From the NCBI GenBank assembly GCA_963556495.2, contig OY747702.1, forward strand, positions 134,001 through 198,000: a DNA stretch of 64,000 nucleotides. The letters are read 5' to 3'. Shown piece after piece: positions 1 to 64,000 of the stretch. The notes beneath the pieces are model-generated. The model saw nothing but the letters and a program-made list of their open reading frames with translations. It did not search any database and was not told where the DNA came from. Source of the DNA: Valencia hispanica. Taxonomy: Eukaryota; Chordata; Actinopteri; Cyprinodontiformes; Valenciidae. Every line of letters begins with the position of its first letter. The first letter of the stretch is position 1. The position numbers were made by a program, and so were the translations under genes.

Positions 1-707
1 ATTCAATTCAGTTTATTTATATAGCGCCAATTCACAACAGATGTCATCTCAAGGCACTTAACAAGAAGTCATTTCAATACATTTATACAAACATTCCAAT
101 CAGTTAAAAAGTTTCCTATTTAAGGAATCCCAGCAGATTGCGTCAGTCATTGGCGTGAGGTTGGGCCCCGTTGATGCAGACTTTCCAACCACAGCAATCC
201 TTCAGCAATCCCTCATACTGAGCAAGCATGTAGCGACGGTGGAGAGGAAAAACTCCCCTTTAACAGGCAGAAAGCTCCAACAGAACCAGGCTCAGTAGGA
301 GAGGCCATCTGCGACGACCGTCTGGGGGTTTGAGAAGACAGAACAGAAACACAGAAGGAACAGAAGATCTGATATAAGAGAACTTTCTATGTTACAGAAA
401 GTAAAAAGTTGATAACAGGACACAGTGGATGTTCAGTTACTGGGAGGATCATCCCAGTCGATGCCACCCGTCCAACAGGGCATTGCAGCCAAGCAGGATA
501 CCAGACCAGGTATATCTTCTATGGAGAGAAAAACACTGAGAGAAAACAAAGTTAACAGTCGAAATAACAGAATGTACTGTAATACAACTGGAGAGTCGTA
601 GGAGAAAAGGAAGTAGCAGAGTGAAGAAAATTGGTAAGTCTGTCCTCCAGCAGTCTAAGCCTATGGCAGCATAACTACAGAGATAGCTAAGGATGACCTT
701 AGCCACT

Positions 708-1704
708 CTAACTATAAGCTTTATCAAAAAGGAAAGTTTTAAGCCTGGCCTTAAAAGTAAACAGAGTGTCTGCCTCACGGACTAAAGCTGGGAACTGGTT
801 CCACAGGAGAGGAGCCTGATAACTAAAAGATCTGCCTCCCATTCTACTTTTAGAAATCCTAGGAACCACAAGTAAACCTGCAGTCTGAGAGCGAAGGGCT
901 CTGTTAGGAACATAAGGAACAATTAGATCTCTGATGTATGATGGAGCTTGATTATTAAGGGCTTTGTATGTAAGAAGAAGGATCTTAAATTCTATTCTGG
1001 ATTTAACAGGGAGCCAATGAAGGGAAGCTAAAGCAGGACAAATGTGATCTCTCTTTTTAATATTCATCAGAACTCTTGCTGCCGCATTTTGGATCAACTG
1101 AAGGCTTTTAATGGCATTTTGTGGACTACCTGATAGTAAAGAATTACAGTAGTCCAGCCTTGAAGTAACAAATGCATGGACTAGTTTCTCAGCATCACTC
1201 CTGGACAGGATGTTTCTAATTTTAGCAATATTCCGGAGGTGAAAGAAAGAAATCCTAGAAACCTGTTTGATGTGGGATTTAAATGTCAAGTCTCGGTCAA
1301 AAATAACGCCGAGGTTCTTTACGTTATTACTGGGGGGCAATTTAATGCCATCCAGATGAAGTGATTGACTAATCAGTTTCTGTTTAAGAACTTCTGGTCC
1401 AAAGATAGCAACTTCTGTTTTGTCAGAATTTAAAAGCAAAAAGTTTAGGGTCATCCATGTTTTTATGTCTTCCAGACATGCCTGTAATCTACCTAACTGA
1501 CTGGGTTCATCAGGATTTATGGATAAATATAGTTGTGTATCATCTGCATAGCTGTGGAAATTTATCCCATGCTGTCTAATGATTCTACCAATTGGGAGCA
1601 TATATATGGTGAACAGAATTGGTCCAAGCACAGAACCCTGTGGAACTCCACAAGTAACCCTTGAGAGTGAAGAACATTTATCATTTAGATGAACAAACTG
1701 GAAT
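708..1704 (-). pseudogene. L2 ORF2, C-terminal half of reverse transcriptase
   Basis: This is the continuation of the L2 reverse transcriptase downstream of the nested RTE insertion. Visible motifs are CGVPQGSVLGPILFTIYM, the catalytic box SYADDTQLY (YADD) and LLNSDKTEV. The C-terminal LINE domain ends in SFSYQAPLLWNQ and TFKARLKTFLFDKAYS, with the stop at 708. The frame is open through this half and is accidentally continuous with the RTE reading frame upstream, so a naive gene finder would call one 628-codon chimera. The host element is interrupted, so it is not functional. Confidence 0.85.
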
Positions 1705-4443
1705 CCATCCATCCATCCATACATTTTCTTCCGCTTATCCGGGGTCGGGTCGCGGGGGCAGCAGCCTAAGCAAAGAGACTCAGACTTCCCTCTCCCCAGC
1801 CACTTGTTCCAGCTCCTCGGGAGGAACCCCAAGGCGCTCCCAGGCCAGCCGAGAAACATAGTCCCTCCAGCGTGACCTGGGCCTTCCCCTGGGCCTCCTC
1901 CCGGTGAGACGTGCCTGAAACACCTCACCAGGGAGGCGTCCAGAGGCATCCTGACCAGATGCCCGAGCCACCTCAACTGACTCCTCTCGATGTGGAGAAG
2001 CAGCGGCTCTACTCTGAGCCCCCTCCGGATGACTGAGCTTCTCACCCTATCTCTAAGGGAGAGCCCAGGCACTCTGCGGAGGAAACTCATTTCAGCCGCT
2101 TGTATCCGTGATCTCGTTCTTTCGGTCACCACCCAGAGTTCGTGACCATAGATGAGGGTAGGAACGCACCGGTAAATCGAGAGCTTTGCCTTTTGGCTCA
2201 GCTCTCTCTTCACCACGACAGACCGGTAGAGCGCCCGCATAACTGCAGATGCCCCACCAATCCGTCTATCGATCTCCCGCTCCATTTTTCCCTCATGCGT
2301 GAACAAGACCCCCAGATATTTAAACTCCTCCACTTGGGGAAGGACCCCATCCCCGACCTGGAGGAGGCACCCCACCCTTTTCCGGCTCAAGACCATGGCC
2401 TCGGATTTGGAGGTGCTTATTCTCATCCCAGCCGCTTCACACTCGGCTGCGAACCGCTCCAGCGAAAGCTGTAGATCACGCTCCGATGAAGCCAACAGGA
2501 CCACGTCATCTGCAAAAAGCAGAGACCCGATCCTGAGGCCACCAAAACGGATCCCCTCAACGCCTTGCCGGCAATGCGAACCAAACTCTGGCACCGGTCG
2601 TACAGGGACCTAACAGCCCGTATCAAGGGGCCCGGTACCCCATACTCCCGGAGCACCCCCCACAGGGCCCCCCGAGGGACACGGTCGAACGCCTTCTCCA
2701 AGTCCACAAAACACATGTAGACCGGTTGGGCGAACTCCCACGCACCCTCCAGGACCCTGCTGAGGGTGTAGAGCTGGTCCAGTGTTCCACGGCCAGGACG
2801 AAAACCGCATTGTTCCTCCTGGATCCGAGGTTTGACTATCCGTCGGACCCTCCTCTCCAGAACCCCTGAATAGACCTTACCAGGGAGGCTCAGAAGTGTG
2901 ATCCCCCTGTAGTTGGAACACACCCTGTGGTCCCCCTTTTTAAACAGGGGGACCACCACCCGGTCTGCCAATCCAAGGGAACTGCCCCCGATGTCCACGC
3001 TATATTGCATTGTGTTAACCAACACAGCCCCACGACATCCAGAGCCTTGAGGAACTCCGGTCGAACCTCATCCACCCCCGGAGCCTTGCCACCGAGGAGC
3101 TTTTTAACGACCTCGGTGACCTCAGCACCAGAGATTGGAGAGCCCGACCCCAAGTCCCCAAACCCTGTTTCCAGATTGGAAGGCGTGCTGGTGGGATTGA
3201 GGAGGTCTTCGAAGTATTCCATCCACCGACCCAAAACGTCACACCTCAGGGTCAGCAGCACACCATCCCCACTGTAAACAGTGTTGGTGGCAGACCGCTT
3301 TCCCCCCCTGAGACGCCGGATGGTGGACCAGAATCACTTCGAAGCCGTACGGAAGTCGTTTTCCATGGCCTCTCCAAACTCCTCCCACGCCCGAGTTTTT
3401 GCCTCAGCAACCATCCGAGCCGCATCCCGCTTGGCCTGTCGGTACCTATCAGCTGCTTCAGGGGTCCCACAAGCCAAAAAGACCCGGTAGGACTCCTTCT
3501 TCAGCCTGACAGCATCCCTTACCGCCGGTGTCCACCAGCGGGTTCGGGGGTTGCCGCCGCGACAGGCACCGACCACCTTGCGGCCACAGCTTCGGTCAGC
3601 CGCCTCGGCAATGGAGGCGCGGAACATGGTCCACTCGGACTCGATGTCCCCCGCCTCCCCCGGGACGTGTTCAAAGTTCTGCCGGAGGTGTGAGTTAAAG
3701 CTCCTTCTGACAGGAGACTCTGCCAGACGTTCCCAGCAGACCCTCACAACACGTTTGGGCCTTCCAGGTCTGTCCGGCGTCCTCCCCCACCATTGGAGCC
3801 GACTCACCACCAGGTAGTGGTCAGTGGACAGCTCAGCCCCTCTCTTCACCCGAGTGTCCAAAACATGCGGCCGCAGATCAGATGAGACGACAACCAAGTC
3901 GATCATTGAACTGTGGCCTAAGGTGTCCTGGTGCCAAGTGCACATATGGACACCTTTATGCTTGAACATGGTGTTTGTTATGGACAATCCATGACGAGCA
4001 CAGAAGTCCAATAACAAGACACCACTCGGGTTTAGATCGGGGGGGCCATTCCGCCCAACCACACCCCTCCAGTTCTCACTGTCATTGCCCACGTGAGCGT
4101 TGAAGTCCCCCAGCAGAACAAGGGAGTCCCCAGGAGGAGCACTCTCCAGCACCCCCTCCAAAGACTCCAAGAAGGGTGGGTAATCTAATCTGCTGTTTGG
4201 CGCGTAAACACAAACAACAGTCAGGACCCGTCCCCCCACCCGAAGGCGGAGGGAGGCTACCCTCTCGTTCACCAGGGTAAACCCCAACGTACAGGCGCCG
4301 AGATGGGGGGCAACAAGTATGCCCACCCTAGCTCGGAGCCTCTCAGCGGGGGCAACTCCAGAGTGGAAGAGAGTCCAACCCTTCTCGAGGAGACGGGTTC
4401 CAGAGCCAGAGCCGTGCGCCGAGGTGAGTCCGACGATGTCCAG
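1705..4443 (-). mobile_element. RTE-clade (Rex3-like) LINE nested in the L2
   Basis: A minus-strand LINE about 2.7 kb long inserted in the same orientation into the L2 reverse transcriptase. L2 sequence ends at about 1704 and resumes at about 4444, judged by alignment to the uninterrupted copy at 36.7 kb. On the minus strand the element ends in a short (GATG)n tail (CCATCCATCCAT on the plus strand, 1705-1720), as described for Rex3/RTE elements. It begins inside the endonuclease domain, so it is 5'-truncated. No clear target-site duplication is visible. The clade call comes from the endonuclease ([25 protein letters not shown]) and the RT (CFVDLEKAFDRVP, FADDVVLLA). Confidence 0.75.
1780..4443 (-). 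pseudogene. RTE-type endonuclease-reverse transcriptase, broken
   Basis: The protein would carry an APE-type endonuclease followed by a reverse transcriptase. Endonuclease motifs run from about 4430 to 3760: GDFNAHVG, then [11 protein letters not shown] and STDHYLV, which holds the catalytic Asp-His pair. The RT follows, with VVPLFKKGD, NYRGITLLS, QCGFRPGRGT, FVDLEKAFD and FADDVVLLA (catalytic Asp pair), and ends with LRWLGHLVRMP and a Gly/Arg-rich tail near 1780. Frame changes occur near 3330-3260, 3020-2900, 2600-2420 and 1980. The N-terminus is missing. The first part of the frame is fused in frame to upstream L2 sequence. Not functional. Confidence 0.75.
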
Positions 4444-6335
4444 TCTATCAGACAAATATGATTTAAACCAGCCTAGTGCTGTTCCTTTGATCCCTGCAAC
4501 ATGTTCAAGCCTTTCTAAGAGAATATTATGATCGACTGTGTCAAAAGCAGCACTGAGATCTAACAAAACCAGAACAGACACAAGTCCATCATCTGAGGCC
4601 ATGAGAATATCATTAGTAACCTTCACCAGTGCTGTTTCAGTGCTATGATGAGCTCTAAAACCTGACTGAAACTCTTCAAACAGCTCGTTACTGTTTAGAT
4701 GCTCACAGACTTGATTAGCAACAATTTTCTCAAGGACTTTGGATAAGAAAGGAAGGTTAGATATAGGTCTGTAATTCACTAAGTCATCTTGATCAAGGGA
4801 AGGTTTCTTGAGTAAAGGTTCAATTACAGCTATTTGAAATTCCTGTGGTACGTATCCGTTTACTAAGGATAGATTCATCATATCCAAAATGGGGCCAGGA
4901 ACCAAATGGAACACTTCTTTAAATAATTTGGTTGGAATTGGGTCCAACATACAAGTTGAAGGTTTAGATGAGGCTAATATTTTTGATAATACCGAAAGCT
5001 CGACTGAATCAAAACAGCCAAAGCACAACTCAGGTTTTACAATTCTTTCCGATACTGCCTCATTTACTGAGGAAGAAGTAATCATGTTTGGGAGGATGCC
5101 AATGATTTTATTTTTAATAGAATTAATTTTATTTATGAAGAATCCCATAAAATCTTCACTGCTAAGAGCTGGGGGAATAGTTGGCTCAACAGAGCTATGA
5201 CTCTGTGTAAGTTTGGCAACTGTACTAAAAAGAAACCTAGGATTGTTTTTATTAGCCTCTATTAATGATGAAACATATGCTGTTCTAGCTTGTCGAAGGG
5301 TCTTTTTATACAGCAATAGACTGTTATTCCAAGTTAAATAGGAATCCTCTAGGTGTGTAGAGCGCCATTTTCTCTCCAATTTCCTAGTATTCTGCTTTAA
5401 AGTACGCAACTCTGCGTTGAACCAAGGAGTCAGCCTCCTATGGCTACCCACTTTCTTTTTTAAGGGGGCTACACTATCTAATGCCAAACGCAATGACGTA
5501 ACGCTGTGAACCAGATCATCAATTTCTGAAGGGTTAGAGATAGAATTGCTGCCATCCACTGTGTCACTCTGAGACACTGAGGAAAGTAAGAATGGAACAG
5601 ATTCTTTAAAAATTGTTACAGCATTGTCTGATAAAGCTCTACTATAATGAAATTTTCTTTCAGATTTAAGATGGTTAGTTAAAGTAAATTCAAAAGTTAT
5701 TAAGAAGTGGTCAGACAGGACCGGGTTATGTGGGTGGACTGTTATTTCCTCACACTCAGTACCGTATGTCAATACAAGGTCCAAAGTGTGTTTGCCCGAG
5801 TGGGTCGATCCCTGTACTTTTTGAGTAAAGCCAATTGAGTCTAAAATAGAATTAACGGCTGCATTTAGGCTATCACTTTCAGTATCCACATGAATATTAA
5901 AGTCCCCCACTTTAATAACCCTATCAGTATTTAATACTAAATCAGATAAAAAAAAGTGCGATCTGATCCAAGAATTAAGAGTAAGGGCCTGGTGGATGAT
6001 ACAAAACCACAAACAAAAATGGTCTTAATGTTTTCCAACTTGGATGAGGAAAATTAAGGGTTAGATGTTCAAAAGAACTGTAGCTATCAATTGGTCTGGG
6101 ACTAATTAGTAAATCAGAACGAAAAATGTTTACTACTCCTCCTCCTCGCCCAGTATTTCTAGGAATGTGAAAATTTAAATGACTGGAAAGAGTTGACTCA
6201 TTTATACTGAAATAATCCTCCTGCTGCAACCAGGTTTCTGTGAGACAAAGGAAATCAATGTGATTATCACAAATCAAGTCATTTACTTACAAAGTCTTTG
6301 AGGAGAGAGATCTTATGTTTAATAAACCACATTTA
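4444..6335 (-). pseudogene. L2 ORF2, endonuclease and N-terminal half of reverse transcriptase
   Basis: The N-terminal endonuclease shows FLCLTETWLQQEDYFS (catalytic Glu), the glycine run [21 protein letters not shown] and [11 protein letters not shown] (catalytic His). The reverse transcriptase then starts: [42 protein letters not shown] and [16 protein letters not shown] (first catalytic Asp). A frame break lies near 6012-5975. From 6012 the reading frame stays open through the RT half and straight into the nested RTE element. Homologous to the plus-strand copy at 34.8-36.7 kb. Confidence 0.85.
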
Positions 6336-6539
6336 ATAGATTTATTTTTCTGTTCAGTCAAAGTTGTATTTATTTTTAAGATATTTCCATAATTTGCTTT
6401 TGTTGGCTTAACTTTTAATTCATTTAATTTTGGCCGTGGGCAAGACACTGTTTCTATAGGGTAATGGGTGGGTAACAGTACAGAAGCAGCAGAGAGGTGG
6501 GTTAAACTACGACTCTGCTTCCTGGTCTGGACCCTGGGT

Positions 6540-7413
6540 TGTCAGTGTTTTGGAGGACTAATAAATTCGGCCATATTCCTAGAAAGAAGAGCTGCTCCAT
6601 CCAAAGTGGGATGGATGCCGTCTCTCTGGATCAGACCAGGTTTTCCCCAAAATGTTCTCCAGTTATCAATGTAGCCCACATCGTTTGCAGGACACCACCC
6701 AGACAACCATTGATGGAATGACAGCATGCGGCTAAACATGTCGTCACTGGTCCGATCAGGCAGGGGACCAGAAAAGATTACCGAGTCGGACACTGTTTTG
6801 GCAAATTTACACACCGAAGCAACAGTAATTTTACTGACCTCCGATTGGCGTAACCGGGTGTCATTACCGCCAGCGTGAATAACAATCTTACTGTATTTAC
6901 GCTTATCTTTAGCCAGCAGTTTCAGATAGGATTTGATGTCGCCCGTTCTGGCCCCTGGCAAAACTATGGTCAATGGTGTCTCTAGTGCCACGTTTCTGAC
7001 TATGGAGCTGCCAATTACCAGGGTCGGCTTCTCAGCGGGTGTGTCGCTGAGCGGGGAAAATCAGTTTGAAACCCGGACCGGCTGGTGGTGGCCCGGGGGC
7101 TGGGTCCTAGAATTATGCTTCCTACGTACAGTCACCCAACCAGCCTGAGGTCCCGGCTGCGCGGGCTCTACCGGAGGACAGCTAGGGGGTTCTATCCTTG
7201 TTGGCCCCGCGTTGGCTAATGGGCTTCAGCTGGTTTTTCAACAGCGCGGAGCCGTGCTTCTAATTCTGATACCCTCGCCTCCAAAGCTACAAAAATATTA
7301 CATTTATTACAGTTACCATTATCACTAAAGGAGGCAGGGAAGTAACTAAACATCTGACAGAGAGAGCAAGAGAGAAGAGAAGAGTTAGAGACAGGAGAGA
7401 GAAGAGTAGCCAT
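6540..7413 (-). pseudogene. L2 ORF1 protein with SGNH-esterase domain
   Basis: ORF1 of the L2 LINE. The N-terminus has a cysteine cluster (CSLCQ and CNKCN) and a short coiled-coil stretch ([16 protein letters not shown]). The C-terminal part is an SGNH/GDSL-esterase-like domain: block III reads HAGGNDTRL, and block V reads [14 protein letters not shown], holding the Asp-x-x-His pair. The frame is broken between about 7216 and 6991, which removes the block I Gly-x-Ser region from the second open segment. Esterase ORF1 proteins are known in CR1/L2-group LINEs and are thought to act in membrane or lipid interaction. The copy at 33,705 confirms the domain order. Confidence 0.8.
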
Positions 7414-7471
7414 AGCCGCAATGAAGCTAAGCTAACTGAGGTAGCGAGACCTTACCGCCCCAAGAAAAGCT

Positions 7472-8029
7472 GTGTAAAACACAAGGAGTTCCCAAAACGT
7501 AAAGTACACCCTAATCTGATCTTGATCTACTTTTAATAAAAATCTTGCAACCCTTTGCATCATATTATTACGTAGTTTGAGCAAGATCTGTCTTTGTATA
7601 ATCTGATTCACTGTTTTGAACATAAGAAATAAATTTCCCAAGTCAACTTGATTTTAAAATTTCTCCAGTGTTATCTTTTTTGTGAGATCTACAAATTTTT
7701 AAAAGGTTCAAACATCTGTTCTTAGGTAAGTAGAACTTACATTTTCTTTTGCCCCACTACTTATTTTAAGTATGGCATACTGATATTTTTGTTATTTTTT
7801 AAAAGTTGCATTTAGTCAAAACCCTACAAAAATTCAAATATTTGGAAAATTAGGTCCACATCTTTAGGAAGTATTCAACTAACAGAGTTGAGGGCTGAAC
7901 ATAGAAATTGTAAACAGGTTTCTCCCCATGCAAGTGTTATGTCAAGATGTGTTGGATCATTGATTTATGTAAAACTGCTGTTTGCTCAACTGAGTGACTA
8001 ATGTACTGAGTCCACAGCTGAGATAAAGA
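7472..8029. other. unassigned AT-rich spacer
   Basis: Between the L2 5' end and an LTR fragment. AT-rich, with no ORF that resembles a known family and no inverted or direct repeat that I could see. This is where the genomic flank of the L2 insertion should lie. Confidence 0.4.
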
Positions 8030-8366
8030 ACTGTTTAATTCTCTGTAAACTTAACATAGTGAAGTTAAACAGGAAAAAGGTTAAAAGGGCTGCTTGGTAG
8101 AATGTGTAATCTTGTAACAGCAGCCTGCAAGAAAAGTGTGTTTTCCTCTGTTTGATGACATGTGAAGCTTTAAACTAATCACGCCTACAACTGTATCTCC
8201 CTTTGTTTGATGATATGTGAAGCTTTAACTCTTTAAAATTTCTGCAATTTCCACTCTACATCTTTTAGAAACGCATACCCAAAATAAACTTAAAGCTGTT
8301 CTTGAACCATTTTGAGTAGAGACATGGCTGGGGTCTGTTGGGGATGGAGAAGGCACAGAGTGTGAG
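8030..8366 (+). repeat. LTR fragment with a duplicated U3-like segment (copy A)
   Basis: Shares a long block (GTTTGATGACATGTGAAGC and following bases) and the phrase GGAGAAGGCACAGAGTGTG with 12,241-12,519, which lies just upstream of a primer-binding site. Both are therefore read as pieces of the same LTR family. A unit of about 53 bp starting TCCTCTGTTTGATGACATG is present one and a half times in tandem (about 8147-8230), as seen in retroviral U3 enhancers. No intact ends are visible. Confidence 0.5.
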
Positions 8367-8439
8367 CGATTTAATGTCTGGTTTAATTCAACATCAACAG
8401 TTATGACTAATAACTTAATATTAATATAACTATTAATGA

Positions 8440-8829
8440 TATTCAATGATTTAACTGATTAATTCGGGCACCACTCCTATATTAATGTACTATTAGGGGA
8501 ATTTCCAGACATTCAGTCTCCTCTTAAGGATGTGAGCTCAGGCGCTGTGAAAAGTAACTGCAAACACGCTGAAATAAAATAGAGAAGATTCTCTTTAAAA
8601 TATAACAGGGCTTATTAACACAATAGATTAACCTTACGGCCAACTCACTGTGTCGACAATACACTCTATTCTAATGCATACAATTTACAAACTACCACCG
8701 ATCTTAGAAAAGTGTATAAATGGAGGACAGTCAGCAGGGCATCATCTCCAAGATGCTGTGTGTGTGTGTGTGTGTGTGTGTGAGTGAGTGAGTGAGTGAG
8801 TGAGTGAGTGAGTGAGTGAGTGAGTGAGT

Positions 8830-8866
<37 letters not shown>

Positions 8867-9812
8867 ATCATAAAGTCTTTGCTCTTATCGGCTGTGCCCA
8901 CCTCCCCATGTGAAGCACAGAAACTCTGGTTGGAAAGCACGGGCTTCAAAGGCTAGACTCACCCCACAGTGGAGATGATGTGGAAACAAAGGGATAATTA
9001 GCACTAGTTTTATCAGACTATGGACACCACGCGACCTGGTCTAGGGCGTGTAGCCGGCACAGACAGGTGGCGGTAAGGTTTCAATCGACTGACATTAACA
9101 GAATAAAAGGAAAATAAATAAATACAGCACTGCTTTTAGCGATTACCAGTTTACAACACAGAGCATACAACACTCAAGTCCAGCGTGCGGGGACGCTAAT
9201 TGGCAATGAGTAAACAGTGGTTTACAAGTTCACAAACGTATATCAACCAACAGAAAGACGGGATCTAACCTGTAGGACCCAACTCCTCTACCCAGACTCA
9301 GCAGAAATAAACCAAGTTTATCCTACTTGGCAATGATTCTCCTCCGTCCACCCCAGTCCATGACGAACGATTGAGAAAAGGGAACGAAAGTGTTCAAATG
9401 GTAGGAATGGCCATCCACAGACGAGGTCAGAGATGGACGTGTCCAAATGCAGGCAATAACCAAAATCGGGCCTGTCTTCAGAGAGCTATCTTGGTATAGC
9501 TCAGATGCCAGCAGACTTAAGAGATAGATACACAAACAGGAAGCTCGGCAGGTAATACTTCAAAGTTTTCAAGGGAGTTCTTTCCTGGTCCAGCAGGTCA
9601 GAATAAAAGAGAGAAAGTTGCTAGCAATTAAATTGAGCGTCTCCATTCAGCTCAGCAATGAGCAGGGGAAAGACATTGATTTCATGTTGCGCGCCCCTTT
9701 ATCAAATCTGTGATGTCATCACTGGCCACAGACCAATGAGAATGCTTTGAGGGCAGCTCAAGGGGTGCTGGGAGATGCAATCCATTCAGTTTGTGGAAAA
9801 TGAATCCCAACA
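8440..9812 (-). repeat. possible diverged long LTR
   Basis: Contains GGGCACCACTCC near its left side and ends GAATCCCAACA. This resembles the architecture of the two solo LTRs at 14.3 and 21.9 kb, which carry GGGCACCACC near the left end and end CCCCAACA. On the minus strand it would begin TGTTGGGATTC. The similarity is patchy, the left boundary is a guess, and no target-site duplication was found. A microsatellite lies inside. It could also be unrelated sequence. Confidence 0.3.
8757..8862 (+). repeat. compound microsatellite (TG)n(TGAG)n(AG)n
   Basis: About 13 TG units, then more than 10 TGAG units, then an AG run. A simple-sequence repeat, likely to be length-polymorphic. Confidence 0.95.
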
Positions 9813-10802
9813 GGTCTCTTTGGAAGGCAAACACTCTAACATTTATCCCAGCACCGTAATATCTGTCTTCTTCCGGCTCTTGACGAGGACAGACGCTTTT
9901 CTCTTCTCCTCCCTCGTGTTTCCATTCCACCCCCTGCTCTCTGTCTCGTGTCCTATCTGGAGCACCTGTCTGCACTCTTCTTGGAAAGCATCAGCTGGTC
10001 TCTGAATGCAATTGATCAAATTTTTTCAACCCAAAAACTGGTAAAGGGGGAACCCTCATGCCCTGCCGGTACATACCCGTCAGGATATACGATGGTTTCC
10101 CGGAGTAAGTGGAAGATCGTATGTCTGTTGATGATGTCAGTGGAGGACGTGGAAGATATCTACATAATTGGATTTCTGCTGTTTGGCTTGGGTGGACTCC
10201 TGATGTATCGCAAAGAGAAGAAGGGGTCGGAAGTAATTGGCAAGCTGTGATTACACGAGTCTGCGAGAGTACACAGTCTCACCTACTTACAACGCACACA
10301 CATAGACGCGCACGGACTTTCATGCCACATCTACAGAAACACACGCTCCTTGAGTTCAATGTCCTCGCTGTTAACCTTACAGTCTCCTGCCCACTCTTCA
10401 GACAGTGAAATACTGGGCGCGCTCGGGATGGGTGCGACCGATTTTCTCTGTGCGGAGGGTTCCCGAACCTCCCCCCCGTCCCATTTGTGTTCTCATATGT
10501 GATGACTGATGATATATGTGCTTATATGTTTTGCTGTGGTTTTTATTCAGCACCCCGGCTCGGCTCCCTGTAGGGGGCTGGGCAGAGTTGCACATTTTTT
10601 TCCCCTGTTCACCCCCCCCCCCACCTTCTGTGAATCCTTTCTATCTGCTATAAGGGGCGCTGGGAAAGCCTGGCTGCCCCGCGGTTTTCCAAATCCTGTA
10701 CTGTGTTAATGTTTGTATGATCTTGGATTGGTTGTACTGAAACTTAATTTCCCCACAGGGATTATTAAAGTATTTCTTATTCTTATTATTCTTATTCTTA
10801 TC
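9813..10802 (+). repeat. LINE-like 3' region ending in (TTCTTAT)n tail
   Basis: The right end reads ATTTCCCCACAGGGATTATT, then AAAGTATTTC, then an irregular TTCTTATTATTC repeat. This is the style of 3' terminus common in teleost LINEs and their non-autonomous relatives. Upstream is about 900 bp with homopolymer C runs and a short ORF (9948-10250). No reverse transcriptase motif was found, so it may be a non-autonomous element or a 5'-truncated LINE with a long 3' UTR. Confidence 0.45.
9948..10250 (+). CDS. unrecognised small putative membrane protein ORF
   Basis: An open frame of about 100 codons inside a repeat-like region. The first in-frame ATG is ambiguous, and internal methionines sit in YTMVSRSKWK and VCLLMMSVED. 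A hydrophobic stretch near the C-terminus (IYIIGFLLFGLGGLLMY) is directly followed by a basic run (RKEKK), as expected of a single membrane-spanning segment with a cytoplasmic tail. An acidic patch (SVEDVEDIY) precedes it. I do not recognise a family. It may be a chance ORF in a LINE 3' region, or a small protein carried by a non-autonomous element. Confidence 0.3.
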   Translation: MSYLEHLSALFLESISWSLNAIDQIFSTQKLVKGEPSCPAGTYPSGYTMVSRSKWKIVCLLMMSVEDVEDIYIIGFLLFGLGGLLMYRKEKKGSEVIGKL

Positions 10803-11109
10803 TCTGAGTGTTATTGTTACCAAGCAATATAATCTTTAATACACTGAAAAAAGAACAAAATATATGTCAGCTTATTTATTTTCTATAAATACATGCTATA
10901 AAAGTGGCTTTATAAAGAGGTGGGGACCTAAAACACACTCTGGGTCTAAAGCCTGAAGTATTACCTTTATCCACACCAAATCTGACAGCAATAAACTAAA
11001 AAATTAGTATTCTGCGCATATTTTTCTAACTACAGGTCCAAGGTGGCCAAAAGTGTGGAATACGCGCCATCTCCCGGGTAAATGCCATAGTTTTAATTGA
11101 ATAAAAAAA
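10803..11109. other. unassigned spacer
   Basis: About 300 bp between two LINE 3' ends. No ORF, repeat or regulatory motif recognised. Confidence 0.4.
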
Positions 11110-11518
11110 CATTCAATTCAATTCAATTATTTATATAGCGCCAATTCACAACAGATGTCATCTCAAGGCACTTAACAAGAAGTCATTTCAATACATTTAT
11201 ACAAACATTCCAAGCAGTTAAAAAGTTTCCTATTTAAGGAATCCCAGCAGATTGCGTCAGTCATTGGCGTGAGGTTGGGCCCCGTTGATGCAGACTTTCC
11301 AACCACAGCAATCCTTCAGCAATCCCTCATACTGAGCAAGCATGTAGCGACGGTGGAGAGGAAAAACTCCCCTTTAACAGGAAGAAACCTCCAACAGAAC
11401 CAGGCTCAGTAGGAGCGGCCATCTGCCACGACCGTCTGGGGGTTTGAGAAGACAGAGCAGAAACACAGAAGGAACAGAAGATCTGATATAAGAGAACTTT
11501 CTATGTTACAGAAAGTAA
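11110..11518 (-). mobile_element. 5'-truncated L2 copy (3' UTR only)
   Basis: Near-identical to the first 410 bases of the window (the 3' UTR of the L2 on the minus strand), starting from an ATTCAATTCAATTCAATT tail and breaking off after ATGTTACAGAAAGTAAA. A typical 5'-truncated LINE insertion. Flanking target duplications are not convincing. Confidence 0.85.
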
Positions 11519-12240
11519 ATTGTCAGAATCATGACTGCATTTTCTCATATAAAGCCCCACTGCTTCTTTCAGTGTTGTATTTTGACTAAAAAGGGTATTT
11601 GGACATATTGCGGAAACAGTATGTTACTGGTACGCACTGTGTAATCTCTTCATGAATAAGACCTTTTACGCACGTCATATACTATGGGAGTGACTAAGCC
11701 CGCCCATTCAATTGGTTAGAGATCTACCGTACCTGAGGAATAAACTGGATTATTTATTTTTTCTTCTTCTTGGCATGCTCAGTGACCTTTGTAGGTGAAA
11801 GTGGAAGCAAAGGAAGTGGAAACAATGCGATAAAGGATTACAGAAATGGCCGTAGACGTTTCAGAAGAGCATTTTCACTGTTACATTTCTTATTGGTTTT
11901 ACTGTTGTCCTGGACTAATCACTTTATTGGAGGACTTTAATCGGACCATTTTTGATGTTAAAAGACCATTTTTGTTCGAGATGGATTGGTTTTTGTCACA
12001 TTTATTGGACTACAAAGTGGTGAGATCCATATTTTTTTACCTCCATCAGGAGAGCCTTTGTGTTGACAAAAGCGCTTGCTGTGTCTAAAGTTGTAATTGT
12101 ATCCTTAATCGCCATCCATAATTAGAATCACAAGACTCTTAGCTTTCCAATTATATAAAATATGTATAGGTTCATAGAAGTTAGAAGTCAGAAAATCGGT
12201 GGATTTAAACTATGAAATGGGCTGGGCCCGCCCGCGGTTC
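11519..12240. other. unassigned region with a short ORF
   Basis: No family recognised. An 80-codon open frame at 11,846-12,088 (plus strand) is rich in aromatic residues and Cys (YISYWFYCCPGLITLL) but has no known motif. It is most likely a chance ORF. Confidence 0.3.
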
Positions 12241-12519
12241 CACGGAACATTAACAGGTTAAACTAATCATGCCAACAAGTGTATCTTCCTCTGTTTGATG
12301 ACATGTGAAGCTTTAAACTAATCACACCTACAACTGTTGAATGACCTTTGAGATCTAATAAAAGGCAATTGGAGAGACAGCACCGGTGGAGAAGGCACTG
12401 AGTGTGCTTGGTGTTTTCTTCCCTTGCAAAATCTCCCATGCAAGTAAAACACAGAAGTTGTTTGTGTCTTTCCTAATTCAGTTCTTTGTGTTCTAGCGTA
12501 ATATTTACTTAATATAACT
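12241..12519 (+). repeat. LTR 3' portion upstream of a primer-binding site (copy B)
   Basis: Matches the LTR fragment at 8030-8366. It contains AATAAA within GATCTAATAAAAGGC at about 12,354, a likely polyadenylation signal of the R region. It leads into a TGG-initiated primer-binding site at 12,520, so it is read as R-U5 of a 5' LTR. The exact LTR end is unclear because no CA terminus sits directly before the primer site. Confidence 0.5.
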
Positions 12520-12537
12520 TGGTCCTTTGAGCCGGAT
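12520..12537 (+). promoter_or_regulatory. retroviral primer-binding site, tRNA-Tyr type
   Basis: TGGTCCTTTGAGCCGGAT is complementary to the 3' end of vertebrate tRNA-Tyr (which ends GGCTCGAAGGACCA) over the first 17 bases except one position. It marks the start of minus-strand DNA synthesis for a provirus (ERV3) whose remains follow to 19.0 kb. Assignment to tRNA-Tyr is from my knowledge of the tRNA sequence. Confidence 0.6.
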
Positions 12538-13383
12538 GCCAACATACCCGTGTTCCTGCAGGTCCATTGAGGTCAGCTGAAGACTGTACAAAGCCTACAG
12601 GTTAGACTTGCAGAGTAAACTCCACTCAGGTAATATGTGACAGTGAATCCTGTGTTGGCCAATGTGACTTGATTAGTTCCGCTGGACTGCATTGACGGCA
12701 TCCAAACTTTGTGCAGAACGGACTGAGGAAAGCAGGTATGACAAGCAGTGTGATTGTGTAAACATTCTAGAGTTTAAACTAAGGTTTCACCGGTTGAAAA
12801 TAATGTTAAAAGGTTAAAAAGTCCTCTAAAGGGGACTAATTTAAGTCCAGTCGTCCTTGAAAACCTGACCAAAAGTCTAGGGAAAGATTAAGGTACTCTA
12901 AAAAATCTGGCCAGAAGTTCAGGGGAAGATTAAGTTACTCTATAAAACCTGGGCAGAAGTTCCGGGGAAGATTATGTAACTCTAAAACACCTGGTCAGGA
13001 GTTCAGGGGAAGATTAGGTTACTCTTAAAAAACAACAAACAGAAAACAAACAGAACCATGTTAGTTTTTAGAACATTGACAGTAGATTCCATAAGGAATT
13101 ACATCTACTAAAAAGAATCCAGAACAGTGTTGTGATGGTCTCATCAACCTTCAGAATTCTTTTCATTTAAATTTGGATTAAAGTTTCAACAGGTCCTTAC
13201 CAGATTATGGGATCAGAGTGATTCAGAGTAAGAGATTGGAATCCCATGAATAATAGCAATCCACCTGGGCCACTTCCACACGACAGTAATGATTTTAAAA
13301 CATGCGTGACCGCTGTCTGTGGTAGACTTAAACACCAAGACTAACCTTGTGCTTTTGAGATTCTTTTTGGCAGGCCTCCAGCA
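12538..13383 (+). other. ERV3 leader with internal deletion
   Basis: The segment between the primer-binding site and the integrase remnant, where leader, gag and most of pol should lie. No gag, protease, RT or RNase H motif is present, so a deletion of several kilobases is inferred. It holds a 42-bp tandem repeat (12,860-13,030). Confidence 0.45.
12860..13030 (+). repeat. 42-bp tandem repeat, about four units
   Basis: Units begin AGATTAAGGTACTCTAAAA, AGATTAAGTTACTCTATAA, AGATTATGTAACTCTAAAA and AGATTAGGTTACTCTTAAA. Three full 42-bp units plus partial ones at both edges. It lies in the untranslated leader of the ERV3 remnant. Confidence 0.85.
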
Positions 13384-13749
13384 ATGGGATTGAACCAACC
13401 CATAAAACCGCATCTCTCTACAGGCTTGTGTGAGGATGCAATGATCTCTTACTGTAAAAATCACTCCAAGACTCTTGCACAGGTGCACCAAAGTGTGAAA
13501 AAAGCCCTACCAAAAGCAGCAGAGTGGCCACTTCATCCTATTTCGGCAAGGCAATTGGTTTCTTATTAAAGAATTCAGACGACGACATTGTAAGTCAAAG
13601 CGCTGGCAGGGTCCATTTCAGGTTCTGCTTGTGACCTACACTGCGGTAAAGGTCGCTGAGCGAGCAACCTAGGTGCATGCCAGTCACTGCAAGAGGCTGA
13701 CAGGACCTATTCTGGACAAGCCCACCACCACTGAAGCACAGAACTGAGA
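13384..13749 (+). pseudogene. ERV3 integrase C-terminal fragment
   Basis: The last part of a class I retroviral pol. The stretch STGLCEDAMISYCKN is followed, after a frameshift near 13,550, by the GPY/F-type C-terminal domain (WFLIKEFRRRHC, RWQGPFQVLLVTYTAVKV). There is an in-frame TAG at 13,670-13,672 and a natural-looking terminator near 13,749. The catalytic core is absent. In intact relatives this domain helps the integrase bind DNA. Env follows about 130 bp downstream, the normal retroviral order. Confidence 0.75.
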
Positions 13750-13877
13750 GAAGTAGACTCAAAGAATAACTTCTAAATCAGTGGATTAGACACTTTCTAT
13801 TCATCTAGTGATCCCACGTGAAGAAAAGCAAAGAAAAATGATGACATTCTATGAAGCTCTGGGGCTCCAGAGCAAAA

Positions 13878-14321
13878 ATGACTGAGACATTAATACTGTT
13901 TGTGTTTCATGTCTTATTAGGGGGTCGCCTTTTGGACTCTGCATCAGGGATGAACAGTCACCTCAGCCGGGGATCAAGAGAGATCCGTCGCTTCTAATGT
14001 CCTCCGAGAAGGATGGGTTCAAGGGAATTTGTGGTATCAGTTTGCAAATTATTCTGCTAGATCAGTGTCAAATAAATCTTCGTCGTTTGCATGGGTACAG
14101 CTCTTCCAAAGTATTATGTCCCCATTCCGTTTGAGGAAAGGTTGGATCAATGTGTGAGTTACTGTGAGACTCCAGGGAGTAATCCTGTCTAGTGGGTTTC
14201 AGTGCAGGCCCTCAAAATTAACTTCACCCATGAAGGCAGAAAATGTAGTGTGTGTGCCTAGCATTGCATTTTAGCTGTAGCAACAGGTTTGAATAAAGAC
14301 TGGGGTAAGCCGTGTGGATTG
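13878..14321 (+). pseudogene. ERV3 env, N-terminal SU fragment
   Basis: Starts with an ATG and a hydrophobic signal-peptide-like stretch (MTETLILFVFHVLLGG). An in-frame TAA (13,995-13,997) and a frameshift follow, and the rest continues in another frame with NLWYQFANYSARSVS, a surface-unit-like stretch with an N-glycosylation sequon. The gene is cut at 14,321 by a solo LTR and resumes after 15,838. Remains of a gamma-type retroviral envelope; not expressible. Confidence 0.6.
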
Positions 14322-15834
14322 TGTTGTGCCACAGATAGATAGGTTTGACTATGAATAACTATGAATAATTGCTTAGGGCAATTATTCATAAGATTAATAA
14401 TTTTATGTAAGAATTACCAAGTTTAGGGGCACCACCTGGATTCCAGGAATAGCAATAGCCAAATTGTTCAGTCTCAGTTTATGTTTATGATTACCTGCCT
14501 GATAAGGCTGAGGTAATTAAACAATATATGAAGGAATAAGTTCTTGGTGTTCCTGAACAGCAAGTTACTACACATGTAGGTGAAATTACAACAGTTTTCC
14601 AAAATACAAGAATTTATTACAAAAAGAATTCAACTTTCAGTTAACATACTTTAATAAGCAAACTCACCAAACTAGTAACACACAACTAAACTATTAAGAA
14701 AAGAATAACGATAATAAAACTAACACTCAGAAGTAAACAGTAAAAGTGATAAAAATGCAAAGAAATACAAACAATAAACAATAAATTGATAATGATGCCA
14801 CGATTCAGAATAAATATGTTTGCTCAAAGACCAAGGCTTATCTTGAACAGTGTTGGGAATGAAGCTTAGTTAGTTTTAAACTAATTGTGATTAGTCTTAA
14901 ACTACATACACACAAACACAATGCAAAGCAGAAGTGAAGACAAATCACTCTGGATCATTTATTAAACATCAAACATAGGAAAACTGTTGGATTGAGTAAC
15001 TCAGGTTGCAGGATATAAAACGACTTTCCATCGGAAACCTCAAAAATCACGGTTTAAACCTCCAGGCCAACCGGCCTGTTTGTACCCAAACAATAAATGA
15101 AATCTTACACAAAGTAACAAATCACAGTGACAATAAACAACCCTCAAATCTTGTTTAAACTAATCTCGCCTCTGCCCAGACAGATGTTATTGAACGGTTA
15201 AAGTTCCTTAACCCCTCCCCCCCTAGTCGCTCCGTGGATGATGGGCGAAGCTAACACAACGTTAGCCGGCAGGCTAGCAATAGCTGCGGTCGGTTAGCAG
15301 CGTTAGGCCGTATGGCTGTTGTAGCGTAGAAGCCATGGAGCTGCTCTACCCTTTACAGCGACCAGCTCTACCCTCTTTCACTGAAAGTACCTTAGTTCAC
15401 AGCATCCAGCACAGCCTTTATCTCACATAAGCTCCGTCGGCGGTAGATGTAACGGCTGTAGTCTGGACGCGGCTCTGTGGCAACAGTAGCTGGTTAGCAG
15501 CTCGCTTCCTCACGGTAGCATCTGAAATTCAGAGAGTTTCTGTAGGGCTCAGGGCAGAACAGTGGGGTTTGTCTCAAGACACAGGGTTTGCGATTCACCT
15601 GATTGATCAAAAGTCTTGTCGTCGTTGGAGTGAGTTCCTCCTAGAACTCGTGTCTTTTCCCTCACCAGCGAAGGAAACATGGGGTTCGTCCTAGCACTGT
15701 TTGGCTGCAAGAGCCCAACTGAAGAGCATTTGCGCCAATGACTCCAGCCCTTATATAACCTCTAGTCCTCTTCTTCTCCTGTCGGAGCTAGAATGTGGGT
15801 TAGCGTCACTCAATGGCTGTGTGTCCCCCCAACA
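14322..15834 (-). mobile_element. solo LTR, 1513 bp, with ATTG target duplication
   Basis: The boundaries are exact: termini TGTTG and CAACA are perfect 5-bp inverted ends, and ATTG occurs on both sides (14,318-14,321 and 15,835-15,838). There is no internal retroviral sequence, so this is a solo LTR left by recombination. A TATA-like box (TTATATAAGG) reads on the minus strand at about 15,748-15,760, suggesting minus orientation. Homologous along its length to 21,887-23,788 but lacking about 380 bp present there. It interrupts the ERV3 env. Confidence 0.85.
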
Positions 15835-15838
15835 ATTG

Positions 15839-16407
15839 GATAAATCTGTCGAAGCACCTGGTTAATTAACCTTTTAGAGCCAGTCCCAGATGCATCTTTT
15901 GTTTGTTATAATGTGACAAGATTAGGAAAACAGGTTGACATGAGTACATTTTCAAGAAAATGTTCTAAAATATTTCATTTTAATGATAAAGGGGATTCTT
16001 TTTCTGAGTGCTGGAAATCTGACAAGCTTAGAGATGATACGACTGTTGATTACTGGACCTGTTCCTCTAAGCTTCACCTGCGTAGATGGATTTTGAAGCA
16101 GGAACAGGCGGGACCAGACATATACTGGGTTTGTGGCGATGGCAAGCTGAGATCCACTCTTCCGCCCAATTGGGGAGGTGTGTGCTCATGTGATGTGAGC
16201 TTATGATGTCTCGATTGCAATTGATCCATTCCAGGAAAGTGGAGTTTTCTCACATCACATGTCTAGGAGAGAAGCACCTGTTCCAGGCAGCTTTGATGAG
16301 CATGTTTACTTTGACGTGATTGGTGTGCCACGTGGGTCCCAGATGAATTTAAAGCTAGGAATCAGATTTTAGCAGGGGTTGAGTCAATTTATTTGTGGCC
16401 TGACATC
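15839..16407 (+). pseudogene. ERV3 env, SU end and SU/TM junction
   Basis: An open stretch from about 15,913 contains VDYWTCSSK and IYWVCGDGKLRSTLPPNWGGVC, the last part being a conserved stretch just before the SU/TM cleavage site of fish class I env proteins. A frameshift follows near 16,190. In the next frame are SRREAPVP (basic cleavage-site remnant) and SFDEHVYFDVIGVPRG. The gene is then cut at about 16,407 by a LINE 3' end and resumes at 16,916. ERV1 env (48.5-50.1 kb) has the equivalent LPENWGGVCAPV. Confidence 0.7.
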
Positions 16408-16915
16408 ACCCCAGTTCTAAAGTCCTTACACTGGCTCCCTGTAGCTCAGAGAATAGACTTCGAAATACTCCTACTAGTTTATAAATCATTACATGGCTTA
16501 GCACCAAAATATGTTTAAGACCTGTTGTCACGGTACCAACCACCAAGACCACTCAGGTCCTCCAACCCTAGCCTACTAAACATCCATAGACTCAGAACTA
16601 AACATGGAGAAGCAGCTTTCAGTTTTTATGCTCCCCTTATCTGGAACAGACTTCCTGACGAGTGTAGAGCTGCTGAAATTCTGAACTGCTTTAATTCGAG
16701 ACTAAAAACCCATCTGTTTAGAATTGCCTTCGAGTAAATGCTTGATGTCATATGTAGGAAATGTGTTCACTTTCTCTTGCTTTATTGTGTATCATGTGTA
16801 ATGTGTGTTTCTTTTATGTGTTTTTAAAAAACTCACCAAATCATGTAAAGCACCTTGAATTACCCTGCTGTTGAAAGTGGGCAATACAAATAAAATTGCC
16901 TTGCCTTGCCTTGAG
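16408..16915 (+). mobile_element. 5'-truncated LINE 3' end with (CCTTG)n tail
   Basis: Encodes only the C-terminus of a LINE reverse transcriptase: LKSLHWLPVAQRIDFEILLL, an in-frame TAA near 16,516, then FSFYAPLIWNRLP and SRLKTHLFRIAFE with a stop at about 16,735. The 3' UTR ends TTGCCTTGCCTTGCCTTG. It lies inside the ERV3 env transmembrane region. L2/Rex-group by its C-terminal motif. Confidence 0.8.
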
Positions 16916-17337
16916 ATTAATAAAAATGTTGATTGGATTAATTACTTGTTTTACCTGTTTCATAATACAGAGGTTCATCAATTACTCACACGAAGTGTTG
17001 CAGGGCGTGGCGGAGCAGCTCCATGCAACCTCCCTAGTTGCATGGGAAAACCGAATGGCTATCGACATGTTATCCACAGAAAGGGGAGGAGTGTGCGCGA
17101 CGCTGGGGGGGGAGATGTTGCACCTTTATCCCCGGAAACACGGACTGTTGTGTCATTCCATGCATTAGAGGGCTGGTGATCAGTGTGTTTGACAGAGCTT
17201 TTACACATCAGATGTTAGCAAAATCTCTGGCTGAGTCGACAGATGTGGACGAACCTGGTGCAGACGCCGAAAGGCGAGATGAAGGGGAAGGAAGTGATGA
17301 AGGGGATGGAGACGATGGATGTGGCGTGGAAACGTGA
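16916..17337 (+). pseudogene. ERV3 env transmembrane subunit, degraded
   Basis: Pieces of the TM ectodomain in alternating frames: INKNVDWINYL, a heptad-like stretch, ENRMAIDMLSTERGGVC (the immunosuppressive-like region with the first Cys of the CX6CC motif) and CTFIPGNT. The sequence then jumps to CCVIPCIRGLVISVFDRA, the region just after the membrane anchor, so most of the TM ectodomain and the membrane span are deleted. The tail is long and acidic (EGEGSDEGDGDD) and ends at 17,337. Confidence 0.7.
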
Positions 17338-18513
17338 TTGGACTGCAGATGTATGACGATTACATTTAAATCACTTTGTGAATTAGGTTTTCTGATGTTT
17401 TTTTTCTGTAACTACTCTCTTGTGTTCCTCCATGTGAGTCTGGCAGTTCCATGAAATTTTACCAGGTCTTATCCCAGGTAAAGCAGAGAGAAAAAGGGGT
17501 TGATTTTTATTTTTCAATTATATTTTTATTATTATTTCATTATTAATTATCAATTTCCCTCTGAGATCAATAAAGTATTTTTGAATTGAATTGAATTATT
17601 CAATTTCATTTGTTTTTTCTTCTCTAGACAGTTTATTTATGTGATTTCAGATATGTTTCCTTTTTATTTTTTTATTCAATTCCAGTTCATTGTTATTATT
17701 CAACATTATTTCCTTTTTCATTTATTTCATTGTTTTGTTTATTCATATTAATCTATGCATAAGGGGGGAGATTATAAATTTGTTTTATTCTTGTATGATT
17801 TTACCATAGCATAATTTATGAGCAGTGAGGTATGCCTAATCAATACTGAAGTTGAAGTAATTTTTTACATTTCTATTTCTTGTGGTTTTGTTATGAAGGA
17901 ATCTATTGATGTTGTTGATTACTACTGATCTGTTTTGTGTACCTCTTTAAAGGGGTCACTTTGGTGCTGGGCAATGAGTGACTGACGATCTTTGATTTCG
18001 GCGTTCACACTGTGGATGCAAGTTTCGTTTCGAGGGAAGAGTACACGTTTTCAAATTGTGCTAAGATTTGTTTTACTCATTCATTGTGTACTTGACTCAT
18101 TCTGCCTTAAATTGTTTTTTTTCTTCTCTGTTTTGCTGTTTTTTCTTAGACATCCTGACTGATGACGAAGCGATGAAGAAGGGCTACCTTGGGTCAAAGG
18201 AGTCACCCCATTCTTTTTCACCCAAAAAGTCGTGAGATGACAAACACGACCATAGGTTGGAGGTTCTTCATCTTACGCCCCTGGGTTTTTTGAATGTGGT
18301 TTTGCATAGGGTCCAATAACTGTCATCAGGAGGGATGCATAGAACTCATCATTTTGTTCAGAAGTTAATTTACTGTGACATGTAATGCATGAAAATCATT
18401 TGGTACTGTTGTTTTTTTTTTCTTATATGGCCTGCCTTCTCATTAGAGGTAGTTTCAAATGAGCCATTCTTAATTTTTTTTGTTGTTGTTGTGTTTAGTT
18501 TATCACAGATGAT
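17338..18513. other. noncoding stretch between ERV3 env and polypurine tract
   Basis: About 1.2 kb without a recognisable gene. At about 17,535-17,605 there is a LINE-style 3' terminus (ATTTCCCTCTGAGATCAATA, AAGTATTTTTGAATTGAATT), so part of this is an inserted LINE tail. A purine tract AAGGGGGGAGA lies at 17,761, a second candidate polypurine tract. Confidence 0.45.
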
Positions 18514-18525
18514 AAAAAGGGAGGA
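18514..18525 (+). promoter_or_regulatory. polypurine tract, ERV3
   Basis: AAAAAGGGAGGA lies immediately before a TG-starting LTR. It would prime plus-strand DNA synthesis. Position and base composition are the only evidence. Confidence 0.5.
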
Positions 18526-18526
18526 C

Positions 18527-18999
18527 TGTCATGGAAAGTTAATTATTAAGAATGATCTGTTCTGTGTATTTAATGTACTAATAGTTACTGTGTGCCAGCT
18601 CCTTGTGATATGGTGACCAATCCGATTATTTGACACTGTATGAATTTGGGTCAGGACAAGTTCTACTGATTTAGGCTCTTACATCCTGGGTTGGCATAGC
18701 AACTCTCTTTTACATCTAAGGACGTCCTGACAGACTTTGATTGTGCTTCCACTATCAAAGGGCCTGAAGCCTGCAAGTCTAATGTTCTCATAATGAAAAA
18801 ATGTTTTCTGATGTCATGTTGATAAGAGTCAGGATTACTGAACCTATATAATTCTGTGTTTTGTTATGAAAGGCAGGTCAGTATTGCACATTCTTTGTTG
18901 AAGCTGTACCTCCTTGCTTGATTAACCAAGTTTGTATTAAAACCTCCAAATATCTGAAGGAATCTCTCTCATCTCTTTTATTTAAAAACTTCGACAACA
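18527..18999 (+). repeat. 3' LTR, ERV3 (probable)
   Basis: Starts TGTCATGG directly after a polypurine tract and ends CGACAACA; 473 bp. It contains an ATTAAA-type polyadenylation signal (TTTGTATTAAAACC) followed by a pyrimidine-rich U5-like TCTCTCATCTC. It does not resemble the LTR fragment at 12.2 kb, so the left and right halves of this provirus may come from different insertions. Confidence 0.5.
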
Positions 19000-20055
19000 A
19001 TCAGGAGCATTACGCTGGAACATTAAGCTTACTTCCCCTAACTTGTCATCTTGCCCTATATACATTCACTAGACAGAGAATATGTAATTAAATCCCAATT
19101 ACATTGGAATATTCCAGCAACACCGACGCTGAATAGGCTGTACAAAAGACCCTCGTGATATTGACATTTACTTTATACAAATATACAAATATCTTAGTTA
19201 TTCTAGGTGCTTTAAGAATAAGAAAATTTAAAAATGTTAAATAACAGCAGGTAAGCAAACTTAATACTTACCTCGAAGTTTAGTCTCCAAAAAATTGTCG
19301 TTGTGTTCTTCTGCACAAGTGCAACCGATAATCGGTAGCTTCTCCCACAATGCAAAATCAGAGCTGAGTAAGTAGTACAAGGATTTTGTTTGTTGGGAGC
19401 CTGTACTGTAGGATTTTGTAGGACAGTGTATTGTATGTTTTGTAGGAGTAAAATGCATTGTAGTATTACATTCCATAGGAGAGTAAGATAATATTTAGAT
19501 AGAGAGGGAGATCAGGGGGAGCAGAGGTCAGGAGAAGAATCCAGAAGAACCTAGTTGCAGGCAGAGCCATGATGTGCGCAAGAACAGGGCTTTTTGCTGC
19601 TGCTCGCTAAGGGGTGAAGTAAAAAACCAATGGCTGTTCATATCTCTTGCTTGGCAGTTTTTTTAGAACTTTTTTACTAGGGCTTAATTTTTTATTAAAT
19701 TCACAAACGAAGAATATGCGTCTTTAGTTTTTGATTATTTCCACCAGACCAGATGAAAGAATCGGGTAGCAAGAATTAAATGAGGAAGTGCATAGACCCC
19801 TCTGCCCAGATTCTTACAGTACCTAAAATAGCTCTCTGGGATTACTAGAATGATATTGTGAGGATTTTTAGGTGTTTTGGTTTCTTTATTCAGTTCACCT
19901 TATCATTTTAGTTTTTTTGTCTGTGTTAGTTCTGTTTTGTTTTACTTTGGGCTTATAGTTTGCTAATATTTGGCGCTATCTTCCTTCTACGTTTTCACTT
20001 CCTGTTTCCCTTTAGATATGTATACTCTTGCTTCATTGTTTTTGGGTTGATCTGA
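19000..20055. other. unassigned spacer
   Basis: About 1 kb of AT-rich sequence without convincing ORFs or repeats. Possibly genomic flank. Confidence 0.4.
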
Positions 20056-20121
20056 TCTTAAGTGCCTTGAGATGACATCTGTTGTGAATTGGCACTATAT
20101 AAATAAACTGAATTGAATTGA
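20056..20121 (+). repeat. L2 3' terminus fragment
   Basis: Matches the last bases of the L2 at 38,290-38,350 (GTGCCTTGAGATGACATCTG, then CTGAATTGAATTG). A very short 5'-truncated copy. Confidence 0.8.
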
Positions 20122-20400
20122 TCTCTTACTAGTTTTTTACTTTCCTCATTGTTTTTCTTTGCGTTAGTTCTGTTAACTTTATTTCTCTCTTTAGGATTAT
20201 TTTCTGATTTGAATCTCTTTATAGTGTTTCTTTCTGTTCTGTTTCTCTCCTCTCTTCCCTGTTCATTAGTACTGTCACATGCGTGTCATGGATGTTATGG
20301 AGGTGGGACCCCTAAATCCTTTTCCCAACATGAAGCAGTCCTAGAACTACTAAAGGTTTATTCCCATGTAGTTCATTTTTTTAACCTTCATTAAATCCAA
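20122..20400. other. unassigned spacer
   Basis: Pyrimidine-rich sequence with an 80-codon hydrophobic chance ORF; nothing recognised. Confidence 0.35.
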
Positions 20401-20545
20401 CTCAAACTGTTCTCTGCGGGAAGAAGCCAGAGTACCCGGAGGGAACCCATACATGCACAGGGACAACATGCAAACTTCATGCAAAAAGACCCCATGCTGG
20501 GATTGGAATCCAGGTCTTCTTACTGCAAGGCAACAGTGGATTAAA
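20401..20545 (+). repeat. dispersed LINE/SINE-type repeat fragment
   Basis: Contains GAAGAAGCCAGAGTACCCGG, GCACAGGGACAACATGCAAA and GGGATTGGAATCCAGG. These are phrases of a very common teleost repeat that I recognise but cannot name with certainty. Diverged and truncated. Confidence 0.55.
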
Positions 20546-20559
20546 AATCAGAGACCCTA

Positions 20560-20803
20560 TGATTTTACATACCAATACATACATCTCCACAACCTCATCT
20601 AAACCTTCAACTTGTATGTTGGACCCAATCCCAACCAAATTATTTAAGGAAGTGTTCCCCTTTGGTTCCTGGTCCCATTTTAGATATATATCCTTAGTAA
20701 ATGGATATGTACCATAGGAATTTATAGTTGCTGTAACTAAACCTTTACTTAATAAACCTTCCCTTGATCAAGATGACCTAATTACAGACCTATATCTAAC
20801 CTT
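20560..20803 (+). pseudogene. old L2 reverse transcriptase fragment
   Basis: Aligns with 36,165-36,390 of the full-length L2 (phrases CCTTCAACTTGTATGTTGGA and CCTTCCCTTGATCAAGATGA) with many substitutions and a stop-creating frame loss. Truncated at both sides. Confidence 0.8.
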
Positions 20804-20986
20804 CATTTGCATGCGTCAGCGTCTGTCAGACCCACCAAGAACGGCTCCCCAACAAGCACGGTTTTTAACTGGTTTTAAATATTTTTAAAGACTGATTTTA
20901 ACACCACTACCTTATTAATAATCTGGACGTGTTTTATCGGATTGTTTTAATCGGTGGGGAACGCAGACTACTTTTCTCCCCACACC

Positions 20987-21886
20987 ATGCCTCCACTCAC
21001 CTGCAGTCCTGGGTGTGACGGCTGTGCAAAACTTAGCCAGAGGGTTCTGGAGCTGGAGCAGAGGATTTCAACACTTCACCAAATCCAGGACCATAAGCGA
21101 GATGGACATCATCTTCGGGCGGACTTTCGCAGCCGCCAGCAGTGAACAGCTGACGCACACCATTCCCTGCCAGCCCTTCAAAGATGTAGAGGGAGGATCC
21201 ACACATCTGCTGCAGAGGAAGACCGCTTGTTCCAGCTGGGGGCAAAACCAAAAGCCCCCCCATCAGCTCCACACCGGTGCTCCAGGGTGCCCGGTTAACG
21301 GATGGGCCTGGCTCTCCTCCAACCTGCCTGCCATTATCCAACCGTTTCAGCGCCCTGGATGCGGATTGTCCTCCTCAGACAGCCCCTGGACACCGTAGCT
21401 CTGTAGGATTGCCGCCCCATCCCTCCCAGCAGCGAGTTAGGGTTAGGGTTAGGAACAGTCGGACTCCGCCTGCCTTTCACATTGCACCAAACCCTGGCCT
21501 GCCGCCAGAACTCGCCGGGGAGTGCTCCACTTCACCGAGAACCCACGGAACAAACCCTCTGCGCCGATTAAACATCGCTGCAGTCCTGGGGAAGCTACTC
21601 CACCTGGCATACAGCAAGTGCTGGATGGTAAACGATCCTCTGCCCAGGGCAAACATCCACCTGCAGACCCGCTGACCACCACACTCATCATCGGGGACTC
21701 CATAATAAAAAAATTTGAGGATGAGAGGAGCCCTCATTCTGTGTTTCCCTGGAGCTACTGTCACAGACATTGCTGATCCTCAGCTCATTGAACAACACAT
21801 ATATATGAGTAAAGTTGTGATTCACGATGGCACCAATGACATTCATAAACAGCAGTCTGAGCTCCTGAAGCGTGATTTTATTCACC
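20987..21886 (+). pseudogene. LINE-B ORF1, N-terminal part with esterase blocks I and III
   Basis: Starts MPPLTCSPGCDGCAKLSQ, a Cys cluster, followed by a coiled-coil-like VLELEQRISTLHQIQ. After several frame changes the SGNH-esterase domain appears: block I TTLIIGDSIIKKF (nucleophile Ser, about 21,700) and block III VIHDGTNDIHKQQ (about 21,830). A triple TTAGGG-like run at 21,437-21,453 is coincidental. Cut at 21,886 by a solo LTR; the C-terminus is at 23.8 kb. Confidence 0.7.
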
Positions 21887-23788
21887 TGTTGTGCCACAGA
21901 TAGGTAGGTTTTGGCTATGAATAATTATGAATAATTGCTTAGGGCAATTATTAATCAGATTAATAATTTTATGTAAAAATTACCACGTTTAGGGCACCAC
22001 CTGGATTCCAGGAATATCAATAGCCAAAGTGTTCAGTCTCAGTTTATGTTTATGATTACCTGCCTGATAAGGCTGAGATAAATAAAACAATATATGAAGG
22101 AATAAGTTCTTGGCGTACCTGAACAGCAAGTTACTACACATGTAGGTGAAATAACAACAATGGTTTTCCAAAATGGAAGAGTTTATTACAACAAGAATTC
22201 ACTTTCAGTTAACATACTTTAATCAAAAAACTCACCAAACTAGTAAAACACAACTAAACTACTAAGAAAAGAATAACGATAATAAAACTCACACTCCGAA
22301 GTAAAACAGTAAAAGTGATAAAAATGCACAAAAAGAGAAACAAATAATAAATTGATAATGACGTCACAGTTCAGAATGAATATGTTTGCTCAAAGACCAA
22401 GGCGTGTATTAAACAGTGTTGGGAATAAAGCTAAGTTAGTTTTAAACTAATTGTGATTAGTTTAAGACTAATCAGCAGATTCTGGTTTGTTTTCAAACCA
22501 CCAATTCACAATGCAAAGCAGAAGTGAAGAAAAACATTGTTTGGGAGAAGCAATGTTTCATTAAACCATTTGCTGAATTAGAAATCAATAACCTTTAGAT
22601 AATTGATTCTTTTTAATAGATCGGTCACCGCAGTGATTGATCTAATTTAATATTTAGACTTTATGTTGACGTTAACGGCAGTACCAATTATGTCGATCTA
22701 ATTTAGTATTTTGACTTACCAAGAAGGCGGTCTCAAAGATGACTTAAAAGATTAGTTTAGTGTTTAAATTATCTGTTTAAAGTCGATCTCTATTTTGAAT
22801 AGCATTAACGGCAGTCTTTATTGTTCATGAGTAAAATACCATCAATGGCAGGCCCACGTGGTTCACTAGAGCATGTAGCTTAGAGCTAACTCACGTGGTG
22901 CTGCTTAAAGTCGCTCTGGATCATTTATTAAACATCAAACGAATTGATTGAACTCCGATTGAGTAACTTAGGTTGCAGGATATAAAACGACTTTCCATCG
23001 GAAACCTCGAAAATCACTGTTTAAACCTCCAGGCCGACCGGCCTTGTTGTACCCAAACAATAAATGAAATCTTACACAAAGTAACAAATCACAGTGAAAA
23101 TAAACAACCCTTAAATCTTGTTTAAACTAACCTAATCTCGCCTCTGCCCAGACAGACCTTATTGAATGATTAAAGTTCTCAAGGTTGCTCCGTAGATGAT
23201 GGGCGAAGCCAGAACAACGTTAGCTCGCAGGTTAGCCACAGCTACGGTCCGTTAGCAGTGGGAGGATTATAGCTGTTGAATTGCGGGTAGCATTAGCTTG
23301 GAACGTCGTGTCGTCCTCTTCGGCTTGCTAAACAGCGATCAGCTGCACCTCAGTTCACCGACACAGTACCTTCTCTGCAGGTTCAAGATAGCATTGTCCT
23401 AGGCTTTGTGCGGTGGGGTAACGCTCCAGTCTCGACCCGGCTCTGTGGCACTCAGTAGCTTGTCAGCGGCTCGCTTCACATGGCAGCATCTGTTCAGAAA
23501 GCAGGGCTCAGGGCGGAACAGTGGGGTTTATCTCAAAACACTGGGTTTGATTCACCTGATTGATCAGCAGTATTGTCGTCCTCGAAGTGAGTGCCTCTCA
23601 GAACTCGCATCTTTTCCCTCGCCAGCTAAGGAAGGATTGGATCTCTCCTGGCGCTGCTTGGCCGAAAGCCAGAACTGGAGAGGGCGTGAAAATCTGTGTT
23701 GGTGCCTTGTTTAACCTCTGGTCTTCTTCTCCTCCTGTCAGAGCTTGAATGTGGGTTAGCGCCACCCAATGGCTGTGTGTCCCCAACA
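21887..23788 (-). mobile_element. solo LTR, 1902 bp, with CACC target duplication
   Basis: Termini TGTTG and CAACA, flanked by CACC at 21,883-21,886 and 23,789-23,792. Homologous to the solo LTR at 14,322-15,834 but about 380 bp longer. The extra module (about 22,540-22,915) has irregular internal repeats around GATCTAATTTA and AACGGCAGT. It interrupts the LINE-B ORF1 exactly. No internal viral sequence. Confidence 0.85.
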
Positions 23789-23792
23789 CACC

Positions 23793-24060
23793 TTTTTAAT
23801 CTTTAAAAAAAAACACGTCTCTGTTTTTATCTCTGGCCCCACCCCCACTGTCGGCAGAGGAATTGGCCGTTTTAGCAGACTTACATCCCTAAATACTTGG
23901 CTCTCCTCTGCCACTGTCCTACACAATAGTTTTATAGACAATATTAAAATTTTTTGGGGCAGGAAGCACCTGTTTGGACCAGATGGGCTCCATCTTAATA
24001 AACAGGGTGCCCACAGGCTGGCATTGAGCATGCCATGCCCCCCCCCCCCCCCCCCCCGGT
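23793..24060 (+). pseudogene. LINE-B ORF1, C-terminal part with esterase block V
   Basis: Continues the ORF1 domain after the solo LTR: FISGPTPTVGRG, LNTWLSS, DNIKIFWGRKHLF and GPDGLHLNKQGAHRLAL, the Asp-x-x-His block V of SGNH esterases. The frame runs into a C19-type homopolymer near 24,040. Confidence 0.75.
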
Positions 24061-24336
24061 CTACCACACCAGCCCCAGTTGCTCTCTGCCCTCTCTGTTC
24101 CCTCCGACATATCCTGATGTACAGCTGGTCCCTGCTCCTACGAACTCACCCCTGATTTTTACAGTAACTCACATACTAGACTTGGACCTTGTTCTACATC
24201 ATTCATACCTGTTATCAGCAGAGAGCGGACTAAAAATTATAAACCGAACAAATGCAACCCCAATAATCTCAAACAGTTACCAAAAGCCTCACTTCCAGTA
24301 AATCATACAGTCACTCCATCTCCAATCACTATTAAT

Positions 24337-25143
24337 ATGGCACTTTTTAATGTTCGCTCTCTGCTGAACAAAACCTTTATAATAAACGATATGATTTTAG
24401 ACCATAATCTTCATTGTTTAATTTTAACAGAAACATGGCTGAGTGCAGATGCTCCTTGTGTTCTTACAGAGGCCTCCCCACCAAATTTTAACTTCACTTA
24501 TTCAACGAGGAGTAGCAAAAGGGGAGGCGGAACTGCTTTTATTTGTTCATCAACATTTTCTGCCAAACCTGTTTTATTTGATAACTATTTTACTTTTGAA
24601 TATAATGAAACTGTTTTTAGAAATCTTCAGATTTTATGTGTCACAGTTTATAGTCCTCCTAAAAAAAGAGTGCACTTTTTATTCAAGAACTTTCAGAGTT
24701 TTTATCACTTCTGCACAGCTCCTTTGAAAGGATCATTTTAACTGGGGATTTTAATCTACACATGGATAACCTTTTAGACCTTTTATCAACAGATTTGTTA
24801 AATATTCTGACTAATATGGATTTTAGCCAACATGTCACACAGCCGACTCACAACAGAGGACACACCCTGGATCAGTGGGTCCTCTATTGTCGACTTGGCT
24901 GTCTCTGACCACTACTGGGTGTTTTCTAACTCCAGCAGGAGACCTCTGTGAGAACTGTCAGAAAGCGTCATCTTACCCCTGAAGTGGCTGCAGGTTTTCT
25001 GGACATTTTTGAAAAGAATCCTCCGATTGTTTTACCTGCGCCCTGTGATTTTATTGTCTATGATTTTAACAGTAGGCTTCAGTCCGCTCTTGACCTGCTT
25101 GCTCCACTTAAAATTCAAAGTTTACACTGTAAAGCTGCACCGC
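24337..25143 (+). pseudogene. LINE-B ORF2, endonuclease fragment
   Basis: APE-type endonuclease N-terminus: ALFNVRSLLNKTF, HCLILTETWLSAD (catalytic Glu), SSKRGGGTAF and CVTVYSPPKK. Frameshifts and stops follow from about 24,741, but remnants such as VDLAVSDHYWVF (Asp-His pair) remain. Cut at 25,143 by the hAT-like MITE. Confidence 0.75.
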
Positions 25144-26018
25144 CAGTGGCGGCTGGCCAATAGAGGGCGATAGGGCACAGCCCCCCCAGTGTTTCCCAAG
25201 TGTTTTTGATTTTGATAAAAAAAAATATATTTTTTTTTACAATAATCACATATTCTAAGTTAATTATGTGTTTAAATTCGTAACAAAGTATCATATATAA
25301 AAATATATATCATTTTCAGAGAAAAAGCTCCCACTGCTGAGCGGCTGGGACGACAGAAAGATCGCCCCAAGCAGTGCAGCAGCCAGCCATTTACTGACAA
25401 GAAATTCGCACATGGCAACAGGAATTTATCCAATCAGCGTCGTTGATTCGGACGCTTGAAGGGCGATAGAGAAATCGCCCCAAGGCTGGTGTGAGGACGG
25501 GCAAGATATCTGGTGGTGACATTGGCAGTGGGATTTCTCTGCCACAAGGGGGCGCTGCTGTAAGAGTTAACAACTTTGTGTGTACAAATATTGTATTTAT
25601 GTTTAGTATAAGAATGCTTCAAGTTGTTAATATTGGCATTAAAATAATCAGTATTTCACATAGTACTGGTATCCAGCCATTTATGTTCAATTGTTTTGGG
25701 ATGATTATTGAAAATGACTTGATAAGCTATATGCACAGTTCCACTACTTCCTGAACTAAGTACAGCCCTTTTATTTCCTGTCTATATTGGACAAACTGAT
25801 CAATCCAGGTGTGTCTGACTTCAGTGGTCACAACAACAATGGTCAGACACACCTGGATTTATCAGTTTGTCCAATGATGTAAAACATGAAATAAAAGAGC
25901 TGTACTTAGTTCAGGAAATAGTGGAGTTGTGCACAAAGCTCAGAAAGCACAAGTTTGATTTAAAAAAAGAAAAAAAAAGCACAGCCCCACCAAGAATATT
26001 TTTCACCAGCAGCCACTG
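25144..26018 (+). mobile_element. hAT-like MITE, 875 bp, 8-bp target duplication
   Basis: The left end is CAGTGGCGGCTGG and the right end is CCAGCAGCCACTG, imperfect terminal inverted repeats. The subterminal GCACAGCCCC / GGGGCTGTGC also pairs. Flanks are TGCACCGC (25,136-25,143) and TGCACCAC (26,019-26,026): an 8-bp duplication with one mismatch, the hAT hallmark. No transposase inside, so non-autonomous. A fold-back element is nested at 25,733-25,935. Confidence 0.8.
25733..25935. repeat. fold-back element nested in the hAT-like MITE
   Basis: A near-perfect inverted repeat of about 200 bp. The left arm begins near TGCACAGTTCCACTACTTCC and passes through GGACAAACTGATCAATCCAG. The right arm mirrors it through CTGGATTTATCAGTTTGTCC to GGAAATAGTGGAGTTGTGCA. 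The short centre is ACAACAACAATGG. It could form a long hairpin. No coding content. Confidence 0.8.
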
Positions 26019-26026
26019 TGCACCAC

Positions 26027-26892
26027 CGTGGAGGAATGAAAACCTCAGAAAACTAAAGAGAAATTGTAGGGCGGCAGAGAGAAAATAGAGTTAAAGTAAA
26101 ATATACACAGATCTTCTCAAACTATACAGTAACACAGTAAGAAATTCAAGAAACGCATATTTTCCCAAAATCATCTCAGGTCATAAAAATAATTCCAAAG
26201 TCCTTTTTTCCACCATCAACAAACTTTTTAACAGTGCTACTACTGCATTTCCTAAAACCCCTTAAAAATGCTCTTTGTGAGGAGTTCGCAGTCCACTTCA
26301 GAGGGAAGGTAGACACCATCAAATGTAATATGTTATCTTCTTAGAGTAACATGGTTTTAGACAAACCAGAGTGTGTGTCTTTACCAGAGGAAACGCTGGA
26401 CAGTTTTGTCCTGGTGAAGGCTGGGACTTTTGATAAAGTTTTCTCCTCAATGAGGCCCACCACATGTGTTTTGGACCTGATTCCCACTTCCCTTTTTTAA
26501 GCAATTTTATGAATCTTTTAGGGATGACATTTTAACCATGATGAATAGCTCCCTTCAGACGGGGGTTCTTCCTGCCGGCCTTAAAGGGGCGGTAGTGAGG
26601 CCCCTGTTGAAGAAGAGCAATTTAGATTTTAATGATTTTAACAATTATAGACCGGTATCTAACGTACCGTTTTTAAGCAAAATTTTAGAAGTTTGTTTTA
26701 ATTCAACTTAATGATCTTATTAATGAACACAATGTCTTGGAGAAACTTCAATCTGGTTTTAGGGTGAACCAAAGCACAGAGATGGCCCTATTGAAGATTT
26801 TAAATGATTTTAGATTAAACTATGAGGCAGTGGCAGTGACAGTGTTGGTTCTACTGGATCTAAGCGCTGCCTTTGATACAGTAGACCACACA
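26027..26892 (+). pseudogene. LINE-B ORF2, reverse transcriptase fragment
   Basis: RT N-terminal half in several frames: PPWRNENLRKLKRNC, VLDLIPTSLF, NNYRPVSNVPF, LQSGFRVNQSTEMALLK and [13 protein letters not shown] (first catalytic Asp). It breaks off at 26,892 at the start of an AT microsatellite, so the YADD box is absent. Confidence 0.75.
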
Positions 26893-27502
26893 AAATATAT
26901 ATATATATGTATATATATATAACGTGTGTGTTTAGACATTTATGTGTAGATGTGTATGCATATATTTATAATTTCTCTAATTATTTTACTGTTATCTTGT
27001 TTTAGTGAGGATGAAGACTATATATCTCCAAGGCCTTCAACTTCTGCGCAGCCAACCAAGAAGGCAAAAATGGGGAAAGCTAAGGCAACGGCTGTCCAAA
27101 GAGATTTGCAGACACTCCAGTGGGTGAAGATGCGTGGTGCCACAGACATGAGGAGGACAGCACTCCTGAGTCTTTTAGGTTCACCCCCACGAGGCCACCA
27201 GGCCCTACATACATTTGACCAAACAGCAGCATGGTCTCCTCTCTCTCTCTTCCAACTCTTCTTCTATTGATCTGTAATTTGGACAATTATTGATAATACC
27301 AATACTACGAAAAGGAAAGAGGCTGGCAGAAAGTTCCTTTGGAATCCCCTCACTGTAACAGACTTATATGTTTTCCTATCCATCCTTATATACACTGGAG
27401 TTGTAAATGTCCACCACAGAGCTTACTGCTGGGGGGGTGAGTGGCCATATAATTTTCAATAATTATCCCGTAACACTATGCCTCTGTAACTTTGCTCTAC
27501 TC

Positions 27503-27519
27503 CACAGCTGCCTGAAAGG

Positions 27520-27605
<86 letters not shown>

Positions 27606-27622
27606 CCTTTCAGGCAGCTGTG
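27503..27622. repeat. 120-bp palindrome centred on (TA)n
   Basis: The left arm CACAGCTGCCTGAAAGGTAT and the right arm ATACCTTTCAGGCAGCTGTG are perfect inverted copies around a pure (TA)n core of about 36 units. Able to extrude as a cruciform. Confidence 0.9.
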
Positions 27623-27837
27623 TCTCTCTGTATGACATTCCAGCAGTCTGCTTGAGCATGGTGAAGCGTTGATGAGTAAGCTAAGGATGAATGCCGAGGT
27701 GACTAAAAGAATTTTATGACAGAAAAAGAGTTACAAAAACATATACAGAAACTACAAATACAACCCACAAATATATTTTTACACATATCTACACACATAT
27801 CCACACATAAATTTACTAATCTCTTTCTCATTTTATA

Positions 27838-27846
27838 GATATATAT

Positions 27847-27896
<50 letters not shown>

Positions 27897-27913
27897 TATA
27901 TATATACTGTGAA

Positions 27914-27989
<76 letters not shown>

Positions 27990-27996
27990 GGCACAA
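27838..27996 (+). repeat. interrupted (TA)n/(CA)n microsatellite
   Basis: Long TA runs interrupted by AAATATA and ACTGTGAACT and ending in (AC)n. Simple-sequence DNA. Confidence 0.9.
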
Positions 27997-28610
27997 AAAG
28001 GTGTGTACAAAATAGTTACAAAAATTGTCTATATACAAACAGTTAGAAAAAAACATTTATCTAAAATGGCTGGCAGAGCCATTAGCATTAGCACTCGCTA
28101 GTTGGGACACACCTTTCTTCCTCCGGTAGAATTCCGTTTTCCTCTTCTGACGACGAGTCCTCAACACAAACCTCCGATGAGCCATCATTCCAAGAAATCG
28201 CCAGAGCTTCTTCAGTGATGATTCTCTTCTCTTAAAGCTCCATTTTTCAAACGCAAACAAAACAATCGAAGCTGAATCATCACCTGCTCATCTGCTCACC
28301 TGATCACCTGCGCGTAACTGCATCACAGCGCTACTCCCCGAGCTGAACAAAATATCTGTGTTTAGAATTACAGAGAACTGTAATTCCAGTTTCTATTGGC
28401 CGATTTGGATGATTGACATATGGTTAGAATTGTAAGATCCTATAGAATCACGCTGACATCAGAACTTTGAAGCAGATTGGACAAAGCAAATGTTTACATG
28501 GGAAAAGTTCACAGTGCGCATGACAGACAAGGTTGAGCCTCCTCGAATCAAATGTAAAAAATAATGGCAAAGGATTACGTTTTTTTCACTTTTTCTTTTC
28601 TAAACACTAT

Positions 28611-29244
28611 TGTAAATAAAAACTTTTAAACAAGCATTGAATGAATACACAGGCCAAAAGGGGAAGGGGTTATGTGCTAAAATAATTAACTAAATGCAGA
28701 AAAGTGTTGGCACAGGATGTGACCCATGGGTCAGAAAGGAACGGTCACGATTAAATGGACAAAACTGTTAAGAACAGGATATGAGTTAGACAATGGGTCA
28801 CTATTCTCTGAAAAAAACAGAAAACATCTGTGGGTTTGGTCGTGCAACGTAGGCTGTTGAGAGATGGAAGGTTTTCTGCTTAGCAACCAAAAGGAATATA
28901 TTAAAAGGGGCTTAACCTATTAGGGACAGACTACAGGCACACTTTGCATCTATATGAATATGTATTATTAAGCTGATTGGATCCTGTAAGAGAGGCTGTC
29001 TCTCAGAATGTTTTGTAATAACTTTGTAAAGAAATAATAAGAGTTCTTTGAAGATGATTTTGGTGAGGATCTCTTCCCATGCATGCCCAAAAAATATATA
29101 TTGTGTGAATGTGTAATTCTTTTTTATACTCTGCCACAGGATAAACGAACTGGGAGAGAGGAGTTAGCAGACAGCAGGCTGGTCAGGGACTGGTAGCATA
29201 GCAGCGTGAGGCGCAGGCTTTCACTTAAAAATGTCCTCTCATCA
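28611..29244 (+). repeat. ERV1 5' LTR
   Basis: 634 bp from TGTAAATAAAAAC to CTCTCATCA, repeated at 50,211-50,858. A TATA-like ATATATTAAAAGG lies at about 28,896. It carries AAATAATAAG where the 3' LTR has a clear AATAAA within GAAATAAAAGGC, so the 5' copy has lost about 14 bp there. Confidence 0.92.
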
Positions 29245-29247
29245 ATT

Positions 29248-29268
29248 TGGTGTTTCTGCCCGGTTTCG
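29248..29268 (+). promoter_or_regulatory. ERV1 primer-binding site, tRNA-Val type
   Basis: Begins TGGTGTTTCTGCCCGG three bases after the LTR and continues TTTCG. It is complementary to the 3' end of vertebrate tRNA-Val (AAC/CAC) with one mismatch (CCGGGCAGAAACACCA against CCGGGCGGAAACACCA). The tRNA identity is from memory. Confidence 0.75.
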
Positions 29269-29276
29269 GTGGCAGA

Positions 29277-29283
29277 AAGTAAG
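29277..29283 (+). promoter_or_regulatory. candidate splice donor in ERV1 leader
   Basis: AAGTAAGT around 29,277-29,284 matches the vertebrate 5' splice consensus and sits just after the primer-binding site, where class I retroviruses place the donor for the spliced env mRNA. Inferred only. Confidence 0.4.
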
Positions 29284-30017
29284 TATTTAAAAGACATCTG
29301 ACAGTTGCCAGTGGGACAGGAGTAGCTGGTCAGCGAAATAAACACAGTAAGCAGTACCCTTTATATAAAACTGCTATATTGAACATTTCCAAAACATTCC
29401 TGTCTCATATCTAGCCTGAAGTTCCACAATTGAAAAGTATTAATAGGAAAATAGAGAATTTAAGACCAACCTTTGCTTTCCTCTGGAGGTGATCGCTCCA
29501 ACGTTAAGTCCGACGGGACTTAACGTGCAACGGTTGGACCGCAGATCGGGACACAGATCAGACCTGAGAATTGAGGACTCTCAAACCTGATCTTGTGACA
29601 GAAAACGTCGCACCGGAGTCTGGGACTCTAGGTTAGTGAAGCAAAAGGGTTAGGGAAAGTGTAGAATTTAGTAAATGTTAACATTATATGATTAAATAAG
29701 GGGGAAAATACAGGACTGCAGTGTGTGAATGTTGTGAGAAATAAATGGGAGAACAACGAATGGGAGACATTGCAGCCATTTCAAACATTAGGTTTGGACC
29801 AGCACTCGCTGCGATATTAAAGGTCTCCATAGTAGAGGTTGAAGACGGGGAATCTAAAATCCATCCAGACCTGTGATTAGAACAGTCAGTAGGATCCTGC
29901 TTGAATAAATAGTATTCAAGTAGAAGCTTGGATCTTAGGGGCTGGATGAACGCCACTAGGCATTTTCCCTAGAAACAACCTGTTTTTTATAAAAGGTGAA
30001 CGTGATATATTGTTATA
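29284..30017 (+). other. ERV1 leader
   Basis: About 730 bp of untranslated leader between the primer site and the gag start, where packaging signals would lie. No conserved element could be recognised by eye. Confidence 0.5.
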
Positions 30018-31957
30018 ATGTCAGAAGAAAAAAGTAAGTCCAGGTCTGCAGGATCTGGCAAAAGGTGGTTGACCTTAGATGAACAATTACAGAAATATCT
30101 CCAGGTTATAATTAACATGGCAGGATCTAAGAGTGAGGGAGAAAAAGCTAAGAAAAAAGCAGCAGAATAATTTAAAAAGATGTGGGAAAAGTATGGATAT
30201 GTAGAAAGTGATAGATATTGTTTAAGTCAGATGTGTTTTCAAGAGAAAAAGGTTTTTAAAGAAGAGGCAGAAAAAGCAAGTAGATTGATGGGAAGAAAGG
30301 GTAAGTTAACTACAAAAGCAGCTAAGTGGTATTTCCGTGGGGTTTGTGGACAAGGCATCGATCATCTTTGCAAAGAGGACATGCTGTCTTCAATAGCTCC
30401 TCCACCATCATATCAAGGTATTTATCCAGTAATAAAACAAGAACACAGTGATGGAGAGGCACTAGAGGTAGAGTGGGAATTTACACCCTCAAACATGGTT
30501 CAAACGCGCTCTGGTAGGAATACCACACCCAAGCCTCAGCCAGCAAAGGACCATGAGGTTCCCTTTGGGAATCGAGAGCAGAGAGAAAGAGAGGGACAGC
30601 GATCAATTTCAGGAGAAACAGCAAATTTAAACAGTCATGTGACAGAGCACCAAAGAAAGCTGATGAGGAAGAAACGGAGAGGAAGAGCTTAACTGGAACA
30701 TTAAATCTGGCCCTTCACGTTAAAGGAGGGGAATTGCGCTACACAAAAGAAGAATTAGATGTATGGAGACAAATAGTACAACACCACGATGAGGGAACTC
30801 CTAAGGAGAAGGGTGGGGGAGACGATGCAGATGATCCAGATAACTTAGAACCACCTCCTCGAGGAGATTTAAAGGGGGCTACAATGGCACCATTAATTAG
30901 TACTCGTGAAGGTGAAAGATTATACAAACCTTTTAAATTAGCAGATGTGCAGGGAATAGCCCACTCCCTCCCATCCTTATCTGAAGGAGCCAATTTGTGG
31001 CTGAGGAAGTTTGATCAGGTAATTTAGGGACAGACTTTAGCTCTAGGCGACTTCAGAGCTGTGGCTGCACAATGCATGACACTCACAGACATGCAAGATT
31101 TAGAAGCGGAAGCAGATATAGCTTGTACGGCGGATGGTGCACTGTTTACCCAATATTCCCGTGATATTTATACATGGATGCGTAGTCGATGGCCAGGAAC
31201 ACATGCTTCCAAAGTCCCCAAGTTTGTGTGGAAACCTGGGGTGTCTCCTACAGATTATATTTCTCAGTGTAAAGACAAGTGGGTAGCGTTGACAGGGGAG
31301 TACCCAGGGAGAGCGGATACAAACAGAGGTTGGTTCAGAGAAGCAGTTTTGGGAGGGGTTCCAGAATCAGTTCAAACAAAAATGAAGGAAAATCCAGATC
31401 TGCCTGGATCGGACCAGGGTAGATGGGAAGTGCACCTCACCCACTTCTTGCAAAAAGAACAGGATGAGGACTATGACAAAAAGAAGGAGAAGGGTGATTT
31501 GGAAACTGCACTGTTAAAAATGCAGCTGAAGGAGGCAGAAGTTAAGATATCAGATTTAAAAGGCAATAAAAAGGGGAAGCAACTGGTAGTGGCTACACCT
31601 ACACCTCCTCCCCCTTCTGAACCCATATTACAAACCGTGCAGTATTTGACACCACCAGCGTGCATGTATTCCCAGGTGCCCCCAATGGCCCCACCTCCAG
31701 TGTATAATCGCCAACAGTACAGGGGAGCTTACAGGGGGGCTCGTGGCAGGAGGGGCAGGGGACAGAAGGGAAGATTTCCTGGTAGAAGGTCAGACGCATG
31801 TTTCATTTGCGGACAAATTGGCCACTGGGCAAGAGATTTTGGGCGGAGCCAAGGGCCACCCACACAGGGACCCCCACCGTCTCAGCAGGGGCCACAGCAT
31901 TACGCGCCACAACCTCATCTGCCCCCCCCCCAATGGCAGGGACAATCATCTTATTGA
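30018..31957 (+). pseudogene. gag: ERV1 gag (matrix, capsid, nucleocapsid), broken
   Basis: The structural polyprotein. The ATG at 30,018 opens a basic N-terminal region; an in-frame TAA lies at 30,168-30,170. The matrix region contains the late-domain motif PPSY (30,402-30,413) within SSIAPPPSYQG, a NEDD4-type ubiquitin-ligase docking site in exogenous relatives. A TAA at 30,690 and a frameshift lead into the capsid frame, with RLYKPFKLADVQGIAHSL, an in-frame TAG at 31,025, then DFRAVAAQCMTLTDMQD. A charged coiled coil (KKEKGDLETALLKMQLKEA) precedes a Pro-rich and Arg/Gly-rich nucleocapsid. Its one zinc knuckle (CFICGQIGHWARDF) has lost the last Cys. The gag stop is TGA at 31,955. Confidence 0.85.
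31955..31957 (+). promoter_or_regulatory. gag-pol boundary stop codon (TGA), readthrough-type layout
   Basis: The frame of gag continues after this TGA, without a shift, through QCPQKSLSESGTGDP to the protease active site LVDTGA. Gamma- and epsilonretroviruses typically make Gag-Pol by suppressing one stop at this position. The bases after the stop are CAATGCCC. Readthrough itself is inferred. Confidence 0.55.
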
Positions 31958-33646
31958 CAATGCCCACAGAAAAGCCTGAGTGAGAGTGGTACGGGAGACC
32001 CTCTACTCACAATGAAGATTTCTGGACATTCATTACCATTTCTTGTTGACACAGGCGCCACCTACAGCACTGTGGACAAGCAACCTCCACATGCTTAACT
32101 TTCTGGAGAAAAGGTTTCTGTTGGATTTTCTGGGGCTCAGATGTCTCTCCATGTGACTAAACCCTTACCTGTGGAACTGGGAAATCAGCGGGTGGTACAT
32201 CCCTTTGTGGTATCATCAGCTACACCTGCAAACTTGATGGGCAGGGATCTGCTCATTAAACTTGGAGCTACAATCCTGTGTGGTCCTGATGGATTGATTG
32301 TTACCCTTCCCAGTGGACATTCTTTTTTCTGTTCTGGATCTGATGGACAGTTCCTTCTTCAGGATGACACTCCACAGGTGGCTGATATATTTTGGGCCAA
32401 CTTGACCCCTCCCTATGGACCACAGTCTGCTGCATCTTTTCTGTCTGACTGGAAACCATGGTTTCTGAACTTGAATCCTTATGTTCCCCCGCCAGATCCC
32501 CTACATGCCACCCTCCTGTATGAGAGGGGCGATCCTACAATTTATCAGGATCAGTTTGAGAAAACATTAGAAGGTAAAGATTGGACAGTAACTGCCGGTC
32601 CTTGCTATGTGGGACCAGAGGGAGTAGCCTTAGAAGCTAAATTGACTCCTCAACAAGCTCAATTTTACATGATGAGTTCAGAAGCAGTGCCGCATATTTC
32701 TCTTTTGTTACATCCAAAACATCAGGCTAAAGATTTAGGCCCCATGGTGAAAAGAGGGACAGAAACCACTGACTGGGTATTAACTCAAATACCTAGCGTA
32801 TGGTTTTCCTCCTCGACTAGCATATACAAAATTCAGACCACAACATGGGATACTTCTATGTTAGAACATTTACACATGAGCTGTTTCCATGGCAGAGAAA
32901 AAACAGATCACCCAGCAGCTGTTAAAGCGCTACAACAACTCCCTCCCACTCTGTGGTCCTCTGGACCCACTGATGTTGGATTAGTACACACACAACCGTT
33001 GACATTTTCCATGAAAACAGGATCCCCCATTTGGAGATCCCAGTATCCACACAAACCAGAGGCAGAGGAAGGGATTGCAGAGACCATTTTGGGTCTCAAG
33101 GTGGGAGGAGTGTTAGAACCCTCAAACTCAGCGTGGAATACTCCTATTCTTCCCGTTGAGAAACAGGGAACCGGGAAATATCGAATGGCACATGATTTGC
33201 ACGCTATCAACCAGGAATTATTAATAACGCCAATTTCAACTCCTAACCTCTATACTGCTCTGAGTGCATTAACACCAGATTTACAATGGTTCACCTGCAT
33301 TGATCGGCTAATGCCTTTTTCATCTTACCATTAGCACCAAAGGTTAGAGATATTTTTTCATTTACCTTCCGTGGGGAGCAACTTAGATACACTCGCTTAC
33401 CTCAAAGGTTTTGCTCTTTCACCAGGGTTATTCAACCAAGTTTTAAAAGAATCTTTACAAAAATTAACATTACCTCAAGGATGTGTGCTAATTCAGTATG
33501 TAGATGACCTGCTTTTAGCAGCACCAACTGCTGAAGTGTGCAACACAGCAACAATAAAGATTCTCCGCTTGTTAGCCCAAGAAGGTTACAAGGTTTCCAG
33601 GGATAAGTTACAGCTAGTAAGACAAGAAGTACACTTTTTGGGAAGA
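31958..33646 (+). pseudogene. pol: ERV1 protease and reverse transcriptase (first part), broken
   Basis: The protease shows the active site LVDTGATYSTVD (32,045-32,080), then an in-frame TAA at 32,096-32,098, and its C-terminal NLMGRDLLIKLGA. The RT follows: PIWRSQYPHKPEAEEG, GVLEPSNSAWNTPILPV, YRMAHDLHAIN and FTCID (first catalytic Asp, about 33,300). A frameshift lies just after that, another near 33,405, then GFALSPGLFNQVL, the catalytic box QYVDDLLLA (about 33,498-33,525) and VSRDKLQLVRQEVHFLG. The gene is cut at 33,646 by the L2 and resumes at 38,356. Confidence 0.88.
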
Positions 33647-33704
33647 AGCTTTTCTTGGGGTGGTAAGGTCTCGCTAGCTCAGTTAGCTTAGCTTCATTGC
33701 GGCT

Positions 33705-34591
33705 ATGGCTACTCTTCTCTCTCCTGTCTCTAACTCTTCTCTTCTCTCTTGCTCTCTCTGTCAGATTTTTAGTTACTTCCCTGCCTCCTTGAGTGATAAT
33801 GGTAACTGTAATAAATGTAATAGTTTTGTAGCTTTGGAGGCGAGGGTATCAGAATTAGAAGCACGGCTCCGCGCTGATGAAAAACCAGCTGATAGCCGAA
33901 GCCCATTAGCCAGCACGGGGCCAACAAGGATAGAACCTTGTAGCTGTCCTCCGGCAGAGCCCGCGCAGCCGGGACCTCAGGCCGGCTGGGTGACTGTACG
34001 TAGGAAGCATAGTTCTAGGACCCAGCCCCCGGGGCACCACCAACCGGTCCGCACTTCTAACAGATTTTCCCCGCTCAGCGACACACCCGCTGAGAAGCCG
34101 ACCCTGGTAATTGGCAGCTCCATAGTCAGAAAGGTGGCATTAGAGACACCATTGACCATAGTCAAATGCTTGCCAGGGGCCAGAACGGGCGACATCAAAT
34201 CCTACCTGAAACTGCTGGCTAAAGATAAGCGTAAATACAGTAAGATTGTTATTCACGCTGGTGGTAATGACACCCGGTTACGCCAATCGGAGGTCACTAA
34301 AATTAGTGTTGCTTCGGTGTGTAAATTTGCCAAAACAGTGTCCGACTCGGTAATCTTTTCTGGTCCCCTGCCTGATCAGACCAGTGACAACATGTTTAGC
34401 CGCATGCTGTCATTCCATCAATGGTTGTCTGGGCAGTGGTGTCCTGCAAACGATGTGGGCTACATTGATAACTGGCGAACTTTTTGGGGGTAACCTGGTC
34501 TGATCCGGAGAGACGGCATCCATCCCACTTTGGATGGAGCAGCTCTTCTTTCTAGGAATATGGTCAAATTTATTAGTCCTCCAAAACACTG
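33705..34591 (+). pseudogene. L2 ORF1, SGNH-esterase-domain protein, one nonsense codon
   Basis: Starts [20 protein letters not shown]. The N-terminus has paired Cys motifs (CSLCQ, CNKCN), then a coiled coil ([16 protein letters not shown]), a Pro-rich linker, and an SGNH-esterase domain. Block I is [13 protein letters not shown] (nucleophile Ser), block III is [13 protein letters not shown], and block V is [18 protein letters not shown] at 34,491-34,493 splits blocks III and V; the minus-strand copy has a Lys codon there. About 295 codons otherwise. Esterase ORF1s are characteristic of CR1/L2-group LINEs. Confidence 0.85.
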
Positions 34592-34802
34592 ACAACCCAG
34601 GGTCCAGACCAGGAAGCAGAGTCGTAGTTTAACCCACCTCTCTGCTGCTTCTGTACTGTTACCCACACATTACCCTATAGAAACAGTGTCTTGCCCACGG
34701 CCAAAATTAAATGGATTAAAAGTTAAGCCAACAAAAGCAAATCATGGAAATCTCATAAAAATTAATACAACTTTGACTGAACAGAAAAATAAATCTATTA
34801 AA

Positions 34803-37640
34803 TGTGGTTTATTAAACATAAGATCTCTCTCCTCAAAGACTTAGTTAGTAAATGACTTGATTTGTGATAATCACATTGATTTCCTTTGTCTCACAGAAAC
34901 CTGGTTGCAGCAGGAGGATTATGTCAGTATAAATGAGTCAACTCCTTCCAGTCATTTAAATTTTCACATTCCTAGAAATACTGGGCGAGGAGGAGGAGTA
35001 GCAACCATTTTTCGTTCTGATTTACTAATTAGTCCCAGACCAATTGATAGCTACAGTTCTTTTGAACATCTAACCCTTCATTTTCCTTATCCAAGTTGCA
35101 AAACATTAAGACCATTTTTGTTTGTGGTTTTGTATCATCCACGAGGCCCTTACTCTCAATTCTTGGATCAGATCTCACTTTTTTTTAATCTGATTTAGTA
35201 TTAAATACTGATAGGGTTATTATAGTGGGAGACTTTAATATTCATGTGGATACTGAAAGTGATAGCCTAAATGCAGCCTCTAATGCTATTTTAGACTCAA
35301 TTGGCTTTACTAAAAAAGTACAGGGATCGACCCACTCGGGTAAACACACTTTGGACCTTGTACTGACATTCGGTATTGAGTGTGAGGAAATAACAGTCCA
35401 CCCACATAACCCGGTCCTGTCTGACCACTTCTTAATAACTTTTGAATTTACTTTAACTGACCATCTTAAATCTGAAAGAAAATTTCATTATAGTAGAGCT
35501 TTATCAGACAATGCTGTAACAATTTTTAAAGAATCTGTTCCATTCTTACTTTCCTTAGTGTCTCAGGGTAACACAGTGGATGGCAGCAATTCAATCTCTA
35601 ACCCTTCAGAAATTGATGATCTGGTTCACAGCATTACGTCCTCATTGCGTTTGGCATTAGATAGTGTAGCCCCCTTAAAAAAGAAAGTGGCTAGCCATAG
35701 GAGGCTGACTCCTTGGTTCAACGCAGAGTTGCGTACTTTAAAGCAGAATACTAGGAAGTTGGAGAGAAAAATGGCGCTCTACACACCTAGAGGATTCCTA
35801 TTTAACCTGGAATAACAGTCTACTGCTGTATAAAAAGACCCTTCGACAAGCTAGAACAGCATATTTTTCATCATTAATAGAGGCGAATAAAAACAATCCT
35901 AGGTTTCTTTTTAGTACAGTTGCCAAACTTACACAGAGTCATAGCTCTGTTGAGCCAACTATTTCCCCAGCTCTTAGCAGTGATGATTTTATGGGATTCT
36001 TCATAAATAAAAGTCATTCTATTAAAAATAAAATCATTGGCATCCTCCCAAACATGATTACTTCTTCCTCAGTAAATGAGGCAGTATCGGAAAGAATTGT
36101 AAAACCTCAGTTGTGCTTAGGCTGTTTTGATTCAGTCGAGCTTTCAGAATTATCAAAAATATTAGCCTCATCTAAACCTTCAACTTGTATGTTGGACCCA
36201 ATTCCAACCAAATTATTTAAAGAAGTGTTCCCTTTGGTTCCTGGCCCCATTTTGGATAAGATGAATCTATCCGTAGTAAACGGATACGTACCACAGGAAT
36301 TTAAAATAGCTGTAATTAAACCTTTACTCAAGAAACCTTCCCTTGATCAAGATGACTTAGTGAATTACAGACCTATATCTAACCTTCCTTTCTTATCCAA
36401 AGTCCTGGAGAAAATTGTTGCTAATCAAGTCTGTGAGCATCTAAACAGTAACGAGCTGTTTGAAGAGTTTTAGTCAGGTTTTAGAGCTCATCATAGCACT
36501 GAAACAGCACTGGTGAAGGTTACTAATGATATTCTCATGGCCTCAGGTAATGGACTTGTGTCTGTTCTGGTTTTGTTAGATCTCAGTGCTGCTTTTGACA
36601 CAGTCGATCATAATATTCTCTTAGAAAGGCTTGAACATGTTTCAGGGATTAAAGGAACAGCACTAGGCTGGTTTAAATCATATTTGTCTGATAGATTCCA
36701 GTTTGTTCATCTAAATGATAAATCTTCTTCACTCTCAAGGGTTACTTGTGGAGTTCCACAGGGTTCTTTGCTTGGACCAATTCTGTTCACCATATATATG
36801 CTCCCAATTGGTAGAATCATTAGACAGCATGGGATACATTTCCACAGCTATGCAGATGATACACAACTATATTTATCCATAAATCCTGATGAACCCAGTC
36901 AGTTAGGTACATTACAGGCATGTCTGGAAGACATGAAAATATGGATGACCCTAAACTTTTTGCTTTTAAATTCTGACAAGACAGAAGTTGCTGTCTTTGT
37001 TATTAAATTGCCCCCCAGTAATAACGTAAAGAACCTCGGCGTTATTTTTGACCGAGACTTGACATTTAAATCCCACATCAAACAGGTTTCTAGGATTTCT
37101 TTCTTTCACCTCCGGAATATTGCTAAAATTAGAAACATCCTGTCCAGGAGTGATGCTGAGAAACTAGTCCATGCATTTGTTACTTCAAGGCTGGACTACT
37201 GTAATTCTTTACTATCAGGTAGTCCACAAAATGCCATTAAAAGCCTTCAGTTGATCCACAATGCGGCAGCAAGGGTTCTGATGAATATTAAAAAGAGAGA
37301 TCACATTTCTCCTGTTTTAGCTTTCCTTCATTGGCTCCCTGGTAAATCCAGAATAGAATTTAAGATCCTTCTTCTTACATACAAAGCCCTTAATAATGAA
37401 GCTCCATCATACATCAGAGATCTAATTGTTCCATATGTTCCTAACAGAGCCCTTTGCTCTCAGACTGCAGGTTTACTTGTAGTTCCTAGGATTTCTAATA
37501 GTAGAATGGGAGGCAGATCTTTTAGTTATCAGGCTCCTCTCCTGTGGAACCAGCTCCCAGCTTTATTCCGTGAGGCAGACACTCTGTTTACTTTTAAGGC
37601 CAGGTTTAAAACTTTACTTTTTGATAAAGCTTATAGTTAG
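34803..37640 (+). pseudogene. L2 ORF2, endonuclease-reverse transcriptase, several lesions
   Basis: Endonuclease: [40 protein letters not shown] and [80 protein letters not shown] and SDKTEVAVF, with a C-terminal LINE domain ending FKTLLFDKAYS at 37,640. Lesions: a TAG near 34,843, a frameshift near 35,200, a frameshift near 35,790, a TAG replacing Gln near 36,471, and an in-frame deletion of about 23 codons near 37,000 relative to the other copy. Catalytic residues of both domains are otherwise present. Confidence 0.88.
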
Positions 37641-38355
37641 AGTTGCTAAGGTCATCCTTAGCTATCTCTGTTATGCTGCTATAGGCTTAGACTGCTGGAG
37701 GACAGACTTACCAATTTTTTTCACTCTGCTACTTCCTTTTCTCCTACGACTCTCCAGTTGTATTACAGTACATTCTGTTATTTCGACTGTTAACTTTGTT
37801 TTCTCTCAGTGTTTTTCTCTCCATACAAGATATACCTGGTCTGGTATCCTGCTTGGCTGCAATGCCCTGTTGGACGGGGGGCATCGACTGGGATTATCCT
37901 CCCAGTAACTGAACATCCACTGTGTCCTGTTATCAACTTTTTACTTTATGTAACATAGAGAGTACTCTTATATCAGATCTTCTGTTCCTTCTGTGTCTCT
38001 GCTCTGTCTTCTCAAACCCCCAGATGGTCGTGGCAGATGGCCGCTCCTACTGAGCCTGGTTCTGTTGGAGGTTTCTTCCTGTTAAAGGGGAGTTTTTCCT
38101 CTCCACCTTCGCTACATGCTTGCTCAGTATGAGGGATTGCTGAAGGATTGCTGTGGTTGGAAAGTCTGCATCAACGGGGCCCAACCTCACGCCAATGACT
38201 GACGCAATCTGCTGGGATTCCTTAAATAGGAAACTTTTTAACCGATTGGAATGTTTGTATAAATGCACTGAAATGACTTCTTGTTAAGTGCCTTGAGATG
38301 ACATCTGTTGTGAATTGGCGCTATATAAATGAACTGAATTGATTTGAATTGAAGA

Positions 38356-38867
38356 GTTACTGCACAAGGATCAGGTCTAACAGCAGCTCACAGATCTGCA
38401 ATCCTACAACATCCAAAACCGTTAAAGGTTAAAGAAATGCTGTCCTTTTTAGGACTAACCAACTTTAGCCGTCACTACATGCCCAGCTGCACTAATCTGA
38501 CCACTCCATTGCGTGCGTTGATAAATGAACATGGTACGAAACAATTTAATGCTCCTCTTAATTGGACGGTGGCAGCAGAAGAAGCGTTTAATGTTCTAAA
38601 ACAGGAACTGGCACCAGCAGCAGACTTGGCTCTGGCTGATTACAGACTAGAATTTTTTCTAGACTCCTCAGAGACTGATGGAATAATCAATGGTGTCCTG
38701 TTTCAAAAGGTAGATGGACATAGACACATTTTGATGTATCTTAGTGTGAAACTAGATACAACAGAAAATAGACACCCACCATGCACCCGGCATGCAGCTG
38801 GACTAGCCCATCTCATCTCTAAAACAGCACACATTTTTCGCGGGCATCCTCTCAGGGTGTTAACTAC
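38356..38867 (+). pseudogene. pol: ERV1 RT thumb/connection region
   Basis: Continuation of ERV1 pol after the L2: VKEMLSFLGLTNFSRHYMP, TTPLRALINEHG, AAEEAFNVLKQELA, LADYRLEFFLDSSETDG and PPCTRHAAGLAHLISK. It is cut at 38,867 by ERV2 and resumes at 46,629. ERV2 carries the same region at 41.1-41.7 kb, which confirms the alignment. Confidence 0.85.
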
Positions 38868-39437
38868 TGTCGGCTTTTCTCACAATGTGCTCTGCAACTC
38901 ACTTCCTGCTCAGAGAGGTGGGGGCGCCGAATTCCAAAAACCCCAGCGGAATCTGTTTCAAAATAAGACCCAAAGCTGAGAGACAGAGAGTTACAAAAAA
39001 ACACACAAACTCAGATCTGTTTTGGAAAAGACGCACCTGCAGATGGGAATCAGACAAGATCCGACTGACTGACTCATTCTCTTACAGGGCTGTACCATTT
39101 TTATTTCAAGAAGAACAAAGAACATATCACGTGACTCCTCTCTCCTCCTTCTACATCTTAACAGGTCATTTATTTTCTCCAGGTCTCTTGACCTTACTAT
39201 GAACTGGGTTATAACATGACTTAGAGTTATAGCTGATCCTCCCTGCTTTCAGTTCATATCTTTACTCAAGAGTTTGTTTACTTAAAACCTTCAACCCTAT
39301 AAAATACTGGTAACAGAGTCATGTTTTACTACCCTGAATAATATAAACAGGCCTATTACTTCTAAAGCTTAAAAAAGATATAATTAACACATATGTACTG
39401 CATAATAAAAATAGCCTCAAAAAAGTAGAATACAACA
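38868..39437 (-). repeat. ERV2 3' LTR
   Basis: 570 bp; plus-strand ends TGTCGGC and TACAACA, i.e. TGTTGTA to GCCGACA in the sense direction. One base differs from 46,055-46,624. Confidence 0.95.
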
Positions 39438-39450
39438 AATCCCTCTTTCA
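39438..39450 (-). promoter_or_regulatory. ERV2 polypurine tract
   Basis: On the minus strand AAAGAGGGATT directly precedes the 3' LTR. ERV1 has the matching AAGAGGGATTAT before its own 3' LTR, a sign of close relationship. Confidence 0.75.
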
Positions 39451-39493
39451 ATCTATTTTTCAAATAGATTGATCACTCCTCTGTACTTCCCCA

Positions 39494-39721
39494 TCAGGCT
39501 CCATGTGAGCTATTAACAGATATTGACTTTGCACATTTATCACCAACAGCTTTTTCAATACACTTTGTGAGCAAAGAACGTATACAAGGAATACAACAAC
39601 ATCCACATAACACCATAGTTGACACAAATACTGCTAAAGAAACCATTATAGACATTGCCAGAGTCTTCCATTTACCAAACATATTATTTAACAAATTTGT
39701 CCCTCTTTCCAACCTGATCAT
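39494..39721 (-). pseudogene. env: ERV2 env C-terminal fragment (membrane anchor and tail)
   Basis: Contains the membrane-proximal FGKWKTLAMSIMVSLAVFV, the anchor continuing TMVLCGCCCIPCIRSL, and a short cytoplasmic tail. The Cys-rich end resembles the degraded ERV3 env (CCVIPCIRGL) and that of ERV1 (CCVIPCFKVM). The ectodomain, fusion peptide and SU are absent. It sits just upstream of the polypurine tract, as expected. Confidence 0.8.
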
Positions 39722-40772
39722 TCAAAATGAGAAGAGTGTCTGTTTTTTTATCCTTACCTTTAAGCAATATATTTTTTTTAAATTTATTATTATTGTTTTT
39801 TATGTTTTAACCTAATTCCCAATATTCTTTTAGTAAAAGCAAACTCTAGCAATTGTCACCAACCCTAAAAACATCCTACAAAAACCACATCATAATGAAA
39901 AAAGAATAAGTAAAACAAAAATTAGTAGTCAGTCAACCTGATTATACTTTAAACACTCCTTAAAATGTTTTATCTTATTACTAAAAAAGTTTTATAAAAC
40001 CGTAAATACTAAATATTAAGAAAAAATCTTACAAATAGACTACTTAAAAATTATTTGACACCCTCTTAGGCAGTGTCTAGCAATCTGCACCTGTAAATAA
40101 AAATCGGTTAGACAACCTGTAAAATACAAGAAAAATGATTAGTAAGTGTTCAGTCTTTATTATTTTGTTCTCTAGTCTTCGCTCTTGTTTATTTCTCTGG
40201 CAGCAGGTGGCTACCAGAGTGATGAAATGATTCAGTACAGTGGACTCTTTATTTTTCCCAATGTTACTGTCTTTTATGCAGATCGCCCTCACTGAAATGA
40301 CAGTTACTTCATTAACTGAACATTTCCCCCAGTAAACACAAATGCACAGACAGGCCCCGCCTCCAATAGCTTCCCCCACCGATTGTGAGGTGGTCAAAAC
40401 CTGCTGTGAAATGTGTTTGATTTCTTGCGATCTTTTCTCTTCGGTATAATCCCTCTTCGAGAAAAGCAAGTCCAAATTGCTTATCTCGCCCAATTTTGTT
40501 GCACATATAGATTACACTGGATGATTACAGCAACTTCAACCAATCTTCTGGGTGGGTCTGGCCCCGCCTCCTGGCTTCGGCAGTCGACACCGCCTAGTCA
40601 GAACCGACACCACCCGCTGCAAAGAGATTCTCCCAGGTCAGCAGAGAGCTGCTGCAGCGTGAGGGACAGGAGAGGGGTCGGAAGGAAGAAGGAGACCAGG
40701 CCCTTCAGATGCTGATGATCACTGCGAGGGTCCGGGTGCGATGAAACCTGAGGTTCTCTGCCAGCTGTAAAT
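39722..40772 (-). other. ERV2 internal segment without recognised genes
   Basis: Where integrase and the first part of env should be. One minus-strand ORF of about 138 codons (40,077-40,493) has no retroviral motif, and no GPY or DDE integrase motif is present. Probably deletion scars plus captured sequence. Confidence 0.4.
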
Positions 40773-41200
40773 TTAAAGTTGAATTAGACCGCTCGATGAC
40801 GCCCTATTTCCCCACGCGTCAACAGTGTCAGCCTTGCTTTGACCCCAATAGCAGTAACAAAACTGCTCTCCTCCACTGTGGTAATTCATAATGTATAACA
40901 GAAAACCCGTAATTCGAATCAGTGTAAATCGTGACGTCTTTATCTCTTCTCCATTTGCATGCTCAATAAGAGCCCTTATCTCAGCACGCTGTGCGCTCTG
41001 CTTGCCGTCCAGCTTCCCTGACACGACAGTATGTAGTGAATCTCCATTCTGCTCAACAACTGCAAAACCTGATTTTAACTGGCCCTGTCCATCTCTAAAA
41101 ACAACACCCATCTGTATAGAGCACAAAACCTGTAGATAAGGTATCAGACCGTAAATCAGAACGTATTTTTTGAGCAACAGAATTCAGCCTGACACAGTCA
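40773..41200 (-). pseudogene. pol: ERV2 RNase H domain
   Basis: VLYTDGCCF (first catalytic Asp) is followed after a frame change by FRDGQGQLKSGFAVVE, and SAQRAEIRALIEHANG supplies the catalytic Glu. The third motif (Thr-Asp-Ser) is present near 40,920 but in another frame. It would degrade the RNA strand during reverse transcription. The gene fades out before integrase. Confidence 0.8.
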
Positions 41201-42661
41201 TGCTGTTCCCCAGAGGCGGTGATTTGTTCAGCCATGTTTATTCCTTCATGCGTAAAAATAATGTTTGGTGCCTCCAAAACTCTGCTAATCCGCTGCTGAC
41301 GCAAAGTAACAATGTGTGAAGTTTTCTCCACTAGGTGTGCAATTCCTGCTGCATGTCTCGTGCAAGGCGGCTGTCTCATTTCAATAGCTTGCAGCTTTAT
41401 GCTAAGATACATAAGAATGTATCTCTGACCACCTTTTTTCTGAAACAAAATCCCATTAACCACCCCATCTGTTTCTGATGTGTTAAGAAAAAATGGACAT
41501 GTATAGTCAGGAGTGGCTAAATCAGCTGCTTGTGCTAGAGCCTGTTTCAACTTACTAAATGCCTCCTCAGCTGGTATGTCCCATTCTAACTTAGCATGCA
41601 GATTTTTCATACCATGAGCATTTACAAGAGCCCTGAGTGGTGTGGTAAGGTTTGTGTAATTAGGCACATAATGTCTGGAAAAATTTGTCAGTCCCAGAAA
41701 TGACAGCATTGATTTAACAGTGAGGTTTAGAATGGGCCAAAATAGCATTCTTGTGGGTGTCCGTCAGCCCAGCGCCTTGAGCGGTCACCCTTCGCCCCAG
41801 GAACTGGACTTCCTGCCTGACCAACGGAAGCTTATCGCGGGAGACTTTAAATCCCTCTTTTCCCAAATGTTGCAACACAACTAGAGTCGCTGCCATGCAC
41901 TTTTCAACGGTGGGGGATGCTAAAAGTAAATCGTCCACATATTGGGTCAGTACACAGTCTGGAGGGAGCTGTACAGTGCTTAATGACTGCTCTAACACCT
42001 GATTAAAAATACCTGGGGATAAAGCAAAACCCTGCGGAAGCCTACTATAACGTAGCTTCCTGCCCCTGAATGTAAATGAAAAAATATCCCTGACAGAAGG
42101 ATGGAGCGGTAAACAGAAAAATGCATTAGCCAAATCTATGCAGGTAAACCATTTTAAATCAGGAGTCAGTGATGCCAGAGCTGTATACGGATTTGGTGTA
42201 GAAATGGGAGGGGTTCTAAGGGCCTCATTAATAGCACGCAAATCATGTGCCATTCTGTATTTACCAGTACCTTGTTTTTCCACAGGAAGAATAGGGGTGT
42301 TATATGAAGAGTTTGATGGTTCTAAAACTCCAGCTTCAAGTAAGCCTGCAATAGTGTCTGCAATACCTTCCTCAGCCTGAGGTTTATGTGGGTACTGAGA
42401 ACGCCAGATTGGATCAGAATGTTTCATGTCAAATGTGATGGGTGTGGTTTGCACTAGACCAACATCAGTGGGACCATCTGACCACAAAGAGTCAGGCACG
42501 ACCTTTAAGGCCTCCACTGCATCAGGATGATCTGTTTTTTCTCTGCCATGATTTCTAGAAAGCTGCAAATGTTCCAGAATGGTAGTATCAGAGAGCTGCG
42601 TGTCTATTTTGTACATCTGAGTAGAAGGAGAAAAAGAGACTGAAGGTGGGTGTGAACCCAA
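41095..42661 (-). pseudogene. pol: ERV2 reverse transcriptase
   Basis: Two overlapping open frames cover most of the RT. The first (42,661-41,714) has GVLEPSNSSYNTPILPV, FTCIDLANAFFCLPLHP (first catalytic Asp), LPQGFALSPGIFNQVLE, QYVDDLLLASP (second and third Asp) and QEVQFLGRRVTAQG. After a frame change near 41,740 comes the thumb/connection with MLSFLGLTNFSRHYVPN and PCTRHAAGIAHLVEK. All polymerase catalytic residues are present, unlike ERV1 where the palm is frameshifted. Confidence 0.88.
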
Positions 42662-43424
42662 TCCTTTAATTCAACTCCCCTTTTAACCATTCCCCCCAAA
42701 TCTTTAGCTTGATGTTTCGGATGCAACAAAAGTGATATGTGTGGAAGTGCTTCAGCTCCCATCATATACCATTTAAGCTGTTTTGAAGTGAGATGAGCAA
42801 ACAGTGCAATACCCTTCCTCCCCATAAAGCATGGACCCGAAGCCACAGACCAACTTTGGCCTTCAAGTTCTGTTTCAAATTGTTCCTGACATAAAGTAGG
42901 ATCGCCCTTCTCATAAAGGAAGGTCACATGGAAAGGATCAGGCAGTGGAACAAAAGGCTGGAGTTCAAGCAGCCAAGGCTTCCAGCATCTCAGAAAGTCA
43001 GCCGCAGAAGATTCATGTGCAGACATCGTAGTCAATCTGGCCCAGAAAATATCAGCCACTTGTGAAGTGTCATCCTTCAGCAAAAATTGACCACTCATGG
43101 TGTCACAGCAATGCGTATGTCCATTCGGAAAAGTCACCATAAGTCCATCAGGGGTACATAGAATAGTAGCACCAGTTTGATAAGCAGATCTCTGCCTAAC
43201 AAATTGACAGGCGTCTTTTGAGCAATGACAAAAGGATGTGATAGTCTTTGATCACCCACTGAAACAGGCAATGGTTGAGTTATAGGGAGAGTCATTGGAG
43301 CCATATGTAGAGGTGGCTGACCGGGAGGTATAGCGCCCCCTTGTGGGTGTGGGCACTCCCTCACCCAGTGTTCATTGGAGCCACACCTGTGACAACCGTT
43401 AGCACCCGGCTGCCCTCTCCCCAT
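42604..43424 (-). pseudogene. ERV2 nucleocapsid end fused to late protease and linker
   Basis: Starts near GRGQPGANG, then an intact zinc knuckle CHRCGSNEHWVREC. About 20 codons later it is already in the region corresponding to the second half of the protease (PVSVGDQRLSHPFV, NLLGRDLLIK). The gag stop and the DTG active site present in ERV1 are missing, i.e. an in-frame internal deletion. A frameshift follows near 43,150. The linker then reads SQVADIFWARL, HVTFLYEKGDPT and LPHISLLLHPKHQAKDLGG. Confidence 0.82.
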
Positions 43425-43578
43425 GCCTCTAAAATCCCCAAACCTGGCCCTGCCACGTGACCTGCCACGAGGCTACCATGTCCTATAAGGAGGAGTAAAT
43501 GGCTTATTCGGCGCAGCTCCAGCATACATCACAGGAAAAGAAGGCAGCACTGTCGCTGATCCAACAGTAGGTGCTGCT

Positions 43579-43995
43579 TCAGCCACCATCTGTATCACTT
43601 TTTTTAGACTGATACAAGTCAGTCAATTTATTCTGAGCCTCTTTTAACTGTAGTTTTAACAAAGCAGTCTCCATTTTCTTATTCTCCTCAGCGTCCTTTA
43701 ACGCAGATGCTCTCACTAAAGGAAGCATTAAATCAGGGCCTCCACTCGCCCCCAGTGACACCTGAGATCTGGTATTCTTAAATGGTCCTTCACTCCCCTT
43801 GTCTCCCAACGTCTGCATATTTTTGACCTGTAAAACTGTCGTACATTCATCACGTTGACTGGGGCTGGGACCTCTTGAAAGGTCTGTAGCTTGACCCCTT
43901 ACCACAGATGCCAAAAAAAAAAAAAAATTTATCGGTGCCTTCTAATTTGTTGCTAACTAAATTTAGTAGGTGTCACTTTTCCTCCCCAGAACACA
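43579..43995 (-). pseudogene. gag: ERV2 gag fragment (capsid end, coiled coil)
   Basis: The coiled-coil part KKMETALLKLQLKEAQNKL is homologous to ERV1 gag near 31,500. Upstream are ASVVRGQATDLSRG and, beyond a T15-type homopolymer on the sense strand, LNLVSNKLEGTDK with a TGA just before. The homopolymer and stop break the frame. The rest of gag (matrix, most of capsid) is not detectable. Confidence 0.65.
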
Positions 43996-46033
43996 TTCTG
44001 TGAGAGACTTCTCTTATACTCCCCTCGGGCACCATGACGAGCCCCCCTGGCCGTCATAAGGCCCTGGAACTGGTTTTTATCTTCTTTTTATTTTTTACCG
44101 GGCTTATCAACTAAAACAGAATATAATTTAGAAATGTATATTAACAATTGGGCATCTAAAGTACGTCAGTTTCGTCCCTGTGGAGCAGGAAGTAACCTAT
44201 ATTTAGCTGCCATTGAATATTCGTAACAAAAATCCCAAATGGATTAAAATTAAAAAAAAGAAAATAGGTTATTTGTATTAACTCTATAAATTATTTATTT
44301 TAATTGATAAACTATCAATTCGTAGGCCCAAATTTATCCCAATATTAATGCAGTAAACAGTAAAGGCAGGCACCGTTTTTATTTAATCTATTTATTTCTT
44401 TTTATAGTGAAGGAGTTTATATATTATTTATTCATGCAACATTAACCTTAATAATGTTTTAGGCAAAGCCGAAACGAAGGAAAGCTAAAAAGGTTTATAA
44501 CGCACTGTTTATCTTATCATTAATTTATTTATATACGGAGATTATTGCCGTTTCATCTAAAAATCAAAGAATTCCTAATAGAGTCCGGCCTGCGCCAAAA
44601 CTCGGGATGCACTTTTTGGTGAAACACACGAAAAAATAGAATTCTCCCAATATAAGGCAATTTGTATTTATCATTAAAACATATACTGAAAGAAATACGT
44701 TTAAAACTCGCTTTGCAACACGAAAACGTCAACAGTTTGCTCCAAAAAAAAAAAAACTCCGCCGGACTGACCGATCAAAGTCCGGCCCAATAAAACTTCT
44801 GTGTCACACCGCGGAATGAATACGCCGGTGCACAGATGGCTAATTCTGCACTACGATGCTAAACCGTACTCATAAGTAAACCAACCAAGAACAAAATGCC
44901 TCCAACAAAACCACACTTTGCCATCAATACTCGAATGACTGTTTAACCGAGCCAAATAAATACAGTTCGGAAGCTAAGCTACCAAAGATTAGCTGTCATC
45001 ATGAGCAACCTAGCTCAACCGGAAGCCAAACGTGACCGCTCCGTTATCATAAAAAGTTATTTTATATATATTCTATAGAGTTTACTACCAGTTATCCATA
45101 ATAACAGTCCTATATATATGTGTTAGACAATGCTTTAGACGTGTTTACGTAGTTGCACAAGGTTGAACGCCTTTATTTCCAGGCGAAAAACTCATCCAAA
45201 CTGTGTGTTAGCCGTAAGCTAACTTATGGTGGTACTTTAGCTGACTGAAAATGATATTCCCTTATTCCTCTACAATGTCAAGCTTCTACGCTTATTGTCT
45301 GTACAAGAAGCGCGGACATTGTCTAGGCGTTTAAGATTCGCAGAGGAATTATGGTTTTAGATTCAGTCGGTTAGTTCCCCTAAATGAGAAGTTTATATGC
45401 GGCCGGAATTCAAGAAGCTAAATGGTAGCTTCCTTCCGTCACCGCGACTTCCCCAATCACACACACATTCATCCGAGAGAAAGAAAGAACAACAATTTTC
45501 ACAGTCTCATCAAACACTAACCTCTACCGGAGCCACCTAAAGCCGGACCTTTAAACACAATCCAATTCACGTGGCTCAATCGTGCGTTTGGAAGATACGC
45601 CAGCCTCTCCAAGGTAATCCGTCTAGACAACAGAGAACACATAGGCTCTGCTGCCGTCTCTTTTCTCGCTTGCCAGCCGAGGAGAATTTTCCGATAGCGT
45701 CCCATCGGAAGTGAGCGGCCAACTCTCAAGCCCCCTGGTCCGTACTTTGGTCGACCCTCAACCGAAAAAACAACACGTCAACATTAAATGGAGAACGTTT
45801 AAATCGATCAATACCTATTAATTTGGTGTTAGCGCTTTTTCAGATTGATACAAAACCACCCGGGTGTTGATTAGCAAGGATCAATCCAGTCGCTCTCCGA
45901 TTCTCTGTTGAACTCAAAGAAAAAACACAAAATCACTACAATTGCCACAAACACCTGTATCAATCAGTTATGCCACACTCATTACTCACACTCAATCTCT
46001 CCCAGCCCTGAGAAAACTCAAAACCAAATCAAA
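43996..46033 (-). other. ERV2 5' region without recognised gag
   Basis: About 2 kb between the primer site and the gag remnant, AT-rich on average, with no motif that I can assign. It should hold the leader and gag N-terminus but seems to have been replaced or eroded. Confidence 0.4.
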
Positions 46034-46051
46034 TGCCCGCATCCTCCACCA
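46034..46051 (-). promoter_or_regulatory. ERV2 primer-binding site, tRNA not identified
   Basis: On the minus strand, three bases after the 5' LTR, TGGTGGAGGATGCGGGCA begins with the obligatory TGG. The same three-base spacing occurs in ERV1 and ERV4. I could not match it to a tRNA 3' end from memory. Confidence 0.5.
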
Positions 46052-46054
46052 TAT

Positions 46055-46624
46055 TGTCGGCTTTTCTCACAATGTGCTCTGCAACTCACTTCCTGCTCAG
46101 AGAGGTGGGGGCGCCGAACTCCAAAAACCCCAGCGGAATCTGTTTCAAAATAAGACCCAAAGCTGAGAGACAGAGAGTTACAAAAAAACACACAAACTCA
46201 GATCTGTTTTGGAAAAGACGCACCTGCAGATGGGAATCAGACAAGATCCGACTGACTGACTCATTCTCTTACAGGGCTGTACCATTTTTATTTCAAGAAG
46301 AACAAAGAACATATCACGTGACTCCTCTCTCCTCCTTCTACATCTTAACAGGTCATTTATTTTCTCCAGGTCTCTTGACCTTACTATGAACTGGGTTATA
46401 ACATGACTTAGAGTTATAGCTGATCCTCCCTGCTTTCAGTTCATATCTTTACTCAAGAGTTTGTTTACTTAAAACCTTCAACCCTATAAAATACTGGTAA
46501 CAGAGTCATGTTTTACTACCCTGAATAATATAAACAGGCCTATTACTTCTAAAGCTTAAAAAAGATATAATTAACACATATGTACTGCATAATAAAAATA
46601 GCCTCAAAAAAGTAGAATACAACA
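46055..46624 (-). repeat. ERV2 5' LTR
   Basis: 570 bp, identical to 38,868-39,437 except for one base. Its sense strand starts at 46,624. Followed on the right by the CTAC duplication and resumed ERV1 pol. Confidence 0.95.
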
Positions 46625-46628
46625 CTAC

Positions 46629-46757
46629 ACACGGGGTAATGGCATTCGTTAATTCTGAGGCATTTACCATGTCCACACTCAGACAACAGCGCATGAGCAA
46701 AATCTTGGAAGCACCTAATTTCACATTTGTTCAAGAGGGTATCAGCAGGCTCATGAT
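46629..46757 (+). pseudogene. pol: ERV1 pol tether, RNase H domain missing
   Basis: Continues ERV1 pol after ERV2: MSTLRQQRMSKILEAPN, then FVQEGISRL. The equivalent region in ERV2 leads into a full RNase H domain, but here only about 65 codons separate it from the integrase zinc-binding domain. The roughly 130-residue RNase H has therefore been deleted. Confidence 0.75.
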
Positions 46758-47953
46758 TTGATGATGACAATGGTAGCAGAAGATACTGAAAACATGGAGG
46801 ATTTTATTAAAACTGAACAAAACAATGCTGCGCCTCAAGAAAAATCTGTTTGGCTACAAAGGGGAGTAGTCCAATCTCATGGACTCTGGCGTAGCCCAGA
46901 TGGACGTCCAGTGTTACCTTCGAACATGAAATCTGAGATTTTCCAAGAAGCACATGGCTTGGCCCATGTAGGTGCCGCTCAGATGAAAAAAAATATATGT
47001 TTTTGGTGGCACCCTTACATGACAGATTGGATAAAACATTTTTTACATGAATGCAAAGTGTGTGGTGAATTTAATCCTAAACCCACCATTAAACCTGAAA
47101 TTTGGTCCTTTAAAGAACTATCACGTCCTGGTGAAGAAGTTGTCATTGATTACACTGATATGGGAATACCGGTGAATAGCTACAAGTACCTTCTGGTTCT
47201 GACTGATCCACTGACAGGCTGGCCAGAAGCCTGGCCATCCAAGCGTGAGGATAGTGAAACTGTTGTTAAGTGCTTGATTAATTATTACATTCCCTGGCAC
47301 TGTTTTCCTCGAACTGTGAGAAGTGATTCAGGAACACATTTTAAAAATCAGCATCTTCAGTTTGTACAAAAACAGCTGGGATTAACCCAGAAATTTGGGA
47401 CTGTGTATCATCCACAGTCTCAGGGGTCAGTGGAAAGAATGAACCAGAATCTTAAAACCAAAATAGCTAAAATAATGGCACAAACAGGAGTGACGTGGGT
47501 GGATGCCCTTCCTATAGCACTTATGGCTGTCAGGTCATCAGTCTGTAGGACTAAAGGACTTACACCTTGTGAGTTACTGACTGGCAGGGTATTTAACGGA
47601 CCGTTTGCACAACTTCGAACTGTGACTGACCCAACCCCTCAGAACCCATCCTCTGACTATCACATCTTAAAACTTTGGTAAAATCTTTCACAACAGCTAC
47701 TTCTGCAGTACAGGGCCCAGCTCCACTCCCCAGTGAAGCTGCCTGGGTGTGGTTGAAAGTCATTAAAAGGAAGTGCCATGAACCCAGGTGGACGGGTCCC
47801 TACCAAGTTACTGCCAGGACCACTCATGCTGTTCAACTGAAGGGGAAGGGCAGGACCTGGTATCATTGGAATCAGTGTTCTCCTGCATCTGAACCACAAC
47901 GGTCCCTTGCGGAAGTAAGGGAGGCCCTGAAGAGGACAACAGAGGGAGAGTAA
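46758..47953 (+). pseudogene. pol: ERV1 integrase, one frameshift
   Basis: The N-terminal HHCC zinc domain is intact: AHGLAHVG (His-x3-His, about 46,944-46,970) and HECKVCGEF (Cys-x2-Cys, about 47,050). The core keeps all three acidic residues: EVVIDYTDMG, TVRSDSGTHF and GSVERMNQNL. The frame ends at 47,681. The C-terminal GPY/F domain (AWVWLKVIKRK, RWTGPYQVTART) is in another frame, starting about 47,675 and ending at 47,953. It joins viral DNA to the host chromosome in active relatives. Confidence 0.9.
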
Positions 47954-48567
47954 AAGTTCTTAGGTGCTATCGAGCCCGGCTTTTATTCTCTGAAGAAAGT
48001 CTGTCAGGGAGGAGTGATCAGGGGTTAGATCACTCCTAAAGAGGGTAAGGGGTACTTAATTCTTAAGCCTGAAAAACATTTTTTAAAAAACATATACATT
48101 TTATAAAGGCTGGTTAAGTATTCCCTGAAGATCAAAAGAAAAGAGAAGAAAAGAGTTTCTGCAGCACCCTCGAGCCAGTGGAGGACAGTAAACAGAAACT
48201 GAAGAGCATCTTCACATTTTATATTTTATCTTATTTACGTCTTATCATTTATATTATATTTTAGCTTAGCTTGATTTTATCTACAAACCTTTTAAAGATT
48301 TTGTTATTTGTATTTTTTTACAATCACTATTTTAGAAAAAAAAAAAAAAAAAAAAACGGCAGCATCATGATGTGGGAATAAGCAGGCTGAGAAAAAGTTA
48401 CATTTTCCTAGGGCCAGAACAGAGTATTACCAGTTTTGCTAAAATAATAAGAAGGACCGCTGCCTTTAGGCTTATTTAATTTTAATGCTCATATTTTTTA
48501 TCATTTACATTCTATTTAAAAAAAAAATTTAAAGCTTACGTTTTTGTGCAAATTATACAGATTGAAA
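47954..48567 (+). other. ERV1 pol-env intergenic segment
   Basis: About 600 bp without a gene, AT-rich, containing a run of 21 A (48,336-48,356). It probably includes the env splice acceptor. Class I viruses usually overlap pol and env, so this gap is unusual. Confidence 0.5.
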
Positions 48568-50134
48568 ATGTTTAGCTACAGGAGGTTGGGAAGAAATCCC
48601 CTAACTGATCCTTTTTGGGGTAATTGGACGGTTTTAAGCTGCGCGGTTGTTGTACTATTATTAATATTGAATGTTATATTGTTTCTGAATTGCGACTGGC
48701 CCTACAGACATGCAGCTTACTGCCAAAACACAGACAACCGCCTGCGTCCTAACAGCTCGATAAATTCCAAAAACCACTCAGATATCCGGATAATACAACA
48801 TGGCAAAAGATGGGTATCAGACCCTCATTTAGGCGTTAAAGATGAAGACCCTCTGCATGGATACCATCTTAATCAGTGGTATAACTATGTGGAGATTCTT
48901 GCAAGATCGAAGAATTATTCTAACTGCTATGTGTGCTCGATCATGCCAAAGAGCTCCTTTCAACCCGTATTGGATCCATTCCCATTGTCATTTAGGAGTT
49001 CTTTTTGTGTATTAAAGACTGATCTGAAGCGCTATGGCCGTCATCAGATTAACTGGAACAACTGTACTTTAGTGTCCTACTTGTGTCCTCAAAATTTCAT
49101 GGCGTATAAACTCCTTAGTGCTCTTGAACCACTCGCAACGTTTCCACAATCTTTTCTGGGGGTTGCACATTTAAAATCCTCTATGACTTTTCCAGCTTGT
49201 TTTCATAGCAACGGGACAAGGAATCTAAGACGATTGTCTCCGTTTAGATGCCAAAAATTGTACACCCCTAAAAAGTGTGTCCATAGTAGTTACATTATAA
49301 GTCAAACCTTAGATCAAAATGAGACCTGTCCGTGTAAAATTAGTTCTTTGTATTCTACTAGTACTCCCCCCGTAGAACATTATTCGTTTGTAAACTGGGA
49401 TAATGCAGCGTTACCTGGGAAAAAGGGCACAAAACCAGTAGATGACATATATTGGCTCTGCGGACACAAGGTATATGTGTATTTGCCTGAAAATTGGGGT
49501 GGAGTATGCGCGCCAGTAGTTTTAACTGACCACACGTTCATAATTACCACAAAACAGAAAACTGATTCGGATAAAAATGAAAGTAGGAATAAACGGTCTC
49601 TAAGCAAAATAGAAGTTCAAAAGCATGTAAGTTTGGGGTAGTGATGTCCCAGATGACCATAAATTATGGACCACAGCTAAGTTATTCATGAATGCCTCAA
49701 TTAGTGCATGGGAATCCAACAATAAAGAGATGAAAGCCATAAGGTTGATGTTACTTCAAAATAGGATGGTGTTAGATTTCTGGACGGCAGCCCAAGGTGG
49801 AATTTGTGTACTCCTTAATGAGACATGCTGCAGCTACATCCCGGATAATTCTGGAGATGGAAACGACATAGATAATGCTCTCTCTAAAATGCGCACAGTA
49901 GCCAAAGCCCAAAATGCAGACTTTGTAAATGCAGATACTCAACAATGGATGAATTGGTTGTTTTTTGGAGGATGGATGTCCTTACTCTGGAAGGTTGTGG
50001 CTTTCCTAGGAATTTTGAAGTTAATATTTTTCCTGCTGACATGTTGCGTAATACCGTGTTTTAAAGTTATGGTAAAGAAAATGATCTCACAAACACCACT
50101 TAGAGGACAACACATGTTAGTTCCTATAAAATAA
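48568..50134 (+). pseudogene. env: ERV1 envelope glycoprotein, one frameshift
   Basis: Mediates receptor binding and fusion in active relatives. ATG at 48,568; a cytoplasmic-like N-terminus precedes a long hydrophobic leader (VLSCAVVVLLLILNVILFL). The SU has several N-glycosylation sequons, a CxxC motif (NCYVCS) and LPENWGGVCAPV near its end. A furin-type site RNKR sits in NESRNKRSLSK. The frame ends at 49,641, and the TM subunit resumes one frame over at about 49,640. The TM has an LQNRMVLDFW-type immunosuppressive-like segment, CVLLNETCC (the CX6CC motif of gamma-type env), a membrane anchor around LGILKLIFFLLTCCVI and a short tail ending at 50,134. Two open segments of about 355 and 148 codons, the best-preserved env here. 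Confidence 0.88.
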
Positions 50135-50189
50135 ATGGAACAGGTGGAATTACAGGAGTAAGAGTAATAGTAGATTCACCTCTAAAATA

Positions 50190-50210
50190 TTAGAGGTGAA
50201 GAGGGATTAT
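50190..50210 (+). promoter_or_regulatory. ERV1 polypurine tract
   Basis: TTAGAGGTGAAGAGGGATTA lies directly before the 3' LTR; the AAGAGGGATT core matches that of ERV2. Confidence 0.7.
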
Positions 50211-50858
50211 TGTAAATAAAAACTTTTAAACAAGCATTGAATGAATACACAGGCCAAAAGGTGAAGGGGTTATGTGCTAAAATAATTAACTAAATGCAGA
50301 AAAGTGTTGTCACAGGATGTGACCCACGGGTCAGAAAGGAACGGTCACGATTAAATGGACAAAACTGTTAAGAACAGGATATGAGTTAGACAATGGGTCA
50401 CGATTCTCTGAAAAAAAACGGAAACATCTGTTGGTTTGGTCGTGCAAAATAGGCTGTTGAGAGAAGGAAGGTTTTCTGCTTAGCAACCAAAAGGAATATA
50501 TTAACAGGGGCTTAACCTATTAGGGACGGACTACAGGCACACTTTGCATCTATATGAATATGTATTATTAGGCTGATTGGATCCTGTAAGAGAGGCTGTC
50601 TCTCAGAATGTTTTGTAATAACTTTGTAAAGAAATAAAAGGCATTTATGAGGAAGAGTTCTTTGAAGATGATTTTGGTGAGGATCTCTTCCCATGCATGC
50701 CCAAAAAATATATATTGTGTGAATGTGTAATTCTTTTTTATACTCTGCCACAGGATAAACGAACTGGGAGAGATGAGTTAGCAGACAGCAGGCTGGTCAG
50801 GGACTGGTAGCATAGCAGCGCGAGACGCAGGCTTTCACTTAAAAGTCTCCTCTCATCA
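50211..50858 (+). repeat. ERV1 3' LTR
   Basis: 648 bp from TGTAAATAAAAAC to CTCTCATCA. It has a polyadenylation signal AATAAA (GAAATAAAAGGC, about 50,631) that the 5' copy lacks through a ~14-bp deletion. Confidence 0.92.
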
Positions 50859-51324
50859 GTACAAACTGGATATTTTAGTTATTCTGGAAATACAGTCATA
50901 TCACGGTGGATTATTCTTTTCAGCATGGAAAAAACAAAGGTAAGGAAACATTTATGCTCTTGTTTTTCAAATGCTGTACATATTTTTGGGCTTATTTTGC
51001 TGCTCATTTGCTGAAATTTGCACGTAGCATGATGCAACTTGCAGCTTTACAATCTGTCAGATGCTGGCTTTCAGGAAAGGCAAAGTTTGCTCGGTTCTGT
51101 TCGTCAGGGTGACCAACAGGTTCAGTGTAATGTGTTCATGTAAAAATCGCAAAATAGCACAACTGCTCTTTTAATTGCTTTTTTTTTGTTTTCTGGGTTT
51201 GGAGGTCACAAAAAAGGTTTATATGAGTATTTAGCTAAGATTCTGAGGTTTATAATGATAGGAAATGCTTAGCAATCAGTGACCACAGGTCAACTAAATT
51301 CGGACATTCTCTCCGCCCTTCCCC
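50859..51324. other. unassigned spacer
   Basis: Right flank of ERV1; no gene or repeat recognised. Confidence 0.4.
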
Positions 51325-52070
51325 CACAGTGAACAGGCAGCGGGGCTGTCAGGTGGAACAGGTTACGGTTCTTTTAATGGTTTTTAATTGTCTTAACGGT
51401 CTTAGGCCTTTTTATCTTTTAGAACTGCTTTTACCATATGAACCTTCACGATCTCTGCGCTCCTCTGGCAGCCATCTCCTCGTCATCCCAAAAGTCAGGA
51501 CACACTCGTGGCGAGGCGTCTTTCCAGTTTTATGGCCCTCACCTCTGGAATGGGCTGCCAAAGGACCTCAGGGCTGTGGAGAACATTCATGTTCTTAAGA
51601 GCAGGCTCAAGACTCACCTTCTTAGCCTAGCTTTTAATTGATTATTATTTATTATTGTCTGTTTAATTGCACTGCCCTCTGCCCCGGGAGCGGTGGTCGG
51701 GTGTAGCTGCCTGGGTGCTCTCCAAGTGGAGCTTGGGTGGAGGTGGGGGTCTTGGCCTTGCCTCCACCGAGCGCCCTGTGTCAGTGCCTTGGCTGCTGCT
51801 GTTGATCTACCGCTGCTGGTGCAGATGGCTCCTCTGATGGCGTTTCCTTGCATGATTCATCTGCCCATTGTCGTTTTTACTATTGTTTTTAACTGTGTGT
51901 GTGCATGGGAGTTGGGTTGGGGGGAGGGGGGGTATAACTGTGACCATGCTTTTAAATCTGTGGGGGAGGGATGAGAATGTAGTTTATGGGGGGTCATTTT
52001 AATCTGTAAAGCACTTTGTGATGCAATTTCTTGTATGAAAAGCGCTTTATAAATAAAGTTTGATTGGATT
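51325..52070 (+). mobile_element. 5'-truncated LINE 3' end
   Basis: The C-terminus of an L2-like RT in two frames: LELLLPYEPSRSLRSSGSHL, then after a frameshift FQFYGPHLWNGLPKDLR and SRLKTHLLSLAFN with the stop at 51,641. The 3' UTR ends AAAGCGCTTTATAAATAAAG, then TTTGATTGG. A different family from the L2 at 33.6 kb. Confidence 0.8.
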
Positions 52071-52790
52071 TCTTATCCAAAATCCTTGAGAATAGTTGCT
52101 AATCAAGTATATGAGCATCTAAACAGTAACGAACTGTTGAAGAGTTTTAGTCAGGTTTTAGAGTTCGTCTTAGCACTGAAATAACACTGATGAAGGTTAC
52201 TAATGATGTTCTCAAGGCTTCAGATAATGGACTTATGACCGTTCTGGACTTGTTCAATTTCAGTGCTGTTTTTGATACAATTGATCACAATAGTCTCTTA
52301 GAAAGGATTGAACATGTTGCAGGGATGAAAGGAACAGCACTAGGGTGGTATAAATCATATTTGTCCAACAGATTTCTATTTCCAAATGATACATCTTCAT
52401 CTTCATACAAAAGGGTTACTTGTGAAGTACCACAGGGTTCTGTGCTTGGACAAAATCTTTTTACTATATATATGTTTCCAATTGGTAAAATCATTACACG
52501 GCATGGAATAAATGTTCCTGCGATGGAGAAAAATGTATTCCACTGGAGATAGGCACCAGCCCCCTCGCAAGCCTGCATAGGATGGAAAAATGGATGGATG
52601 GGATAAATTTCCACAGCTATGCCGATGATACACAACTTTATTTATCCATAAATCCTCATGAATACAATTAGATAGATTACAGGCATGTCTTTCTGCTTTT
52701 AAATTCTGACAAGACAGAAATTGTCGTCTTTGGACCAGAAGCTCTGAAAAATAAACTGCTTAGTCAATCATTTTATCTGGATTTATCAGA
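52071..52790 (+). pseudogene. old L2 reverse transcriptase fragment
   Basis: Aligns with the full-length L2 from about 36,400 to 37,000 with many changes: MKVTNDVLKASDNGL, VTCEVPQGSVLGQNLFTIYM, HSYADDTQLYLSINP and SDKTEIVVFGPEAL. Interrupted by an 86-bp insertion at 52,514-52,599. Confidence 0.8.
52514..52599 (+). mobile_element. 86-bp LINE/SINE tail insertion with (GATG)n end
   Basis: Starts GTTCCTGCGATGG, contains GGCACCAGCCCCCTCGC and ends AAATGGATGGATG. It is bounded by GGAATAAAT (52,505-52,513) and GGGATAAAT (52,600-52,608), a 9-bp target duplication with one mismatch. It lies in old L2 sequence. The tail resembles RTE-type 3' ends. Confidence 0.7.
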
Positions 52791-53486
52791 GTGTACCAAC
52801 CCAAGCATGTCTTTATTAGTTAGGGTCTCACATGAGGATTATGTAAACTTAACTGTATAGAGAAATAAGAAACAATGTGATTTGTGTTGAATTATGGATG
52901 CAATACAAAGTCTTAGCTATAGGATCCCTCACATGTATGCCACCAATTTGACCCAGATTCTGCAGTAATTAAAGGGCGACATGTACAGCTCTCTGTAGGA
53001 GGTCTTTCTGTGAGTTTGTCAACAAGGAGCTGCTCTGTGATGGTTGATGCAAAACAAAGAATCAATCAAACTTTCTTCTATATTTTCAACCACACATGGT
53101 TGATTTGTTTTACTACTGTTGATCTGCAGCTGACTGTAAGAAATGTTAATTATGGTATTTAATAAGTGTTTGAATTAATCTCTTCAATTAACAGCTTTAA
53201 AAAGGATAGATATTTTCTTTTCAAGATTAAATGACAAATAAACGACTCGTTACATTTTATATGCAGTGAAGTCTGAGCGAATCCATTACAATAGGAAATA
53301 TATGGCAAAATGAAACATGTTAAGCATATCTGATCAAAGAGACTGTGTGCTACAAAAGTATTGTAAAGTAAAAATGACTGATTCTTTAATCGATTGATTT
53401 TTAGTGACCACACAGCCAGACTGGTGGAATTGTTTTCATTACAGCAATTGTAGAAACACAGATTCCACAAAAAGAATAAACCTTTA
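52791..53486. other. unassigned spacer
   Basis: No ORF or repeat that I recognise; left flank of the Harbinger element. Confidence 0.4.
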
Positions 53487-53763
53487 CGGTGCGTTCACAC
53501 CAAAGCGTCAAAAACGCCCTGCACGCCAAAGTTTGAAGCTTGAACATTCACAGCTTGATGTTCGTCCAAAGCGAATTGGACGCATGCAAAATATACCACT
53601 TTCACGCATGTCAAGTCACAAATTCGTAACTTGTGGGAGGAGCTAGTGCCAGACAGTGTTTTTGCAAGATGGCAGCTGTCCATCTAGCGCTCTAAGAGAG
53701 AGTCTGCCTTCTGTATTTACTGTGGAGAGCAGAGCAGCGGCATAGAGGACGTTCTCACCATAC

Positions 53764-53968
53764 TTGGGTGCACCAGGTCCTCCAGAAACATGAACAGTTT
53801 GGTGAGTTTCACCACTTGCTCCAAGAGCTGCGTCTGGATGATGGCCGCTTTCAGCAGTACCACCGCCTGTCCCTCGCCCAGTTTGAAGAGCTGTTGTCCC
53901 GCGTCGGTCCAAGTATCGCCCGCGAAGACACCAACTACAGACGCTCAATCCCACCTGCTGAGCGTCTG
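53764..53968 (+). pseudogene. Harbinger transposase N-terminal fragment
   Basis: WVHQVLQKHEQFGEFHHLLQ, LRLDDGRFQQYHRLSLAQF, LLSRVGPSIAREDTNYRR and SIPPAERL match the N-terminal region of PIF/Harbinger (HARBI1-like) transposases. The frame then runs into a palindrome at 53,969 and ends; the DDE catalytic domain is absent. Non-autonomous. Confidence 0.82.
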
Positions 53969-54032
53969 TACACTTTTACTAACCGCAGGCAGATGGACAG
54001 GTGTCCATCTGCCTGCGGTTAGTAAAAGTGTA
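53969..54032. repeat. 64-bp perfect palindrome at a transposase break
   Basis: The left arm TACACTTTTACTAACCGCAG (31 nt in all) is mirrored exactly by the right arm, with a two-base GG centre. It sits precisely where the Harbinger transposase frame stops, suggesting a fold-back duplication during the deletion that created this element. Confidence 0.92.
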
Positions 54033-54816
54033 TAATACGTGTATAACACGGTAGTCCTTTATCAATATGTGTGCTAATATATGCTATGCTATCAGTGTAT
54101 GCTGTCTGTGTTTACTGATAGCAAACTGCGGTATGGAGACCACTGTTTATAATATTTCTATTGATACTCAGAATGTATATGTAATAAAGTCCTGATTTAG
54201 TTTAATTTAGACCTGGTTTAATTCCGTTATAGAACCAGTCTAATATTTGTATATTAGCAGCTGTCAGACTATAATTGGCACTCTGTAGTTGTAAAAGTTG
54301 CTAGCAATCAAATAAAGATATGGCAAAGTTAAGACAAAACAGAACAGACTGTTTTGTATAATGTTAACTATATATTATATAATTATTCATATAGCAACTG
54401 GTGTCATACAGCTCCAGATGGTTCGCCACAGTGGTGATTAATCTCTCCTCCATGTTGAATGGAAAATGTTGCTGGACCTGACCCCGTGAACTGGGTCACA
54501 GCATCACGTGACATGTCAGCGGGCTCCTGATTGGTTGACGCGGCGCAAATTTTATGCCGAAGTTCAGATTTTTCAACTTCAGCGGCAGACACAAATACGC
54601 GCATCACGCGCGAATGCACCATATGAAATCACGCGCGTATTTCCTGCCCAGCATCAAAAGCTTCATTTGCACGAATCTGACGTGCGAATAAAGTAGAAAT
54701 GCGTTTTCTCAACGCAGAAACGCATGTCTGCGCGCTTCTGCATCGACTTTACATGTAAACCTGATGCTGTTGATGCTGTTGACGCTTCAAACGCGTTCGG
54801 TGTGAATGCACCGTTA

Positions 54817-55055
54817 CTCATTAAGACATGAGTCCAGATTTACCCTGCTCCAGAGTGATGGGTGCATCAGGGTAAGAAGAAAGGCAGATGCAGTGATACA
54901 TCCATCATGCCTAGTGCCTACTGTACAAACCTGTGGGGGCAGTGCCATGATCTGGGGTTGCTGCAGTTGGTCAGGTCTAGGTTCAGCAACAGTATGTGCT
55001 CTTAGAATGAGGTCAGCTAACGACCTGAATATTCTAAATGACCTGAATATTCCAT
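54817..55055 (+). pseudogene. Tc1-like transposase, first fragment
   Basis: HESRFTLLQSDGCIRVRRKA, VIHPSCLVPTVQTCGGSAM, IWGCCSWSGLGSATVCALR and ANDLNILND are the central part of a fish Tc1 transposase. The Asp-Glu at the first catalytic position appears as His-Glu. The N-terminal DNA-binding part is missing. It is split by ERV4 at 55,055 and continues at 63,085. Confidence 0.85.
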
Positions 55056-55503
55056 TGTTGAGAAGGTGTTTTCACTCTAATTTAAAGCCTATTTTAAAGG
55101 AACAGACACACATTTAATTTATGACCCTGGGCTCTCTCTGAGCTCTCATTTCACCTTCCCGCGTGCTCGTTCATTTCTGTAAAAAGGAGCAATAAGAACA
55201 ACAAACAACATTTATATCTTTTAACAGTGAGACGTCGTTCACTGGACTCAGTTCTAGTAACTGAGTACAGCTTTATCTCAACTTTAGGGTTTTATTTGAA
55301 ACAACAGTTAAAAAGGAAACTCCTCCCATATAGATCTTCGTTCACAGAATGGTCAGCTTCTTCACCAAAAGGCAGACAGCTTCTTCACAAAAGGCACACC
55401 GGATGTGCCACATTCCTCTTGATTATTAACGGTTTCTAAGTGTTTCCACATGCACTACAAAATTAGACCCTCATACAACATTAACATTATTTATATCTCT
55501 TCA
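55056..55503 (-). repeat. ERV4 3' LTR
   Basis: 448 bp; plus-strand ends TGTTGAGAAGG and TATCTCTTCA. It has about four differences from 62,637-63,084 (for example CCCGCGTG versus CCCGTGTG, and CCCATATAG versus CCCACATAG). Confidence 0.94.
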
Positions 55504-55516
55504 TGTCCCTCTCTTG
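55504..55516 (-). promoter_or_regulatory. ERV4 polypurine tract
   Basis: Minus strand AAGAGAGGGACA immediately before the 3' LTR. Confidence 0.65.
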
Positions 55517-56471
55517 ATCTCTTATTTTTTTAAGAGATCACCATATGTAAGGAAAAATGTCAGGCAAAGAATCAGATCAATTTTGAGTCCATCTTCTCTG
55601 GAACTTTTTGGATCAGTAGTAAAGTCATCATGTTCTGGCCGGGAATTGTGGTCGTCCGGCTCGATCTTCTATGACCTAAGGTGAGAGGTTGCCAGCACAT
55701 CACCTATATGCAGCTAAAGTGTATCTTTTCAGTAGCCTTGAGTTTAAAAACTCTAAGGACTGCACGCAGACCAGAGGATCGTTCAGCCCCTTTTGGCAGG
55801 GGTCTCAGCTTCTTTTCCTTCAAACCCTGCTGCCCCAGCTGGGCAGCTCTGTGCTCCAAGCCGCCCTGCCACCTGATGGTGCAGGTGTGCTGAAGTTGGA
55901 AACCTCTCAGCAGAGGGTTCAAGTAGGTTGTGTGGTCTGCTCCTTGCTGTTCTTCTCCCGCTCTGGCTTGCTGCTCCTGGATGTCCTCTCAGGTTCGGCC
56001 TGACTCCTCAGTGGGAGTGCATTGGCTCCAGCCTATTTCTTTAGTATGATTACCTGAGAGATTGTGGTCTGGTTGGTTGCTGGTCTCTCACCTGGTCAAC
56101 AAAGCCTAAACGAAGAGCTTGCAACTAATTTGCTTTTTCCTGTTTGCTTTATCCATAATTGTATCTGTTTTGAGATTCATTTCTTATGGATTTGTCCTCT
56201 TTTAAAAAAAAACATAAAATCCCTCACTCACCTCATAGTTTTAAGTAGTGCCGCACTGGTCGGCCACACTAACACAAAATCAAATTATTATCCTGACTGC
56301 TTACAAACTAGGTCTATCTGTAGAAAAAGCTAATACTTTTGCTGTATGTAAATCACAAAAATCATCATTGATGCAAAGTGCACTCTAAAAATCCTGTATC
56401 AAAAATGAGTAACACTGGAACAACCTAGACCATAAAGAATATTTCTTCAAAATATATAGTAGAGGTTATAA
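55517..56471. other. ERV4 internal, unassigned
   Basis: Should hold the end of env on the minus strand but no TM motif is visible. A GC-richer part (about 55,680-56,030) has plus-strand chance ORFs only. Confidence 0.4.
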
Positions 56472-56610
56472 TGCAAATAAAAACTTCCAAACAAAGACTA
56501 AATGCATAAACATGCCACAAGGTAAGATGAATGGGTTGTGTGCTAAAACAACCAACCGCACAAAGGTGCCAAAACAGGATGGAAAACAGGAAACGTCTGG
56601 TCTTTTTGGA
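56472..56610 (+). repeat. diverged ERV1-type LTR start
   Basis: TGCAAATAAAAACTTCCAAA and GTTGTGTGCTAAAACAACCA parallel the first ~130 bp of the ERV1 LTR (TGTAAATAAAAACTTTTAAA, GTTATGTGCTAAAATAATTA). Preceded by TAGAGGTTATA, recalling the ERV1 polypurine tract region. The similarity fades after about 56,610. An old fragment in the opposite orientation to ERV4. Confidence 0.6.
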
Positions 56611-57272
56611 TTGTGCAAATGGCATCGTGAGCATGACAGAACGCTCAAAAGAAAAATGTGCTGCTTTAAAGCTCAACCCGCAGAAAATGATCAGTTTAAT
56701 TTTATTAATTTACACTACTAACAGCCTAAGTTCATTAAACCTATAGTCTTATAAGATTTTACCACATCAACGACTACTGTTATTCATCTTCTGAGCTGAT
56801 GAAGCCCAATACTTATAAAAGAAAACTATAATTTCAACCTATTTAACCAAAAAAGTGTTGAACCCTAAACAAATGCCGTTTTTTATTTATTTATTCATTT
56901 ATCTGAAATGCTTTTAATGAGACCAATTGAAAGGCTTTGTTTTGTAAAAAATAATTGAAATTTAAGTTCCCCTTGTGCCTAAGGATCTCCTCCCTTTTCC
57001 TGAAACAGAACTGTTTCAGAAACATCCAATTATTTAAGTCTCCTGTTAATCAGGTGTGACTAGATCTGCAGCTTGTTACGGAAAGATGTTATAGTTTAAT
57101 AAACACCTGTATTGTAGATCAATCTCCATGTATACAGTATTTAAGCTCAATTCCTAGATCTCAGCTGCTATACCTTTTTGCCAGGGAAGAATTAACAAAA
57201 CCACTGAATCTATAATTTAATGTGTCCAATCATAACATGACCCTACCCACCTCGGTCCATGGGAAAAAAGAT
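56611..57272. other. ERV4 internal, unassigned
   Basis: No recognised gene or repeat. Confidence 0.4.
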
Positions 57273-57643
57273 TCAATTCAGTTTATTTATATAGCGCCAA
57301 TTCACAACAGATGTCATCTCAAGGCACTTAACAAGAAGTTATTTCAATACAATTATACAAACATTCCAATCAGTTAAAAAGTTTCCTATTTAAGGAATCC
57401 CAGCAGATTGCGTCACTCATTGGCGTGAGGTTGGGCAGATTTCAACCACAGCAATCCTTCAGCAATCCCTCATACTGAGCAAGCATGTAGCGACAGTGGA
57501 GAGGAAAAACTCCCCTTTAACAGGAAGAAACCTCCAACAGAACCAGGCTCAGTAGGAGCGGCCATCTGCCACGACCGTCTGGGGGTTTGAGAACACAGAA
57601 GGAACAGAAGATCTGGTATAAGAGTAATTTCTATGTTACAGAA
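57273..57643 (-). mobile_element. 5'-truncated L2 copy inside ERV4
   Basis: Matches the L2 3' UTR at the start of the window (ATTCAATTCAGTTTATTTAT onwards), with two small internal deletions, and ends after CTATGTTACAGAAAC. Inserted into the env-like region of ERV4. Confidence 0.88.
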
Positions 57644-58499
57644 ACAGAACCTTATTTCAATCACTCCATAATTTGTTTTCAGGGGGCATATCGGAGCCCA
57701 GATGGGACCATGAGGGGCTGAAATATCACGCCTCCTCCTTCTGCTGTGTCGGATCTCCTCTGCAAATACAAGAAAAGAATGCTCTTTAAGTCTCAACAGA
57801 AGCACATCCACCATTCTCATTTTGAGGGTAATTGTGTCAGAGCCAAAATCCGCAGAGAATCAGCAGGTCATCCATAGAAAAGTTCCCATCACATTCACAA
57901 AGAATGGAGCACATACGGTATATTTTTCCCATGTACCCAGAGTGGTATGAAAGTGTGGTCAGATTTTTATCATTTTCAAAACAAATAAATCTTTGGTCAG
58001 GTTTTAAGTGTACTGGTCCAGCTTTAACTATTTAGATTAATCCCATGTCGTCCCAGTCTCCAATTTACCCTTACTTTTGTCATGGAAGTATACACATTTT
58101 TACCCATATAACTTCCTGTTCGTTCATGTACTGCACGCTCAGAATTTGTCCAAATCCCGGAGAGGAGTGTAACATCTGGAAACAGATCATTAAGATTAGT
58201 GAAAGCTTCTACATATCTGGGTAAATGTCCTACAGAATATGGCATCTGAGAACAAACAAAACATTTAATGTTTTATTTATTTGCTAGATATCTTGCATTT
58301 TGTCACCATACACTAGTTTCAAATGGGTTTCTGTGTGTCCTTCTCTGAGTGAACCAAGAAAATAAATCAGCATCCTCATGTGCTCTATGTCATTCTTCTG
58401 AGTCCTGACGTTCCTATTAAAATAACACCACCAAAAAACTGTAAAAATAAAAGTACTAGATAGCAGAAAAACCTTCATCGTCACTATCTCTCCCTTCAA
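57644..58499 (-). pseudogene. ERV4 env-like remnant
   Basis: In genomic position for env. At the start is a Met followed by a hydrophobic signal-like stretch (KVFLLSSTFIFTVFWW). Further on is VTLLSGIWTNSERAVHERTG, and close to the L2 insertion a run of basic residues (RHSRRRRRDIS) that could be a degenerate SU/TM cleavage region. Frames are broken and no CX6CC motif is seen. Assignment rests on gene order and these weak features. Confidence 0.4.
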
Positions 58500-58659
58500 A
58501 ACAGTCTCTATAGAAAAGTGGCTCTCCTGGTTCTCTTCACTGAGGTTGAGACAAGTGGATCATATTGTTTTCCACCTCCCTTTGAAGTCAGTTTTTAACA
58601 CCACTTTTCTTAGACTGCTTTCCCTATATCTAGTAATGGTCTCTGCTTTTTATAATGGA

Positions 58660-58800
58660 TTAAGTGTATCCAACTCAGTCTCTACAGCCATTGGTGTGGT
58701 CAAAAATACCTGGAATGGCCCCTTCCACCTGGGTGATGCCCAATTTTCTGTTTACAGCTTTTAATCAGGACCCAGTCACCTAGTTTCAGCTCACTTCTTC
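58660..58800 (-). pseudogene. ERV4 integrase C-terminal domain
   Basis: ELKLGDWVLIKSCKQK, then after a frameshift near 58,735 WKGPFQVFLTTPMAVE: the GPY/F domain seen also in ERV1 and ERV3. Confirms that ERV4 is a retrovirus read on the minus strand. Confidence 0.75.
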
Positions 58801-59173
58801 CTGTAGGAATATAGGATCATCTGGCATATGATTAGTTTGCATTTATACTCATGTACTTATCAGTATTTTGATCATGAAAACCCACCAGATCTTAATCAAA
58901 TTGTTTTTTTTTTTAGAAGAGAGTAAACCAATCTAAGGAATTCTATATCTCACCCATAGATTATTTCAAATAGAATGAGGCCAATATTCAAATTTGGAAT
59001 TATATGCATTTATAATTTACCAAATCAAGACTATCCAATTTTGTCCCGTTTCTTCCATCGCTTTTTTTTTTCAATTTGCAACATTTTATCATAAAGTCAT
59101 ACATCAGTTTGTAATTGTTCCTCTTATTTTAATATACCAAACTGTAGGAAGGATAAGGTCTCATCAAATTCGT
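58801..59173 (-). other. ERV4 integrase region, unreadable
   Basis: Lies between two integrase remnants but no motif could be read; strongly AT-rich and eroded. Confidence 0.4.
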
Positions 59174-59368
59174 TCAATTACTTGGTGTTATATTCATATA
59201 TAACTTTATCATAACCAACCAGTATCTCCATTTCTGTTTAGTCTTATCCATGGCCTTTCTTAATCTGCTTTTAGAATCCAATTGTCTCTTAAAAATGATC
59301 TCTAATCTTTGTCCTGTTGTATCAATTATTTCATTCACAAAATGTGTTCCGTTACCACTATAGATCAT
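59174..59368 (-). pseudogene. ERV4 integrase core fragment
   Basis: YSGNGTHFVNEIIDTTGQRL corresponds to the region of the second catalytic Asp of retroviral integrase, but the Asp position is Gly. Degenerate downstream. Confidence 0.65.
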
Positions 59369-59829
59369 TTGTGGATATCAAATCTAGGCATTATTTCTCT
59401 AAACAACATTTCTGCAACAGTTAGTGTATCTAAATGTTTGACCGTTAACATTACAAATCCATTAGGAGAAATGATCTTTTCTTACTAAATAGAGCTTCTT
59501 CAATACAGCCTTCGTTTGCTCAAAGCTGTTTCTTAATTTTACATGAGAAGCTTTTCTTTTTTTTTTCCATGTCTGACACACTTCTCGTCCATGAACTAAT
59601 CAGTTTGAGAATTGAATTGTCCGTAAGAAATGCTTTTATTAGTTCGCCACTAGAGGTCGCCATACCCCTGTTCCCCATTGTTGGCCAAATGCCAAAAACA
59701 TGTAAAGTTCAATTTGAATCTTCTGTTAGCCATAATATGATTATTTATCTTCATCTGAATACAAACTAAAGTTAAAACTTTAATTTTTCTTTTTCCAAGT
59801 AGAAAAATTCTTTGGTAGCTGTCCCGTTT
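59369..59829 (-). other. ERV4 deletion zone (RT and RNase H absent)
   Basis: Only about 450 bp separate the protease end from the integrase core. RT and RNase H normally occupy about 2 kb, so they are deleted. Confidence 0.55.
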
Positions 59830-59930
59830 CAAGAATTTTGTGAAAATCTAAAATTTGGATTATTAATTTATCCCCTACAGAGAATATGCCCAACTTCAAG
59901 TGAAATAGGAAATCTCTTCCTATCAAATTA
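59830..59930 (-). pseudogene. ERV4 protease C-terminal fragment
   Basis: NLIGRDFLFHLKLGIFSVG matches in position and pattern the protease ends of ERV1 (NLMGRDLLIKLGA) and ERV2 (NLLGRDLLIK). The active site was not found upstream. Confidence 0.65.
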
Positions 59931-62613
59931 GAAAATAATCTCTAGATTTTATGATTATCACAACAGGTTTTTCCTGTAGCAAAATCTATTATTTTTATTT
60001 CAATTTTCTAACAACTCAATCTCATTTTTAGTGGATAACAAAATTCCTAATTTTATTTAATTATTTTTTCATCTGGCTTCACCAACTTCCTACCATTTTC
60101 TCAATGAGATAATCAGCAACTGATATTTCCATGACAAAACATCACATCTCTATTCCTTGCTCTCTACTTATCTGCTCCTTCATAAAGATTCTACAAATTA
60201 GCTTATTATTATGATTATATGTGAAAGAGTCTGTTGCTAGATGCCCAAAAAACATGGCCCCATTCTCAACTGATATTGGGGCGAGGGCCGGCATCCTCTC
60301 CCAATCTCAGGTGTAGGTCTAGACATCTTCTTGCTTAATCAGACCCTTAATTTTGTCCCATTAGCAACAACTCCATTGAGTGTAAATATTGAAGTGCGCT
60401 TAAACTCAGTGTGCTACGGTAACTAAAGTTGAATTTTGGAGTGCGTTACTACATTCCTTACTACGGTAATCCCGTAACGAACATATCTTGTCTTTTTTGC
60501 AGTCTCTAACCCAGCGCATTACAAGATTGTTTCCTTTCAACATGTATCTTATCTGTCATTAAAATGTTAGAAGCAAACATCTGAAGCTGCCGCTTGTTAC
60601 AAAGAATAAATTCACGTAGCCACCCAGCTGCTACCCCACAGGTCCTGTAGACATCCGCCTGCATTTCAAAATAAAATCACTCTGCTCATAATCCGTCATT
60701 TTTAAACCATTTCTTTTATACTATATGAGAGATCTCACAGACATCCCATGAATATCATTAAAAATATTAGCTAAGTTTTTTTATTTTATTATTATTATAA
60801 TAAAGTAAAGGTTGCCGCTGCACTTAAGAAATCCCAACCTTTTGTATTGAGCTGCGCGCAGCTAAAACATCCCCCTCATTAACAGCTAGCGGGGGGAGGT
60901 GTGTTACTCCTCTTCTGCCTTCCGGCAGTTGGATAACCTTTAACAATTTTGAAACGCATGATCAATCTGGTTTCAAACAAGTCTTTCTCAGGAAGTCCAT
61001 TTTACCGATTTATGTCACAACCCATCACAGTTGGTTTGTTTATTAAGAGAAAAACAACCCATTGTTGAGGGACAGAGGTGGGGGACGCTTGTTTATTATC
61101 AGAACAGCCCTTCCTTGAGTGACAGAGGGGAAGGTGGTCGGTTGTTTAAGATAATTCATTTAAATCACAGTAAAGTTGACCTTACTCTTCATAAGATTTT
61201 TTTTTTAAAATATGTTAGTGAGTTTTCTCTTTTATTTTACTTTTCTTTCGGCGGAACTTTAGGAGAAAACAAAGTTTAAAACGTTTTCTATCCTCCCGGG
61301 TGCTAAAAAAAACACATCTGCTTTACACATTAACCCCCCTTTCTCTTCTTCCTCCTTCAAGAATTCCTTTGAGACGGCAAATGTCTAATTCTTCAATTTT
61401 GATCTTTTTAGTTTTATTTTAGATCGCAACTACCAAGAAGTGCTCGAAATTACTCAGTCAATCGTCGTTTCAAATTCATAATCTTTATTTTAAAGAAATG
61501 TATTGTCTTTTCTCTTACATTAATTTTGCATCTCCTTTAACATCTTCTTTGCTATTTTTTCCCCATATTTCGATAAGTTACATTTTGCTGTTTTTATTTT
61601 TCATTTTTAAATATTCATCATTCTCATGTTAATGAAGTAAATTCAGCTTTTATTTCTCAGGCATCTGATCTATTTATCTTATCGCAGTGTTATTTACTTA
61701 ATTTTCAAACCATGAGACTCCGTTCAGCCTACAGCTGTTTCACCATAGAAATCTCCATTCACACACACACAGTCACACAACCGGTTTATCACACATTAAT
61801 ATAATTATGTATTTATTATCATGCTTTTTCATTACTAGTATTATTTAGATATTATTTATCATTAGGCCTATTTCTAATTGAGATCCCAGACCTCTGCGCG
61901 CTTTTGGAGTCCAATTCCTTTAACATGAATATTTACGCAAAAATCCCCGATCTTTATTTGCAAAACACAAACTTGCATTACATAGGTCCCGGACCTAGTT
62001 ATTTTTTCTTCTTTCACGCATCAAATTTTTACTCACTGGCTGTTGTCCCTGTGAAGGAAGACCCCATCCAACTGTTGCTCCGGAAGAAACCCCGGATCTG
62101 CCGGCCTCCTTTTTTACCTAACGGTGGGGTGGAGGACTTTGATACTGGTTCCGAACCAGGTTATGGACGGACTCTCAGCAGCCTGCGGTTCCTCCCGGAG
62201 ATCCAGTCCGATCTGAGATCCTGGTCAAAGGAACAAGAAATGCCAGGGTTAAAATCGCTCTCTCATCTCTGAGTTTTCTTTTTTAGACATTCCGTTGTTT
62301 CTCAATCCACGAGCTGCTCCCACTCAGCCTTCTTCGTGTCCAACACGCAAGCTTTCAGTAAGAAGCGTCCTAGCTTACCTTAGGGCCGGCCACACCCTGA
62401 GTTCACCGACCCGGTCGGCTCTATTTAACTCAGCAGAAACAGATATCATCTACTGGAGAACAACAGACAGAACATTTTAGATTAGTCAATTTTGCGCCTC
62501 GTGTGTCAGCGCTTACCAAATAACTTCAGGCCTGGGTCACTTCCGTCCTCCGATCTCCAGTATCTGTTAATCACAACAATTTCCAAACTCACGTTTTCCT
62601 TTGCTTCTTCCAG
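59931..62613 (-). other. ERV4 gag/leader region, unrecognised
   Basis: About 2.7 kb that should encode gag on the minus strand. No zinc knuckle, capsid motif or long minus-strand frame is visible; very AT-rich. A plus-strand ORF at 61,904-62,272 has no known motif and is probably spurious. Confidence 0.4.
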
Positions 62614-62633
62614 AAATCACGTCGGGGTCACCA
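62614..62633 (-). promoter_or_regulatory. ERV4 primer-binding site, tRNA-Trp
   Basis: Minus strand TGGTGACCCCGACGTGATTT, three bases after the 5' LTR, is a perfect complement of the 3' end of vertebrate tRNA-Trp (AAATCACGTCGGGGTCACCA). This fixes the element's orientation. Confidence 0.88.
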
Positions 62634-62636
62634 AAT

Positions 62637-63084
62637 TGTTGAGAAGGTGTTTTCACTCTAATTTAAAGCCTATTTTAAAGGAACAGACACACATTTAATT
62701 TATGACCCTGGGCTTTCTCTGAGCTCTCATTTCACCTTCCCGTGTGCTCGTTCATTTCTGTAAAAAGGAGCAATAAGAACAACAAACAACATTTATATCT
62801 TTTAACAGTGAGACGTCGTTCACTGGACTCAGTTCTAGTAACTGAGTACAGCTTTATCTCAACTTTAGGTTTTTATTTGAAACAACAGTTAAAAAGGAAA
62901 CTCCTCCCACATAGATCTTCGTTCACAGAATGGTCAGCTTCTTCACCAAAAGGCAGACAGCTTCTTCACAAAAGGCACACCGGATGTGCCACATTCCTCT
63001 TGATTATTAACGGTTTCTAAGTGTTTCCACATGCACTACAAAATTAGACCCTCATACAACATTAACATTATTTATATCTCTTCA
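62637..63084 (-). repeat. ERV4 5' LTR
   Basis: 448 bp; sense strand runs TGAAGAGATATAA to CTTCTCAACA. Flanked on the right by TCCAT and resumed Tc1 sequence. Confidence 0.94.
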
Positions 63085-63460
63085 TCCATCAATGGTTTCT
63101 TTCTTCCCTGATGACATAGGCATATTCCAAGATGACAATGCCAGGATTCATCGGGCTCAAATTGTGAAAGAGTGGTTCTGGGAGCATGAGACATCATTTT
63201 CACACATGGACTGGCCGCCACAGAGTCCACACCTTAACCCCAATGAAGAATCTTTGGTAAATGCTGGAGAAGGCTTTGCGCAGTGGTCAGACTCTACCAT
63301 CATCAATGCAAGATCTTGGTGAAAAATTAATGGAAATAGATCTTGTGACATTGCAGAAGCTTATCGAAACAATGCCACAGAGAATGCTTGCCGTAATCAA
63401 AGCTAAAGGCGGTCTAACGAAATATTAGTGTGTGACCCTTTTTTATGGACCAGGCAGTGT
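63085..63460 (+). pseudogene. Tc1-like transposase, second fragment and 3' terminal repeat
   Basis: Continues the transposase: [20 protein letters not shown] (second catalytic Asp), [19 protein letters not shown] (catalytic Glu), then a degraded C-terminus. The element ends GGACCAGGCAGTG at 63,460, followed by TA, the Tc1/mariner target dinucleotide. Together with 54,817-55,055 it is one Tc1 copy split by ERV4 and 5'-truncated. Confidence 0.88.
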
Positions 63461-63540
63461 AATATAGAAGGAAAAAGAAATGATTTGCAGCTGACCCAGA
63501 ATAACTATTAAATTATATATAGAAAAAAAACCTTTTCATT

Positions 63541-63905
63541 AGTAAGTAAAGCTTTATTTATATAGCACCTGTCTAGTGTTTTACATTATAAACATTACAA
63601 CAATCACAGAAAATATAAAACTCAGAAAACAAGAAAATAAACTAGGCAAAAGCAATTTTAGAAATTGCAATTTTAAGCTGCTTTTTAAAGGAAAACTCTG
63701 AATCAGCAGTTCTCAAGCTGAGGGGAAGAAATTTCCAGAGAGAGGGAGCCACTACTGCAAATGCCCTGTCACGTTTAGTTTTTAAACAGGGCTTCTTCAC
63801 AATCAGTAGATGCTTATCATGGGATCTTAAGGACCTGCTGTGGATGTAAGGCTGCAAAAGCTCACAAATATAGACAGGTGCAAGATCATTTAAAGCTTTG
63901 TATGT
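63541..63905 (-). mobile_element. 5'-truncated LINE 3' end
   Basis: On the minus strand: YIHSRSLRSHDKHLLIVKKP, RAFAVVAPSLWKFLPLSLR and FSFKKQLKIAISKIAFA, the C-terminal domain of a CR1/L2-group RT, with a stop at 63,642. A short 3' UTR contains CTATATAAATAAAGCTTTAC. Confidence 0.75.
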
Positions 63906-64000
63906 TAAAACTATCTCCAGCAGTCATTGGGCGAGAGGTGGAGTATACCAGGTTATATACCAGGTCAATAGCAGGTCAACATAGGGATAAACAGGACCAA
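63906..64000. repeat. dispersed repeat fragment at window edge
   Basis: GTCATTGGGCGAGAGGTGGA, GTATACCAGG and CAGGTCAACATAGGGATAAA recall a common teleost LINE/SINE 3' region related to 20,401-20,545. Truncated by the window end. Confidence 0.5.

What the first reader, a model, noticed from the sequence alone, without database searches (positions are those of the whole stretch)
38868..46624. ERV2 has almost identical LTRs but a coding-dead body
The 570-bp LTRs differ by one base and the CTAC target duplication is perfect, so the insertion is very recent. Yet integrase, most of env, most of gag and the protease active site are gone. A provirus lacking integrase cannot have moved itself, so it was presumably mobilised in trans as a defective, expanding subfamily. 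It may still be polymorphic in the population.
Basis: partly seen in the sequence, partly recalled or inferred. Interest (0 to 1): 0.75.

Follow-up and report, generated by a model that had tools for sequence, protein, structure and literature searches.

The report
Gutted retrovirus copying via helper family
A fish genome carries hundreds of copies of a retrovirus that has lost the gene needed to insert itself, alongside a close relative that still has it, so the broken form very probably spreads by borrowing its relative's proteins.

Summary
In detail: 570-bp LTRs differ at one base, the CTAC duplication is perfect, and integrase, capsid, the protease active site and most of env are missing.

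The 23-base junction left by the integrase deletion occurs at 307 places. Of 14 other LTR-paired copies, 14 share the integrase-to-env side; of 12 further copies, 12 share the gag side. LTR pairs differ by 0-4 of ~569 bases; 12 of 14 have perfect 4-bp duplications. RT drifts nearly neutrally among copies.

A partner family shares LTR type, tRNA-Ala primer site, leader and RT (96-98.5%). It keeps integrase: 62 of 129 listed matches, 20 in frames of 1355-1360 codons. ERV2 is that family cut by at least eight deletions: a defective subfamily very probably mobilised in trans, like bovine D-type ERVK. Which helper acted is inferred.

A CpG-rich 1.8-kb segment that I first took for captured host DNA belongs to the family's own leader.

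The parts
46055..46624 (-). 5' LTR (TG...CA, 570 bp)
   Evidence: genome copies
38868..39437 (-). 3' LTR (570 bp, 1 mismatch to 5' LTR)
38864..38867 (.). target-site duplication CTAC, left copy
   Evidence: gene context
46625..46628 (.). target-site duplication CTAC, right copy
46034..46051 (-). 18-nt primer-binding site, complementary to the tRNA-Ala 3' end (tRNA identity recalled)
   Evidence: the 18 nt identical in 12 of 14 copies, one difference in 2; in partner 5' ends 3 of 4 identical, 1 with one difference
45863..46033 (-). 5' leader after the PBS
   Evidence: 97.9-99.5% in 4 of 4 partner 5' ends
44074..45862 (-). CpG-rich non-coding part of the long 5' leader (CpG o/e 1.12 over 44020-45870)
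   Evidence: in 40 of 40 scored places, ERV2 among them; in 4 of 4 partner 5' ends as far as those pieces reach
43301..44073 (-). gag remnant including the NC zinc knuckle; missing segments of 501, 95 and 561 nt relative to partner (the stretch near 43920-43989 aligns at only 77%)
   Evidence: same structure in 12 of 12 other copies
43173..43301 (-). C-terminal protease remnant; active-site half absent
   Evidence: (weak)
41717..42670 (-). open RT piece (318 aa, RVT_1)
   Evidence: 96.0-98.5% nt to 5 partner RT pieces; near-neutral among copies
41098..41763 (-). connection / RNase H-like domain, with a 75-nt deletion at 41308/41309 relative to partner
   Evidence: 5 of 5 partner pieces
40806..41183 (-). 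truncated RNase H, 85 nt missing near 40845
   Evidence: (weak)
40805..40806 (-). junction of the 724-nt deletion that removes most of integrase
   Evidence: 3 of 3 partner pieces; 307 genome places
39722..40805 (-). partner sequence from the end of integrase towards env, with further 145- and 196-nt deletions; no gene recognised
39494..39721 (-). env TM C-terminal remnant
   Evidence: 30% to ERV1 TM, E 4e-4; 91.5-97.7% nt in the 5 of 8 partner pieces that cover it
39440..39449 (-). polypurine tract next to the 3' LTR
   Evidence: the 22 nt next to the 3' LTR, which hold it, identical in 14 of 14 copies
28608..50858 (+). older ERV1 provirus holding ERV2 (and a LINE at about 33647-38342)

Best explanation
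ERV2 is one copy of a young, non-autonomous subfamily of a class-I-like fish ERV. An autonomous-looking family in the same genome (ERV2-like LTR, tRNA-Ala primer site, long CpG-rich leader, gag and env regions, a pol frame of up to 1360 codons with integrase) gave rise to a form with at least eight internal deletions. These removed capsid, the protease active site, integrase and most of env but kept the cis-acting parts: LTRs, primer site, leader, polypurine tract. RNA of that form is very probably packaged, copied and integrated by proteins of the autonomous family. It is now at about 300 places, one of them inside an older ERV here. Shown: shared deletions, separate 4-bp target duplications, young LTR pairs, near-neutral drift of RT in the defective form, constraint on RT in the partner, mosaic haplotypes. 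Inferred: packaging and integration in trans, and that this partner is the helper.
For: Same deletions: 14 of 14 other LTR-paired copies are contiguous at 96.7-98.2% from 39438 to at least 41213, where the fetched pieces end; 12 of 12 further copies are contiguous over 43200-44130 (one from 43204) at 97.9-98.9%; 40 of 40 scored matches to 39722-40800, out of 699 candidates and with ERV2 among them, run to the query end from base 1 or 3; the junction 23-mer (at most 1 mismatch) is at 307 places, reversed control 0.

Separate recent insertions: LTR pairs of the 14 differ by 0 (5 copies), 1 (6) or 3-4 (3) substitutions; 12 of 14 have perfect 4-bp duplications, with 10 different sequences among the 12; mates are joint nearest for 28 of 30 LTRs.

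Loss of coding constraint: 37 distinct RT changes among copies, 14 synonymous, 20 nonsynonymous, 3 stop, against a neutral 9.5/25.7/1.7. Five partner copies give 38/24/0 against 18.3/41.4/2.3, 0 of 4000 shuffles.

Partner: 62 of 129 listed integrase matches are 59-60% to ERV1 integrase, 60 of the 62 without stops, 20 in frames of 1355-1360 aa (my count); 8 of 8 sampled carry an ERV2-like LTR; leader 97.9-99.5% (4 of 4) and RT 96.0-98.5% (5 of 5); 8 discrete deletions mapped, none GT-AG.

Co-packaging: pairwise distances in three segments are uncorrelated, i.e. mosaic copies.

Precedent: bovine C/D ERVK, PMC10924933 (abstract and passages seen).
Against: No transposition event was observed and no expression was tested. 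RT changes in the defective form lean slightly to synonymous (fraction of shuffles reaching the observed value 0.07), so some constraint, perhaps inherited with parental sequence, is not excluded. The five partner RT pieces came from copies picked for long open frames, so their lack of stops is partly by choice. Two of 14 copies lack a matching 4-bp duplication, and 10 of the 40 LTR rows stayed unpaired and were not examined. The frame change near 41.72 kb is in only 1 of 12 other copies, so part of the damage is later than the founding form. Partner LTRs are 82.6-96% like ERV2's, so the sampled partner copies are not all the immediate parent. Deletion edges in protease were not covered by the partner pieces and those in env came out inconsistent.
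Confidence: 0.9

Rival explanations
1. The defective subfamily is mobilised in trans, but mainly by another ERV of the genome (for example the ERV1 group or the 68-73% group) or by an exogenous relative, not by the LTR-sharing partner.
For: Other integrase-bearing groups exist in the same genome: by my count 58 ERV1-like and 9 intermediate rows of 129. ERV1 pol is related to ERV2 pol (56-73% aa over the pieces).
Against: Leader, primer site and RT are shared with the partner at 96-99.5%, the TM-PPT side at 91.5-97.7%. ERV1's LTR does not match ERV2's and, by recall, its primer site is tRNA-Val-like. Of 8 sampled rows of the 68-73% group (9 in all) 7 show no ERV2 LTR and 1 a partial one that lies beside a partner copy.
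Confidence: 0.08
2. An old decayed provirus whose LTRs were made alike by gene conversion.
For: With only one copy in view the lesion count alone could not exclude this: at ERV1's age a few frame changes would be expected (my estimate).
Against: Fifteen proviruses at separate sites would all need the same treatment. Their LTR pairs differ by 0-4 bases, while different copies differ by 0.35-3.0% in the 3' LTR, and the deletions are shared.
Confidence: 0.02
3. A one-off defective insertion: the deletions arose in the same reverse-transcription round that made this copy.
For: Microhomology of 3-6 nt at the three IN-side deletions fits template jumping.
Against: The IN-env side is the same in 14 of 14 copies, the gag side in 12 of 12 others, and the IN junction is at 307 places.
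Confidence: 0.01
4. Assembly error or sequencing noise explains the dead body.
For: Three of the six frame changes lie at homopolymer runs of 5 or more.
Against: Large deletions recur identically at many loci on different contigs. Partner copies in the same assembly keep open frames of 1355-1360 codons.
Confidence: 0.01

Closest known systems
Bovine ERVK[2-1-LTR] D-type / C-type pair (PMC10924933; abstract and passages seen)
   Same: A defective form without functional genes shares LTR and ends with a competent form in the same genome; most new copies are defective; copies recombine; trans-complementation is the proposed route.
   Different: The bovine D-type swaps its central part for an old retroelement piece; here the body is the partner's own sequence with at least eight deletions. 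ERVK is class II (recalled); this is class-I-like with 4-bp duplications, in a fish. Mobilisation was observed in cattle, not here.
Mouse VL30 (PMC4859993; passages seen)
   Same: Non-autonomous LTR element without open gag or pol; 42 of 86 full-length copies with identical LTRs; thought to be mobilised by a related retrovirus.
   Different: The passages name no parent family in the genome that is nearly identical in pol; here the partner RT is 96-98.5% identical.
ETn/MusD and IAP I-delta-1 of mouse, RecKoRV/KoRV-A of koala (named in PMC10924933 passages; rest recalled)
   Same: Defective morphs complemented by competent morphs of the same clade.
   Different: Different retrovirus classes and deletion architecture (recalled).
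Epsilon-like class I ERVs of teleosts such as ZFERV (PMC4977317: abstract and section 7 seen; PMC8672886: passages seen)
   Same: Young class I-type ERVs in ray-finned fish; many copies with identical LTRs (248 of 890 in zebrafish).
   Different: The parts seen describe no defective/helper pair. No genus was assigned here.

Membership tests
Non-autonomous (trans-mobilised) ERV subfamily | Multiple insertions sharing the same gene-destroying deletions | tested here: met
   14 of 14 (IN-env side), 12 of 12 others (gag side), 40 of 40 scored, 307 junction places
Non-autonomous (trans-mobilised) ERV subfamily | Cis-acting parts kept: LTR ends, PBS, PPT, target duplication | tested here: met
   PPT side 14 of 14 identical, 18-nt PBS 12 of 14 identical, 4-bp duplication 12 of 14
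Non-autonomous (trans-mobilised) ERV subfamily | Remaining coding sequence evolves without constraint within the subfamily | tested here: met
   14 S/20 N/3 stop against 9.5/25.7/1.7 neutral, fraction of shuffles 0.07; small sample, 11 of 14 copies cover the whole piece
Non-autonomous (trans-mobilised) ERV subfamily | A candidate helper with the missing integrase and matching cis signals in the same genome | tested here: met
Non-autonomous (trans-mobilised) ERV subfamily | Mobilisation depends on helper proteins | not testable with these tools
Class I (gamma/epsilon-type) ERV | RT closest to gammaretroviral RT | tested here: met
   the ten best solved structures by sequence are of the Moloney-type RT group, E 2e-51 to 7.5e-49, the next group 9e-35 (genus labels partly recalled)
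Class I (gamma/epsilon-type) ERV | 4-bp target duplication (rule recalled) | tested here: met
   12 of 14 copies
Class I (gamma/epsilon-type) ERV | Gamma-type env | tested here: inconclusive
   ERV2 keeps only the TM end, no Pfam match; related ERV1 TM matches TLV_coat, E 4.4e-10; partner env not scanned
Epsilonretrovirus genus | Phylogenetic placement with WDSV/ZFERV-type viruses | not tested
   no tree made
LARD / TRIM elements | No recognisable retroviral coding sequence (definition recalled) | tested here: not met
   RT, connection domain and zinc knuckle recognisable

The most novel reading that the evidence does not exclude
A fish 'virus of a virus': a gutted ERV morph that keeps only replication signals and a 2-kb CpG-rich leader and outcompetes its own parent for the parent's particles. 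It acts as the parasite-of-parasite drive proposed for cattle, with the CpG-rich leader as the cis-acting advantage (packaging or escape from silencing). A second-level morph about 0.77 kb shorter, missing most of RT (two copies, 6.42 kb), shows the stripping is still going on.
Probability: 0.2. Interest if true: 0.7.

Novelty: new member of a known kind. Interest (0 to 1): 0.5.

Why it matters
It gives a teleost counterpart to the mammalian competent/defective ERV pairs, with about 300 defective copies and a partner whose RT looks constrained in one chromosome-scale genome. That makes an open question testable outside mammals: do defective morphs drive the collapse of their parent family, and which cis parts give them the advantage? 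It also shows how a single puzzling provirus can be resolved by searching for shared deletion junctions.

Tried and rejected
Captured host DNA: the gag-side segment has CpG o/e 1.12 (44020-45870), and 0 of 1169 other windows of that size reach it; two of six promoter-type motif counts were also high. I took it for a captured host CpG island. Rejected: the partner family carries it in 4 of 4 sampled 5' ends. The 'fillers' are partner sequence with deletions. Whether the family's ancestor once captured it is open.

Wrong: 1 of the 12 copies that cover the place has it too.

ERV1 as the helper: rejected as the likeliest, because its LTR does not match although it has an integrase frame.

Splicing as source of the deletions: none of the 8 mapped deletions is GT-AG.

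Led nowhere: viral-contig scan with the RT piece, no match; public protein search with ERV1 gag, none at E <= 0.001; Rfam, none at gathering score. Public protein search with ERV2 RT gave a best hit of 62%, so no near copy of that piece was found there. Eight paper searches listed no paper whose title or abstract start describes such a defective/helper pair in fish; only listings were seen, except for four papers seen in part (PMC10924933, PMC4977317, PMC4859993, PMC8672886).

Not obtained: a genome-wide count of the uncut (partner) version of the IN-side junction, so no defective-to-competent ratio is given. The 62 partner integrase rows are a lower bound (125 of 4156 candidates scored).
Full report
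What was claimed.

The LTRs are 38868-39437 and 46055-46624, 570 bp with one mismatch, and the CTAC duplication is perfect. The element is on the - strand. Its 18-nt primer site at 46034-46051 matches the 3' end of tRNA-Ala (tRNA identity recalled). It interrupts the pol gene of an older + strand ERV whose LTRs differ by K2P 0.030: left and right flanks, searched apart, align to adjacent residues of relatives P0016 and P0083. With the fish rate 1.46e-8 quoted in PMC8672886 (passage seen), one difference corresponds to about 60,000 years (Poisson range from very recent to about 0.33 Myr), and ERV1 to about 1 Myr (my arithmetic).

What is left of the genes. Pieces were searched apart. RT (41717-42670, RVT_1 E 2.7e-26), the connection domain and a zinc knuckle remain, with a weak match to the C-terminal third of protease. 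Gag keeps a 30-residue match and the NC region; env keeps the TM end. No integrase match was found (best E 0.65). The pol pieces change frame at six places and contain one stop near 43.47 kb (my reading); three of the six places hold a homopolymer run of 5 or more. Against ERV1, pol shows dN/dS about 0.08 with dS saturated, so pol was long functional before it was lost. The host looks like a spiny-rayed teleost near killifishes: the best public matches to a LINE in the window are Nothobranchius furzeri at 80%; the species was not identified.

Shared deletions. The own genome is 1.29 Gb in 29 contigs. The LTR search scored 40 of 1806 candidates; all 40 were at least 98% identical. Two rows are ERV2 itself, 28 form the 14 pairs I examined, most about 7.2 kb apart, and 10 stayed unpaired and were not examined. 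LTR mates of the 14 differ by 0 (5), 1 (6), 3 (1) or 4 (2) substitutions; 12 of 14 have a perfect 4-bp duplication, 10 different sequences among the 12; the 22 bases next to the 3' LTR (polypurine tract side) are identical in 14 of 14; the 18-base primer site is identical in 12 of 14. In 14 of 14, sequence from the 3' LTR through the integrase-deletion junction to at least 41213 is contiguous at 96.7-98.2%, and the leader side 45560-46054 at 94.8-99.4%. Of 12 other copies chosen, 12 are contiguous over 43200-44130 (one from 43204). The search with 39722-40800 scored 40 of 699 candidates; 40 of 40, ERV2 included, run to the end of the query from base 1 or 3. The 23-base IN-deletion junction occurs at 307 places, ERV2 included, with at most one mismatch, reversed control 0.

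The partner. Searching ERV1's integrase piece gave 129 matches from 4156 candidates, 125 scored. By my count of the rows, 62 are 59-60% identical, 9 are 68-73%, 58 are ERV1-like. Of the 62, 60 have no stop in the match and 20 lie in open frames of 1355-1360 aa. Pieces downstream of integrase from 8 of the 62 all carry an ERV2-like LTR (82.6-96%); of 8 from the 68-73% group 7 do not and 1 has a partial hit that lies beside a partner copy; of 4 from the ERV1 group 3 carry the ERV1 LTR. Partner RT is 96.0-98.5% identical to ERV2 (5 of 5 copies), leader 97.9-99.5% and the CpG-rich segment, as far as the pieces reach, 91.8-96.8% (4 of 4). Aligned to partner pieces, ERV2 lacks segments of 724, 145 and 196 nt from integrase towards env (3 of 3 pieces), 85 and 75 nt in RNase H and connection (5 of 5), and 561, 95 and 501 nt in gag and leader (2 of 2); microhomology of 3-6 nt occurs at the three IN-side ones (chance of 3 or more: 0.07 each) and 0-1 nt at the other five; none fits GT-AG. 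The protease deletion was not covered; env-side edges came out inconsistent between pieces.

Selection. Among the defective copies RT shows 14 synonymous, 20 nonsynonymous and 3 stop changes against a neutral 9.5/25.7/1.7 (11 of 14 copies cover the piece fully; the synonymous excess is reached by 0.07 of shuffles). Among five partner copies it shows 38/24/0 against 18.3/41.4/2.3, reached by 0 of 4000 shuffles; these five were chosen for long open frames, so the absence of stops is partly by choice, the synonymous excess less so. The same sequence thus looks constrained in the partner and close to free in the defective form. Two copies of 6.42 kb match only about the first 187 bases of the RT piece and resume near 41712, so a form missing most of RT has moved too.

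Recombination. In the 303-bp CpG-rich piece copies fall into distinct haplotypes with mean difference 4.4%, against 1.4% in the 3' LTR. Pair distances in CpG-rich piece, LTR and env-side stretch are uncorrelated (Spearman -0.12, 0.03, -0.12). Mosaic copies are what two RNAs per particle produce.

Mechanism. Shown: one deletion-bearing form inserted many times, recently, with the short duplications that integrase leaves, alongside an integrase-bearing partner with the same cis signals. Inferred: the partner's particles package, copy and integrate it. The nearest known case is the bovine ERVK C/D pair, where defective copies dominate new insertions while competent copies set the rate (PMC10924933, abstract and passages).

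What I got wrong on the way. The CpG-rich segment looked like captured host DNA; the partner carries it, so it belongs to the family's own leader. Why this leader is so CpG-rich remains unexplained. A note of mine calls one frame change private to ERV2; one other copy shares it.

Limits. No expression, no other individuals, no ratio of cut to uncut junctions (requests unanswered), no phylogenetic placement by genus.

Noticed in passing
window 55054-63085: A third LTR pair (451 bp, 4 differences) with a 5-bp duplication TCCAT (my reading) and a 7.1-kb body; of 9 body ORFs scanned none reaches a Pfam cut-off. A second young, apparently gene-less LTR element on the - strand; primer site looks like tRNA-Trp (recalled).
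   Followed up: partly
window 44074-45862 and partner 5' ends: The long leader of this ERV family keeps CpG o/e about 1.1 while ERV2's pol and LTRs are near 0.35; the reason is unknown.
   Followed up: partly
genome C8:57.78 Mb and C1:59.28 Mb: Two copies of 6.42 kb lack most of the RT piece: a second-level deletion form.
   Followed up: partly
window 28608-50858: ERV1 holds ERV2 and a LINE; its pol appears to jump from the connection domain to integrase, so its RNase H may be missing (my reading).
   Followed up: no
genome C3:122590-128061, left of the window: Another copy of the defective family lies about 6-11 kb left of the window.
   Followed up: no
genome C3:2.51-2.53 Mb: A copy with identical LTRs 19.2 kb apart and a perfect duplication: apparently about 12 kb inserted after a very recent integration, or an assembly effect.
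   Followed up: no
genome C24:9.45 Mb and C1:59.28 Mb: These two copies have the same 4-bp duplication CTGG and similar six-base flanks; chance, a shared repeat target or something else was not looked into.
   Followed up: no
window 3-7471 and 33647-38342: Two LINE copies in opposite orientation, 94-96% alike, with RT 80% like Nothobranchius furzeri LINEs.
   Followed up: partly
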